Origin: Pilasporangium apinafurcum
Lineage: Eukaryota > Oomycota > Peronosporomycetes > Pythiales > Pythiaceae
Direction of reading: 5' to 3'
NCBI GenBank assembly: GCA_001600495.1
Contig: BCKE01000080.1
Location: 1-61,355 of the forward strand
DNA: 61,355 nucleotides
Below the pieces are notes generated by a model, which saw nothing but the letters and a program-made list of their open reading frames with translations, searched no databases and had not been told where the DNA came from. How positions within the stretch are numbered: position 1 is the first letter of the stretch; every line of letters begins with the position of its first letter. Shown in pieces: positions 1 through 61,355 of the stretch. The position numbers and the translations under genes were made by a program.

Positions 1-70
1 ACATCCATAAAAGCATGACGCTGTTTGAAACCGGATACTGTGCATATTTGATCGTATAATATACATGCCT

Positions 71-160
71 GGTATATTTTTTTTATTTTTCAATTATTTG
101 GTATATTTTTTTTATTTTTTGATTATCTTGGTATATTTTTTTTATTTTCCCTTGTTTTTT
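71..160. repeat. Three-copy 30-base AT-rich tandem repeat
   Basis: The block starting GGTATATTTTTTTTATTTT recurs at about 71, 100 and 130, a period of 30 bases. The copies differ slightly at the end of each unit. It is a small minisatellite next to a mobile-element fragment. No gene is seen in it. Confidence 0.8.
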
Positions 161-335
161 TAATTTCCATTTTTATTTCTCCTACACGTAGGATACCCTT
201 TGACGCGATTTTTGAAGCGAACAGCTCCACATCGATAGAAGCAGAAACTTGTTTCCAATTCTCTGCAATGAGCTCGTTTCTTTTCAAGAACGGATATGAG
301 GCGATGACAGTGCATGCACGAGGAGAAACCAACTT
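150..335 (-). mobile_element. Fragment of a dispersed repeat found near Fanzor-like elements
   Basis: On the minus strand this stretch reads through residues FLKRNELIAENWKQVSASID. The same DNA, with small changes, occurs on the minus strand near 18700-18800 and on the plus strand near 23600-23690. The 23.6 kb copy lies inside an element whose ends encode a TnpB/Fanzor zinc ribbon, and the 18.7 kb copy lies beside a larger Fanzor-like element, so I assign this one to the same mobile family. It has no catalytic motif, and no full gene is present. Confidence 0.45.
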
Positions 336-608
336 CTGGCTAAGCTAAAATGATTGAGCAGAAAGCGTGGTACGATAGTATCGGCGCGGAAGGAAAGCAA
401 ACACAATACATTCGAGGCTATATGGGACAGCGGGGATCTTGAGTTCGTCCATACCCGTGATATTATCGCTGACGTACCATTGAGTCGTACACAACCATTT
501 AATAAACCGCTGTTCGCCACTGCCATTAGGGAGCGGCATCTACAAGGGTTGGTTAACATCAGAACTATCTCGAGCACTAGCGGGCACAGAACGTGGTTGT
601 ATGATCTT
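336..608. other. Spacer left of the inverted repeat
   Basis: An 86-codon plus-strand open frame covers 354-614, but I recognise no domain in it and it ends where the inverted repeat begins. The sequence abuts the breakpoint at 608/609 and shows no similarity to the bases beyond the matching breakpoint at 12316. Confidence 0.5.
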
Positions 609-1640
609 GAGTAGATAAACTCATGTACATTGTACTCATGTGTTGGAGCTGTGTCATCTTTGGACTTCACCTGCACGCACCGCCAAACTTCACGTTGTCT
701 GGATGTATCGCTAAGGTACATCGATAAGATTCTCCAAAACCAACTTGTGTGTTTGTGATCATTAAGTGTGAACAAATGGGAAACACCACAGATCAAACTG
801 AAGAGATGGAGGCAGTATGAAGAGACATGAACGCTCATCCCATGAATGTGTTAGAAGTTCGACAATATCCGATCTGGCATATCCCTCTTTCGTTTCAAAG
901 TTTTTGTGAATTTGGTATCGATGTCATTTTAGAAGCTCACACTCATTGATCGAGGAGAAGGCTGCATTAAGTCCATACAACATCCCAACGTCTGGTGGGT
1001 TGTGGTGAGCTTTGTGAACTTCATGGTATTCAACAATGACAGCGTCTTATCTTCAGACATCGTATCCACAGACTTCCTATCGACATTGTTTGATATTTGC
1101 TTGATTGTCTGCTCTTTGAGTGCTTTGCCGACAGACTTGGACAAAGTTTGGTGACATGTTATCCATTTCTACCTGACTACGACTTTTTTTTCACACATGC
1201 TCTGCTACCATTACTGTACATGGAGTCGACGCATCTCGGCATGAATGTCAATTTACTTTCCAGTTTGTCTGTCAAGTTATTGATTATTTTAGACATGAGT
1301 TGTATCCAAGTCTCAGAGAATGCGATCCTGAAATTACCCAAAGAGGTGACGATTGGACTAGATTTGAATCACATCCACATCGATCTCGATGGTATTTTTA
1401 CTGTTCCTGTATGGATGCTAAACGATAGATTCCTCAGTGATGTGTGATTCGATTCCGACGACACGTCATTTATGTGTAACTTTAGAGATGCAGATCAGAT
1501 TGGATGCTGAAAGTGTCAAGTTGTACAGGTTCTTTCCACTCAGGAAACTAGACAAACTCTATTCACAAGTCTTCCACAGAGATTCAAATAATGACAGTCA
1601 ATTTAAAGCTCTGCATATGATTCCACATATCACATATTAG
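609..1640 (+). pseudogene. Tail fragment of a membrane plus LRR protein gene (duplicated copy)
   Basis: This is the exact inverted copy of 11285-12316, the 3' half of a decayed gene related to the intact proteins at 16388-18574 and 20522-22648. Pieces in different frames recall the ectodomain of those proteins, including a short segment resembling the conserved region after the last membrane helix and a Leu-rich stretch of about 115 codons at 1097-1447. Several stops and frame changes separate the pieces. The left edge is cut at the repeat boundary, so the membrane helices present in the right copy are missing here. It is non-coding by all signs. Confidence 0.7.
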
Positions 1641-1643
1641 TAC

Positions 1644-1649
1644 TTTATT
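1644..1649 (-). terminator. Polyadenylation signal AATAAA for the 1728-3479 gene
   Basis: AATAAA on the minus strand lies about 80 bases past the stop codon of the secreted-protein gene. The mirror copy is at 11276-11281. Confidence 0.45.
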
Positions 1650-1727
1650 AACGATCACAAGATGTAGAAGAACAACACAAGACTCTCATTTATCAAACAA
1701 ACTCATCTAACAGTTCAAGAGAACGAT

Positions 1728-3479
1728 TTAGCACCCCTTGATGCGCAACACGACTAAACCACTGGATGACGACGAGTCCTTGGACAAGTACGCAACACTG
1801 CCGTCCGGGAAGCTCGTGAACGCCTGGTATCGGTTACCAACGACACCATCGACAGTTGTGACTGCACCGATCTCTGCACCAGTGCTAGCGTCACGCACTT
1901 GCACATACATCGTTCGGTCGCCACCTTCCGTAAGATCTCCACCGGACGAACTGCCTTCCCACACAGCCAACAAACCACCTTCTCCAATCGCCGCCAAGTG
2001 AGGTGCACGTTCATTGGCGTCTGTGCCACCAAGCACAATATCGTCATCCGAGGCAGCATCCAATTGGAAATGCACGAGATGTACACTGGCGTCATCGCCA
2101 TCACCATTGCTCACAGTCATCCAGTATCCATTGCCGGCACTATCCACGACAATGTCACCCAAGTTGGATGCATCAAGATTGACCGGGTAGATCGTAGCGT
2201 CATTCGTAGGTGATTTGATGCGGTTGTTGTTGTCGGTTTTGCAGATCGCCGCAAATTGCGAACCATCATACGTGACACGCTCGTATCCTGAATGGGAGCA
2301 CCCCCAATCAAACCCTTGGCTATCCGTGACGATGTTACCCGATGGATCCACAACCTTCATGCGGTCACCCTGGTGGATGTTGATGCAGCTGCTCTCTGAA
2401 ACGGAGATGGCACAACCGAAATACGCTGCCCAGTTAGTTCCATCAAAAGCGATACGACCATGATGCGCGTACCACCAGATCATATAAACTTCTGGTCCCG
2501 TCGCAGAGGTCGAGTATGGCGGAAGATCCGCGCTGGATGATGTAAGTTTTGTAGCCCATGACTCGGTCGTTCCATCATATCGAATGAGATACATGTCATA
2601 ACATGGTACTGCTGGGTTGGGTGCCGTACCACACAAGTTCGATGGGTTTCCGCAGTTGAGTGTGCCACCACCTTCAGCATCCCGCGTCCCGAGTATCACA
2701 AACCCTTTGTCATCAGCATAGATGTCAGCGAAATCGACGACATCCACAGTGACTTCCGATCCAGAAACCAATTTATCATCAGCGTCTAATTGCATCACGA
2801 CAGCATTATCACCGCTCATGAACGCGATGTAGGCACCGCCAGAGGGTTTAGCTGAAATTGCCAACACTTTGAGACCCACTTCGTCTTCGCTCGTGGTCAC
2901 TTCCATGCCAACGTCGATGGACGTTTTTGTGACACTTGGTGTGGCACAAAGTTCACTGTTGCTACCAGTGCCACCTGTGCTGGTGGACGAGTTGGTGCTA
3001 GAGCTCGGAGTGGCAGTTGTGGTAGATGGTGTAGCGGTGGTGGTAGTCGGTGCCGTTGTGGTCGTAGTGGTTGGTGTCGACGTTGTTGAGGTTGGAGTAG
3101 CAGTAGTCGACGTTGGAGCCGTGGTTTTTGATGGAGCAATCGTCTGCGTCACATCCGGGGCGGATGTATCCTCTCCCCCAACTTCTTCGTCATCGTCTTC
3201 AGGAGTGGCAGTCGTAGCGGCAGGCGCTTCCGTGGTCACCTCTGGTGCAGTTGTAGCTGCTGGCGCCGCTGTCGTGGGTTTGGGCTTGACACCACAGTTT
3301 GAGTTACCGCGGACTTTAGCACGTGCGTTAGACCAATCGCCATAGCTACTGGACAAATCGCCGTAGCCCCCGAGGCTTGAAAATCCAAACGCCGTAACTT
3401 GCATGTTGCTTTCCGGTGCAGTGGCTGCAAGCGTCGCGAGCAGCACAATGGCTGAGACACTTCGAAGCAGGCGTACCAT
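1728..3479 (-). CDS. Secreted Thr-rich (mucin-like) protein with a large beta-rich domain
   Basis: The 583-residue protein starts with MVRLLRSV and a hydrophobic stretch ending near residue 24, a likely secretion signal. Residues about 68-165 are rich in Thr, Pro, Ala and Ser, as in an O-glycosylated mucin-like linker. The rest, about 415 residues, has repeated short blocks with Gly-Asp turns and W/Y-rich strands and could be a beta-propeller, although I cannot name the family. Many Cys residues suggest disulfides and an extracellular site. From the Thr-rich linker to the stop it is identical to the protein at 9635-11197, while the N-terminal 125 residues differ. The start is supported by a promoter element 35 bases upstream. 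The role is unknown; a cell-wall or surface glycoprotein is possible. Confidence 0.85.
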   Translation of the reverse strand: MVRLLRSVSAIVLLATLAATAPESNMQVTAFGFSSLGGYGDLSSSYGDWSNARAKVRGNSNCGVKPKPTTAAPAATTAPEVTTEAPAATTATPEDDDEEVGGEDTSAPDVTQTIAPSKTTAPTSTTATPTSTTSTPTTTTTTAPTTTTATPSTTTATPSSSTNSSTSTGGTGSNSELCATPSVTKTSIDVGMEVTTSEDEVGLKVLAISAKPSGGAYIAFMSGDNAVVMQLDADDKLVSGSEVTVDVVDFADIYADDKGFVILGTRDAEGGGTLNCGNPSNLCGTAPNPAVPCYDMYLIRYDGTTESWATKLTSSSADLPPYSTSATGPEVYMIWWYAHHGRIAFDGTNWAAYFGCAISVSESSCINIHQGDRMKVVDPSGNIVTDSQGFDWGCSHSGYERVTYDGSQFAAICKTDNNNRIKSPTNDATIYPVNLDASNLGDIVVDSAGNGYWMTVSNGDGDDASVHLVHFQLDAASDDDIVLGGTDANERAPHLAAIGEGGLLAVWEGSSSGGDLTEGGDRTMYVQVRDASTGAEIGAVTTVDGVVGNRYQAFTSFPDGSVAYLSKDSSSSSGLVVLRIKGC

Positions 3480-3514
3480 CTTGTCTGTTAGTTTTTGCTA
3501 TTCGCAGACAAATC

Positions 3515-3533
3515 CCAAAGTGAGGAGGAATGG
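3515..3533 (-). promoter_or_regulatory. Oomycete-type core promoter (Inr/FPR-like)
   Basis: The minus strand reads CCATTCCTCCTCACTTTGG, close to the published oomycete consensus TCATTYYNNCAWTTT. It lies 35 bases before the start codon at 3479, nearly the same spacing as the matching element of the paralogue at 9635. Confidence 0.5.
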
Positions 3534-4065
3534 CCATGGGAGAATGAGAAGAGCTTTAGAACGCTGCATGCATTGATTCATCACCGAATAACAGCTGGAC
3601 GATGCCTCATTTCCAGGTATATATGCAAATCGCATTCGTCAACGTTTCCAGTCAAATATATTTCTCAAGTTATTTAGGTCGGTCGATGTCATTATATACA
3701 TATTCCTTGTATAACTACAAACGAGCGGTTGGAGAAAGTGCTACTTTCACATCCAACAGATGGCTTACACGAAAAGTTCCGACCGGTATAAGTATCTCTA
3801 TAGCGCTGATATACCGTGCATCAAATATTTCTATACTAAAAACAAGTATGATATCGGTATAAATTTGACGAAAACGGTAAATATCCCATCCGTTTTTTTT
3901 CTTTCACACCCACACAGCTGGTTATTTGGAAGAAGTGGGACGTGTTGAGTGAGGAGCTACGTCTTCACCAAATGAAGAGCTTCCTGCCAGCTGTTAACTT
4001 TGTGCACAAATCAATGTGTAAACATCGCTATGCGGCTGATATTCAGGAGACATGGGCAAACTGCA
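3534..4065. other. Intergenic spacer
   Basis: Upstream region of the secreted-protein gene and downstream region of the membrane-protein gene. It holds several short plus-strand open frames with no recognisable domain. I see no repeat or RNA gene in it. Confidence 0.5.
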
Positions 4066-6306
4066 TCACCTCTTGCTATTATGCGCTTCTTTGACCATCA
4101 TTGTGGTTATTTCTGGTATGACACTGGCTCGTGGGTAGGTGGATGAGCTTGTGCGTCGAGTGGTGGACCGGCTGAGAGACATACTTTGGACACTTTCCAT
4201 GATCCAAGCAGCATGTGTATTATTCATTTCAGGTGTTGCAACCTGTTCAGGCAAGGTGACTGTTGTTTGAAAAATGGAACCAAAGCCCCTACGTGCAACA
4301 ACCAGACGATCTTGCTGAAAGACCCCAAATTCGAGTTGGATCGATGGTTTAAGCCACACCTCGCCATTGATGATATCCTCCATCTTCCATGTCGATCTCA
4401 CAAGGCTGCGTGCACGCATGGGGATTTGCAACAGCTTTTCCAGTGGTAGTCGCTCGTAGTCACGAGTTATGACAGCCATATTTGAATGATTGAAGGTCAT
4501 AGCTTGGATTGAAGGTAACGAGGGGCTTTGCATTGCTCGCTGTCGGTCTGCAGCCAATTGTTGCTTATCCTTGCTGCACCGAAAACACCGGATGAGTTTG
4601 CGCTTAAACCGTGCAAACCACTGTGATACTTTGCGTAGATCGCAGATTTGATAAATCGCCATCTTGATTATCAACCATGGAAACACAGCTAAGACACTGC
4701 AGCCTATGATGTTGACCAATGGTAAATATAGTACTCGTAGTATCTCCAACCTGGTATTGAACGAATCGTCAAGCGCTTCATTGAAGGTGTTCCCATGCGC
4801 TATGAACCCATGAAAGCTCTCGAAGTCGTTCACGCGCTGGTGTTCCAGTGCAAATTTCGTCTCGGAGATGGTCATAATTGTGTCTTTCCGACAGAATACA
4901 ACAATTGCAGCAACGAGAACAATACCGAGGGGGGTGATGAACGTCGCACGAGCGATCCAGAACGCTTGTTTTTCGAAGCATAACACCACAGCATCCCATA
5001 AAAAGTTGATTGAGATCATGATTAGGGTCCAGAGCCGCAAGGTACTGAGGAATGCTTGTATTTTGGCCATATAAGAGAGACTCCAGGTCCAGACGATCGA
5101 GTTGGGGATGATGATTCCCCATGAAAGCACCTGACTGACAATGGTGAGTATTATTACGGACCGATTGCGGAAGAGCGATGCTGTGAGAAACGCGAAATCC
5201 TTGCTGGAGAATATCTTGCGTGTAGAGGTTCGGTCATCAATAGTAGGCGTAATGGCCAGCTTTTTCTTCAGTGCGGGAATGATCCAGAGTGTGACGAGTT
5301 CGGTGCCGGTATACATTTGCGCCAACAGCAGGACAGTGTCAATGGCTATCATGAGTACATAGAGCGGACCGAACGACACATAATTGTTGGAGGTCGTCTC
5401 AGTGATCTTTAGTGATGTGACAAATGTGCTGCTACTGATATTGATCTCTTCCATACGAGCCATGCTGATGCTGTTCTGCCGAATAACAAAGTTGTAACCA
5501 ATGAACGACAGGACTTCTATCGTGGAAAGCCACGCCTTGTCAAACAATAGCTCATGTAAGTGTGTCGCATACAGTCCAGCAAACTCAACACGAAACTCGT
5601 TTGCACTCGCACAGCCGTAGATTGTCGGGATATATTCCCCAGGCGTATTATATGCAAACCCACCAGTGCAGACCATTTTATACCGCGGGTATGTCGTACT
5701 GATCACATCCAATAACTGTAGCAGCTCTTCTTCAGCAGCGCTTTGCACAGGTACGAGCCATTCCACTGGAATATCAATGCCATTAAGACGGTAACGGTAC
5801 AGAAAATGACTCACGATGGATTGTTGACAAATTTTTGGTCGGCGATGTGAGTAGAGTAAGTTACAGGCTCCCCAGGCTATTGAGTCGGAACGCACGTTGC
5901 TGGTTAAGACGAGCTGTGAGATGTTGGAACCGTCATTCATTTGGCAATTTGTAGCCATTGTGTGCAAAAAAAACGTACTATCCGGTGCCAGAAATGGTGT
6001 TAGCGATTTACAACGGGAGAGGTATGACGGCCATCCTGAGGACAACTGCGATGAAGAATTTGCTGATGGCACTGACACTGAGATAGTGAGTGGCGTGGAA
6101 TGTAAAGTTCCTTCACTGCCGGCTTTAAATGCAAACGAATCGAAGGGGCCGACCCATTTAATTTTATACCAAAGATCTCGGACATCCATGAACGAGATTG
6201 CTGTCAAGAATGCCGCACTTTGTAACACACGCAGCCGCCATCTGTGCCGATAGAGGCTGTCGGCTTGAGCCATCATGAGCTGGAATGGGTATGCAAGCTG
6301 CTTCAT
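4066..6306 (-). CDS. Large multi-pass membrane protein, unknown family
   Basis: The 746-residue protein has one hydrophobic segment near residues 28-45, then an ectodomain of about 280 residues with Cys and Asn-glycosylation sites. About seven hydrophobic segments follow between residues 310 and 590, then a basic, Cys-containing cytoplasmic stretch and a C-terminal tail of about 150 residues. The layout (signal anchor, ectodomain, membrane bundle, cytoplasmic tail) resembles the protein at 24085-27267. Both share a motif of the type FGP followed by Leu/Tyr just before or within the hydrophobic part, and a similar tail, so they may be distant paralogues. It looks like an oomycete-specific family. 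A transport or sensing role is a guess, and no catalytic motif is visible. The frame is open throughout, with an ATG start. Confidence 0.75.
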   Translation of the reverse strand: MKQLAYPFQLMMAQADSLYRHRWRLRVLQSAAFLTAISFMDVRDLWYKIKWVGPFDSFAFKAGSEGTLHSTPLTISVSVPSANSSSQLSSGWPSYLSRCKSLTPFLAPDSTFFLHTMATNCQMNDGSNISQLVLTSNVRSDSIAWGACNLLYSHRRPKICQQSIVSHFLYRYRLNGIDIPVEWLVPVQSAAEEELLQLLDVISTTYPRYKMVCTGGFAYNTPGEYIPTIYGCASANEFRVEFAGLYATHLHELLFDKAWLSTIEVLSFIGYNFVIRQNSISMARMEEINISSSTFVTSLKITETTSNNYVSFGPLYVLMIAIDTVLLLAQMYTGTELVTLWIIPALKKKLAITPTIDDRTSTRKIFSSKDFAFLTASLFRNRSVIILTIVSQVLSWGIIIPNSIVWTWSLSYMAKIQAFLSTLRLWTLIMISINFLWDAVVLCFEKQAFWIARATFITPLGIVLVAAIVVFCRKDTIMTISETKFALEHQRVNDFESFHGFIAHGNTFNEALDDSFNTRLEILRVLYLPLVNIIGCSVLAVFPWLIIKMAIYQICDLRKVSQWFARFKRKLIRCFRCSKDKQQLAADRQRAMQSPSLPSIQAMTFNHSNMAVITRDYERLPLEKLLQIPMRARSLVRSTWKMEDIINGEVWLKPSIQLEFGVFQQDRLVVARRGFGSIFQTTVTLPEQVATPEMNNTHAAWIMESVQSMSLSRSTTRRTSSSTYPRASVIPEITTMMVKEAHNSKR

Positions 6307-6483
6307 ACAGTAGTTTGCATACCTCGTTGTATCGTAAAAAGGAAGTAATAACGAGTGTTGTTCTGAGTACTCAGCGATTTATTCATAGACAAACGCTTAT
6401 GAATTGTAGTCTATTCTTAAGTATGTTTTGGTAGTCGATCACCTGTAATGCAGGAGCAATAGTGTAAAAGTTGCGTTAATCCA

Positions 6484-6552
6484 AAGGGCACCGAGAATGT
6501 CACCCTGCTGCCATGACATAAATCCTACTGTGACATTCTCGATGTCCTTGGT
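6484..6552. repeat. Short MITE-like palindrome with mariner-type inverted repeats
   Basis: GGGCACCGAGAATGTCACC is followed about 25 bases later by its imperfect inverse, ending in TGACATTCTCGATGTCC. The same terminal sequence is found at 7984, just before a Tc1/mariner-like reading frame. This is probably a tiny non-autonomous relative or two solo ends brought together. The remaining sequence in 6307-6736 shows no gene. Confidence 0.6.
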
Positions 6553-6736
6553 AATAATACGGAGGCACGATACGAAAAAGCTCGGATGTTGATTGTTTAG
6601 TAATGAGAAACGAGCGATAATTTACGACAACGCTGCATCCTGCCCACGCGCTCTTGAAATTCATTCATAGCGCGATGATATTGGAGATGACCAATTCAAG
6701 CGTGCAAGTATACAAGCGACAGTCGGTGCCGATAAT

Positions 6737-7176
6737 TTAGCAATAGAAGAGATCGCCAAAGGGAATGCCAAGTTCGCAGCCACCTCCGTACAACTCAGCA
6801 CCATAAGCCTTCCAGTAATCGAGTGGGTAACCCCATCCTCCCCAGCCACCGTAAGTATATCCGAAGCGGTATGGTCCGAATCCACCCCAGTCTCCCCACC
6901 ATTCCTTCTGTCATCGGATTGCGCACCGCGAAGATCGCCTTCTTTCTTGTCGGTTTGTTGTTGGTGTGCTGGTTCTGGGATATACTCGGTAGTATTAGTG
7001 AGCGTGACTCCCTTGGGAAGTTCAAATCCCTTGATCGCTTGTAGCGCTTCCTGCGGCGAGATGACGGATGATAGATTGGCTAGAGAAGCAACGTCATCGC
7101 TGACTGCAGCATTGGTGGATGCTACACCAGTAGTGATAGCGATAAGCGCAGCGACAACGAAGGTAACGAACTTCAT
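6737..7176 (-). pseudogene. Secreted Gly/Tyr/Trp-rich protein, frameshifted
   Basis: From the ATG at 7176 the protein begins MKFVTFVVAALIAITTGVAS, a clear signal peptide, followed by about 65 residues of mature sequence with Asn-glycosylation sites. An open frame of 204 codons (to 6661) continues past this, but its later part looks unnatural. In the next frame, from about 6900 to the stop at 6737-6739, the translation is strongly Gly-Tyr-Trp-Phe rich (for example YTYGGWGGWGYP), a composition typical of small secreted oomycete proteins. A one- or two-base change between about 6890 and 6915 therefore splits the gene, as a real lesion or a sequencing error. The intervening distance is too short for an intron. 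No RxLR motif is seen. Confidence 0.6.
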
Positions 7177-7983
7177 GGTGCTGTTTTGACTTGTGAAGTT
7201 AGAAGCAAGTAGCGTTGTGTTGGTTTGGAGAGCAGTGGTGATCGATGAATTCTTGTAAAAGTCTGTCATTGTCACTGGGGGTTGTGATTGGGACGTTTCT
7301 AGGCGAGAATGCGTAGTGCGTTTCGTGGAAAATGGTTGATTATCGTTGATTTGGAAGCGATGGCTGCTAGTTGTTGTACTTGTGTGTGATTGACGAATGT
7401 CGAATGTCGGATATCATGTCATATCTTGGATACCTGATGACATCAAGTTGATTGTTATTTCTGTGTTGAATCGCGATGGCGTCCGTCGTGCATTTGGTCA
7501 AGTCTGTTTTCGTCCTATCCCATTTGAGTGGTGGAAGTAAGACAGATGTGGTGATGGTGGTTTTGGTTGAAGGTCGATATGTGATAGGTGGTTCGTCTTG
7601 GTTGTTGTTGGAGAATTGAATGTTTTGACGATGAATGAATACGGTGGTGGTTCGGATATTAGACACTAATTACTTTAGACGCTACTGCATCTTTTTGTGT
7701 TGGTAAAAAGTGTTTGCTGTAGGAAATGCAACTAAACACTTTTCACATTTCTTTGAACATAAATTCAATTCTCTACGCCGCTCATTATGCTTATCTCGAT
7801 TTATGTTTCCATCGCAATGATGCATATGATTGTTGATGGCAATATGAAGTAAGATTTGGCGAGGATACAAATACGTGTCTTCGCCATTGAAGTAAGAGTT
7901 AGCAGAGATACGTGTTCGTATCTCGTCCTTTGAAGTAAGCTGTACATAACGATACAAAAACTAAAGCTATTATTTAATATGGA
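7177..7983. other. Intergenic spacer
   Basis: Upstream of the Gly-rich protein and up to the mariner-type terminal repeat. Short minus-strand open frames (for example 7367-7666) show no domain. I see nothing else I can support. Confidence 0.4.
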
Positions 7984-8600
7984 GGGCACCGAGAATGTCA
8001 TCCCTATCCACCAAAATATATAGCCATGAATTCAATTGTCGAGCGACAAATTTGTTTTCATCTTCGGACCCAAGGATTCACCCTCAACAAGATAGCTGAG
8101 GTTCTTGATACGAGCAAACAAAGCGTTCAGTGTTGGCTCAGTGGTGTTAAGTTTGCAGCATGACCTCTCAATCGATCTCACCTGCGAAAATTGAATGACA
8201 ACCAACTCGTCAATTTTTTCTCAATCGTAATACAAGCACACTTGCTGACGGAGTTGTTTTCATGAAAAATACGTATGGCGTTGATGTCTCTCTACGAACA
8301 GTCCAGCGCATCTTGCTAAAACATAAAATCAAGAAGCCTGTAGCACACAATAACGTCATTTTTTGTCATCATTGTCCAAACATACAGGGAAAAAGTGGAT
8401 AGCGTTGGATGAAGCAGCATTTTTTCTCAATCACAGCCGAAAGTATGCATGGTGCATGAAAGGTCAGATAATTATTGTGAGAAAACCAGGAAGACGAGGA
8501 AATTTACATTCGTTGATCTTAGCAACATCCTATATGAAAGGATTGTTTCTCTTTGATAACATGGGAATAGTATTGTTTACTATTTCTTCCATGTCTTGTA
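7984..8600 (+). mobile_element. Degenerate Tc1/mariner transposon copy
   Basis: A terminal repeat, GGGCACCGAGAATGTCATC, precedes an ATG at about 8027. The following frames encode a helix-turn-helix like that of Tc1/mariner transposases (TLNKIAEVLDTSKQSVQCWL), then a second helical segment (SLRTVQRILLKHKIKKP), then the start of the catalytic domain (WIALDEAAFFLN followed by an R-rich stretch and SLILATSY). The DE pair in ALDEAAF fits the first catalytic Asp. Stops and frame changes separate the pieces, and the second and third catalytic residues and the right terminal repeat are not seen. The copy is dead, and its 3' side is replaced by a Fanzor-like fragment. Confidence 0.7.
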
Positions 8601-8689
8601 AAACATGATTTATTTACGGACAAACCGTAAACAATAAACAACCGCACCTAGCAGAAGTTCGCATTTCTGTACACAGAAAGAAATCGTAC

Positions 8690-9005
8690 TTTATCAACCC
8701 GTTCGGGTTTATCTCGTTTTCAGACCCGTTGGGACTGATATGTAATGGAGCCCCATTACAAGACAAGTAAAGTTCATGCAGATTGTCGTGAAAATAATTT
8801 GGCCAATCAGTACTCCAGACGCATGTGTCGAGATGGAATTGAACGAACTCTCAAGGTTCACAGTGTACTCCATTGTAAAAGCGATGGCTGTCATGGTATG
8901 ACTGTGAACAGAGATGATAACGTGTCCAAGAACATCCTTCGTCTGACTCAACTACAACTCCAAGGTATACCTCGTCCTCCAGAGTTTTGTAGAGCTAGAA
9001 CGTAG
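8690..9005 (+). mobile_element. C-terminal fragment of a Fanzor/TnpB-like nuclease gene
   Basis: The frame 8745-9005 ends with a half zinc ribbon (HCKSDGC) followed by NRDDNVSKNIL, the signature around the last RuvC Asp in the TnpB/Fanzor family, and then a short G-x-P-R-P tail. The related loci at 19190-20261 and 53640-54110 show the same order. The N-terminal domain and first RuvC motif are absent, so this is a relic. Fanzor proteins are eukaryotic relatives of the RNA-guided TnpB nucleases of IS607/IS605 elements. Confidence 0.65.
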
Positions 9006-9581
9006 GAGTACAAAAAAAGAGAAAGTGTTTATTTAGTGCCTTAGGGTGGCTAGTGGCTAGTTCGATCCTTACTTTATGGGTGAGGTTCTCGAACATTATT
9101 GGCCTTCGGGGTCAGAGTGGTGACATTTTCGTTGCCATTTGTAATAATCCGACATACCTGAAGAACAAGCCTCATACTCCACTAGTTGTACAGCGACGAT
9201 CTGTAGAGGAAATACGCAAATCTTACAACTACATTGGGCAACAGAGTGCAAAGATTTGCCCGCCGTTCGCGATTGCATGCAATAAGTGATTATTGTAGTG
9301 TGATTGCACCTCTTCAATGTTCCAGCTGAATCGTCAGGTGCTCCAAGATCTGCTGAAGATAAGTAAAACAGGTGTTCATCGACCACCCGACCATTATAAT
9401 ATCAGTATTCAGATTTTTTAAAAGCGACCGACCAGATAGAAGCACTTGCGACATCTTTACATCTACCGGCTGGAAGAGGAAATCCGATGTAAATGGTGTA
9501 GAAGTACGTTCGTGATTTCTTCGGATCGGCTTCGATTCATCAGGTAATCCAAGCCTTTTATGCGAATATGAGCCAGTGGAA
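9006..9581. other. Intergenic spacer
   Basis: Overlapping minus-strand open frames (9096-9386, 9314-9586) show no recognisable domain. No Fanzor 3' hairpin of the kind seen at 20320 is found here. Confidence 0.4.
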
Positions 9582-9597
9582 CTCATTTCTCAATTGT
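9582..9597 (+). promoter_or_regulatory. Oomycete-type core promoter (Inr/FPR)
   Basis: CTCATTTCTCAATTGT closely matches the known oomycete Inr plus flanking promoter region consensus (TCATTYYNCAWTTT). It ends 38 bases before the start codon at 9635, a typical position. Confidence 0.65.
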
Positions 9598-9634
9598 AAA
9601 GCAACCAGACATAGAGCGTATCATCTTTCCAGTT

Positions 9635-11197
9635 ATGGTTCGCCTGCTTCGAAGTGTGGTTGTAACAGCGCTCGTTTCGGCCCTCGTTGGGATACAACTT
9701 CAGCAACCTGCTGCAGTGGAAGCTTTGTCATTTGGACAATTTGGTCGTGGATCCTGGGGATCATGGCAGTCGGGCACAGTTGCACCAACGAACACCACAA
9801 CCACAGCTCCAACGTCGACTACTGCTACTCCAACCTCAACAACGTCGACACCAACCACTACGACCACAACGGCACCGACTACCACCACCGCTACACCATC
9901 TACCACAACTGCCACTCCGAGCTCTAGCACCAACTCGTCCACCAGCACAGGTGGCACTGGTAGCAACAGTGAACTTTGTGCCACACCAAGTGTCACAAAA
10001 ACGTCCATCGACGTTGGCATGGAAGTGACCACGAGCGAAGACGAAGTGGGTCTCAAAGTGTTGGCAATTTCAGCTAAACCCTCTGGCGGTGCCTACATCG
10101 CGTTCATGAGCGGTGATAATGCTGTCGTGATGCAATTAGACGCTGATGATAAATTGGTTTCTGGATCGGAAGTCACTGTGGATGTCGTCGATTTCGCTGA
10201 CATCTATGCTGATGACAAAGGGTTTGTGATACTCGGGACGCGGGATGCTGAAGGTGGTGGCACACTCAACTGCGGAAACCCATCGAACTTGTGTGGTACG
10301 GCACCCAACCCAGCAGTACCATGTTATGACATGTATCTCATTCGATATGATGGAACGACCGAGTCATGGGCTACAAAACTTACATCATCCAGCGCGGATC
10401 TTCCGCCATACTCGACCTCTGCGACGGGACCAGAAGTTTATATGATCTGGTGGTACGCGCATCATGGTCGTATCGCTTTTGATGGAACTAACTGGGCAGC
10501 GTATTTCGGTTGTGCCATCTCCGTTTCAGAGAGCAGCTGCATCAACATCCACCAGGGTGACCGCATGAAGGTTGTGGATCCATCGGGTAACATCGTCACG
10601 GATAGCCAAGGGTTTGATTGGGGGTGCTCCCATTCAGGATACGAGCGTGTCACGTATGATGGTTCGCAATTTGCGGCGATCTGCAAAACCGACAACAACA
10701 ACCGCATCAAATCACCTACGAATGACGCTACGATCTACCCGGTCAATCTTGATGCATCCAACTTGGGTGACATTGTCGTGGATAGTGCCGGCAATGGATA
10801 CTGGATGACTGTGAGCAATGGTGATGGCGATGACGCCAGTGTACATCTCGTGCATTTCCAATTGGATGCTGCCTCGGATGACGATATTGTGCTTGGTGGC
10901 ACAGACGCCAATGAACGTGCACCTCACTTGGCGGCGATTGGAGAAGGTGGTTTGTTGGCTGTGTGGGAAGGCAGTTCGTCCGGTGGAGATCTTACGGAAG
11001 GTGGCGACCGAACGATGTATGTGCAAGTGCGTGACGCTAGCACTGGTGCAGAGATCGGTGCAGTCACAACTGTCGATGGTGTCGTTGGTAACCGATACCA
11101 GGCGTTCACGAGCTTCCCGGACGGCAGTGTTGCGTACTTGTCCAAGGACTCGTCGTCATCCAGTGGTTTAGTCGTGTTGCGCATCAAGGGGTGCTAA
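9635..11197 (+). CDS. Secreted Thr-rich (mucin-like) protein, second copy
   Basis: The 520-residue paralogue of the protein at 1728-3479 shares the first eight residues, MVRLLRSV, and has a distinct signal peptide and a shorter N-terminal part (about residues 9-58). From the Thr-rich linker (about residue 63) to the stop codon the two proteins are identical. The domain after the linker has conserved Cys residues and repeated Gly/Asp-rich turns and may be a beta-propeller. The sharp switch from diverged to identical sequence, with identity running over 1.1 kb past the stop, points to recent gene conversion or duplication, not slow co-evolution. It is expected to be exported and O-glycosylated; its function is unknown. 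Confidence 0.85.
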   Translation: MVRLLRSVVVTALVSALVGIQLQQPAAVEALSFGQFGRGSWGSWQSGTVAPTNTTTTAPTSTTATPTSTTSTPTTTTTTAPTTTTATPSTTTATPSSSTNSSTSTGGTGSNSELCATPSVTKTSIDVGMEVTTSEDEVGLKVLAISAKPSGGAYIAFMSGDNAVVMQLDADDKLVSGSEVTVDVVDFADIYADDKGFVILGTRDAEGGGTLNCGNPSNLCGTAPNPAVPCYDMYLIRYDGTTESWATKLTSSSADLPPYSTSATGPEVYMIWWYAHHGRIAFDGTNWAAYFGCAISVSESSCINIHQGDRMKVVDPSGNIVTDSQGFDWGCSHSGYERVTYDGSQFAAICKTDNNNRIKSPTNDATIYPVNLDASNLGDIVVDSAGNGYWMTVSNGDGDDASVHLVHFQLDAASDDDIVLGGTDANERAPHLAAIGEGGLLAVWEGSSSGGDLTEGGDRTMYVQVRDASTGAEIGAVTTVDGVVGNRYQAFTSFPDGSVAYLSKDSSSSSGLVVLRIKGC

Positions 11198-12316
11198 ATC
11201 GTTCTCTTGAACTGTTAGATGAGTTTGTTTGATAAATGAGAGTCTTGTGTTGTTCTTCTACATCTTGTGATCGTTAATAAAGTACTAATATGTGATATGT
11301 GGAATCATATGCAGAGCTTTAAATTGACTGTCATTATTTGAATCTCTGTGGAAGACTTGTGAATAGAGTTTGTCTAGTTTCCTGAGTGGAAAGAACCTGT
11401 ACAACTTGACACTTTCAGCATCCAATCTGATCTGCATCTCTAAAGTTACACATAAATGACGTGTCGTCGGAATCGAATCACACATCACTGAGGAATCTAT
11501 CGTTTAGCATCCATACAGGAACAGTAAAAATACCATCGAGATCGATGTGGATGTGATTCAAATCTAGTCCAATCGTCACCTCTTTGGGTAATTTCAGGAT
11601 CGCATTCTCTGAGACTTGGATACAACTCATGTCTAAAATAATCAATAACTTGACAGACAAACTGGAAAGTAAATTGACATTCATGCCGAGATGCGTCGAC
11701 TCCATGTACAGTAATGGTAGCAGAGCATGTGTGAAAAAAAAGTCGTAGTCAGGTAGAAATGGATAACATGTCACCAAACTTTGTCCAAGTCTGTCGGCAA
11801 AGCACTCAAAGAGCAGACAATCAAGCAAATATCAAACAATGTCGATAGGAAGTCTGTGGATACGATGTCTGAAGATAAGACGCTGTCATTGTTGAATACC
11901 ATGAAGTTCACAAAGCTCACCACAACCCACCAGACGTTGGGATGTTGTATGGACTTAATGCAGCCTTCTCCTCGATCAATGAGTGTGAGCTTCTAAAATG
12001 ACATCGATACCAAATTCACAAAAACTTTGAAACGAAAGAGGGATATGCCAGATCGGATATTGTCGAACTTCTAACACATTCATGGGATGAGCGTTCATGT
12101 CTCTTCATACTGCCTCCATCTCTTCAGTTTGATCTGTGGTGTTTCCCATTTGTTCACACTTAATGATCACAAACACACAAGTTGGTTTTGGAGAATCTTA
12201 TCGATGTACCTTAGCGATACATCCAGACAACGTGAAGTTTGGCGGTGCGTGCAGGTGAAGTCCAAAGATGACACAGCTCCAACACATGAGTACAATGTAC
12301 ATGAGTTTATCTACTC
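9806..12316 (+). repeat. Right arm of the 2.5 kb near-perfect inverted repeat
   Basis: Mirror of 609-3119. At its right end the sequence continues without a break into the rest of a membrane-LRR pseudogene, whereas the left arm stops abruptly. The right arm is therefore more likely the source and the left arm the copy. The two arms enclose about 6.7 kb (3120-9805). Confidence 0.9.
11276..11281 (+). terminator. Polyadenylation signal AATAAA for the 9635-11197 gene
   Basis: AATAAA lies about 80 bases past the stop codon. It is the same distance as in the mirror copy, because both are inside the inverted repeat. Confidence 0.45.
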
Positions 12317-12790
12317 GCAGAGTCGAATGGCAACCCATATTTTTCGTTCCTGTCATCTACCTCGATTTATCTGTTCCTGCTGTAATTGATGCCACACCTC
12401 CGTTTGTCCTGACAGTCATCAGTATTTTCACATCGTCCAGACAGAGGAACAATGCGACCGCAAACATGATACGACTGAAGAAATTGTACCAGTCTTGAAC
12501 TAACAGCAAACGAATCTCATTGCCCACGTTCGCATACCATGCGTTGTCTGTCCATTGTGTCATACTAAACGACTGAATCTCGGAAATGTAGTCGCGTGTG
12601 TAGAGCAATATCAAGACGATCGGGATCATCACACTTGAGACAACACTCAGCACTACATCAAATAACAGACGAAGCAACAGTTGCCGGTGATGATTGTGGT
12701 GGAAAAGAGTTTGCAACAGCGATGTGGACTAAAAGAAATTAGCCCAAAGATTGTTCAGTATGATCTCTGCCTTTTGGAATGGCACTATGT
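11285..12790 (-). pseudogene. Decayed membrane plus LRR protein gene
   Basis: The minus-strand frame 12716-12357 encodes about 115 residues clearly related to the membrane part of the intact proteins at 16388-18574 and 20522-22648, including matches to their segments LLFDVVL, WYDFVSRALFAITLLLCLDD and the Trp/Asn-rich loop between them. A stop follows, and related sequence continues in other frames through the region after the last helix (GLHLHAPP, then DSPKPTCVF) into a Leu-rich ectodomain to about 11285. At least five stops or frame changes break it, and the N-terminal third is not found. It is the older copy from which 609-1640 was duplicated. Confidence 0.75.
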
Positions 12791-13752
12791 TGTATGGACG
12801 GGCAACCATGCGGCAACGAGCCTCCAAGGACAATCGCAGTGCGGTATATGGTAGTATCTGGTAGATTTAAATCACAGCGGCGCAGGAGATGGCATCTACG
12901 ACATGGTTTACGAAGATGATAAGTCGGAATAAACACACCAGCGTACTTGACTGGCTGGTAGCAAGAGAACAAGTCGTAGCGGCTACGCGTAGATAGACTA
13001 CAACGACGCTGGTGTTCTTTCTTGTAACCTTTTGTAAAATCGATTATCATTGGACTTGAGCTATTTGACTTTACATACGCGGACATTAATATTGACAACA
13101 ATGGCGTGGAGTTTATTGGTCACACCGTTGGTCGTCCTTTCACTGCTATTGAAAATAAACGATAACATGTCGCGTGATTATTAATGGTGCATTTAGTAGG
13201 GTATTATGGGACCATGTTGATGGCGCACATCCCGTCGACTGAGAAGTGGGCCTGATTCTGACGCTTGACACATATCTGATCATAAACTGCCGAACTTGCA
13301 CAGTAATGTGTTTCTCTTTCACTACAGCATTGAACTGTCTGTGGAACCAGTGACCCTGATGTGGACGTTACCAAGATCCACTTAACGCGTGCGTCTTATT
13401 GCTATAATTCAACTGCTTCTATCCGTGTGCGGGAAAACGGTGGCGGACGAGGAACCAACCGTTGGCTACGCCTGCGACGTTGATGGGGCTATACCATTGA
13501 GACATGGTGGATGCGACAATGCAATCATCACTTTCAATAAGACTAAACGTTTGAATAGCCGCAAAACCCCCATTTACAGGTGAATCACTAACCGAGGGAT
13601 TGTACGGGTGGTGGAGCGGGCGTGGAACTATGTTATGCGCCTTCTCCTGTTAGGGTTCCTACTTCAGCAACGAGCGTATTATTTAGTTTCTGCATCAACT
13701 TGATGTCCTAGCCGCGTAAACTGAAGTTACTCCTACCCACGAGCGAATCGCA
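12791..13752. other. Intergenic spacer
   Basis: A 120-codon minus-strand frame (12739-13101) and a 64-codon plus-strand frame starting with a hydrophobic stretch (13389-13583) are present, but neither matches a family I know. The second might be an upstream exon of the coiled-coil gene or a small secreted peptide; I cannot decide. Confidence 0.35.
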
Positions 13753-14790
13753 ATGTTGTATACCCGAGATGCCGAGAGTGAAGATTTAATGATGGAGGAA
13801 ATATTAAATCTTCTTCAACATGAGGACACGAAGGAGAACAACGAGGCTGATCCTCAGTGGCGTAGATCCAGAGAATGTGAAGGCAGAGCCTATGTTCTGG
13901 TTAGCGCGAATGAGAGCATGAACTTCAGCGAGAACAACCAGCGTACGGCTATAGAAAATGCTTGCACCAAGAATGACCACGATGAAGGTTGCAGCGCAGG
14001 GGACCACGCTACTGAGGGTGGTAGCCGTCGTAACGATGCTTGGCGTCCATTGGTAATGACTGGTGATATTAGTAGTAACTGCGCTACGCTCGCCAATAAC
14101 CAGGATCTGTTTGATAAGAATCCGCAGCAACATGATGCTAAACAAGTGGCCGCAGCACACAAGTATTTGATTTCATCTTTTTTACTTCCTCATTGTCATG
14201 TTGAACTTGTTACGAAACTCGAGCTAATCGCGTTTGGCTCCTGTAGCGATGCTTGGACAGCGACTACTATGCCATTGCCTCATTTACAAGAATCATCCCG
14301 ATTATCTAATCACGCACCTATCCGAGTGATGAGCGACAAAGAATTCGACATATTTAAACGTACACTGCGCGCACAAGAGGCTTATCGGCGGTATAGAAGG
14401 CGAAGAAAGGTATGACGCAATGATAGCACGATCAGAACTCATGTCAAGTCACTAAACGTAATCGACATGCGCATGACAGGAGGAAATGCAAAAAAGAAAT
14501 GAGGAACTTGTTCGACGCCAGCAGGAACTAGAGCGATTACGAGCCATTCATGCAGCATATACCGTCGGTGACAACGATTCGCTTGCATCAATGGAGCAGG
14601 ATTTGATACTTAGCGAGAAAGAGTTTCGCCAGTACATGGAAATGCTTGACAATTGTCTGAAACTGGAAGTGGCGATGGTAAGTGATTATTGGACGCATAT
14701 ACACTTCCAAAGACACTCATTTATCATGTACTTGTTGTATATGCTCACCTAGTTCCCTATTTTATTGACTGAGATCTCCAGAGTAAATAG
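13753..14790 (+). CDS. Coiled-coil protein of unknown function, three exons
   Basis: Exon 1 is 13753-14409 (start ATG, donor AAG|GTATGA), exon 2 is 14480-14677 (acceptor GACAG|GAG, donor ATG|GTAAGT), and a tiny last exon, 14782-14790, would add two codons and a stop. The joined protein has about 287 residues. The first 190 are low-complexity and hydrophilic. The region around the exon 1/2 junction is a basic helix (EAYRRYRRRRK) running into a Glu/Arg-rich coiled coil (QKRNEELVRRQQELERL), followed by an acidic helical part. No catalytic motif is seen. Splicing is inferred from frame continuity and consensus sites; the third exon is the least certain. Confidence 0.55.
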
Positions 14791-16387
14791 ATGCAAGAGT
14801 GAAATATAGCGTGAATCCACATACAGTAGCGGAGTGTGCCGCAGCGACTGTCTCCTCTGTCTCTTAGTTCGATATCGATAACCTATTTTTAAAATAGAGG
14901 CAATTCATGAAAATTGTTCAGATGTGATCAACGTCTCGTGCAGCATCGCATGTTTTGCGACCATTCTGTTTATGTTTGCACAACAATACGGCTATGTAAG
15001 CTGTTGTGTAGCAATACCGCAGAATAGTACTTTATCAGAAACTAAAACGAAAAGGTAGGTCATAGAATCTGAAACAGCCCTAATGTGGCTGCTGCGAGTG
15101 AGCTCACTAAAACATATATAGTAAAATGCCTCCTTCGCTTTATTTAATTTCCATAGAAGGCGAGGATGGCGCAAGATCTACTTAATCGTTTCTTCAATTA
15201 TACTTTTTTCGATCTTTCAACGGCTATCAACTGGCACCGCAGGATTGAATTACACCTCCGCTGGTTGGAAGTTTTGCTCCTAGCCCACATCAACGGACTT
15301 TTTATTAACAAGCAATCCGCAAGTCAAGGGAGCCAAAAACAGCCTAATTCTTAGGTTGGCCAAAATCCAAAAAATCCGCTATTCGTGCTCTACGAAAATG
15401 TGTGGCAGTTCGAAACAGATCCGTCCAAGAAAACTTGTTTCCCGTGATTATTATCCAAGTCGTAGCATCCAGAGAGGAGAACTGGTACGACAAAATTTGC
15501 ATTTTCTGTCAGATGGTCATCGATTTTGCGATTCTCAAGGTCGTTCAGAACATAAAAAATACCACAATACCATTTTTGTCCAATGATATACTCTGTAGCA
15601 CATAGTATGGAACTCAAGTGCTGAAGAGTGGCTTAAGACACCAACAGTATTGCACCAATAACTCGAAGATTGCCGCCAAATTACTTGGACGACAAACACT
15701 CTTGACAATATTAGANCTCATTTTATTCAATATGGTTAGGGTAAATGACATATATGAAACGAATTATGAATCAAAAGAAATAAAAACGATGACCATCAAG
15801 CTAAAACAATGCCAAAATGGAAGCGAATACTCATCTTTGACTGCTAATTACTCGACAACCACTAGTTCGATTTGAACGCTGTTTGCTTTGTTCATCATTA
15901 CAAATAAAAAACTATCCTANGCCAAAATATTATGTGCTAAAAGGCAGTTGCGGATTTTTTGAGTTTAGGAAAACAACTGAAAACTGGCACCGTTGGCTCG
16001 CGGATTGCTTGTTAAATAGCCACCTTATGGATTACTTAGTCTGCCTGGTGCTTGAGAGACTGGGTGGCATCATATATTGTAGTAGTGCACGGTGGAATTT
16101 TTGTCATTCACTTTCATATCATCGATGTTGAGCCAGTAAGTTTATCTTTACGAAAATAACTCCCGAGGATCTTTTACCTGTCACTTTCGCAGGTAATGCT
16201 ACGAAGCATATTACACACTGATGCTGAAGCTGGCTGCACTGCATCGGGTACAGAAACGGATGAAAACGGATAGCGACTGCTGAGCAGACAACGCGCATGC
16301 TGTCTTGAGTGTTAGAGCTGACATAACGCAATTTCCCAAGCTTCAGCAGCGAAAGGCATACCACAGTCTCTTTCCTATTTCGTTCCT
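14791..16387. other. Unidentified region with broken reading frames
   Basis: Between about 15160 and 16130 several plus-strand frames (15166-15354, 15402-15605, 15618-15875, 15883-16131) look like pieces of one decayed gene: they contain repeated Trp-Leu/His-rich helical stretches such as NWHRRIELHLRWLEVLLL and frame changes between them. Two single Ns (15717, 15920) show poor sequence. I could not assign a family; a degenerate transposase is possible. Confidence 0.3.
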
Positions 16388-18574
16388 ATGGAGCTTCCAT
16401 CGCTGAATGTTGACAAAGTCACTGCATCAATCTCAGCTACGTTACCTTCTCCAACTAACAAACCGGATGCAGCCAACCTTGTCGATTCCGCAGTCAAACC
16501 GGCGGCAAATACTGAAACTGCACCTCCAAGTCAAGATGCACCAGTTCGCCCACAATCACGCACTTCAGTTATAAAAATCGGGATGGCATCAATCGATGTT
16601 ACGCTGATTATGACATGGGTCCTCTGGGTCGTAATTGTGGGAATTCACGTCATGAGTGGCATGTATTATGGTGCAGTCGCGTATGTATACAAGAAGGTAC
16701 CCAGTACATTTCTCCGCGTGTCCATGGACTCATTCGCCTTGTCCATCAACATGAAATACTTCCCGTTCATATCAGTGTGTCATGCCATAGTCGCAGCCAT
16801 GCATGGTGTTTGTTTGATTGAGATTCTCATGCGTTCGCTGCAGCATCGTCGGATTGTCTTCCATCGCATCGAAGCTCAGAAGAAGAAGCCTGATGCTGTT
16901 GTGCACTCGGTTGACCATGTCAGTCTAGACAATAAATCTTCAGCGCCCAAAGATGCCGTATCAAGAGAAGAAAGTTTCACAAGGACATCAAGCAAGAGAA
17001 CCACAAGCATTCAGAAATTGCAAGAGGCGGGACGATACGCCAGCAACATTTGGGAGAAATCGTTTGGCCACGCGGGGATTTTCGGTGTGGGGGGCAAATA
17101 CTTCCCAATAATTTTCCTCATTCGCGAATCTACAGAGACGATTCTCCAGTCCATACAGTCATATCAACTGAGTTCATATGTCCCGCGCTTGTGGCTGAAC
17201 CGATTCAGTGTGGCTGCTGTGGTGATCAGCTGCTGGTCAACACCGATACTGCAGAAGCTGCTGCGCAAGCATCCGCGCCAAGAAGTGCTGCTTTGCATGC
17301 TCTTTGACGTGGTGTTAGACTTTGTCTCGTGCGTGGGGATTCCAACCGCGCTTGCATTGGCATACGTTTCCGATTACGATCCGACCGTCACAACATTTAA
17401 ACTTTCCATTTGGTCAGACAACATTTGGTACGGCAACTTTGTCAATGAATTCAAGCTCCTTTTCATCCAAAACTGGTACGATTTCGTCAGCCGAGCGCTC
17501 TTTGCTATTACATTGCTGCTTTGCTTGGATGACGTAAAAATGCTCGCTTCTGCTGCCAACATTGTTGTGTTTCGAGCAACAGGCAGTGCTTCGGAAGGCA
17601 AAATGGTTATATGGAACAGAAAAGTGGAGAAAATTGCTCATATTGGACTGGTATTGTGGGGGTGTTTGATTGTGGGACTGCATCTCGAGGCTGCCACAGA
17701 CAAATCGTTACCTGGTTGTATTGTGCAAGTATACCCGTGGGCTTCTCCACAAACAAGCTGCTCCTACTTCCAGGTAAATTGCACGACTTTTGGTATTGTT
17801 GGCAAAGCAAAGGATGTGGAAGCGCCATGGGCGGAAGTAAACGCCAAATCGGTTAGTGTGCTCGGAATTCAAAGTTGTTCGGAGCTCCATATGCCCGCCA
17901 GTATCCAAAATTTTACGAATCTGATCTCAATCGATTTGCGGTTCATAGCATTAGCTGAGTGGGCAGACGAAGCCGCTCTAACGAAGAAGTTCCATCCACA
18001 TGTGCGTCGTTTCGTCTTTGTTGTTGTCAGCTTTGGTGCTTTTGGGGATGGAACAGGGAGCACATTTCCACCCGGAATCGTCTCACCGGAGTTCCCACCT
18101 ACTCTCCAGGATATCGTCATATTTGCATGTGGAATCTCAAAACTCCCCTCGGATTTGGACGAATGGTGGCCAAAAAATATTAACTTGATGCTGCAAGGTA
18201 ATAGGATTGCCGATGTGCCAGAAGTGCTGCTTCGCATGGATCTGTCAAATCTCAATTTGAAGGATAATGGTTTGCTCAGTCTGCCAGCCAAAGTCTTTGA
18301 AGTTGATAGCATCCGCCGCCTTCAACTTGGGGCCAACCCTTTTACGTCGTTGCCCTCAAATGTGACGTCAGTCGGGTCATCGCTCTCGCAACTTCTCATT
18401 GATACGACCAATGTGACCGCAGCACCAGAGTGGATGACTACCAACTCATTTCTTAAGAAAGTCGATGTCCAAGCAGATGGAACACCATTGTGCACGACTC
18501 TAAAATCACAAGCAGCGTCGGACGAAAAGAGTGCAAAATTGTACTCGTATTTCTGTCCAGGATATCACACATGA
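16388..18574 (+). CDS. Seven-helix membrane protein with leucine-rich-repeat ectodomain
   Basis: The 728-residue protein has a hydrophilic N-terminus of about 70 residues, then seven likely membrane segments at roughly residues 76-100, 118-148, 238-262, 275-292, 300-330, 360-385 and 410-430. A variable basic/Ser-rich loop lies between the second and third. After the last helix comes an extracellular part with paired Cys and several irregular leucine-rich repeats (for example LSNLNLKDNGLLSLPAKVF) plus Asn-glycosylation sites, ending in a Cys-containing cap. The layout suggests a surface receptor-like or adhesion protein; a ligand is unknown. It is paralogous to 20522-22648, which lies convergently 2 kb away, and to the pseudogene at 11285-12790. 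I know no named family with this order. Confidence 0.8.
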   Translation: MELPSLNVDKVTASISATLPSPTNKPDAANLVDSAVKPAANTETAPPSQDAPVRPQSRTSVIKIGMASIDVTLIMTWVLWVVIVGIHVMSGMYYGAVAYVYKKVPSTFLRVSMDSFALSINMKYFPFISVCHAIVAAMHGVCLIEILMRSLQHRRIVFHRIEAQKKKPDAVVHSVDHVSLDNKSSAPKDAVSREESFTRTSSKRTTSIQKLQEAGRYASNIWEKSFGHAGIFGVGGKYFPIIFLIRESTETILQSIQSYQLSSYVPRLWLNRFSVAAVVISCWSTPILQKLLRKHPRQEVLLCMLFDVVLDFVSCVGIPTALALAYVSDYDPTVTTFKLSIWSDNIWYGNFVNEFKLLFIQNWYDFVSRALFAITLLLCLDDVKMLASAANIVVFRATGSASEGKMVIWNRKVEKIAHIGLVLWGCLIVGLHLEAATDKSLPGCIVQVYPWASPQTSCSYFQVNCTTFGIVGKAKDVEAPWAEVNAKSVSVLGIQSCSELHMPASIQNFTNLISIDLRFIALAEWADEAALTKKFHPHVRRFVFVVVSFGAFGDGTGSTFPPGIVSPEFPPTLQDIVIFACGISKLPSDLDEWWPKNINLMLQGNRIADVPEVLLRMDLSNLNLKDNGLLSLPAKVFEVDSIRRLQLGANPFTSLPSNVTSVGSSLSQLLIDTTNVTAAPEWMTTNSFLKKVDVQADGTPLCTTLKSQAASDEKSAKLYSYFCPGYHT

Positions 18575-18650
18575 GCTACTCAGTAATGACTGAGCATTAA
18601 GAAAGCTAGACTGTGGATATTCAGTCTTAATTTAGCACGTCGACGTACGC

Positions 18651-18850
18651 TTAGAATGTGGATACAAATGCTATATATTTGACCTTTATTCCCCCATTTC
18701 TCCCACCGATGGGATATACTTTGATGTGCTTTTTTCTCCCTATCGATAGAAACTTGTTTTCAATTCTCCGCGATGAGATCTTTTCTCCACTGTCCTTCTT
18801 TCCAAGAAAGGATCCAAGTCGATGACAGCGCATACCCGAGAAGATCGACA
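18651..18850 (-). mobile_element. Dispersed repeat fragment (same family as 150-335)
   Basis: The minus strand reads GEKISSRRIENKFLSIGRKK in a stretch whose DNA aligns with 23600-23735 (plus) and 150-335 (minus). It lies between the membrane-LRR gene and the Fanzor-like element and points the opposite way to that element, so this is a rearranged locus. Confidence 0.45.
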
Positions 18851-19189
18851 TTGGTTCCAGTCTCAAGGAAAGCAAGTCAGGACTGTCCAGATTGGTAGAA
18901 ATAACATGTAAAAAGCAGATCTCGAGGATTGCGGTTACTGTCCAAGACCGATTTGAGTACGGACTCGCACAAATGTGTAAATAGCATAGCATCCAAATCG
19001 TGGTTCACACTCACCAGCAACTTCATTAAGACAAGAATAAAGACATGAAAGCAAGAGAACGCCAAGAAGATCTCTGGTCAAGTGTTAACATCTTCGTTGT
19101 GAAAAGAAATGGAGGGAAGATAGGAATGCTTAAAAAACTCTGATCTTCGATCCCCGAAAGGACCAAACGATGCAAGATAAAGCAAGTCC

Positions 19190-20261
19190 AAACAGCATCT
19201 TGAAAGTGAGGCTGTATCCAATAAAGGAACCCAACCAACGAAGAGTTTCAAGTCAAGCGAGACGAGCATTGGGAGAAGGGCTTCCATATTCGCAAGTTCA
19301 AGACGACGAAGCGCAACTTTGGGTACCAGGTCACGACTAACGGCTACAGCGCGTCTTTACTCCAGTAGCGTCCTGTGAAAGACAAAGACAAAGACGGTAC
19401 CTCCTGGCAATTACGTTCCCGATACTGTCGTTGGGATTGATCTTGGTACGCGATCGCTCTGTACTGCCGTTCGTGTGCGAGAAGTTGATGTGGAAGAGAA
19501 GAAAACGAAATGCAACGGAAGGAAACCCAAGCAGAATCAAGTGAAAGAGTCGAAGCAGAAACGACGAAAGGAGGGAAAGAAGAAAAGGAAGAGGAAGTGC
19601 AAGCGAGCCAGTAACCAGCGGTGCGATATTCAACAGATACCTACGCGAGAGTACAGGCATTTCGCCGGAATGAACAAGTGTATGTTCTGGCACGAGAACT
19701 TGGGGCAGCGGGAATATGAGTACAGAAGGATTGTTTGGGAGATGCCTTCGTTCAAGACAGCGTCGTATGAGCAGTATATGACGAACGTCAAGTGCGTGTG
19801 GAGACATCTCAACTTCTTGGTGAGCTTTTATGTGTCGCATCCATTTCGTAAATGGCGTTTCCTTCAGTCCAGATTTAGTTGGAAGACGTTGGCACATCTA
19901 CCAAAGCGGTTGGTACCCACACCAAGTCCTCAGTTTTGCATTGCTCTCGGTGACTGGAGTCAACAGGACTTCATCAAGGGCCAGACCGTGCTGCAGATCG
20001 ACGAGTACTACATGAGTCAGCATGCTCCGAGTGCTACCAGCAGCTTGAGGATACACCATTCCCGATAAAAAAGGCTGATGGAAGCACAAGCATCAAGTTT
20101 TCCCGCCAGGTTCTCCGCTGTAACAACAGCGAGTGTAGAATCACGTGGGAACGAGATGTGAATGTGTCGAAGAACATCTTTACACTCGTTATGTATCTCC
20201 TACATGGATTTCCAAGACGGTCAGAGTTACAACGAGGGAGAAAGAATGTAGGAACCGAATA
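19190..20261 (+). mobile_element. Fanzor/TnpB-like element, nearly full length but broken
   Basis: The locus begins near 19190 with LKVRLYPIKE, the usual N-terminal signature of TnpB/Fanzor proteins. VVGIDLGTRSL near 19430 is the RuvC-I motif with its Asp. A Lys/Arg-rich insertion follows, then a RuvC-II-like stretch (FCIALGDWS near 19935), a zinc ribbon (CSECYQQL and CNNSEC) and WERDVNVSKNIF with the third catalytic Asp; the frame closes at 20259-20261. The pieces sit in different frames (a shift near 19370 and another near 20000), so the gene is dead. Fanzors are eukaryotic RNA-guided DNA nucleases related to IS607-type TnpB. Confidence 0.75.
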
Positions 20262-20318
20262 GAGTGTAGGAAAAGTATTCATGGACATTGGGGGAGTCAA
20301 CCGACTTTTCAACGTATC

Positions 20319-20340
20319 CACACGGTTAGGCCGTATTCTG
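20319..20340 (+). other. Conserved 3' hairpin of a Fanzor-like element
   Basis: CACGGTTAGGCCGTATTCTG can fold with ACGG pairing to CCGT. It lies about 60 bases after the Fanzor stop codon. The same hairpin with a changed loop and the same flanking letters lies about 65 bases after the Fanzor-like frame that ends at 54110. It may mark the element's right end or part of its guide RNA; this is inference. Confidence 0.5.
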
Positions 20341-20521
20341 GTAATCGCTAGGAAATAATTACTGTTTGGCTACGTGCTCAGTTTCGGTTTTGCCTCTTGT
20401 GTCACTTAGACTGCGACTCGCGGCAAAAAGCGCGAACTTATATTTGCTCTCTTTTTTAAATTAGTCAACTCAGGGATGGAAAGTCAAATACCCACAGAAA
20501 GAGGAAGGCAACTTTTTTTAC

Positions 20522-22648
20522 TTAAGTGTGATATCCTGGACAGAAATATGAATGCAATTTTGCATTTTCTTCATCCAATGCTTCTTGTGATTTCAACCTT
20601 GCACACAGCGGTGTCCCATCAGCTTCCACGTCGACTTTCTCGAGAAATTCATTTGTTGTCATCCATTCTGGTACAGATGTGATATTCGTTGTATCGATCA
20701 AAAGTTTGGACAGTGATGCTCCAACGGTAGCTACATCAGAAGGCAATGCAGAATATGGATTCTGGCCAATCTGGATACGACGGAGACTATCGATTTCAAA
20801 TAGTTTTCGTGGCAGGCTCAGCAAACGGTTACTCTTTAAGTTGAGATTCGAGAGATCCATGCGAAGGAGAACCTCGGGAACATGATCAAAGGAATTCCCT
20901 TGAAGCATCAGATTGATGTTTTTCGGCCAAAATTCATCTAAATCTGGTGGAAGTTCAGAGAGGCTGCAATAGTAAACTACAATGTCCTGAAGAGCGGGCG
21001 GGAAGTCAGAAGAGACCATACCAGATGGTAACGTACTACCAGTTCCATCACCAAACGCGGCAAAATTTATCCCAACGAGCACGAGGCGACGTATCTTTGG
21101 GTGAAATTTCTTAGATAATGCGGCTTCTTCATTCCATTCAGCCAGCGTCACGTACCGCATGTCGAATGATACCATATTCGTGAAATTACGCACACTTTCG
21201 GGGATATGGAGCTCCATACAGTTTTGAAATCCTAGCACACTGACTGATTTTGCGTTGACTTCCGCCCAAGGAGCTTCCACATCTATTGCTTTTCCAACAA
21301 TCCCACCAAAAGCCTTGCAATCCACTTGGAAATAGGAACAACTTGTTTGTGCGGTAGCCCACGGATATACTTGTACAATGCAACCAGGTAGTGGCTTATG
21401 CAGTCCTGCCTCCAGATGAAGCCCCATTATCAAACATCCCCATAATATCAAGCCAAAATGCACTATTTTCTCCACTCGACGGTTCCATATGGCAATTTTC
21501 TCCTTTGGCATACAACTGGTAGGGCGAAATACAACAAAGTCCGCTGCTGATGCGAGCATTTTTATGTCATCTAAGCAAAACAGTAGTGTGATGGCAAAGA
21601 GCGCACGACTGGTAAAATCGTACCAGTTTTGAATGAAGAGCAGCTTGAATTCATTAACAAAATTCCCGTACCAAATGTTGTCTGCCCAATTAGAAAGTTT
21701 GAATGTCGTCTCAGATGGGAGATAATCTTGGACGTACGCCAACGCCAAAGCCGTTGGAATTCCCACACACGATACGAAATCAAGCACGACGTCCACAAGC
21801 ACACAAAGCAGCAATTCTTGCCGCGGATACTTATGAAGCAACTTCTGCAACATTGGCGTTGACCAGCAGCTAATGACCACAGCAGCAACGCTGAATCGAT
21901 TCAACCACACGCGTGGCACATATTCACTCAACTGATAAGCTTGAATGGACTGAAGTATCGTCTCAATGGCTTCACGAACAAGAAAGAGTATGGAAAAATA
22001 TTTCCCACCCACGCCAAAGATCCCTTTGAGACCGAAAGACTGTTCCCATGCATCATTGGTGTGTCTTTTCAAATCCACCAGCTTCTGAAAGCTCGAATTT
22101 TTTTGATCATTTTCACATTCAAACTTGCCAATATCATCAATTGGGCGCACAATAGAGACAGCTTGTTTCTTGACGGTCTCGATACGATGAAAAATCATAC
22201 GTCGATGCTTCAGCGAACGTATAAGCATATCAATGAGGCAGATGCCATGCATAACAGATATAATGGCGTGGCAGACTGAAATGAGCGGGAAGTATTTCAT
22301 GTCGATTGATAACCCAAATGAGTCCATTGAGATGCGAAGAAAGGTAAATGGGATTTTTTTGTACACGTACGCGACTAGCCCATAGTATATGCCACCCATG
22401 ATGTGAATTCCGACAATCGTGACCCAGAGCACATTGCTTGTAATTGTGGAACAATTGAAGCTCCATCTGTTATCCATCTGCTTGGTCAAGCTTGCGTCAC
22501 GAACTGGCAGGGGTCCAACAGCATTTGTTTTAGTATCCCATGCAATCGTTGGCGCACGTTTCAGTGGAAGAGGCGAGTTGTGATAGAGTGTATTAGAATC
22601 GGCATTTGGGTCGATCTGCTTCGAGTTGAAAGAATGTGTGGTTTCCAT
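20522..22648 (-). CDS. Seven-helix membrane protein with leucine-rich-repeat ectodomain, paralogue
   Basis: The 708-residue protein has the same layout as 16388-18574 and is highly similar along its whole length except in the N-terminal 70 residues and in the loop after the second helix, where both length and sequence differ. Conserved segments include the LLCVLVDVVLDFVSCVGIP helix, the WYGNFVNEFKLLFIQNWYDF loop, the Cys-rich start of the ectodomain, and the leucine-rich repeats before the C-terminal FCPGYHT. The frame is open with an ATG start. It is convergent with the other copy; about 2 kb of mobile-element debris separates them. A receptor-like surface role is inferred only from the layout. 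Confidence 0.8.
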   Translation of the reverse strand: METTHSFNSKQIDPNADSNTLYHNSPLPLKRAPTIAWDTKTNAVGPLPVRDASLTKQMDNRWSFNCSTITSNVLWVTIVGIHIMGGIYYGLVAYVYKKIPFTFLRISMDSFGLSIDMKYFPLISVCHAIISVMHGICLIDMLIRSLKHRRMIFHRIETVKKQAVSIVRPIDDIGKFECENDQKNSSFQKLVDLKRHTNDAWEQSFGLKGIFGVGGKYFSILFLVREAIETILQSIQAYQLSEYVPRVWLNRFSVAAVVISCWSTPMLQKLLHKYPRQELLLCVLVDVVLDFVSCVGIPTALALAYVQDYLPSETTFKLSNWADNIWYGNFVNEFKLLFIQNWYDFTSRALFAITLLFCLDDIKMLASAADFVVFRPTSCMPKEKIAIWNRRVEKIVHFGLILWGCLIMGLHLEAGLHKPLPGCIVQVYPWATAQTSCSYFQVDCKAFGGIVGKAIDVEAPWAEVNAKSVSVLGFQNCMELHIPESVRNFTNMVSFDMRYVTLAEWNEEAALSKKFHPKIRRLVLVGINFAAFGDGTGSTLPSGMVSSDFPPALQDIVVYYCSLSELPPDLDEFWPKNINLMLQGNSFDHVPEVLLRMDLSNLNLKSNRLLSLPRKLFEIDSLRRIQIGQNPYSALPSDVATVGASLSKLLIDTTNITSVPEWMTTNEFLEKVDVEADGTPLCARLKSQEALDEENAKLHSYFCPGYHT

Positions 22649-23128
22649 TTTGTTTCCAGTCGCGGATGCAATCTGTGGCTTGGCAATTCAGCTGTGACGA
22701 CAAAATCTTGAGATGAAACAACGAGTATAATACTTTTAAAATGGGAGCTATTTTTGTCAACGGCCCTTATGATGGGTATAATTTGTCTATATATGGTTGT
22801 AAATACCACCACAGCGCCTCATATTGACTTGCACTTAGCAATACTGAATACGAGTTGTTTATGCACATTGCAGTTGTTCACGGCAAGCGAACTCATGACG
22901 AGTGAATCCACATTATGATGATGAAATTTTTCCGCATGCATCAATGTGATCCGTCAAGTAGACAGCTCTCCGTGTAGCGGTAGGGAAAGCGATTTGATTA
23001 CACGTTTAAGCAATTGACAATTCACTTTTAATTTATCGCTTCAAGTTTCGCATAGCATTATTATTCCACTCAAAAGGAAATCAGTTAACATGTGGGATTG
23101 ATCGATTGCGATCTTATGACACCCCAAG
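22649..23128. other. Intergenic spacer
   Basis: Upstream region of the minus-strand membrane-LRR gene. I see no promoter element of the oomycete type and no further gene. Confidence 0.4.
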
Positions 23129-24028
23129 GATCATGTGAGATACCAAAATACCGGTACCTTAGGAAGGATCTCCTGTTCTTTGTTTGGGTTCGACCTGATT
23201 AGTCAAGAATAGACAACCGCAAAGTGAGTATTCATTCTTGGGAATGATGTTTCTAGCAGCATTGACATCTCTATCAAGGACGAACTTGCAGTGAGGACAC
23301 TCCAATACTTTCTGGTGTTCCATCACGCGGTTGATTCTCTCACAGTGAGAACAAGTCTTTGTTGTATAGTTTTCCTCACATTCGATCATCTTTCCTTTAG
23401 TCTTTTTCATCTTCTATTTCAGTAACTTGTTGAACTTGTAGTGAGACCACGTGAGTATTTTTCTTGACGCCTTGCTTGAAATTCTTTTTTGCTTGTACGC
23501 CAGTTCTGATGTACCAAAAGTTAGAAGAAGGACTCTGTGGCAGTTGTCTGACAATCACTTGGAGACTTTGTGGTGCATATCCGATATCATCGCTTCGCAA
23601 TTGTTCTTGAAAAGAAGAATGACACTGAAAAGATCTCATTGCGGAGAATTGGAAACAAGTTTCTGCTTCTATCGATGGGGATCTGCTCGCTTAAAAAGCA
23701 GGTCAAGGTGTATCATAGAGGTAGAAAAAATGGGGGGCAGAGCTCAATGGATTGCTCACGACTACGCAAAACTGAGTGTGAGGAAAACTATACAACAAAG
23801 ACTTGTTCTCACTGTGAGAGAATCAACCGCGTGATGGAACACCAGAAAGTATTGGAGTGTCCTCACTGCAAGTTCGTCCTTGATAGAGATGTCAATGCTG
23901 CTAGAAACATCATTCCCAAGAATGAATACTCACTTTGCGGTTGTCTATTCTTGACTAATCAGGTCGAACCTAAACAAAGAACAGGAGATCCTTCCTGAGG
24001 TACCGGTATTTTGGTATCTCACATGATC
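23129..24028. mobile_element. Palindromic TnpB/Fanzor-like element remnant
   Basis: Two 255-base arms, 23129-23383 (minus) and 23774-24028 (plus), are inverted copies with about two mismatches. Each encodes a compact TnpB-type C-terminus: a zinc ribbon with CSHCERINR and CPHCKFVL, then DRDVNAARNI with the catalytic Asp, and a short tail ending KQRTGDPS. The 390 bases between hold broken coding sequence on both strands, including a minus-strand stretch (LPQSPSSNFWYIRTGVQAKK) that may be the N-terminal helical domain. No first RuvC motif is seen. A third copy of the outer end begins at 61225. This zinc ribbon is shorter and more bacterial-like than that of 19190-20261, so it is a separate lineage. 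Confidence 0.75.
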
Positions 24029-24084
24029 TTTGAGATGACTGCAAGAGAATCATACGCATCGACACATGTAGACGTTTCCAGTCT

Positions 24085-27000
24085 TCATCCACAGTGTAAT
24101 AGGTCACTCCATTCCATCTCCTGCGTATTTTTCACCAAAAGCACCTCGAACTCGTCCCATGCGACCCACGTATTAGCTTGGAAGCCCAGTTTCACAACTT
24201 CTTTTGGCATCAGCACGATCTGTTTCGTGCGTTTCGATTGCAACCAATAAATCTCTTGGTTGGCGAAAAACCGCAGCCGTACCAATGNCCAGAGATCAGT
24301 CAGGAACGTTAAATTCATTAACGAGACAAGAGACACCACTTCAGGTCGTCGCTCCAGTATGCGTTCAAGGTTCCACTGCAAGATCTCACGTTCGCCCTGC
24401 AACATAACGAACGATATCAGATCGCTGGTAGCGCTCTTCTTACGTATATCATCCACTTTTCCTTCCTTTCCNCCTGAGAGGATGACATGAGTAGTTGTAG
24501 GGATCTCAGCCGTCGCTGGTAATTCTGGGATGCTTTTCNTCAGTGAAGTACATCTATCCGTTTCCCACTCCGAACCGTTAAGGTAGGAGCCATTCCGTGC
24601 CATTTGACTGACCTGTTTTTTCACTGGTACCACCACTGTCCGCACTTGAGCCTTCCACGATGCATATTTTGTAGGTGAAACGGAAGGTGTTGAGTTCTCT
24701 ACCTCGTGTGGAAATACTACTGCTTCGTCCCACGCTACACTGAGAGCTGATGCCGGCCAGAGGATACCACTTGAGTATGGCGCCAGAGTTGTCTCGAGGA
24801 AAAGCGTTCTCTTCATGCGTTGGACAGCAACCATATATTTTTCTCGCTCTGGTTGTACTTCGCCACGTAGCCGTTGACGCAACAGCTTGACCACTGCTAT
24901 CGTCGCGTGAAAAGCAATAGTGAGCGAAACCAACCCGACCAGCACACATCCAACACNNNNNNNNNNNNNNNNNNNNNNNNNNNNNNNNNNNNNNNNNNNN
25001 NNNNNNNNNNNNNNNNNNNNNNNNNNNNNNNNNNNNNNNNNNNNNNNNNNNNNNNNTGTCCGCACTTGAGCCTTCCACGATGCATATTTTGTAGGTGAAA
25101 CGGAAGGTGTTGAGTTCTCTACCTCGTGTGGAAATACTACTGCTTCGTCCCACGCTACACTGAGAGCTGATGCCGGCCAGAGGATACCACTTGAGTATGG
25201 CGCCAGAGTTGTCTCGAGGAAAAGCGTTCTCTTCATGCGTTGGACAGCAACCATATATTTTTCTCGCTCTGGTTGTACTTCGCCACGTAGCCGTTGACGC
25301 AACAGCTTGACCACTGCTATCGTCGCGTGAAAAGCAATAGTGAGCGAAACCAACCCGACCAGCACACATCCAACACACTTGACGTCCAGCAATATGCCTT
25401 CCCAGAGTTCATTCCCACCGCCATTGCTTTGATAGCTGAACTGCTTCAGTCCAATCACACCATGCGAACCACCAACCACTTCGTTAACCGAGACGATTGG
25501 AGTGCTACGGAAGCTCACGGACCTGTACTGCGCAAAGACTGTGACGGCCGAAATGAGTGTGATCGAAAATTCACGCACACCCCGAACGCCTGTGGCTGAC
25601 GCTACCCAGTTTGTCCGCCGAGATGCCACGTACGTGAAGAAATGCACGATAAGAGCCATGAACCACACGTTACGCATTCGAACAGTAGCGATCAAGATGA
25701 AATCTCGAAAGCTAATGCTGAGGATCCCGTTTACTGAATTGAGCTTATGCGTCACCATCTCGTACGTTATAGGTGAATCGATGATGTGCGCCGAGACATA
25801 ACAGACCAACGGGAACCAGCTACCATAGATCACCACCTGACACGGAATCCTGAGAAACATCAATGCCGCTGCACGAAGACGTCGCAAGGAGAATGTCTTA
25901 GGTCGAATAGTTTTTCCCTTCTCCGACATCGCGGTCGCCCGGTAGCATCCACAAAAGAGNNCAATGCAGCGTAAATACATGTANCCTTGGCCAANACATC
26001 GCAGCGTTGCAACAACCCAATACCAGTTAAGTACATCAGACGTGAANATCTCGCCTTCANNGCGGTAATCCTCAATAAANANCGTCTCACAGCNAGNGCT
26101 CGTGGTNTCATTACCATTACAATTTCGCACACGCGAAATCGTGAGAATGTCATACNTACGGCGACCGAGGTACGATAATCCGCCGCGATTAAATGTCGAG
26201 TCTTCAGTACTCTCGATAATCGTCAGATCCACCTGGAACTCTGGATACATGGACTGAATCGTTTGTTGTCTTTCGAGGATATGCGTCCATAGATACCCCA
26301 TTTGAACTTGGCACATAGTAGTTCCAGTGCCGCCACATCCATATAGAAAGTCCACCCAACGTTCGTCGCACGAGTATGGGCGGATGGGATTAGATATCGA
26401 GCAAAGCGAAGCGTTGAACGGAAGCAGCACCGAGGAGTAGCCCACTGGATAGTGCAACACCTGGCTTGTCCGCCAAATGGGTTTGTTGAAGAACGACGGA
26501 AGGAGATGATGATGCAGCTGATCGAACCACATATATTGTGATCGCAATGTAATTGCAACAGGAGATATAGATGCAGGGACATTCCCCAATCCCGCCGATT
26601 CCTGCATTTGAGATCGACTTCCAACTGTGTCCACCAGCGAATCTAGCATCTTAAACACAGTTGCACTACTGAGGAAGTCACTCATACAATTGCTCCAATA
26701 CATCACACAATCTGGAAACGTTGAAAGTTGCAGATATTTCACAAACGATCGCAGTCCGATCGACACTGTATCATACTTGTATGCAAATACTTTGTAGCCA
26801 ATGCTGGTCTCCTCTGTCGTTGTCTCGTTAGCACGGATCTGCGCCGTGGAATACCAGTACGGACCGAACGAAAGGAAAATATTGGGCTCTATTTGCGTGT
26901 ATTTCTCGTGGAGATTGGTAACGGCCAACCCGGTACGCGGAATATCGGTGAAGAGCATCAGATAGGAGAAGCAGGCGACAATTGCTCGAATCCAAGTAAC

Positions 27001-27267
27001 TTTAATGGCATTCCCACAGTGTGCNGCATAACGGTGCTGGGAAGTCATATCAAGATTGTNATTNGCTGTTTTACACTGCTGACNGAACACCGGTATTTGT
27101 GAAGCCGAGGGAGATGATAGAGAAGGTGTTATCGAAGGCAATTCAGCGGCGATAACGGCACCTGCACTGTCAGTAGCAACGGTTGCATGATGTGCTGGAT
27201 TGGTACCACCGTCCAATAACTCGAACTTGGTGGCTCCAGTGCTTGCTTCCGAAATGGCTTCGCTCAT
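24085..27267 (-). CDS. Large multi-pass membrane protein (model inflated by a gap duplication)
   Basis: The open frame of 1060 codons runs through a 100-N gap and a 320-base exact duplication (420 bases together, a multiple of three). Removing one copy plus the gap gives about 920 residues. The N-terminal 70 residues are hydrophilic, followed by a membrane segment (about 90-115), a Cys-containing ectodomain of nearly 300 residues, a bundle of hydrophobic segments from about residue 390 to 640, and a long cytoplasmic tail rich in charged residues. Many ambiguous bases at 25959-26160 and 27025-27085 make parts unreadable. Layout and tail resemble 4066-6306. The function is unknown. Confidence 0.65.
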   Translation of the reverse strand: MSEAISEASTGATKFELLDGGTNPAHHATVATDSAGAVIAAELPSITPSLSSPSASQIPVFXQQCKTXNXNLDMTSQHRYXAHCGNAIKVTWIRAIVACFSYLMLFTDIPRTGLAVTNLHEKYTQIEPNIFLSFGPYWYSTAQIRANETTTEETSIGYKVFAYKYDTVSIGLRSFVKYLQLSTFPDCVMYWSNCMSDFLSSATVFKMLDSLVDTVGSRSQMQESAGLGNVPASISPVAITLRSQYMWFDQLHHHLLPSFFNKPIWRTSQVLHYPVGYSSVLLPFNASLCSISNPIRPYSCDERWVDFLYGCGGTGTTMCQVQMGYLWTHILERQQTIQSMYPEFQVDLTIIESTEDSTFNRGGLSYLGRRXYDILTISRVRNCNGNXTTSXXCETXFIEDYRXEGEXFTSDVLNWYWVVATLRCXGQXYMYLRCIXLFCGCYRATAMSEKGKTIRPKTFSLRRLRAAALMFLRIPCQVVIYGSWFPLVCYVSAHIIDSPITYEMVTHKLNSVNGILSISFRDFILIATVRMRNVWFMALIVHFFTYVASRRTNWVASATGVRGVREFSITLISAVTVFAQYRSVSFRSTPIVSVNEVVGGSHGVIGLKQFSYQSNGGGNELWEGILLDVKCVGCVLVGLVSLTIAFHATIAVVKLLRQRLRGEVQPEREKYMVAVQRMKRTLFLETTLAPYSSGILWPASALSVAWDEAVVFPHEVENSTPSVSPTKYASWKAQVRTXXXXXXXXXXXXXXXXXXXXXXXXXXXXXXXXXXVGCVLVGLVSLTIAFHATIAVVKLLRQRLRGEVQPEREKYMVAVQRMKRTLFLETTLAPYSSGILWPASALSVAWDEAVVFPHEVENSTPSVSPTKYASWKAQVRTVVVPVKKQVSQMARNGSYLNGSEWETDRCTSLXKSIPELPATAEIPTTTHVILSXGKEGKVDDIRKKSATSDLISFVMLQGEREILQWNLERILERRPEVVSLVSLMNLTFLTDLWXLVRLRFFANQEIYWLQSKRTKQIVLMPKEVVKLGFQANTWVAWDEFEVLLVKNTQEMEWSDLLHCG
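24637..25376. other. Scaffold gap flanked by a false duplication
   Basis: 24637-24956 and 25057-25376 are the same 320 bases, and they sit on either side of exactly 100 Ns (24957-25056). This is what results when two overlapping contig ends are placed in a scaffold without being merged. Confidence 0.9.
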
Positions 27268-27582
27268 ACTTCTACTTTGATGTTCGTCGATGCGTCGTGC
27301 TCTTTTGGGAACTGATTAGCTAGAAGTGTCCTCGAGAAGATCTCATATTAATAGAATAGCAACTAGCTGAATGAAACAACCAAGCTGCTGTGGATCCCAC
27401 GGTAGTCACTTCACACGATTGATATGGCGAGTATAGTAGCGGTTTTCAAGATTGACAGCAAGTTAGATGGCAGCTAAAAAATGACAGAACTTTTTGCCCA
27501 ATTAAAAGCGACTAATTTTGAGAGCTCTAAATTTCGTAGACAGCAGCAAATTAGTGACCGAGCATTGAAATAGCAAAGAGAA
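27268..27582. other. Intergenic spacer
   Basis: Upstream of the large membrane-protein gene. No gene or repeat is recognised. Confidence 0.4.
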
Positions 27583-28250
27583 ATGCCGCGGAAATCGAAG
27601 CGCTTTCAGTTTATTGAAGAGCTGAACAGCGTGCACCGCGCGCGTCTTTTACGAAAATACATTCGTCTTTTGCATGCTGTAAACGATGATGATGAGCATT
27701 TTACCAACAATTTTTAATTGATCGCTTGCATAATGTCATGAAAATGCGCTATCCGGTGCAGCGAATGATACAACATCGATCAAGTATATTCCCAAGCATC
27801 ATGCATGAAAGTAATAATAGAGATTTTGCGCAATGGTTTAGAATGGAAAGATCATCGTTTTGGAAGCTCACACATACTATCAGTTCCGATCCGGTGTTTG
27901 AAAGAAAACCAGGAAAGCAAATTATGACCCAATTCGCAGAACAATCTATGGTTTTCTTAAAGTATCTAGGTGGATATGGCACTAAGGCTTACATTGAAAG
28001 TATGGGACCATTCTTCAATATTGGGAAGGGAACATGCTTCATCTATTGATCGAGTCATCGCTGCACTCATGAATCTCAGGAAGTGTATAATGTAACGATG
28101 GGATTTAATGATTGGTTGAGAATATAAAAATACAATTTTATTGGTTGAACTTCGTAAACTTGAAAACTGGGATGGTCGTGAAACTCGAAGAAATGGTGCT
28201 ATTGGCAAAATGAAAAGTGAATTAGATGGAGTACTTAGTTCGCTAGCACT
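27583..28250 (+). pseudogene. PIF/Harbinger-like transposase remnant
   Basis: The plus-strand frames begin MPRKSKRFQFIEEL and continue, after frame changes, with FAQWFRMERSSFWKLTHTIS, DPVFERKPGKQ, a Gln-Phe-Ala and Leu-rich helix, and RVIAALMNLRK. This order (F-R-M-x2-x-S-F-W, then D-P-V-F, then R-V-I-A-A-L) is typical of the region before the DDE core in PIF/Harbinger transposases. The catalytic domain itself is not found, and at least three frame changes or stops are present. It is a dead copy. Confidence 0.5.
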
Positions 28251-28299
28251 ACCTGTAAACTCCCTTTGAATGCATGTTTTCCTAATCTGATTACGATCG

Positions 28300-29440
28300 T
28301 CTTTCTATTTTATTCCTTTACGATATGGTGTTACTGATTCTTCGGATGTACACGATCACATGAGCTCTGCTAGCGATGATATACAGCGATACCCGAAGCG
28401 GTGGGGTCTTTATAACATTGATCATGTTTCATAATGTGCTAATCCTGAATACTCATGTTCGTATCTACAAGGTAACGCTTATCGGAGTGCTGTTGTTCAC
28501 CGTGGGGAATGCCACCTATGGGATTTTTGACGGTCCTCGGTAAAATCAATCAAATCAAGTCCATCACGATTTTTACCTATGAAAATTGGTCGCTGGATAT
28601 ACACGATCTTATTCTCAACTTCACATTAACCCTCACCGTAGTATTGCTACGAAATGACTACCGCAAACACGTCGCGAAATCAAAAATCACTGCAGGCAAC
28701 ATCATTACTGTGCAATGTATTACATATCGCTGTTAAGTGCGATCAAGAGTACGAACTGCAGTTCAGAACACTACATAATGCAACTTCATCCGAACGAGAC
28801 GTTGCTCCCATGAGACTCACCCCATCCTTAAGAATACGTCCAGCCGATAGCACTTCTCTGGAGTTTGGAAATCGATGGCGAGATTCGCAGATTTTATACG
28901 TGTGGTTCGGTAGGTTTCATCATGACGCGGATGTTCTTTTCCATTCAACCTGAAGGATAGATTTGATATCAGTTGTTGGTAGAGTGTTTACATCCCAATT
29001 GGTGGTTTTATCATCACTACCATTTTCTGTGACTTCTATTGGCCGCTGAGCCAGAAATGGTTGATGATCAATTTCTGCGTGAACTTTAATTTCCCGTTTC
29101 TCTCGTCTCAAGTCACAATGGTGCTACTTTTGACTGTGATTTGTTTCACTGGGATATGAAATACTTCGCTGTCTTTGTCTGCTGGCGTTGGATCTACTGG
29201 GTACTGATGTTGGACACAGTGGCTCTACAAGTAAAATTCCGGCATGGATTCAGCATTCGCTTTGCTATTGTAGTTTTGTGCGTACTGTTCATCGATACCA
29301 TGCTTCTCTGTGTAGAGCTCGTCTTTCAAACAAGTGGCAAGTTCAAGACCAAGTACTTTTGCACGTTGCCATCGACTTGAACGTCGTGGAACTTCACATT
29401 ATACCCTTTCTCTTTTATCGTGTGTTGGCGATGATGTTCT
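28300..29440 (+). pseudogene. Possible decayed membrane-protein gene
   Basis: Short plus-strand frames carry hydrophobic stretches: VTLIGVLLFTVGNATYGIF near 28465-28535, LILNFTLTLTVVLLRNDYRK near 28600-28670, and RFAIVVLCVLFIDTMLLCVE near 29255-29310. Stops and frame changes separate them. The pattern looks like one multi-pass membrane gene in decay, perhaps of the large family seen at 4066 and 24085, but I found no clear residue-level match. Treat it as tentative. Confidence 0.35.
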
Positions 29441-29989
29441 AGTTCGCTTGGCTTCTCTAGCGACTGGTTAACTACCAAGATGGCGACTTGCTGATCATAT
29501 TGGGTAAGGTAGAGTGCGATATCCTGAAATGTGACTAAAGCACAAGAGCCTGGACTATCAGGGTAGTGATCCAGTCAGCGTGTCCTCACCGATAACAAAG
29601 TCCAACATTAACTAATAGTTTACAAGTATTGTTTGAAGTACAGGCTTCCAGGAATTTAGGATCATTATTAGGCATGGAAATGCACTCAACGCTTGAACAA
29701 TGACAGTCAATTCGATAGAGTCTACCTGTTGCTTGTAGTGTCATCCATTAGCTTGAATTAACAGTGCGCAACAGCATCGAGGGTGATAACCCGCTGTAGC
29801 GTCTTCAGTTCGAAATGTTTTGAACTGAAAATTTCCTACTAGATGTTAAATCATCGCGGGTTGGCTCATACAGCTGATAACCGCTCTCTCACATTGGCTC
29901 TTGTTTTATTGACATGAATAACTGGAAAATTGTTTTTGGGCAATAATATCACATTTCAGACGCGGTCAACTGCTATACGAGTTTCTAAC
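29441..29989. other. Spacer, possible left flank of a mariner copy
   Basis: No gene is recognised. I could not find a terminal repeat pair for the transposase remnant that follows. Confidence 0.4.
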
Positions 29990-31532
29990 ATGGACGATCC
30001 TGTGGAAGTGAAGGAAGAAAGTGGAAAGCGACTCAAACGGAAAGCTGCCGAAGCCAATCTATCTGATAGTGTACAACAATCTCAGCGGGTGCGCGTTGAC
30101 AAAGCGTTCCCCAGCAGTGTTCACGAGTTCGCACGGAAGAACTGCCCCCGAGCTCTTACCCGCGAGGAAAAAATCGACATAGTTCTGTTCCAAGCGCATT
30201 TTCGGCATGAATTTGAGGAGACAAGAAAAAAGATTGCGGCTAGTCGCACTCAGCAGTCAGCGAAAGCTATGGTTAAAGTGGCTACAATCCTGAAGCGAAA
30301 GAAAGACCTGGTTGGTGATGTGTGATGTAACTACATCAACCAGCAGCAAGTACCACAACACGATCCCCCTGCAAATAGAGGTACTAGGCCCACCCTTGTC
30401 CCTAAGGCAAGGGCGGTAGAAACTAGCGTGCAGACTTTTCTTCGAGAGAAGCGTATAATGCAGGAATGAGTCGTGGCTAAAGATGTTATGGATCATCTTG
30501 TTCAGTGTGGCTATGTATCAAATGAAAATCCAAGCGCTACGCTTCGCTCTGTGCAGCGTTACCTTCTTCGAAAGGACTATCGTAGAGGCAAGAAGAAGGG
30601 GACCATTCATTATCGACTACGGAAAGAAAACCTACTACTCAGAGATTCGTACGTTCGACGCGCTATCAAGCTGGAGAGTGATGAGAATAGGCGGATTGTC
30701 TACATAGACGAAAGCTACGTCGCTAAAAAATTATAGCCGCCATGAAGACTCCATCTATGATCCTAATGATGAACAAGACCTCACTACCGTAGTATCACAT
30801 AAAGAGCAACGCTATTGTTTCATAAGTGTAATCATTTCGGCTGACCAATCTATCCCAAATAGCCAACAGAGCGAATATCAACGCGCGCATTCCATGATGG
30901 ATACACTTGATATATTTGAAGGTGGAAAGCGCCAAACCAAAGACTACCATAATATATTTGATCATATCTACTTTGTTGGCTGGATGAAAAAGTTATTGGA
31001 CGTCCTATGATCGAGGAATGTGACAAGTGCTGTAATAATCATGGACAACACAATATATCATAAAGTTCTGTCCGAGGGCGTCCCGTGTAGAAGCAATAGT
31101 AAGGCAGCAATGCGTGACGTGTGCAAGAGGTTCAATATTGAGTTTGAGGAGTCTGAGTTATGGAACAAACTGGAAAAGTTCATACAGGAAAGGGTACAAC
31201 CTACAATTTGTGAAATGGCTAAACGTGAGGGGCACAAAGTATTGTTTACTCCACTACATCATTCTAATCTGCAGCCAACTGAAACGGTCTGGGCAATTGT
31301 GAATGGTACTATTGATCGCCAGTATTCTACTTCAACGACATTCAAGGATGTACTTGTTAGGCTGAAGCCTGCATTTAAGTCGTTATCGACTCGAAGCGTG
31401 GAGGGGTGCATCAAAAAAGCAAACGAGTGTCTGAAAAATCTGTACGAACACATAATTACTCTAGAAGCTTGTGATGATGAAGATGATGCATATAGTAACT
31501 CGGATATTGATCTCGATTCGTCTGGAGGATGA
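29990..31532 (+). mobile_element. Tc1/mariner-like transposase gene, broken by stops and frameshifts
   Basis: The frame starts at an ATG (29990) and runs to a TGA at 30323-30325, then continues in the same frame past a second TGA near 30466 to a DNA-binding region and the catalytic motif RIVYIDESYV with the first Asp. A shift at the A6 run near 30725 moves the frame to NYSRHEDSIYDPNDEQ, the expected continuation. A later shift near 30960 precedes VIIMDNTIYHK (second Asp) and SNLQPTETVWAIVNG (third acidic residue, Glu), and an acidic C-terminus closes at 31532. All three catalytic positions survive, but two in-frame stops and at least two frameshifts make it inactive. Confidence 0.75.
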
Positions 31533-31676
31533 ACTAGACGACTAGTATAGTGAAAGTAAGTTTAAATTTAGTGTCGATTTTTTTGTGTTTGAATTATGCT
31601 TATAGTCGAGTGTGTGCTTGCCTGACAAAAAAATGTGGACCACTCTAAATGTATATAGCTTTTTGCTATTGCAAAA

Positions 31677-31702
31677 CCGGTATCTCACCGATCTGATACC
31701 GG
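31677..31702. promoter_or_regulatory. Perfect 8-base palindromic arms upstream of the proteasome gene
   Basis: CCGGTATC is followed 10 bases later by GATACCGG. It lies 115 bases before the likely start codon at 31817, so it could be a regulatory site of that gene or a terminal remnant of the preceding transposon. The rest of 31533-31816 shows nothing else. Confidence 0.3.
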
Positions 31703-31816
31703 CCATGCTTGGTGTCCTCTAAAAGGGTGTTTTCCAGAAGAAAGATCCTCCCTGTCGAGACGACTAAGGAAGGAGCTGCTCGACAAGAAGGAGAAGAAGC
31801 GACAGAAACGCGAATC

Positions 31817-33290
31817 ATGGCAGGGAAGGGCGAGTGTCAGACAACAAACACGAAGGATTATGATAACGAAGAAGACGATCTCTTAGCTGGACCACAATCA
31901 GTGCTGGACGAGGGTGATATCGCGCTGCTGAAAACCTACGGATTGGGACCGTACACGCGTGTGATCAAACAGGTTGAGGACGATATCAAGAAGGCGCAGA
32001 CTGCTGTGAATGATCTTATCGGGATCAAAGAAAGCGATACGGGGCTTAGTTTGCCGAGTCAATGGGATCTCGTGAGTGACAAGCAGATGATGCAGGAAGA
32101 ACAACCGTTGCAGGTTGCACGGTGCACGAAGATCATCAACGCTGGCGAGGAAGACGCCAAGTACATGATCAATGTGAAGCAGATCGCCAAGTTTGTCGTT
32201 GGGTTGGGTGAGAAAGTGGCACCTACGGATATTGAAGAAGGGATGCGCGTTGGTGTGGACCGCACCAAGTACTCGATTCAGATTCCACTACCACCAAAGA
32301 TCGATCCTACAGTTTCTTTGATGGTATGATCCATCCAATGGGTTTGTATGCTATATTGTGGGCAAATAATCTAATTATCTGTGTGTTATACGATATGTAG
32401 ACCGTGGAAGACAAACCTGATGTGACATATGATGATGTTGGTGGTGCCAAAGACGCGCTGGAGAAACTGCGTGAGGTCGTGGAGTTGCCATTGTTGCACC
32501 CAGAACGCTTTGTCAACTTGGGTATCGATCCACCAAAGGGAGTACTGTTGTATGGACCTCCTGGCACGGGCAAGACTTTGTCTGCGCGTGCGGTGGCAAA
32601 CCGAACGGACGCATGTTTCATTCGTGTGATCGGCAGTGAATTAGTGCAGAAATACGTTGGTGAAGGTGCACGTATGGTGCGTGAATTGTTTACGATGGCT
32701 CGGTCGAAGAAAGCCTGTATCGTGTTTTTTGATGAAGTCGATGCGATTGGTGGTGCCAGAAGCAGTTCGGTGAGTTGTTAGATGTCTGGTTATGTCGTAT
32801 ACAACACTAGTGTTCGCTGAACCAACTTATGCATATGCGTAATTAGGAAGAAGGAGGGACAGATAACGAGGTGCAGCGCACAATGCTGCAAATCGTTACG
32901 GAACTTGATGGTTTCGATCCACGCGGCAATATCAAGGTGCTCATGGCGACGAATCGACCCGATACGCTCGATCCGGCACTCATGCGTCCCGGTCGATTGG
33001 ATCGCAAGGTGGAATTCCATTTGCCCGAGCTGGAGGGACGAACACAGATTTTGAAGATTCATGCTAAAAGCATGAATTGTGATCGCGGTATTCGCTTTGA
33101 GCTCATTGCGCGGCTCTGCCCAAACACGACCGGTGCGGAATTGCGCAGTGTGTGCACGGAAGCTGGCATGTTTGCCATTCGTGCACGACGAAAGTCGGTG
33201 AGTGAGAAGGATTTCTTGGAATCGGTCAACAAGGTCGTCAAAGGATATCAAAAATTTTCGTCAACACCAAAGTACATGGTCTACAACTAG
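31817..33290 (+). CDS. RPT1: 26S proteasome regulatory subunit 7 (ATPase Rpt1)
   Basis: Three exons, 31817-32323, 32401-32769 and 32847-33290, join in frame across GT-AG introns of 77 bases each to give 439 residues, close to the usual 433. The protein has the Rpt1 N-terminal helix and OB region ([37 protein letters not shown]), the AAA core with Walker A GPPGTGKT (about residues 221-228), Walker B VFFDEVD, the second region of homology ([20 protein letters not shown]) and the C-terminal KYMVYN. As part of the 19S base ring, it unfolds ubiquitinated substrates for the 20S core. Frames upstream to 31709 lack an ATG, so I chose the ATG at 31817. Confidence 0.95.
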
Positions 33291-33606
33291 AAAAATAATA
33301 CCAAAAAATGCAAGTGGAAAGCCAAGGCAGATGCATGAAGGAAGATGGTGTAGCGAATCAACGAACTCAATATGGGAGGAAAGGTGCCATTCTACTCCAT
33401 CCACATATTTCCTTATAGCTCATTTGTTAAATGGTTTTAGGGTATTTTGTGACGCTTGGCAAAGATAAAAATAATCACACGACATTTTCTACTCACAGAG
33501 ACTCGGTCTATGGTGTGCTGGAAATAGCTCATTTCCCGCTTGGCAGTTAGTCACTCGGAAATCTTGCATTGCATCCAAGCTGCGTGCGTTCAGTCCTGTT
33601 CGCGTC
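33291..33606. other. Spacer between Rpt1 and the permease
   Basis: It contains the 3' end of the proteasome gene and the promoter region of the permease. At 33527-33543 GCTCATTTCCCGCTTGG resembles the oomycete Inr element; see the separate entry. Confidence 0.4.
33527..33543 (+). promoter_or_regulatory. Oomycete-type initiator element
   Basis: GCTCATTTCCCGCTTGG matches the Inr half of the oomycete core promoter (GCTCATTYYNCA), with a weaker match downstream. It ends 63 bases before the permease start codon. Confidence 0.45.
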
Positions 33607-35718
33607 ATGCCTTCCAATGCTGTGGCAGCAGCCCGGCCATCCACGATTACATCGCTCGACAGCATTCAACGCGCCATGGTGCTCTCAACAAGAAGACCCG
33701 CGAAAAAGAGCGAGCGCTATCAACCGAATAAGTGGGACATTTGGATGCTTGGTATGGCGATTGGGTTGGGCGGGCAGTACTTCAGTTGGAATGACGGCTT
33801 GAAAGGTGGACTCTACACATTTTTGATCAACTATTTCCTCGTGGGTTTTGCCTACATTGCACTATGCTGTTGCACTTCGGAAATTACAGGCGCGTTACCA
33901 TTTGCAGGTGGCGCGTATGGATTATCTCGTTGTACATTGGGATTCTACGCTGGCTTCATTATTGGTTGTGCAGAGGCAATTGAGTACATCATTTACGTCT
34001 CGACTTCCGTACTAGCGTTGGCCGATATGATCGCTGAGATCAACCCGTCGCTATCCGATTTACAACCATTGTTTGCTGTCCTTTTCTATTGCAGCGCACT
34101 GTATTTTCATATCCGTGGGGACTACATTTTCTGGAAATGGAATTTCGCAATCGGCATGTTGTCGCTCTTTTTCGTAGTCTTGTACTGCGTGGGGTCGTTA
34201 AAGAAAATTGATTTCTCATCCAATGCCGACATAGACCCAAACGACCGGTTTGTCGATGGAATGGTTGGTTTCATGACTTCGTTGCCACTCGCATGCTGGT
34301 TCTTTGTGGGGGTTGAAGCACTCAATCTCGCCAGTGATGACGTCGTACGCCCAGAAATCACCATCCCATTCGCACAGGTATCCTGTATCTTGGTGTTATT
34401 CAGTGTGGGGATCGTCGTCTTTTTTGTTACGGTTTCTCTACCGCCGCAAGGCATCAACGAAATCGCCAAAGTCACGGCGCCATTTAACAACGGCTTTCAT
34501 TTGCTATTCAACATTTCCACAGCATCGGCGACGCTGTTCTCAATTCCGGCGATGTATGCAACAACATTTGGGTTCATGTGGGGGTACGGTAAACTCATCA
34601 GCGCCATGGCGACCTCCAAGCTTTTGCCTCCTTTCCTGGCAAAAAATCACCCAAAGTATGGCACACCGTTCAACGCCGTACTGTTTGGATCGGTCGTGAG
34701 TTATTTCATATGTCTTTTGGTGTGCTATGTGCGCGTGATAGACACATATCTGTACAGCATTTGTATCGGAGCCGCGTTCATGGGGTATGCCGCGCAATGT
34801 ATCGGGTATATTTCGCTTAAGATCAACTACCCGAGCATCAAGAGCAGTTCATTCCATAGTCCATTTGGAATTTATGGCGCAATCTATTCATTGATCATTT
34901 GGTCATTGGGAATCGTTTCGGTCATAGGATTCCAGGATAACGACGGCGTAGATGTGACGACACTCGTGGTGATTATCCTTTTACTCACGGTGTTTTACTT
35001 TATATACGCGACTTCTCGACAGACGCTTTCTACTCAGGAGCATAAAGTGTTTTTGTCAGCGCATATCATGAAGTTTCGACGCAAGAAATCACATCAATTT
35101 ATCCGAGTTCATCACGCTGATAGCACGGCAATCCGATTGAAACCGCTACGAAGATTGAACTCGATGCCGATCAAACCAATTTCTGTGCCTCGATTGTCCT
35201 TCCACCACCCGCACCATAGTCACAAAAGTGCATTCGTGAAAGAAGAAGATGCGATTCTGAAGTTACCGATCCCAAAGCCATTGGATGATGCTTCACCGTT
35301 CCATCGGCAGTTTTGCAAGAACGACTTGGAGCTCTATGATCTGTTCCTAGATGACAATTTCAGTGGGCGGTACTTCAACCTCCATGAGCTTTTCGCTGAG
35401 GATAATTACGACTCGGTTTGGAACAAGGATGTAACAGAAGAAGATAAAGATGACGGGAAACCGATAGAGAGGGCTAACGCTGATGACGGCAGCGAGGGTG
35501 ACGAGGAGCGTTCAGTGGTATCAGGTAACACTGAAAAAGACAAGTTGCAGGTTGAAGAAGTCAAAGACGAAGACGAAACCCTGGCAGATGCAATGTTGCC
35601 AGGAGCAGAAGAAGCAACGACTAGCCATCTAGTAGATACTGTTGCTGATGATTCAGATTTAACCTACGATTCCTCATCACAAGAAGAAGAGCAATATGAC
35701 ACAGAAGAAAAAATGTAA
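33607..35718 (+). CDS. APC-family amino-acid/polyamine permease with acidic tail
   Basis: The 703-residue protein has about 12 hydrophobic segments between residues 45 and 475 and the features of the APC superfamily: a first helix with GMAIGLGGQYFSWN (the glycine-rich substrate-site break) and a following loop E-I-x-G-A-L-P-F-A-G-G-A-Y-G-L-S, as in ethanolamine/amino-acid permeases. The final 230 residues are a cytoplasmic tail, first basic and His-rich and then strongly acidic, that is not part of the transporter fold. It should move amino acids or related amines across the plasma membrane or an inner membrane. No intron is seen. A second ATG at codon 24 could also be the start. Confidence 0.85.
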   Translation: MPSNAVAAARPSTITSLDSIQRAMVLSTRRPAKKSERYQPNKWDIWMLGMAIGLGGQYFSWNDGLKGGLYTFLINYFLVGFAYIALCCCTSEITGALPFAGGAYGLSRCTLGFYAGFIIGCAEAIEYIIYVSTSVLALADMIAEINPSLSDLQPLFAVLFYCSALYFHIRGDYIFWKWNFAIGMLSLFFVVLYCVGSLKKIDFSSNADIDPNDRFVDGMVGFMTSLPLACWFFVGVEALNLASDDVVRPEITIPFAQVSCILVLFSVGIVVFFVTVSLPPQGINEIAKVTAPFNNGFHLLFNISTASATLFSIPAMYATTFGFMWGYGKLISAMATSKLLPPFLAKNHPKYGTPFNAVLFGSVVSYFICLLVCYVRVIDTYLYSICIGAAFMGYAAQCIGYISLKINYPSIKSSSFHSPFGIYGAIYSLIIWSLGIVSVIGFQDNDGVDVTTLVVIILLLTVFYFIYATSRQTLSTQEHKVFLSAHIMKFRRKKSHQFIRVHHADSTAIRLKPLRRLNSMPIKPISVPRLSFHHPHHSHKSAFVKEEDAILKLPIPKPLDDASPFHRQFCKNDLELYDLFLDDNFSGRYFNLHELFAEDNYDSVWNKDVTEEDKDDGKPIERANADDGSEGDEERSVVSGNTEKDKLQVEEVKDEDETLADAMLPGAEEATTSHLVDTVADDSDLTYDSSSQEEEQYDTEEKM

Positions 35719-36163
35719 ACAGCATCAAAGCACATATCATTTTAGAAATACAGCGCTTTATTTAGATATGGATACATTTTTCTTATTAGCAACGAGTATT
35801 CTGAATTTTTTCTTATCAAAACATATTTCTAACTTCTTCAGCCTCCGTAAACTACCGGTTACTATCCGAAATTTATTCAATGCAAAAGCTATGGTAATAT
35901 ACCTTGTATTTCTAGGATTATTCCGTCAGTATACTGAGTATACGGATATTAATTCTTTTCACAAATCGTATACTGCGTTACAAGGCTGGCTAACGATATT
36001 TTTATTGTTGGTAATTTATAATTTTCCGGCCATCGTGTTCTTTTCTTCCGTTTCTTTTTCTTCTCTACCAGACCTCCTTCTTTTTGTTGTTCTCACTTAA
36101 GTTAGGAACATCCTAAGACGCACCCACCCACCAAACCTTGAGTTCTTCGACCGTCGGTAAAAG
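35719..36163. other. Spacer between permease and Rab gene
   Basis: AT-rich. The 134-codon plus-strand frame at 35696-36100 is hydrophobic but has no recognisable domain and overlaps the permease end, so I do not call it a gene. Confidence 0.4.
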
Positions 36164-36990
36164 ATGGACGACGTTGGACTGGACCGGAAGATAGTGATCG
36201 TGGGCGCCACAGACGTCGGCAAAACCTCCATCACGATGCGCTACTGCCATGGAAGCTTTTCCACACCCACGTCTGCGACGATCGGTGCGTCGTTTCTCCA
36301 GAAACGTGTCATCGTCACTGGTGAAAATTCGGTCCGACGTAAGATGACGCTGCAGATTTGGGATACTGCCGGTCAGGAGCGTTTTCGATCGATGGCACCA
36401 ATGTACTACCGAAATGCCAAAGCTGCGATTTTGGTATTTGATCTGCAGAACGAAACAAGCTTTGAAAAAATCAAAGAGTGGCTCCAAGGTGCGTAATCAT
36501 AGACGTATAGATCCAATCACTCAATTGGATATGTGCTGAGCTGTTCGCTGATGCTGCTGTTGTTTGTATGTCTGATATGAACAGACTTGCGCCATCACGT
36601 GGGTGATGATATAGGTATAGTAGATTGATAGATTATCACTTCTGCGCTTGAGTTTTGACTAACTGGGTCGGATTGGCCATTACAGTAATAGCGGTGGTGG
36701 GCAATAAAAGTGATCGGCCAGCGAGTGTAGATTTCGCGAATGCCCAGCAATTCGCCAAAGAGATTGGCGCATTAGTGTTTAAAACGAGTGCGAAAACTGG
36801 TGAAGGTGTACAGGAGCTCTTTGAAGGTGTAGCGTCACAGTTGCTGAAGAAGCACGAACAAGAAGAGCGATTCCGTGGGCGAGAGAATTCGCATTCGAAT
36901 GGCAGTCAGAATTCTTATGGATATGGAGACAGCAGTCCGATTATTCTCAACTCATCTGGCAATAAAGGCGCCAAGTCATCTTGCTGTTAA
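36164..36990 (+). CDS. Rab5-type small GTPase, with a 30-base micro-exon
   Basis: Exons 36164-36488, 36585-36614 and 36686-36990 join in frame to 219 residues. The middle exon is only 30 bases; it supplies LRHHVGDDI between two introns of 96 and 71 bases, and without it the G-domain would be incomplete. The sequence shows the P-loop GATDVGKT, switch-I Thr in TIGASF, WDTAGQERFRSM, GNKSD and TSAKTG nucleotide-binding motifs, and a C-terminal SSCC for double geranylgeranylation. The switch regions and C-terminus place it in the Rab5/Rab22 group, which acts on early endosomes. The exact subgroup is not certain. Confidence 0.9.
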
Positions 36991-37621
36991 CTAGTCTTTT
37001 GTTTTATTAGAGAGGTTGACAGAGAGTGATCACGTCGAACGTGGCGTTCGTTGATGGCGATTAGTTTTTTCGTAGGTTGATTGTGGAGGTTTCTATTTTT
37101 TCAATATAAATGGCTGTGTTCCCGTTTTCATTATTTGTCCGCTACTTGAAGAGGGTATACAATAGTAGAGTAGTGATTAGTTGTGTTGTCTTTGGATACA
37201 TGAGCATATTTTGAGGGATATCACATATCGAAGGCATCAATGGCTGCGTGGAATCTAGCCTGGATAGTGATGCGAATGAAAATTTGGCTTCAACCTGCAT
37301 GTCAATCATGCTCCAATTACGCTGTCTGATATCAGATGTACAAGCAAAACGGATGTCTAGCTACTACTGGCGCTGGCCGCTTCATTTCATCTTGCAATCT
37401 ACTTCCACACACAACAGCGAACACTCCAATCACAAAGGCAAGGAAGCACACAATCTTTTTCATTTTTTTTCACTTTTTTTTGTATTGATGCTTGGACTCA
37501 TGTTGCTATCGACCATTTCAAGTTGTGAGGTGTAGCGTGTTTTTCCTTTTGTACGGGCAAACGTAGGAGGAAAGAGCATCCGAAGAGGAGAAGCTGATGC
37601 GACCTGCAATGGTGTAGCAAT
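36991..37621. other. Spacer between convergent Rab and OSCP genes
   Basis: This is the 3' flank of both genes. The 95-codon frame at 37248-37535 has no domain and I do not call it. A poly-T stretch near 37460-37480 is present. Confidence 0.4.
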
Positions 37622-38305
37622 TTACTGACTCGTGTTGGCTAATAAGGTGTTGATCTTGTCGATCTTGGTCGCCAACGACAGATCGATGAAGTAGTTGCCG
37701 ATTTGCACCTTCAAGCCACCAAGGATTTCCGGGTCCACGACCGCTTCTAGCAGCAACGTCTCGCCCTTTTGGATACGACCACCGAGCGCCTTCTTCACCT
37801 GGTCCAATTGCGCCTTGGTCAATGGGTCAGCCGAAGTTACCTTGGCTTGCACTTCGCCACGGTATGCGGCCATCAGCTGCTTGTAGGTGGCAATGACACC
37901 AGCGGCCTCAGGGAGACGGCCGTTTTCCGCCAACACTTCGAATAAACCCGCCACAGGCTTGGAGAACTTGCCCTGTTCCATGACCTTCGAGATATCTTCC
38001 TTCTTAGACGCACGGGCAATCGTGGGGTCCTTCAGGAAAGCAGCAAAGTTGGGCTCCTTCTTGATAGTTTCTTCGATGAGCACCAATTCCTTCTCGACGG
38101 CTTCCAACGTGTTCTGCTTGGAGGCCACACTGTAGAGCGCGTTGGCGTAACGTGCGTGGATACCAAACAATTGCAGCTTTGGTTGCGTCATTTCACCAAA
38201 CCCGCCGAGTTCCTGCACTTCCTTGGGGATACCCGTGGCGAAAGCACGAGCAGCCGACTGTGGGGCGGCACGGCGCGCAGCGTTCTTCAACGATGAAGCC
38301 AGCAT
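37622..38305 (-). CDS. ATP5O: Mitochondrial ATP synthase OSCP (delta) subunit
   Basis: The 227-residue protein starts MLASSLKNAARRAAPQSAAR, an Arg/Ala-rich mitochondrial targeting signal. The body matches the OSCP/bacterial delta family: LFGIHARYANALYSVASKQN at the start, a helical middle (KDPTIARASKKEDI), and a C-terminal region with VDPEILGGLKVQIGNYFIDL, the family's most conserved signature (D-P-x-I-x-G-G). OSCP joins the peripheral stalk to the F1 head of the F-type ATP synthase in the inner mitochondrial membrane. The open frame extends 20 codons upstream, but the ATG at 38305 gives the normal length and targeting signal. Confidence 0.95.
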   Translation of the reverse strand: MLASSLKNAARRAAPQSAARAFATGIPKEVQELGGFGEMTQPKLQLFGIHARYANALYSVASKQNTLEAVEKELVLIEETIKKEPNFAAFLKDPTIARASKKEDISKVMEQGKFSKPVAGLFEVLAENGRLPEAAGVIATYKQLMAAYRGEVQAKVTSADPLTKAQLDQVKKALGGRIQKGETLLLEAVVDPEILGGLKVQIGNYFIDLSLATKIDKINTLLANTSQ

Positions 38306-38669
38306 ATTTCTATCCAAATAGCATTTGCACGAATCGAGTGTTAAGATTTTGCAGCAATTAACCAATCAGTTAGGAATCATTAAGAGTAAAATGGGTATAA
38401 ACGACAGAGAAATGCATGGCACACACGTCGATGTGCCAACTAGTGCATCTACATCTCTGCATTCCACCGAAAACGCCCATGCAAACAGCGCCACCATCTT
38501 ACCTCGTTCTTCTCTCGGCTGTTTGAGGAGCTACTGGACTGCTCCCCCAAGCCACGCGCTCCTCGCCTCAGAAACCAGTCACAATTCGAGGTTTTATTGA
38601 CTAGTCAACAAGGTTATTTAATAAGTTGTATAAATTGATAACCTGTATATAAGTTTAACAGCAATACAG
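38306..38669. other. Spacer between OSCP and TFIIA gamma
   Basis: Promoter side of the OSCP gene and downstream of TFIIA gamma. No gene is recognised. Confidence 0.4.
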
Positions 38670-39098
38670 CTATCGAGATGTATTTGTAGAGGTCGGTGTT
38701 GAGTGATGGAGCTTGACTAATATGTCCACTTGCTCTAGTTTCTCTTGTTCTTTGTCTGCATTGGGGTTTACTTGTGGAGGATGGAGATCAACGACCGCAT
38801 GATCCATTTTTAAATCATGTGGACCCAGACTGGCGTGGATGGTCCACTTATCCATATATCGATTGAATGACTGGACTTGGCCCTGGATCTCAAGCGACTG
38901 ATGTGTGAACACTGCCTGTGGTGCATCTTCGTGTTCATGCGCTTGTGCTTTCACTCGCATTGCTGTCTTTAGTTCGTCACGCATAATTTCATCAAAAATC
39001 CCAAATATTTGATCACCATCTACAGTCGTTGAAGCTTCTAGTTCCTGCAGTACATCCGCTAATGCACGGCCCAATATCGTCGGACGGTATTCCTCCAT
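38670..39098 (-). CDS. Transcription factor IIA small (gamma) subunit
   Basis: The 142-residue protein has the two-part layout of the TFIIA gamma family: an N-terminal helical domain (YRPTILGRALADVLQEL, then an Ile-Phe-Asp-x-I-M helix) and a C-terminal beta-barrel strand pair (IQGQVQSFNRYMDKWTIHAS) in the position of the human R-G-x-L-x-T-Y-R-F-C-D-N-V-W-T-F. The residue match is moderate, typical of this fast-changing family in oomycetes. TFIIA gamma pairs with the large TFIIA subunits and stabilises TBP at promoters. The tail after residue 112 is hydrophilic. It starts 182 bases from the divergent exosome gene. Confidence 0.75.
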   Translation of the reverse strand: MEEYRPTILGRALADVLQELEASTTVDGDQIFGIFDEIMRDELKTAMRVKAQAHEHEDAPQAVFTHQSLEIQGQVQSFNRYMDKWTIHASLGPHDLKMDHAVVDLHPPQVNPNADKEQEKLEQVDILVKLHHSTPTSTNTSR

Positions 39099-39280
39099 TT
39101 TCCAAACTGCTAGCTGTTAAACGCGGACACTCGAAATAGTGACTATTAGTTCGATAGTGACAATCATCAAGATTGGATTATTCGTACTTAATCGAAGAAT
39201 CTCGTCACCAATCGTAGCTCTTGGCGGTTGAATCATCATCGATCGCACAGTAAAGCAAGGAAGCGCTCGACTTGCTCAGC
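39099..39280. promoter_or_regulatory. Divergent promoter region (TFIIA gamma / EXOSC9)
   Basis: Only 182 bases separate the start codons of the two divergent genes, so they must share or overlap promoters. Both products act in RNA polymerase II output or RNA processing. I see no clear Inr consensus. Confidence 0.5.
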
Positions 39281-41026
39281 ATGGCGATCCGTGAAGAACA
39301 TGATTTCCTGAGCGAAAATGAGCGCAAATTTCTATTCGACTGCATCCACGATAAACCACACACGCGCGCCGATGGCCGCGAGCTCATGCAACAGCGAAAA
39401 GTGCGCATTTGTTGTTGGAATTTTGGGTGCCTTTACAGAATCATCCTCTAATTTATCCAAAAGAAGCTGACCATTCATTTGACGTTATCCACAGATTCGC
39501 GTGCAATTCCGAAGAAATGAGCACCAGAGCCAAGCAGAAGTACAACTTGGCAGAACACGGTAAAGAATTGTGTTTCCCTCTTTATCCACCTCTGATCCTC
39601 GAACTGCTCAATTCACGTCGCATGTGTTGGCAGTGTCATTGCTAATGTCTATGGAGAGATCGTGCCACCGTTTCCTGACCGACCAACCGAAGGTTTTCTC
39701 TACGTAAACGTCGAGTTGTCTCCCATGGCGTCACAGAACTTTGAAGTTGGTCGCCCATCGCCCATGGCGGTGGAACTTGCGCGCATCGTCGACCGTGGGA
39801 TCCGTGACTGCAAAGCGCTAGATACGGAAGCACTGGCGATCGTTGCGGGTGAAAAGGTCTGGGCCATCACCTGTACGATCCACGTAGTAGACCACGGTGG
39901 GAATCTGGTAGATTGTGTTTCATTAGCGGCAATCGCCGCGATGATGCACTACCGTCGCCCTGAAGTCAAAGTCACACACAACAACGGTGCTGCGACGAAT
40001 GTGACCATTTACAGCATCGACGACCATGCGGCAGTGCCGTTGAGTTTGCATCATCTGCCAATTTCAATCTCGTTCTGCTTTATCCAGAACCGAGACGACC
40101 CGCAGAACACCGATCCAATTATCTTCATGGACCCGACCGACCGCGAAGAGCGAATCACCGACGGCAGTATGACATTCACGTTTAATTCTTTTCGGGAACT
40201 CTGTGCGGTACATAAGATTGGAGGTGCGGCGATTTCGACGACGAATGTGCTGAAATGTGCGAATATTGCAGCTGCACGCGTGAGTGAGCTGACAGACTTC
40301 TTAAAAGAAGAGGCCGAGAAAGCCGACAAGGAAGCGATTGATCAGCGCAGAGCCTTGTTGCGTGGTCGCGACTTTGCCGATGTGTCGTCGTTATCAACAA
40401 TAGATAAAATGTCAGGTGGTGACCAAGTCAAGACAAGTCGAACGGAGATAGATCTAGGCGAAATGACCGACTACAAGACGCTTCATGCGCCGATTGCGTT
40501 GCGTGAAGACTTGACGAAGGAAGAAAATGATGCCCAAGTGACATCAATGACGCAATTGTTAGAGTCTTTGGAAACAGCAGCAGGTATTGCAGAGCAGCAT
40601 ACATCTGATAATGTGGCAGCCTCTTCTTCTGGCTTGGAATTGACGGATGAAGCAAGACAAGAGTTTCAGAAAATGGCAGCAAGTCTGAGTCTCCGTGAGT
40701 TGATAGGTAAATCGTCAACTGCATCTACGAAGACAGTGGCACAGGCTGCAACGAAATCAGCGCAAACCAGCAGTACAGCAAAGGGTAAGAAGAACCTAGT
40801 GGACAGTGACAGCGAAGAAGAAAGTGTGGTGGTCCAGAGCGAGTTTGATCAGAGAGCAGAAGAAGCTAGCGAACCAACTGCTGCTGCTACTGTTTCCAAA
40901 CAGGCTTCATCGACGACAGCGAAGAAGAAACCCGTGAAGAAGACAAAGAAGAAAGCTGTGTCGAGTGATGACGATTCCGAGGAAGAAGATTTGAGTACCG
41001 CTATCAGACGTAAACCTCGAAAGTAA
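39281..41026 (+). CDS. EXOSC9: Exosome complex subunit Rrp45 / EXOSC9
   Basis: Exons 39281-39400, 39495-39559 and 39634-41026 join in frame into 525 residues. The RNase PH-like core starts SENERKFLFDCIHDKPHTR, has AEVQLGRTR across the second junction, and includes FPDRPTEGFLYVNVELSPMA, AGEKVWAI, DREERITDGSMTF and ICTVQ/HKIGG-type segments found in Rrp45. The last 230 residues are a low-complexity, Ser/Lys/Glu-rich tail. Rrp45 is a non-catalytic ring subunit of the 3'-5' RNA exosome in nucleus and cytoplasm. The tail is longer than in most relatives (human is about 439 residues). Exons 1-2 are short, so the N-terminus is easily missed by ORF-only annotation. Confidence 0.9.
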
Positions 41027-41241
41027 ACAAGTACGCAAAGACAATAGGAAGGAAGGAACGTGGCTGCTCTAGTAAATAAAGTTATGTGACCGCTCAATTG
41101 ATCAAACATTATGGATTTAGCATACCTGTCTTGGCACTTTCTGACAGTTGGCCGTTACGTTATTAATTGAGTCATGAGTGTCGAATGAACACAAAACTGA
41201 CCGTTGCTTGTTTTTTGTAGTTTTTTCAAGCCAAAAGGGCG

Positions 41242-43633
41242 ATGCACAAACGCGTGAAAGTCTGCATTCGCGTTCGTCCCAACAGCAGCACCAGTCAGAC
41301 AAAAGCCGATGCTGTGCTCATCAACAAGTCGGAGCGGGTTAGTAAATATTTCGTGCGCTTATTGCAATGCCATTATACTCATAATCTCTGCTACGTGGTT
41401 AGACGGTCAGCGTAGTCACGAATGCCACCACCGGCTCAGGCACATGCTTTCATTTCGACCAAGTCTTGGATGCACAGACCACCCAAAGCCAAGTCTTCCA
41501 GGCAGCCGCCTCAGAAGTTGTTGAGAACGTCTTGAGTGGCTACAACGGCACAATCCTCGCCTATGGACAAACAGGTGCAGGCAAAACGTTCACAATGTCG
41601 GGCGGGAAGCGACAGTTTGAGGATCGTGGTATTTGTGCAAGGGCGATCTCCAGCATTTTCCAGCGAATTCAACAGGATAATGAGCATTGCTACGCTGTGC
41701 GGGTCTCTTATGTTGAAGTTTACAATGAAAACCTCTACGATCTGCTGCAAGAGTTTCCAGAGAGCAGTAATAGCAAAAGTAGTAACCAGACTGTGACGAA
41801 AGAAGATTTGGTGATTCAGGAAAACTCCAAGGGCCAGACGTTCATCAAAGCGTTGACGCGGCCGTTAGTGAAGACTGAAGACGAGGCACTTGATCTGCTT
41901 TTTCAAGGCGAAACGAACCGCATTATTGCCGAGCATTGCTTGAATGCTGCGTCCACACGGTCACACTGTATTTTCACGATCTACCTTGAAAGGAAAAAAG
42001 CGGCGTTGGTTGGGTTTACTGATAGCGTTGAAGACGATGATCCTCAAAAAGCCAACAATCAACACGATGATGTGGTCATCTATAGCAAACTGCATCTCGT
42101 GGATCTTGCGGGATCCGAGCGGATGAAGAAAACGAACGTCTCTGGGATGATGCTGAAAGAAGCGTCACATATTAACCGGTCGTTGACGTTCCTGGAGCAA
42201 GTAGTGATTGCATTAGGCGACAAGAAACGCAGCCACATCCCGTATCGACAAACTACGCTCACGAATTTACTAAAAGATTCCCTTGGGGGCAATTGTCGAA
42301 CGCTCTTGATCGCGTGTATCTGGCCTGATGCCTCACATAACGACCAGTCGATCGCCACTCTCAAGTTTGCTACACGTATGATGCGCGTCAAGATATCAGC
42401 GATTATCAATGTCGCTCAACCACTTGGCGGTGGTAGAGGGGGGGGTAATGGGGGAGGTGGTGTTTCCCAACAAGAACTGGACAAACACATCCAAGAGATC
42501 AAGCGCTTAAAGGAAGAGTTGGCCATGCATGATACATTGAACGGCAAGTCTTTTGTTGAGTACGATTCTCAGAAGCTGACTACGCCTGCGAAACTGGCAG
42601 ATTACCGCCAGCAAGTGCAGAGTTATTTGGAAGATAGCACGAAAATGCCACCGATTGTGAATCTACTGCATATCCAGCAACTTTTGCGTGTGTTTCGAGA
42701 CGTTTGTTTGGAAAACTATCAACAACAGACTCGCCCAATTATGCCATCTAGTGGTAGTGATGATAGAACGGTTTGCTCTCCCGGTATGACTACACTACCA
42801 GGCGAAAGCAAGATGGTTAAGCAATTTCGTGCATTGCGTGGTAGTACACCACCGGATCGTGTGAAACTACCGATCATCACGGCTATTGCACCAGAGACAC
42901 ATGATGATGAAGAAAACGAGAATAGTAGAAACAACAACCTCCAGAATCAAAATGGTAGTGCAACACATTACACCATGCTACCTCCACTCGAACCGCCAAT
43001 GAACAACAACCATGCTAATCACCACACCCTGTGTCCAACTCCACGTTCCACCAGTATCAATGCTGTCGGCTCTGCCTCGACTACAAGTCAAATTTTAAGC
43101 GATAAAGAGCTCTTTGATCAATTCAAGCAGCTCCAGGGTGTGGAAAAACCTGAATCATTGCTGGATTTGGACGTCGCGAAGCAAAACCTTCGACAGGGGA
43201 AAGCACAGTTTGCAGCTTTGGGGCTCGAGCTCAACAAATTGAAGTTGTACGTGAGGATGATATCGAGTGATGTGTTCTGTAAAGAAATGCGAACTAATTG
43301 ATTTTTCTAATTACATCACATGGCAGGGAAATTGACGGGTTATCGGTCCAGTTACAAGATCTACGCCGCATGGATGGGCAAATGCAGGAAACAGAAGGAA
43401 ACAAAGAGGACGAGCCAAATGTCATGGCACAGAATACAATGGATGCGCTGGTAATGCAGTTGAAGGATGCAAAGAAACGGTATCGCGAGCGATACGAGAA
43501 GTTTCAGGAGAAAAAGGCTGAAGTGACGTATTTAACCAAAGTCAAAGATCAAATACTGCAGAACATGACAAGGGAGTTTGAAATGTGGAAACACCACCAG
43601 CAACACCACGGTAGAGCAGAAGAGACTCGATAG
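41242..43633 (+). CDS. Kinesin-9 family motor protein
   Basis: Exons 41242-41337, 41403-43246 and 43327-43633 join to 748 residues. The motor domain opens with MHKRVKVCIRVRP and has the P-loop GQTGAGKT (about residues 87-94), switch I NAASTRSH, switch II VDLAGSER and the kinesin-9-type FQGETNRIIAEHCLN and SLTFLEQVVIALGDKKR. A long Gly-rich linker, then DKELFDQFKQLQG and a coiled coil of about 100 residues follow, as in the KIF9 group. Kinesin-9 proteins work in or near flagella and cilia, so this points to zoospore motility. The donor GTACGT in intron 2 keeps the frame. No closer subgroup can be named. Confidence 0.9.
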
Positions 43634-45302
43634 AAAACTATTAGTAACAAAGTATAGGATTTAGGGAAAAAAAGATCTAAAATAAAGAGGTAGTGGCGAA
43701 GGTAGAGCAATTACTCTACCATTTCGTCCATTTTGCATGGCATTCATAATGCCAGAATGAGTAGTTTAGCTAACAAAGTCGACTGTTGAATCTGCGGGTT
43801 TTACAGTAAATTCGCGCGTGTTTATGTTTGCTCAACGAAAACCAAGCGAGCGGATGATGCCATCGACTCGCAAGGTACCAGCAACCCAAACCAATAGATC
43901 CGTTCTATTTGCACGTGGCTTTGTTGCCCAAAAACCAAATCCAGATGCGACACGTCCAAGTGGGAGAGGTTTGTCCACTTTCAGCATAGCAACGCGTACA
44001 TTTAACGGTCATCACTTGGTACGCATAGGGATCTCTTTCTGTGGGCCAGCCATATACGTTAAGAACCACTGCCAATCCGATTTCCTTCAGGACTAGACAG
44101 AGATAGAAAGTGTTATGGATTTGGCGTTTAACACTTTGGTGTCTTCTCACTTCACGATAGTAAAGCCAGATGAAAGCTACAAAACCGACTGATTGCAACA
44201 CGCTGGCTTTTTGCCATTTCTTTCTATTGTGTGCGCTGTCATTCGAAAATCTCGTCTCTATTCTAAATTAAGTTGTCTCGTTTCAGATGTGAGAGAAGCA
44301 CGTTGCAAAAATGTGGGTGGGATGTTCGTGTTTTTGCAGCCGTTATCTTATCCGACAATTTATTTAAAGAGGATATCTCGCTTAAAAGGTACTGTGTAAA
44401 GATAGGACGCATTTTTGTTAAAAAAAGTTTAGTGATTCGTCTCCATGTCGAATAAAAAACCTTATCACTGATAAAGGAAGATTCCCTTGCATTGTCATGA
44501 CTAAGAACAGATTCTTTGTCACACTGATGATATTGTCAACCATGCATCAGTGCTTTCTTCTCTTTTTCCTCATCTTCTTCCAGGGATATGTAATGTGATT
44601 ATCAATCATCTCGATGGGAGTATTTACATACTTAAGGATGGTTACCGCATATCCTACTTTAGCATTTAGACAATAAGGTTTTACAGGATCTTACCATCGC
44701 ATTTTACGCTTCGTAAAACGAGAGAGTGTGGGACATTTCTTTGTTGCGAGATTGCTGACGCCAAAGTGATCATTAACATCAGTACATTTGTAGCGATTTA
44801 TTTTACAAACTACCATACAAATATTTGAGGTAAAGTATAATGAATCAAGATAATTCAACGAAACGTCAAGTGGTCGTGACAATGCGCAATAAACAATTTA
44901 TCCGTTTAAACCCATTTATTAGAGCCATCTGCTAAAGTGCTAATGTCAACAACATCATCATCTCCCAAATTGTATGATTACTTGGTGTTATAACCTTTAT
45001 TTTCTTGCTGATTCTGTTATGGTTAGACGATGGTAAACAATTAGATTAACAGACGGGCGATGGCGTTTCCTATACTGAACGTCAACGTGGAGTAGGGGTT
45101 GTTGCTTTGCTTTTTTAACAAAAAGAACTGGCTGAGAAAGGAGAAGAGGGGAGTGTGGCCACAAAGATACGCGCGGATGCACACATGCGCGATTATCTGC
45201 GGTCGCGCTAGTGGGTAACAACACTCAAGTAAAAATACTTCTCCGCTCCACTATGTGACCAAAAGGGAAAACAAAAAACGATAGGCAAGAAATTGCACGA
45301 GT
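43634..45302. other. Intergenic region without a supported gene
   Basis: Short open frames on both strands (43818-44096 plus, 43905-44201 minus, 44691-44882 minus) have no recognisable domain. I see no clear transposon motif. It may hold regulatory DNA or old decayed sequence. Confidence 0.35.
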
Positions 45303-45316
45303 TCATTCTCGAAAAG
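45303..45316 (+). promoter_or_regulatory. Initiator-like element
   Basis: TCATTCTCGAAAAG fits the oomycete Inr pattern TCATTYY, followed by an A-rich stretch. It lies 44 bases before the start codon at 45360. Confidence 0.4.
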
Positions 45317-45359
45317 ACCATCCAAGCAACAAGTGGTTACCTTTCCTGTCTACTCCACC

Positions 45360-45989
45360 ATGACGATGGCGATGCTGCCTAGTTTTCAGACATTCTTGGA
45401 AAGCACAACGACCCAGAAACCACTGTCACCCATCATGTCGTCTCCTCACTCAAGTGATAACAACATCGCCGCCTTCCAAAACGGTTGGTTCCAGCGTCAT
45501 GATATTATTTCTCCTGGAACTACACAATATACAAATGAAGCAACAATGACCTGGCGAATGCCTTCAGATGCTTCGTCATCCGGCTCTGAGGTGTCGGACG
45601 AAGATGAAGAAGTGGAAGATGATGAAAATATGCTATTATGGCGCGCACGCGCCAATGCCGAAAGCGTGGTGCTGCGAAGGCGACGTGGCAGCGACTCTGT
45701 GTCTATGGGGCTGAATCGACGAGCGATGGCGGCTGCACGAACATTATCAGCTGTTGCGTCATCATCATCACCAGCGTCATCATCATCATCATCGTCATCA
45801 TCACCTGTGACGAAGCGCGTAAAAAAGAAATATTTGAAGGAACGCGAACGGTGTGAAATTGTGCGCCGCGTGCGATCGGGTGAGAAACAGGCGCATCTCG
45901 CCAAGGAATTTGGCGTCTCGCGCGCTGCTGTGTGCTATTTATTAAAACACCAGATGGAGATCCTACGCCGCTCGGATCAGCGACTGTGA
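45360..45989 (+). CDS. Acidic Ser-rich protein with C-terminal helix-turn-helix
   Basis: The 209-residue protein has a Ser/Asp/Glu-rich first half (a run of acidic residues near 65-80), an Arg/Ala-rich segment and a poly-Ser block. Its final 60 residues are basic and form a likely helix-turn-helix: KKYLKERERCEIVRRVRSGE, followed by QAHLAKEFGVSRAAVCYLLK. This end resembles the Psq/CENP-B-type DNA-binding domain of pogo-like transposases and transcription factors. It probably binds DNA in the nucleus, perhaps as a co-opted transposase fragment. The longer frame from 45333 begins with GTG, so I use the ATG at 45360. Confidence 0.65.
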   Translation: MTMAMLPSFQTFLESTTTQKPLSPIMSSPHSSDNNIAAFQNGWFQRHDIISPGTTQYTNEATMTWRMPSDASSSGSEVSDEDEEVEDDENMLLWRARANAESVVLRRRRGSDSVSMGLNRRAMAAARTLSAVASSSSPASSSSSSSSSPVTKRVKKKYLKERERCEIVRRVRSGEKQAHLAKEFGVSRAAVCYLLKHQMEILRRSDQRL

Positions 45990-46476
45990 ATGAAGCAAAT
46001 TATCGCATTAATGTCGTGTGTCGTTGTGTTTTCCCAGTATTTTTATTTGGTGGTTAGTGCAGACGCTAAGATTGTACATGTGCTAACGAACAAAAGAGAA
46101 CAACTAACGAATTTTGTGAGAAAGCAACACGGAATAACAGTGTAATTAATTAATTTCTTTGTGACATAAAGGGGTCTATTCATCCATATCTCAAGGAGTC
46201 ATCACAGTTTATTGAGTTCGCCTGCTCTATTCTTTCTTCGTTGAGTCAGTCAATCAGTCAGTTCGATGATAGAATCGACATCGCCAGCTTGGAAGAGTGC
46301 GCAGATTAACGGTGTACTGTCATTCCAATCTGAAAATTGCTATGAGTTGAATGTAACACCTTCGTCTCCAGTATGACTCTATTGGATAACTCCAACGTAA
46401 TAAACAACAATCGAATTTATATGTAAACGCTTCTCCATTTTCACTTTATATTTCTCACACATACTTGATTGTTTCT
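45990..46476. other. Spacer between HTH gene and PX array
   Basis: Downstream flanks of two convergent genes. No gene is recognised. Confidence 0.4.
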
Positions 46477-47241
46477 TCACAAGGTCTCTCTTCGCCCACA
46501 GGTCGGGCAACATAAAGATTCATTGAGTTTCTCAATGATGCACTCGTCATGAAACTGATGACCGCAGGAAAGACTTGTAAAATAGCTCAACGACCTTGAA
46601 CGACTTGTTAATGTCAGCATTTCACTGTCTTGACAGAGCATACAGGAGTATACTGGTTGCGTATTCAGTTGCTCTTCTTCATCAGAAGTGGTTGCGTAAA
46701 AGGAATCAGTAAAGAAACGCGCAGCCTCTGTCTTCAATGGCTCCACACCTTGACCGATGAAGGATAAAAACTCATTCATGACTACCTCTGCAATGACGGA
46801 ACAGCTTGCATTCGATCGATTCAATAAGAAGCTTTGTAGCGTCGTAATAAAACGAAGCAGCGCCTGCCGTCGTTTGTTCACACTGCATGAGTACTTAGAC
46901 ACGGGGAGCCACTGCTTGGGTGGGAAGTAGCTTTTCACAAACGTATATAACCACGGACATTCGGCTTCACAGAAATGGCCGCGCTGCATCAGCTTCAAAA
47001 GTCGTTGCTGGAAACGACGGTAGGCGTCGAATGAGCGACTCAGGGTCCATGTGGTTGCACTCGATGATGACTGTGCGCTGTCCATAGTGGTTGATTGTAG
47101 CGAGAGAACCAGTGGATAATAAAGACGACGGGAGTTCATTCTATGTGGATCTGAAGCTTGGACATCAATAGTTAGTTGGTGCAAGAGCGCCAATTGAGGG
47201 GAAATCCCAGGCAGAGATAGATTGCGCTTGGAGCTGCCCAT
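46477..47241 (-). CDS. PX-RING protein 1 (PX-like domain, C-terminal RING-H2)
   Basis: The 254-residue protein has a PX-like fold from about residue 35: strand-rich start, WTLSRSFDAYRRFQQRLLKL (the PX R-S-[FY] phosphate-binding Arg), an insertion RGHFCEAECPWLYTFVKSYF, then PPKQW and KRRQALLRFITTLQSFLLN, as in PX domains (which bind PI3P in most eukaryotes). An acidic Ser-rich linker follows, then CMLCQDSEML and SCGHQFHDEC plus CPTC, a complete C3H2C3 RING. It is predicted to be a membrane-recruited E3 ubiquitin ligase. The start is the first ATG (47241). It is first of seven paralogues in the array to 59.6 kb. Confidence 0.75.
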   Translation of the reverse strand: MGSSKRNLSLPGISPQLALLHQLTIDVQASDPHRMNSRRLYYPLVLSLQSTTMDSAQSSSSATTWTLSRSFDAYRRFQQRLLKLMQRGHFCEAECPWLYTFVKSYFPPKQWLPVSKYSCSVNKRRQALLRFITTLQSFLLNRSNASCSVIAEVVMNEFLSFIGQGVEPLKTEAARFFTDSFYATTSDEEEQLNTQPVYSCMLCQDSEMLTLTSRSRSLSYFTSLSCGHQFHDECIIEKLNESLCCPTCGRRETL

Positions 47242-47608
47242 GGTTTCTATTTCTTGTGCTTTCACTTGCTGATGGTAAATTTTCAGTTCTGCCTTGGATC
47301 AACACACATCCTAGCTGAAAGAGTGCCACTCTCTTCTTAAATTTAAAAGCGTGAATATTGGCCACTAAGAGTCCGTAAAGAGCGCACTGACTTTCGATGT
47401 TATCCCGTTCTCTCAATGTAGCCATTTTCTTTTTTTCACCTGAAATTTGTATGGATTTCACATACAAGTGCTAACCATCTGATCAAAATGAGGACAGCAG
47501 AAGAGCCAGATCATAATGCATCCACCGACGTTATCTTTGAATAGCTACATATAATAGAAAACGAATATTTTATGATGAATGCAATAGATAAAAATAAGAT
47601 TTATTTGA

Positions 47609-48463
47609 CTACGAGCTCACGTGTGCCCCACAAGTAGGACAATTCATTGACTCGTTGAGCTTTGTGACAATATACTCGTCTGGGAATTGATGACCACAAT
47701 CGAGCTTCACAAACGAACATCTCAACGGAGAGTTGTGTTCCTCTTTATCTAATGTAGACGGTTCTTGCTCGCATACAGGCACATCACAAGGAATGATAGA
47801 TACGTTCAGCGGCTGCTCTTCATCTGAGGAGGTCAACAATATAGTCCTGTCGCTGCTGGATGAGAGCGAGACCGGACTTTTCTGGATAACCAAACTGCCA
47901 CGAAGCTTGAAGTTCTCCCATCGTGCATCATGATCAACTGGAATGGCAGCATTGATGAATTCGACAAGCTCCAGAGCGACGGTGTTCATGAGAATGGAGC
48001 AACCATAGTTATCACGCTTCAAAAGTGAGTTATGCAGGGTTGTGAGGCAATGATCAAACGCTTCGCATCGCTTATCAATGACATACGCACTGGCGGAATA
48101 CAGATAACATTCCTTTGGGAAATTACTCTTGAGAAAAGAAAACAACCATGGACACTCAGCTGTGCAAAAGTGGCCGCGCTTGACTGCCTGCAGCAACCGT
48201 TTTTGCAAAGCACGGTATTCTTTATAGCTTCGACTGATGTACCAACTTGATTGTGAAGCGCTATGAAGTTGGATATGCAAATCATAACGCACGTCTTTGG
48301 CTTTCTTATAGTTCGTAGAGGCATCGATTTCCAAAGTAAACTGCTTGAGGAATTGGATAGTGGCTGGGATGGACATAGATGACGCGGGACTGATAGTATG
48401 CATAATGGGAGTAGAAGGAGACCGAGAGCCACAGGAACGTCGAATCGATGAGCGGCGCTGCAT
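47609..48463 (-). CDS. PX-RING protein 2 (RING degenerate)
   Basis: The 284-residue paralogue has the PX-like core (WYISRSYKEYRALQKRLL, then RGHFCTAECPWLFSFLKSNF and the basic KRCEAFDHCLTTLHNSLL). The C-terminal finger is altered: the first pair is absent or shifted (PCDVPVCE), and the central ligands read CGHQFPDEY where the others have CGHxFHDEC, so at least one His and one Cys are lost. CPTC remains. The protein may bind membranes but should be a poor ligase. It lies 367 bases from copy 1 in the same direction, and its spacer shows no gene. Confidence 0.7.
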   Translation of the reverse strand: MQRRSSIRRSCGSRSPSTPIMHTISPASSMSIPATIQFLKQFTLEIDASTNYKKAKDVRYDLHIQLHSASQSSWYISRSYKEYRALQKRLLQAVKRGHFCTAECPWLFSFLKSNFPKECYLYSASAYVIDKRCEAFDHCLTTLHNSLLKRDNYGCSILMNTVALELVEFINAAIPVDHDARWENFKLRGSLVIQKSPVSLSSSSDRTILLTSSDEEQPLNVSIIPCDVPVCEQEPSTLDKEEHNSPLRCSFVKLDCGHQFPDEYIVTKLNESMNCPTCGAHVSS

Positions 48464-49282
48464 AACTTTTCAACTTGGTAACGTGTCAGTGAGATGGTAG
48501 GTTATATAATGGGACACGCGCTTCCAATGTAAGTAGAGATGATCATCATTTTCCATCATCTGACCCTCATATTCGAAATCTTACCAGTGATAGTATTTAA
48601 TAGCATTTACAATATGAATACTAAATAGTATTATTTTTTGAACTAGAGAAAATTGAATTTTATTATGTAACATACACTATTTAACAAGGATAATACTAAA
48701 TATAGCCGTGGATGGATTTTTTGGACTGACTCTCCTTCACATAGAGCAGCCATGTCTTCGATTGATTACCATGTGCGACTCGCAAATTTGTGGTGGTAAT
48801 CGATGTTTACCGACTTCCACGACTATCACGCTGTTCAATTGTGGGCATAATCACATCTTATCGAGCTGACTTAGCCGGTGCTCAACCTTTCTTTAGCCTA
48901 AAATATCCTTGTGCTCCTGCGGAAGCTGTTTACTGTTGCTTGAAACTCCGCGACAGCACAACCAGACATTAACAAAAGATCTACAACCCAAGTTTTCTTC
49001 AAAATGTGCCGCTGGTGGTGGATTTTGAAGGATAATTAATCTTGAGGCTAGCAGAAGTCCTGTATAAATGGTTTCGGAAGGAGCTGAAGAGCGATCTAAA
49101 CGGCTGAAATCATAGCTCTAATTTGCACTGTTAAACAATTTCCTCAAATCATCACATACACAGCAACAAAACAGAAAGAAAAATCATGTTATTGCTCATA
49201 AATACGAGTGGAAACGACATACCACCATCTCTCCTGAAGATCTCTTCTATCAGAAGTTACTATACAGCATATCTCCATTTAT
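48464..49282. other. Spacer between PX copies 2 and 3
   Basis: Small open frames only. The stretch 48760-48970 shares some local words with 50550-50700 (GATGTTTACC-type), too weak to call a repeat. Confidence 0.35.
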
Positions 49283-50008
49283 CTACTCCATTTCGGAGTG
49301 GCCACAGGTTGGGCAGCTCATACTCTCATTCAACTTGAGTAAAATGCATTCGTCGTGGAAGCGATGGCCACAACGAAGCTTGGTCATATAGTGTCGATGA
49401 TTTCCATAATCGTCCGACGCCAACCCACAGATCATGCAGCCAACGTCTTCGCTCGCCACAAACGAGCCGTTGGACGACGTGTCTTCCTCATCCGACGTCG
49501 ACAATAGCGAATCCATCGAGTCGCGCTTGATTGGTGACTGCGATGGGTCACACACAAACGCCAACACTTCGTCCACCACACCACGCATCAACACTGTGCA
49601 CGTGTGGTTGTTGCGGTTCAATAAAAACTTTTGGATCGTCGTTATGTATCGTTCGAGTTCCTCTCGTCGCCGTTGGACCACACAGGTATTCGCAGACCGC
49701 AGGAAGCACGACTTGGGAAAATAGCTCGTCACAAATGTGAACAACCACGGACACTCTGCCTGGCAGAAATGTCCTTGATGTAGGTGTTTCAGTAATTTTT
49801 GCTGAAATTGCCGGTACTCATCAAACGATCGGCTGAAGGACCATTGTGCATCGGAAGTTTTGTGTTTGACTATTAATATATATCGAACATCGCGCTTAAG
49901 GTTGACCGTGGCTGCGACCTCCATCGTGACTTGATCGAGCCATGCAAGGCTGTCAGGGAGAAGGAGACTGTGGCGTGAGCGAGTGGAAGAGAAGGAGGAT
50001 TTGGTCAT
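49283..50008 (-). CDS. PX-RING protein 3
   Basis: The 241-residue protein has the PX-like core with WSFSRSFDEYRQFQQKLLKH, the insertion QGHFCQAECPWLFTFVTSYF and the RRREELERYITTIQKFLLN helix. The RING is intact: CMICGLA, then LRCGHRFHDEC and CPTC, all eight ligands in C3H2C3 order. Linker Ser/Asp-rich. It is the shortest member and, with copies 1 and 4, one of the best candidates for an active E3 ligase. It is the last minus-strand member; the following four run on the plus strand. Confidence 0.75.
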   Translation of the reverse strand: MTKSSFSSTRSRHSLLLPDSLAWLDQVTMEVAATVNLKRDVRYILIVKHKTSDAQWSFSRSFDEYRQFQQKLLKHLHQGHFCQAECPWLFTFVTSYFPKSCFLRSANTCVVQRRREELERYITTIQKFLLNRNNHTCTVLMRGVVDEVLAFVCDPSQSPIKRDSMDSLLSTSDEEDTSSNGSFVASEDVGCMICGLASDDYGNHRHYMTKLRCGHRFHDECILLKLNESMSCPTCGHSEME

Positions 50009-51117
50009 GGGACTGTTCTTATCAATGGTTATCGCAACGATGACAGTGTCTTTAGACTGAAGATTGAAAAATGAGCAGTTGCTGTGGAGCTCCTTGACAG
50101 CAGCGGAAGTATATCGCGTAAGCTAATCATACATCGCGTAAACTGATCCGTAATCAGTATAGCACGACATTAAATTTAAAATTATTTTTAAAGGGTATAG
50201 AAAAAAACAATTTAAAAGTATTTGAGATTATTTTGTATCTTCATCAATATGAAAAGGATATTCAAAAATGAGGTGATGCATTAGTTCATAAATATTTCGG
50301 AACAATAATGAAATTTACCATCATTCTGTTGGCAGCGGTAACAATCAAGTCTTAAAGTGGAATCAATCCAGCAAGAAAAATGAATCTACTCTCGCCCCAC
50401 GCAAGGGAAGATAAGCAGAAGGAAAGAAGATTGTACTGTATACGTGTGGACAGGGGCACATATCGACATGGTATGTTACTCAGGCTCACTGTTATAAACT
50501 ACGTGCCCGCGGTAATTTATTTTAATCTTCGATACATACGGTCAAGGATTATGCACAGTGGGTCCGCAATCACCAATGTTTACCAACTTCGTTACTTAAG
50601 CAACCAATGGTTCGGCACTTCTTCGAGTTTTTCATGTGCCTCGAACTGCCTTTTTGTAACCGCCGGCTCCTCTCTTCTACCAATCTACAGTTATCTAGGC
50701 TAGTTCCATTGTTGATCAAGTGTTCACGAATGCAGAATGCAAACTTGTTGTGAGCAGGAAGAGTATGCTAATCTCAGTTTTGGACTGATCGTGATACGTT
50801 CCTACAACCTTCACTCTTTTGCAAAATGAGTGGAGTAGTGTCAAACATGATGACACAAAACAAAAAAACGTAATCCACTAAGTAAGAGTGGTTGAGATGG
50901 TCTTCGAAGCGAAGGTGCGAGTGATGGTCCCACTGTTTAAACGCTGGCGGTTTCCCATTTGTTCTCACTACCGTCTACTTGATTACCCCCACCACCACCA
51001 GTCACTGGTGGAGAATAAAAGGTTAAGGGGTAAATTTTGGGAAGGGGTACAAAAATAAAAGGACCCTTGCGCTCCATAGGAATTCTCTACATGTACGCAA
51101 TCAGTGCTGCCTGTCAA
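50009..51117. other. Central spacer of the PX array
   Basis: The axis between the minus-strand and plus-strand arms of the array. Open frames 50380-50703 (plus) and 50774-50968 (minus) have no clear domain. Confidence 0.35.
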
Positions 51118-51811
51118 CTATTGGTTGGTGACTCCAGAAGGGTGAAGAAGAACACCCGACATGAATGATGGGTCAATGTGAGCAATAAGATTCTGCTTCG
51201 ATAATACACGTTGCATGTAGAAATCTACGAGTATGGCACGCCCATCCATAACTACTCTCCAACCACTTGGAATTCTATGCTCACCATCCTCCACTTCATT
51301 TCTAAAAAAAGCAAAAAATGACGTTGAGTCGATTGTCGCCGCAACTCCACACACACACACACGATCGTCCCACCAACCGAAAAGCCCAAAGTGCACTTCA
51401 ATCGTAAACGTCGCTGGCAATGATTCTCCCTCGTCAACAAGCCACAATGCTGTTTAAATCATTTAAGGCCGCATCCGTACCGCATCCACATCCCTATTAT
51501 ATACTTTCATATATTTCACAAGAAAAGTCCTTACAGTAATTATGTACGCAATTTGCGGACTTGTGTAAAATTTTGCACTATACGTTGGATAAAGGGTGCG
51601 CGCAAACACTCTCTCCAATGTACTGGGTGACGGCGGTAGGACGATGTGTCGCACCTGTGTTTATGGGACCCTGACATGGACCAATCAATTGCATCACAAT
51701 ATCAATTTTTATCCAATCACCGAAGAGAAAAATGCAAGGTTGGCTCGTCACGGTTAGGCCAGTTTTGTTGAGGTGGTTTACTACATCCACTAGGTTAGGT
51801 TGACGCTTCAT
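51118..51811 (-). CDS. Possible multi-exon hypothetical gene
   Basis: Minus-strand frames from an ATG at 51811 (78 codons) and near 51447-51118 could be exons of one gene: candidate splice sites lie near 51540 (ACT|GTAAGG) and 51440 (AACAG|CA), and a (GT)n-rich intron seems to interrupt the last frame near 51300-51360. I recognise no domain in the pieces, and the joints are not all in phase. The 5' end is only 26 bases from the start of PX copy 4. It could be an unrelated small gene or random open frame. Confidence 0.25.
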
Positions 51812-51837
51812 TTTCTAAAAATCCGTCAAGAGCTCAG

Positions 51838-52698
51838 ATGAGTTCCAATAGCAGTCAGACAGTCATGGCCACTTCCACTCGTTCTAGTTACAGTTCCCGC
51901 TCTCGGAAGCGGTCGTTTTCGACCGCTTTGCCCGCCTCTGTGGCGTGGCTCGAGCATGTCGCGATGGAGATGACCGCTACAGTTCATAAAGCCCCATGCA
52001 ACAAAAAAACCGTCGAATACACTTTGCACCTACGCCACAAAGACACAAACAAATCGTGGACAGTGTCGCACACTTTTGATGAATTCAAGAAATTTCAACA
52101 GGAATTGCTGCAGTTGCTGCAACGTGGTCACGTGTGCCATGCCGAGTGTCCGTGGCTACATTCGTTTGTGAAAAGCTACTTTCCCAAAAATCACTTGTTC
52201 ACGTCCAACAGCAGCCCACGTGTAGTCGAGAAGCGTCGGCAAACATTGCTACGATTGATGATGGCTTTGCAACAGTCGCTTGTGAACCGTGGCAACCACA
52301 GCTGTCCGATTGTTGTCGATTATCTGGCCGAAGCATTTTCGGACTTTGTCGCTGGTAATGAAGAGTATATTAACAACTACAGCCTCGAAGTCTCATTAGA
52401 GAAGCACTCGCGCGTGTCATCGTGCTCATCGGTCTCGTATACTTCGGGTGAAGAAGACGTGGGAAAATTTTTTTTTGAAGATTATCATGACACTACCTGT
52501 GGATTGTGTGATGGGAACTTGGATTGCGACGATTCACTTCCCACAGATACCTCTACCAGTTCCAGCAGTACGTCTATGGCATGCTGTTCTACCACGACAC
52601 TCAACTGTGGCCACCATTTCCATGATGAGTGTCTATTACCGTCCCTTGATGCGTGCATGACGTGCCCAGTGTGCCACCACGAAGCTCAAGAAGATTGA
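51838..52698 (+). CDS. PX-RING protein 4
   Basis: The 286-residue protein starts with a Ser/Arg-rich stretch, then the PX-like core: WTVSHTFDEFKKFQQELLQL, RGHVCHAECPWLHSFVKSYF, VVEKRRQTLLRLMMALQQSL. The RING is present: TCGLCDGNLDC, a long Ser/Thr-rich spacer of about 35 residues, then LNCGHHFHDEC and CPVC. The spacer between ligand pairs one and two is much longer than in copies 1 and 3, an unusual RING. In the first core the conserved PX Arg is His-Thr (SHTFDEF) instead of SRSF, as in copies 6 and 7, so its phosphoinositide site may differ. Confidence 0.75.
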   Translation: MSSNSSQTVMATSTRSSYSSRSRKRSFSTALPASVAWLEHVAMEMTATVHKAPCNKKTVEYTLHLRHKDTNKSWTVSHTFDEFKKFQQELLQLLQRGHVCHAECPWLHSFVKSYFPKNHLFTSNSSPRVVEKRRQTLLRLMMALQQSLVNRGNHSCPIVVDYLAEAFSDFVAGNEEYINNYSLEVSLEKHSRVSSCSSVSYTSGEEDVGKFFFEDYHDTTCGLCDGNLDCDDSLPTDTSTSSSSTSMACCSTTTLNCGHHFHDECLLPSLDACMTCPVCHHEAQED

Positions 52699-53639
52699 AG
52701 TTCTTGAGAAATTATTATTTTTTTGTTGTATTTAAGTGAACATTATCTTAATGAGTTAATTATTATGGTGAATATAGACGCAATTTTGTGCTTGCTAAAT
52801 TCATTCATTACTTGTTCCTTCATTCAACAGTTTGCTTTGGAGAACATGGCCATCATTTTTCTCATCACACATTAGGACGCGTTGGATGCGGTGAGTGACA
52901 TGTGTCTTCGCAATGTCCCGACATGTCTTGAAAAGCGTTTTCATTTGCGAACGAACGCGTTGTGTAGGGTGTAAAAGTTGGTCGGTCGAGGGACAAGTCG
53001 CATGCCCTCTCGCATTTTGGTGGAAGATTGATGTCAACCAATATCATAGAAGAGACAATATCCCTTCAATCCCGTTTGCAGTCTATGATATTTTAGTATT
53101 ACAAGATTAATGAGTACGACTTGTATAAATTGATTTTGACGCGACACGGCACATTAGAAGGACCCGACTGCTGCGTGCTCACATCCTACGAAAGAAGCAC
53201 GGAGAACGCAGTCGTCGTTCCATTCAGCCTACTTTTTAAGGAAGTAGGTGATTGCGATACACAATTCAACGTTTTGTAAAAACGGAATCCTATTCTACAT
53301 TGTTCATCGAATGTATCATAGAATAAGATCGAATGCGGAATTGTTCTGTTTTCAATGATGCCGTTTTTCTAGAAACCACTTCCAGTGTTATTGTGACCGC
53401 ATGCCCTTCGCTGTGAAAAGAGAAACGAACCCTTCAACATGAAACTATGGATTACTTTTTAACTTTGTTTATGGCGCTGGGAAAACGAGGATAATAAGCG
53501 TAACGAGTTTTTCTCTTACAAGAGTTTAGTGAAATTGAGAAAACAGCGGCTTTTTTCTTCGTATTCACTTGTGTTCCTCTTCTTCATTCCTATACAAAAT
53601 TCATCTCTCTTATATTATTTTCGCAAGCTGTCCGTCCGT
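52699..53639. other. Spacer before a Fanzor-like fragment
   Basis: Minus-strand frame 52801-53037 (78 codons) looks like a C-terminus of some basic protein but matches nothing I know. No other feature. Confidence 0.35.
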
Positions 53640-54110
53640 GCGGAAAACGTATGAGATTCCATTTTGTCTGTCTGGCCAAACCTGTCACACTGACTAGAAA
53701 ACCTGACAAACGAATTACCTCGAAATCTTATTTTCAGTATAACCAACTGCAAGTGTGTCTTTGCAACNAGTATGGGGANTTTTTTNCTGGTATGNCATTC
53801 GACAATTCGCCACNATGGNGTCAAAGCGCTCAAGAAGNAACTGGCAAAGCGCNCTANCGTTCGTTCCGTNGACGAGTTTCGTACAAGCAAGCAATGTTTC
53901 CACTGTCACGCTGAACTTTCGAAGGTAGTCTTCCCGAAAATGGTCAACGGCGTTCCCGATGGCACAATTGAATCTCGATCCGTTTTGCACTGTGAATCCA
54001 GTGAATACAAGACGTTTTGGGATCACGACGTGAACGCTTCGCTGAATATTATGCGCGTGACGACAGAACTTTTCAACAATCGAGCAAGACCAGAGTACTT
54101 GCAACGATAA
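53640..54110 (+). mobile_element. Fanzor-like nuclease gene fragment
   Basis: The frame ending at 54110 encodes DEFRTSKQCFHCHAELSKV (first zinc-ribbon pair), a spacer with GVPDGTIESRSVLHCE, then WDHDVNASLNIM, equal to the third RuvC Asp region, and a tail R-A-R-P-E-Y-L. Order and spacing match 19190-20261. The second zinc pair has one Cys changed. Ten ambiguous bases at 53768-53870 obscure the start, and no first RuvC motif is seen. A hairpin like the one after the 19190-20261 element lies 65 bases downstream. It is inserted in the PX array. Confidence 0.65.
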
Positions 54111-54172
54111 TCAAGTGAGTTGTAGAAGCGCAAAAAAAGCGTGAGCTCGAGGTCTTCGGACTTGAACCTGTT

Positions 54173-54196
54173 CACACGGTACAGCCCGTATTCTAG
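54173..54196 (+). other. Conserved 3' hairpin of a Fanzor-like element
   Basis: CACACGGTACAGCCCGTATT: ACGG pairs with CCGT. The stem and the following ATTCT are the same as at 20319-20340, while the loop differs. Confidence 0.5.
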
Positions 54197-54916
54197 GTGT
54201 AGCCACTTGGTAGGCGCAACTCGCGAAGCGAGTTGGAGCAACCTAGTCCCAAATATTAAGCAAGAAACTGGTCGTTTTTCTTCGTACCAGCTTGCGGCAG
54301 CCCTTTGTACCCATTTTGAGCGCAATAGCTACTCACGCAAGCCCGTCGTACTACATACATTCCTTCTCATATTATGACATGTTGCAGTACAACTAGCACA
54401 CGAGATTTTTTGCTTTTCTCTTCCCGAAATACTACCGATTGAGTAAGGAGATTCAAAAGCGATTCTTGCGTGATTACGGCGCTCTGATTCGGCACAAACG
54501 TCAGAACGATGCAATTCTTCAATGTCACCAAAACCCGCACCTAGATTAAGATACAACATTTAAATTGTATTACTATCGATTGCCGCACAGTCGTAAAAAC
54601 CGCATCATGCAGACTTAGTCGATTTTTTTGAATAAGGTGTCGTGGCGAGAATAGATTTGCTAGCAAGAATGGAGGAAGCATGGATGAGCCAGTCTGCGCA
54701 AATAAACATTAAGTCCTTCAACTTGTATCATCGACGCAGTGTGCACACGTTTCTTCACCAAGAAAGAGACTCAACATCGTAAAGAATCAATGCATATGGT
54801 CCCCTGATAGTTGCAGCTGTTCATGGGTACTTGCAAAACCATGAAAAAAACTATCGTCATTTTCCATTCGTTGTTTACCGCGATCATCTCAAGAATCTCT
54901 CTATCAAGTGATTTTA
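54197..54916. other. Spacer between Fanzor fragment and PX copy 5
   Basis: No gene is supported. Short open frames on both strands only. Confidence 0.4.
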
Positions 54917-55573
54917 ATGACACCGTCAGTCCCTCCAGTCTATCGGAAAAGGAGATTATCATCGAATGCTTTACCGACAAAGGTGGCATGGCTTGAACAC
55001 CTAACAATGGAACTAACGACTAAAGTCACGAAGCTCTCCTTCGTCAAACGCTCGGTTGAGTACACATTGCATCTGTATGATGCAACCAACGATGTATCCT
55101 GGACGTTAAGCTACGCATTCCGCGATTTTCAAGTTCTACAACAGCGGCTATTGACAGCATTGCAGCGTGGTCACATCTGTGGTGCCGAATGTCTGTGGCT
55201 GTACTCGTTAGTGAAAAATTACTTCCCCACAAAGACCAGCTGGTTCCGCTCTAACTCTAGTCAACTTACAGTGGACAGACGACGACAGACACTGCTACGG
55301 TGTTTGTTCCTTCTTCAGTCTTCACTACTGAACCAAGGCAACCACGGCTGTTCAGTTGTGGTAAATCAGCTGGCAGAAGAATTTGCCCGATTTCTCACGG
55401 GTATAGACCAGCCTTTCTCCTCTGCCATACCAGACTCAGAGAAGCAATGTGTACAGTCATCGATTTCGAATACATCGATTTGTGACGACGAGCCCCACGA
55501 CGAGGATGATTTCCACGTGTTGGAAAGCTTTGGTGGAGAAGATATCTGTAATCCTACCAGGGTCGGTTTGTGA
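54917..55573 (+). CDS. PX-like protein 5 (RING lost)
   Basis: The 218-residue paralogue has the PX-like core (WTLSYAFRDFQVLQQRLLTAL, split here by a changed R-S motif, then RGHICGAECLWLYSLVKNYF, RRRQTLLRCLFLLQSSLL) and a long acidic linker. It stops after DICNPTRVGL. No Cys/His finger follows: the next frame has no CGH-type motif. It may act as a membrane-binding partner or be a decayed copy. The ORF from 54908 begins with GTG, so I use the ATG at 54917. Confidence 0.65.
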   Translation: MTPSVPPVYRKRRLSSNALPTKVAWLEHLTMELTTKVTKLSFVKRSVEYTLHLYDATNDVSWTLSYAFRDFQVLQQRLLTALQRGHICGAECLWLYSLVKNYFPTKTSWFRSNSSQLTVDRRRQTLLRCLFLLQSSLLNQGNHGCSVVVNQLAEEFARFLTGIDQPFSSAIPDSEKQCVQSSISNTSICDDEPHDEDDFHVLESFGGEDICNPTRVGL

Positions 55574-56892
55574 CATGAAATTTGCTGCTCATACTCTGGT
55601 CAGCATAGTGAGCAGCACGATCCCCATTGAAATTAATTTACTAGTAGCCCAAATATCTCCTCCATAAACAATGCAACTGCGCTGCAATTTTTGAATGTGT
55701 GGATAGCGGTAGGATGAAAATATTTTTGTAGGGCCCTATGGAACACCGCACGGGAGAGTAAAGTTCGCGGAACAAGGTGGAGGGTGGCTTGAGATACGAA
55801 GCTTCTCATTGATTGCAGAGAAATGGAGGGCGGGGGGGGGGGGGTCGGAGCAAGTTTCTCTTAACTACTACCTCTATTATCTAATATTTTTCTTTTCACG
55901 ACCACCTCCTACACATAAGCAAATGTGTCTTTCATTGAAAATTTCCTTTAAAAATAAATACTTGATTAAAGCTTATAATACCACCATAAAATAGCTGGTT
56001 GTAACGGCCATTGATTTGCTTTGCGAGAAGAAGTTTTTTATTTCCGCGACGGTTGGAGTGATAATGTAGCGCAAAACGGGCTGTATAGTTATCTAGTTCT
56101 TTCCTTGAAAAGAGAAAGTTCAACGGCCATCAGCTCGATGTAGAGCTTTATGTATTTGTACCCACTTGTCACAACAGCTGGCTGGGGTCCTACTACGATT
56201 TTTCGCCCAGGACACATCCAAACATCACACCAAACCGAATTTTTTTCATGATTTTGAAGCCACTACACTGCATGCTCCTCCTCCCTCCCACCCCATCCAA
56301 CTGTACAATTTTTCGCTATTGTATTGATAAACAAATACCGAACAAGAGAAATTGATATCAGAAGAGTTTGTGATGAGCATCTTCTTTGATGATGAAAGAA
56401 ATTGACAAGTGGCATAACACAAAAATTACCGACGTAAGTATTTACCACAAATGTCGGATGGTTGCAGTCGAAAAGCAAGATGAGGGAACTTCAAAAAAAA
56501 GAAGAAAAAAACTCGATCCTACTTTTTTCCATGTGGTGTAACGGTTGTGTTAAACAGGTGTGTCCAACATAATTACTAAAACCCGCATTCGAATAAATCA
56601 GCTGGTTTAAAGCAAAGCATTTTATCTAAAAACATATTTACTTAAAACCGCATATTGCGGCTTTTTCGAAACAGATCGTGGCTTCAAATCTGTAAGGGCC
56701 CACTCTCTCTACCAGAATAAGTCCACGCGTCGGCACCCATTATCTATTCCTGTCAACTTGAGTCACAATGGCCAGATTGGTGATCAGTGTATTCGCAGTA
56801 TAAGCAGCGTGTCTCGCTTTGAGATTCGCATCCGAATGACGCGACCTAATCGTCGTCTCACAATCGAATTTGCAATAGTGAAAGCGGCCGAC
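55574..56892. other. Spacer with a G-run and no supported gene
   Basis: A run of 13 G (55832-55844) is the most notable feature; it could fold as a G-quadruplex or be a sequencing slip. AT-rich otherwise. The 71-codon minus frame at 56263-56478 shows nothing recognisable. Confidence 0.4.
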
Positions 56893-57786
56893 ATGATTGA
56901 CCATCCGTCTCCGACGTCGTCTTCCAATAGTGTCATTATTACGCCCTTGCCGGCTACAGTTGCATTTCTACAACACCTGAAGATGGAGATGACCTCCACC
57001 ATTGATAAAACTGCTGGCAACCAACGGTCGGTGCAATATATGTTGCGCCTGCATCATCAACGGAAGGAACAGATCTCGTGGACGACCAGTCACACATTTG
57101 ATGAATATCGAGAGTTCCAACAGCGATTATTAAAAATTCTGCAACGTGGCCATATCTGCCGCGCAGAGTGTCCGTGGTTGTATTCGTTTGTGAAGAATTA
57201 TTTTCCAAAAGCGTTCCTGTTCACGTCTAATACGAACCCACGTGTGGTTGACAAGCGACGACAAACATTACTGCGATGTATGATGGTACTGCAAGATTCG
57301 CTTTTAAATCGTGGCAACCACAGCTGCACGATCTTTGTGAACGATTTCGCACAGGCATTCCGTGATTTTGTGGCGAGAGATGCGTTGTATGCAAATGAGG
57401 ACATACAATCCGATTCAGAATCTTCAACGAAACCATCCGCAAAGCTGCACGATAGGACGTGGTCGTTTGTATCTAGTTCGTCTTCAGATGAAGAAGACAG
57501 CGAAGAAGATGATGAAGAAGAAGTCGAAGAGTATTCTACGTATGACGCCTGCACGTTGCGCAATGCCAAGCTCGATTGTAGAGATGCAGAACAGGAAGGG
57601 GAAGCGTCTGCTACTTTCACTGACACTTCTTCGTCCTTTTCCTCCTATTCCAGCTCCACCACACCGCTCAGCTGTGGTCACACGTTCCATGATGAATGTG
57701 TTGCGCGTGTCTCTACAAAATGCCCCACTTGTGACTGCCCGCAGCGCGAAGAAGAAAAAGAAGGACCGATAGCATTGTCATGCTGA
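56893..57786 (+). CDS. PX-RING protein 6 (RING partly degenerate)
   Basis: The 297-residue protein has WTTSHTFDEYREFQQRLLKI, RGHICRAECPWLYSFVKNYF and VVDKRRQTLLRCMMVLQDSL in the PX-like core, and an Asp/Glu/Ser-rich linker with a long acidic run. The finger has CGHTFHDEC and CPTC, but the first pair is only loosely matched (DACTLRNAKLDC), so zinc site 1 may be changed. The start is uncertain: the longer frame to 56758 lacks an ATG, and ATGs lie at 56836 and 56893. I prefer 56893, which keeps the N-terminus as short as in the paralogues. Confidence 0.7.
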   Translation: MIDHPSPTSSSNSVIITPLPATVAFLQHLKMEMTSTIDKTAGNQRSVQYMLRLHHQRKEQISWTTSHTFDEYREFQQRLLKILQRGHICRAECPWLYSFVKNYFPKAFLFTSNTNPRVVDKRRQTLLRCMMVLQDSLLNRGNHSCTIFVNDFAQAFRDFVARDALYANEDIQSDSESSTKPSAKLHDRTWSFVSSSSSDEEDSEEDDEEEVEEYSTYDACTLRNAKLDCRDAEQEGEASATFTDTSSSFSSYSSSTTPLSCGHTFHDECVARVSTKCPTCDCPQREEEKEGPIALSC

Positions 57787-58726
57787 CACCACCTTCTCCT
57801 CATCTATTTATTTGATCCCTTCAAAGGTTCTTCTATTTAGGTCATATATAGTATTACATCTACCTAATCGAACATCTTATCTGAGATCCTTCCACGTACT
57901 ATTGTGACATATTTCCGCACGAAACGCTTCTTCACCGTCCATTCGATCGTGGAAAACGAACAGCTGAAAGAAAAAGCAATTCAGGCATCCATTCAATAAT
58001 CCACTGGATTTAGAGCTGGCCGTACTCATTTTGAAGAATGACGTCATGCATTTTGTTCTGAACAATCCAGCAAAGCAATATGAGAATCCTACTCTTATCG
58101 GGTGGCGTCATGCACTTCTTTCTGACTGTCAATAGCGACGATTAGTTTGACAGAAAATCAATGTTGTCGCCCGAGGATAACCAATTCGAACTTTCTCTAC
58201 ATTTTAGAGCAGCAACTACTCGTTATCACAACAAGCTTGTTATTGCCTTATTTAGCTCACCCAATAACCACCTAGAAAGAGGGTCGATGATGTGATTCAC
58301 TTCATTGATTTCTGTCTCAAGCGTTGTCATATAAACGGATGTAAGATCATATCATTTAGCTCTACGGTTGTACTGCTAGAAAATTACCACCAGCAGAGGC
58401 TAAGGGCATCATCAATGCTCGATGAACGTAATCGAATGCGGACCATCCAGGTACACGGGCAATTAAGCCCGCAAAGCGATGGTTACAATATGCTACGTCT
58501 ACTAATATAATAAAACCCTCATGACAAATAAAGTCCATTTTTTGCGTACTTAAGCGACAGATTAAAAATATTGGGGCGCAAACACCAAGACAATCTTGAT
58601 GCCACAGGTGACGCTCCATTTTCTCATCATTTCTGAACAGCAGAGTTTGTCACATGCGTGTTAGCTTTAGAACATGGACCACTCATTTGTGATTCTGTCA
58701 TTAACTACCACAATCTCTGCGCACCA
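57787..58726. other. Spacer with a short repeated motif
   Basis: Around 58040 and 58106 two stretches match GTCATGCAYTT followed by YTG; related copies lie at 60846 and 60877. No gene is supported here. Confidence 0.35.
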
Positions 58727-59611
58727 ATGAGCTCTGTACGAAGCAGAACAATGACTTCTACTTCCCAACCCGTTAAATGTCTGCGCAAGCGATCGTGTTC
58801 CGACTCCCATATACCAACAATATCCTGGGCGGAGCAAATCGCCACCGCATTGCCAGGTCCCTCCGATCTACCAAAAACAGTGGCATGGCTGGACCATTTG
58901 ACCATCGAGATGGAGTCGACTATAATATGCAAGAAAACGTCATACATCATGCAGTTGCATCATCGATGGAGTGGAATGAAGTGGACAATGAGTCATTCAT
59001 TCGAAGCCTTTCATGCATTACAGCTAAAATTGCTGTCATTACTGCAGCGTGGTCACTGCTGTGGTGCCGAGTGCAAGTGGCTGTTTTCGTTTGTAAAAAG
59101 CTACTTCCCCAAGCCGTCGCTATTGCCATCGAAGTCGAAATGTGCAATAGAGAAGCGACGTCAGAAGCTGCTGCGCTGTCTACTAGTATTACAGGCGTCG
59201 TTATTGAATCGAGGAAACCACGGTTGCTCGATTGTCGTGGACGAATTGGCAGAAGCGTTTGCACAGTTTGTGATGGGCGACTTAATGAATAACGTGAGTC
59301 AGGTACTAAAATCGTTCATTCCAGTCAAGCAGCAACCGCTAGCTGGGCCTACTTTGTCATGGTCATCATTAGCGCATACATCTGATGAAGACGGTGTCCA
59401 CGAATTTCAATTGGATGATCTTGATGATATCTGCGATTCCAGCGTGAACTGTAGTTGTGACTCGCCTACGGATGTCTCCAGTTTCTCCACAACCTCTACG
59501 ACCTCCACCGCCTCCAGCAGCAGCAGTAGTAGCAACAGTCATCGCCGGCTGCACTTTGAATTATTTTTTAGTTTCAATAAGCATGGTCACCACAACGTAC
59601 ATAAGAAATAA
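58727..59611 (+). CDS. PX-like protein 7 (RING lost)
   Basis: The 294-residue protein has a longer N-terminus, then WTMSHSFEAFHALQLKLLSL, RGHCCGAECKWLFSFVKSYF and AIEKRRQKLLRCLLVLQASL of the PX-like core, a long Ser/Thr-rich linker and a C-terminus without any CGH finger, ending VHKK. Like copy 5, it lacks the RING. The start at 58727 is the first ATG with a good N-terminal match; the longer frame begins with GTG. It is the last array member before the mobile-element-rich right edge. Confidence 0.7.
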   Translation: MSSVRSRTMTSTSQPVKCLRKRSCSDSHIPTISWAEQIATALPGPSDLPKTVAWLDHLTIEMESTIICKKTSYIMQLHHRWSGMKWTMSHSFEAFHALQLKLLSLLQRGHCCGAECKWLFSFVKSYFPKPSLLPSKSKCAIEKRRQKLLRCLLVLQASLLNRGNHGCSIVVDELAEAFAQFVMGDLMNNVSQVLKSFIPVKQQPLAGPTLSWSSLAHTSDEDGVHEFQLDDLDDICDSSVNCSCDSPTDVSSFSTTSTTSTASSSSSSSNSHRRLHFELFFSFNKHGHHNVHKK

Positions 59612-61224
59612 ATTTGTAAATATGAACAATAGACGATCAATTTCCAACGAGATATGTAGCGATTCTTTGCTGTACCCAAAAGATGGCTACATTTTGACGC
59701 TTGTAGAGATGTATGGAAGTCATCATCCAAACAAAATTGTTCCCAATATGGACTAGCACTATACCAAAAGTTGTAATGTACATTGGATATGGAAATGGCT
59801 GAACTGCGTCGCCTTCAAACTACCGATGTTGCTACTCTTCTATTTCGATGCTATCCTTGCCGAAAACTTTGCTCCTATCCCCACTATGCGCAGTGAAGCT
59901 TGAGGTAGTGATGAAATACCGTTTCGTAGTACCACCATTTATTCAAGATCGGGAGATCATCTCAAGCAACTAACTGGTTCAAACCGAGTAAAAACCACTG
60001 AATACATGCTGCGCACATGAGCGAGAGTTAACTCCAAAGGGAATGCAAATTACCAGGTGACTGCTGCACGGAGCGTTACGGGACAACTTGAACGACAATG
60101 CCTCCAGTTCCTCGATCTGACGACCGTGCTCATCAAATTTGCTATGTCTTTGACTTCCGCCCAAAATGGAGCTGTCACTGCCCTCGATACCTACATCAGC
60201 GCGTAGAAATACCGAAATCTGAAGCACATACCTCGAATGATGAATAATCATCGCCCTCATTGTACTCCAGTAATTGTTACTGGTTCACTGCTCACCCATC
60301 CGTCAATTACCTGATCCTGTACAGCTTGCTTTTCGATGTGTCCTTCTGTGACCATTGACCGCTAAGCGTTTGGTTTCATTAGTGACAAAGGTGGTGTTGC
60401 GTTGACGTTCATGAATCTGTATTTCTATATCATTACCGCGCTGCTTCCTAGCTCTTGGAACATTAGCTGTCTGTAAAACTAAAGCAATATGTAGACGTTG
60501 AGGCAACTTATGAATAGATAACATAACTACCAGTAAGAGCTCACGCAACCAGCAAATATCAGACAATGATATTACTCGTTGTGACTTCTACTCGGAAAAT
60601 AAATATGAAAGTTATAGATTTGAGGGTTTTGGATAAGACAGCGTGCTCTACTCGCTTTCTAAAACAATCACCAATTCTGCACGTGGATCACATCATTTTC
60701 ACAAAGCCTGCACAACAAAACAACAACAGCAACAATATCGAAGCCCTCCTTTATATGCATTTGTTCTTTACAATGGGCAATTGTCTCGCACTTTGTTCTC
60801 ACCATACAGTTGCGCTGTAGGTGTTCTTATAAAATGACAGCGTCATGCACCTTAATCTGACGGAGATGGACAAGGTCATACACTTCTTCCTGTTAAATGA
60901 GCTTCTATTTCCAGCCTGAATCACATCATCAAAATTGTCAATTGAAAGTTGAATGCGGCGTCTAGATGATGTGCTTTGCTTTTCCTCTGGATTCATTGTT
61001 TCATTTATTGCCATAGAACATACAAAACCACATATCTGTGGGCAATAAATCATCCCTCTGTTTTCGCAATGTTCAAGCGTCAGAATCAATTGTATTTCCA
61101 ATTGACATTGATTGAAGGCGTACAAGCTTGAATCATCAATAAATGCCATTTAAACTCGCGTATAGTGGACTTTGATAATGTTGGGATGATGGGGTTTCCA
61201 TGTCACACACCTCTTCGCTTCAAA
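59612..61224. other. Right-hand intergenic region
   Basis: Open frames 60303-60566, 59979-60260 and 60799-61149 (all minus) have no domain I recognise. Two copies of the GTCAT(G/A)CAC-type motif lie near 60846 and 60877. Confidence 0.35.
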
Positions 61225-61355
61225 GATCATGTGAGATACCAAAATGCTGGTACCTCAGGGAGGATCTCCTGTTCTTTGTTTGGGTTCGACCTGATTAGTC
61301 AAGAATAGACAACCGCAAAGTGAGTATTCATTCTTGGGAAAGATGTTTCTAGCAG
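61225..61355 (-). mobile_element. TnpB/Fanzor-like element end, cut by the window edge
   Basis: The sequence matches 23129-23261 with few changes: the hairpin GATACCAAAATGCTGGTACC, then the DNA encoding KQRTGDPS and the tail on the minus strand. It continues toward the catalytic Asp region but ends at 61355. It shows that the end recurs at least three times in the window. Confidence 0.75.

Follow-up and report, generated by a model that had tools for sequence, protein, structure and literature searches.

A tandem clade of oomycete PX-RING proteins with a putative zinc site in the PX domain

We have found that seven genes in a 61,355-nucleotide stretch of the Pilasporangium apinafurcum genome (the window) belong to what we favour as a derived clade of PX-RING proteins, in which a putatively zinc-clamped PX domain would be the conserved, probably protein-docking part; the RING has decayed in about half of the clade. 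Taken as a whole, the array is best explained as a lineage-specific expansion of an oomycete PX-RING family, to which we liken it by published domain description, and we lean towards this explanation. The genes lie at 46477..59611, three on the minus strand (46477-50008) and four on the plus strand (51838-59611), and the original prediction of seven genes is borne out by intronless-looking open reading frames of 218-316 amino acids whose products can all be aligned over one common PX-type core. The features are as follows.

46477..47241, minus strand: copy 1, 254 amino acids; PX core with insertion (46951-46980) and complete RING-H2 (46498-46644, computed from residues 200-248).
47609..48463, minus strand: copy 2, 284 amino acids; PX core with insertion (48146-48175) and degraded RING.
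49283..50008, minus strand: copy 3, 241 amino acids; PX above the Pfam cut-off, insertion (49745-49774) and RING-H2 above its cut-off (49304-49438).
49745..49774, minus strand: insertion of copy 3, G79-H80-x-C82-x3-C86-x-W88, with three of the four predicted zinc ligands.
49598..49600, minus strand: C137 codon of copy 3 (position computed from the start of the reading frame), in the alpha2-alpha3 loop; predicted fourth zinc ligand.
51838..52698, plus strand: copy 4, 286 amino acids; PX above the Pfam cut-off, insertion (52126-52155) and eight RING ligands (52498-52674, start computed from residue 221).
54917..55573, plus strand: copy 5, 218 amino acids; PX core with insertion (55169-55198), without a RING.
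56836..57786, plus strand: copy 6, 316 amino acids; PX core with insertion (57148-57177) and a RING without its first C-x2-C pair.
58727..59611, plus strand: copy 7, 294 amino acids; PX core with insertion (59051-59080), without a RING.

The tandem array is present as predicted but is not limited to seven genes: the contig carries three further clade copies, at 71.8, 83.2 and 84.7 kb, for a total of 10, and with five singletons elsewhere the genome holds at least 15. A tblastn search of the window with the 15 clade proteins returned only the seven loci, with no extra copies between them, and scans of the window for tRNAs and Rfam families found none. When the seven-copy alignment was used to scan viral_contigs and genome_contigs once each, 34 and 23 sequences, respectively, matched the pattern and none was confirmed as a relative, as expected for a eukaryotic family.

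That the core is PX-like is supported by its predicted topology, since the AlphaFold2 model runs beta1-beta3, alpha1, an extra helix, alpha2 and alpha3, and so has the three strands, three helices and extended PPK loop of a PX fold. PX structures take the first three ranks of a Foldseek search, with the PX domains of SNX16, SNX25, Nischarin and SGK3 among the best matches (probability 0.99-1.00, E 0.007-0.034; TM-scores by target 0.19-0.52), and none of the 499 matches has an E of 0.001 or better. In a sequence comparison with Pfam, two of the seven copies exceed the PX (PF00787) gathering score of 21.6 (copy 3, 24.0; copy 4, 25.1) and five fall below it (14.6-17.2 bits, E 0.007-0.049), while zf-RING_2 (PF13639) is above its cut-off in copy 3 only, which makes copy 3 the one protein above both curated cut-offs, the other six being below one or both. 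Membership of the PX family is also found by profile: the seven cores match a set of twelve Cys-rich PX domains from this genome with a probability of 97.8% across 118 columns, the insertion being part of the alignment (at most 1.0% for three column-shuffled decoys), and match the canonical PX domains of the genome, which show a gap at the insertion, with a probability of only 56.7%. A search of solved structures by sequence brought up RING proteins for the most part, with RNF4 the best at E 7.6e-6, and solved PX chains (KIF16B and CISK) appeared only at E 0.05-0.09.

The original prediction took the family for lipid-targeted ubiquitin ligases. On such a reading PX would bind endosomal PtdIns3P or another phosphoinositide and the RING would ubiquitinate cargo, in the manner described for the FYVE-RING proteins Pib1p and Rififylin (PMC4466420). 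PX fold and RING do occur in one chain, the alpha2 arginine is retained in 15 of 15 clade members, and a Lys follows directly after FP in 12 and an aromatic residue (F/Y) holds its position in 14. Moreover, nine other PX or PX-like proteins of the genome have complete RINGs, and the PtdIns3P arginine is present in each of the five among them that the Pfam PX list includes. That arginine, however, is replaced by Ser, Thr or Ala in every one of the 15 clade members, the seven window copies included, so the clade does not hold the full PtdIns3P-binding set (Arg-Tyr at beta3/alpha1, the PPK-loop Lys and the alpha2 Arg). According to the account of human PX domains that we drew on, PtdIns3P binders have all four key residues and non-binders are without at least one (PMC6449406). 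By analogy, the clade PX domains probably do not bind PtdIns3P in the canonical way, a judgement made by human PX rules that leaves room for other basic residues to bind other lipids.

The state of the RING also weighs against a lipid-targeted ligase. All eight RING-H2 ligands, in C3H2C3 order, are present in three of the seven window copies (1, 3 and 4; the first loop of copy 4 has 32 residues), so the predicted RING-H2 tail is complete in these, but it is degraded in copies 2 and 6 and absent from copies 5 and 7; copy 2 retains a remnant, CGHQFPDEY...CPTC, with several ligands gone. Across the clade the RING is complete in eight of 15 members, when the first loop is allowed to run to 100 residues, and incomplete or lost in seven. 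The Trp of the RING and the Arg after its last Cys are usually linked to ubiquitin-transfer activity. The eight complete clade RINGs have the Trp in no case and the Arg in one, against nine of nine for both residues in the other PX(-like)-RING proteins of the genome. Because the PtdIns3P arginine is replaced in all seven window copies, four of these have an incomplete RING or none at all, and the complete RINGs are without the usual residues, the case for a lipid-targeted ligase is weakened here, and we regard it as unlikely, though the best placed of the alternatives to a derived, docking PX.

What all seven proteins share is an insertion, G-H-x-C-x-A-E-C-x-W-L, within the PX-type core. The motif as first noted had the His and both Cys right and the spacing wrong (C-x2-A-E-C), and its tail is not constant (SFLKSNFP in copy 2, SLVKNYFP in copy 5). 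Across the 36.5-Mb genome there are 10 matches to a degenerate DNA pattern encoding G-H-x-C-x-A-E-C-x-W, including one in each window gene, and none to the reversed control, which rules out a chance motif. As predicted, the His and two Cys are kept in every copy, in 7 of 7 window and 15 of 15 clade proteins, and persist where the RING is gone. The conserved set is nevertheless larger than was noted, since it includes a fourth residue that is just as invariant, a Cys in the alpha2-alpha3 loop (C147 in copy 1 and C137 in copy 3). In the numbering of copy 3, H80, C82, C86 and C137 are identical in all 15 members, and from residue 19 on the only other invariant positions are G79, F97, P98, R114 and F151.

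The pairing of insertion and second-loop cysteines extends beyond the clade. In a comparison of 53 of the 61 PX matches in this one genome, domains with at least two insertion Cys have a second-loop Cys in 14 of 15 cases, as against seven of 38 for the others (Fisher p 6e-7); the rows are interrelated because all come from one genome. The contrast is 14 of 15 versus 5 of 32 when six rows with a stop in the match are removed, 11 of 12 versus 5 of 32 when the window clade is removed as well, and 12 of 13 versus 5 of 26 when rows are collapsed at 35% identity. The exceptions are a Cys-rich PX without a second-loop Cys (C4:357002) and the 5 of 32 kept Cys-poor domains that carry one; in two PX-RING proteins (C9:258716 and C9:287392) the insertion is long but contains no Cys. 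Between alpha1 and the PPK-equivalent proline the Cys-rich subclass has on average 26 residues, versus 16 in the others. A mere longer-loop effect is rejected on the density of second-loop Cys, which is 26 in about 330 residues in the 15 Cys-rich rows and 6 in about 450 in the 32 other kept rows. Cys-rich PX domains form a subclass that recurs in the genome, and we place the PX domain of the array within it.

Judged from conservation and cysteine co-occurrence, a metal site at H80/C82/C86/C137 is likely, which lends indirect support to the original suggestion that the insertion might bind zinc and extends it by a fourth ligand. Most likely, one structural zinc would be held by the insertion ligands between alpha1 and PPK together with the Cys of the alpha2-alpha3 loop, at the end of the domain that is predicted to lie away from the lipid pocket. 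Alternatively, the Cys and His could form a redox switch or partner-binding patch with no metal. The AlphaFold2 model contains no metal, and within the PX core its confidence is among the lowest in the blocks that bear the ligands (pLDDT 62 for residues 81-90 and 69 for 131-140). We nevertheless think a metal-free switch or patch improbable, given that the His is invariant along with the Cys and that C-x2-C occurs at both sites in several of the genome's other PX domains (CPGC and CPTC, for example). C-x2-C is the usual spacing of a zinc knuckle.

Although four of the seven window copies, and seven of the 15 clade members in the genome, have an incomplete RING or none, a decaying family of mostly pseudogenes kept by chance is very improbable, as all seven frames are open across the whole PX core, the invariant residues are still present in RING-less copies, and core dN is 0.23-0.49 in seven pairs against synonymous change near or at saturation. 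For the RING-less pair of copy 7 and the 72-kb copy, PX core dN is 0.23 and dS 2.64, itself near saturation. Synonymous change yielded no dates, core dS being infinite in five of the seven pairs.

In the derived clade that we favour, the putatively zinc-clamped PX would probably serve as a stable docking module, for which a protein partner or non-specific acidic membrane would be likelier than PtdIns3P. Where the RING is complete, a copy might yet be a ubiquitin ligase at the docking site, and RING-less copies could serve as competitors or adaptors; we give about even chances to the latter being functional as docking-only proteins. More tentatively, it is possible that an oomycete PX subclass is zinc-stapled at its helical end and that one tandem clade within it shed canonical lipid binding and, stepwise, the RING, to become protein-docking pseudo-ligases.

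To our knowledge, the PX domains of SNX5, SNX6 and SNX32 have no Cys/His site, and their helical extension is located elsewhere than that of the clade. Like the clade, these human domains combine a PX fold with missing key PtdIns3P residues and an added helical element, and they are described as binding proteins and not lipids (PMC6449406). We found no published description of a zinc clamp in PX. PX domains are known to us as lipid readers without metal, and we know of no homology between FYVE and PX. Pib1p and Rififylin, as presented in the source consulted, resemble a working PX-RING in joining a phosphoinositide-type module to a RING in one chain, but have FYVE instead of PX, and the window clade is without the PtdIns3P arginine (PMC4466420).

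The combination of PX and RING was one that the original prediction could not name, and an earlier naming of it would by that prediction's own terms refute it; as far as the architecture goes this has happened, an oomycete RING+PX protein being already in print (PMC7409359). Phytophthora parasitica PPTG_08353 has PX and a RING-type zinc finger in one protein, a combination that its authors call oomycete-specific, and its gene goes up by a factor of more than 33 upon addition of K+ to zoospores (PMC7409359). Its likeness to the array is one of description only, and the parts of that report drawn on here describe no tandem array or PX zinc site (PMC7409359). What is new is thus likely to be the putative PX zinc clamp, the PX+RING pair in oomycetes being already known.

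If true, a zinc-clamped PX subclass would be a new way of building a PX domain. Its signature, two co-occurring sets of Cys, is easy to test and could be added to domain models, which at present put five of these seven proteins under the cut-off. The clade also forms a natural gradation, with complete PX-RING proteins at one end and a PX without RING at the other, which may help in asking what role PX itself plays in oomycetes.

We have found that the seven-gene array predicted at 46477..59611 is real: seven open reading frames (218-316 aa) are present there, and the proteins they encode share a common core with a mean column identity of 44% in our alignment. A search of the 36.5-Mb genome (136 contigs, the window being bases 1-61355 of contig C80) with copy 3 as the query returned eight further close relatives. 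The array, these relatives and other features of the window are as follows.

46477..59611: copies 1-3 (-) and copies 4-7 (+)
C80, at 71.8, 83.2 and 84.7 kb: extra copies outside the window
Contigs C9, C24, C26, C41 and C64: one single relative on each
609-3126 (-) and 9799-12316 (+): inverted arms, 2518 bp, 99.96% identical
16388-18574 (+) and 20522-22648 (-): a pair of paralogues (728-aa and 708-aa proteins)
24957-25056: 100-N run within ORF 24085-27267
53772-54110 (+), between copies 4 and 5: Cas12f1-like TNB domain fragment (27.4 bits, cut-off 26.3)

The inverted arms hold the 3' parts of ORFs 1728-3479 and 9635-11197, whose N-terminal parts differ, and we read them as a very recent duplication, gene conversion or an assembly effect. 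The 100-N run has repeated sequence on its flanks and is probably a gap in the assembly that spans a duplicated segment. The TNB fragment, which contains scattered single N bases, is presumably a TnpB/Fanzor-type C-terminus, and the 728-aa protein has no Pfam match at E 0.01. A tree was built from 35 PX cores (38 aligned rows less two RING proteins that lack PX and one row that aligned badly), and in it the seven copies and their eight relatives group as one clade with support of 97/93.

The original prediction of a PX-like core is borne out, both by profile and by predicted structure, and we take the core to be PX. Two of the seven copies pass the Pfam PX cut-off and five miss it. In profile comparison the seven cores match twelve Cys-rich PX domains from this genome at a probability of 97.8%, versus 56.7% for twelve canonical PX domains and at most 1.0% for three shuffled decoys. 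For copy 3, AlphaFold2 run on a 7-row alignment (mean pLDDT 68.2, pTM 0.54) predicts strands beta1 (27-35), beta2 (41-49) and beta3 (55-60), helices alpha1 (62-81), alpha2 (108-130) and alpha3 (138-153), an extra helix (87-95), and a RING-like tail after alpha3. Foldseek ranks the PX domains of SNX16, SNX25 and Nischarin first to third and the RING of RNF4 fourth, with probabilities near 1, yet with E-values all worse than 0.001.

The Cys/His insertion, which lies between alpha1 and the PPK-equivalent proline, carries G-H-x-C-x-A-E-C-x-W in all seven copies (10 genome matches, against none for the reversed pattern). The positions invariant across the fifteen clade members are M1, P18, G79, H80, C82, C86, F97, P98, R114, C137 and F151 (copy 3 numbering); the His and two Cys said to be conserved in every copy are among them. 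In the model, C137 sits in the loop that joins alpha2 to alpha3. Since alpha1 and alpha2 of a PX fold both end on the side distant from the lipid pocket, H80, C82, C86 and C137 could meet in space as predicted ligands, and a zinc clamp in the PX core, with C137 as the fourth ligand, is probable.

Among the 53 PX matches inspected, of 61 in the genome, 15 have at least two Cys between alpha1 and the proline, a stretch averaging 26 residues in these and 16 in the others. An alpha2-alpha3 loop Cys is found in 14/15 Cys-rich domains versus 7/38 others (Fisher p 6e-7), in 14/15 versus 5/32 once six rows whose matches are interrupted by a stop are removed, in 11/12 versus 5/32 when the window clade is removed as well (p 6e-6), and in 12/13 versus 5/26 after collapse at 35% identity (p 2e-5), although the rows are related and these p-values overstate independence. 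Several PX domains have C-x2-C at both sites, for example CPGC with CPTC. The insertion and loop Cys co-occur beyond the window clade, so a Cys insertion is no special feature of PX-RING proteins; it defines a subclass of PX domains, most plausibly zinc-clamped ones. We note that C9:258716, C9:287392 and C9:539811 form a separate PX-RING group (support 91/87) with a long first stretch lacking Cys, the first two of them having a long but Cys-free insertion, and that four PX matches within 68 kb (C52:173-241 kb) make up another loose grouping of PX domains that lacks the Cys insertion.

The first (PtdIns3P) Arg is replaced by Ser, Thr or Ala in 15/15 clade members, and the alpha2 Arg is retained in 15/15. 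Outside the clade the first Arg is kept in 11/12 Cys-rich domains and 24/32 others; its loss is complete in the clade though not unique to it. Between copy 7 and the copy at 72 kb, both RING-less, the PX core has dN 0.23 and dS 2.64; core dS is infinite in 5/7 pairs. These values fit a core that is constrained even in RING-less copies, but as a test they are not strong.

The RING-H2 tail attributed to the array holds for copies 1, 3 and 4, which have all eight ligands, and not for copy 6 (first pair missing), copy 2 (several ligands missing) or copies 5 and 7 (none). Genome-wide, 8/15 clade members have all eight ligands if the first loop may be as long as 100 residues, those on C24 and C26 only by this wider pattern and not by a narrower one. 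Activation of the E2 involves a Trp and an Arg of the RING. The usual Trp position is Lys (6), Ser (1) or Arg (1) in the clade's eight complete RINGs and Trp in 9/9 other PX(-like)-RING proteins; Arg follows the last Cys in 9/9 of the latter versus 1/8 clade RINGs (His in copy 4 and Gly in the C9 copy, read directly from the sequence). Of the nine other proteins, five appear among the Pfam PX matches, L034 and L035 match copy 3 across PX and RING, and L089 (weak match to the PX part, E 0.03) and L091 (match to the RING only) are PX-like at best.

Combining PX and RING is a known architecture, not an unnamed one: one P. parasitica protein has both, the pair is termed oomycete-specific, and K+ induces the gene >33-fold (PMC7409359). 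Many PX+RING proteins occur in this genome, and its FYVE matches at E 0.001 number at least 145, which together suggest an oomycete; P. sojae is credited with 272 FYVE proteins (PMC8233823). The nearest working analogy is yeast Pib1p and mammalian Rififylin, which join FYVE to RING (PMC4466420). The top literature matches, drawn from a body of papers with only a minority of subscription articles and no bioRxiv preprints, contained no account of a PX domain that binds zinc or carries a Cys insertion. What is added here is a probable zinc clamp, its fourth ligand included, and its spread across a PX subclass, together with lipid and RING signatures that have both been lost in the tandem clade.
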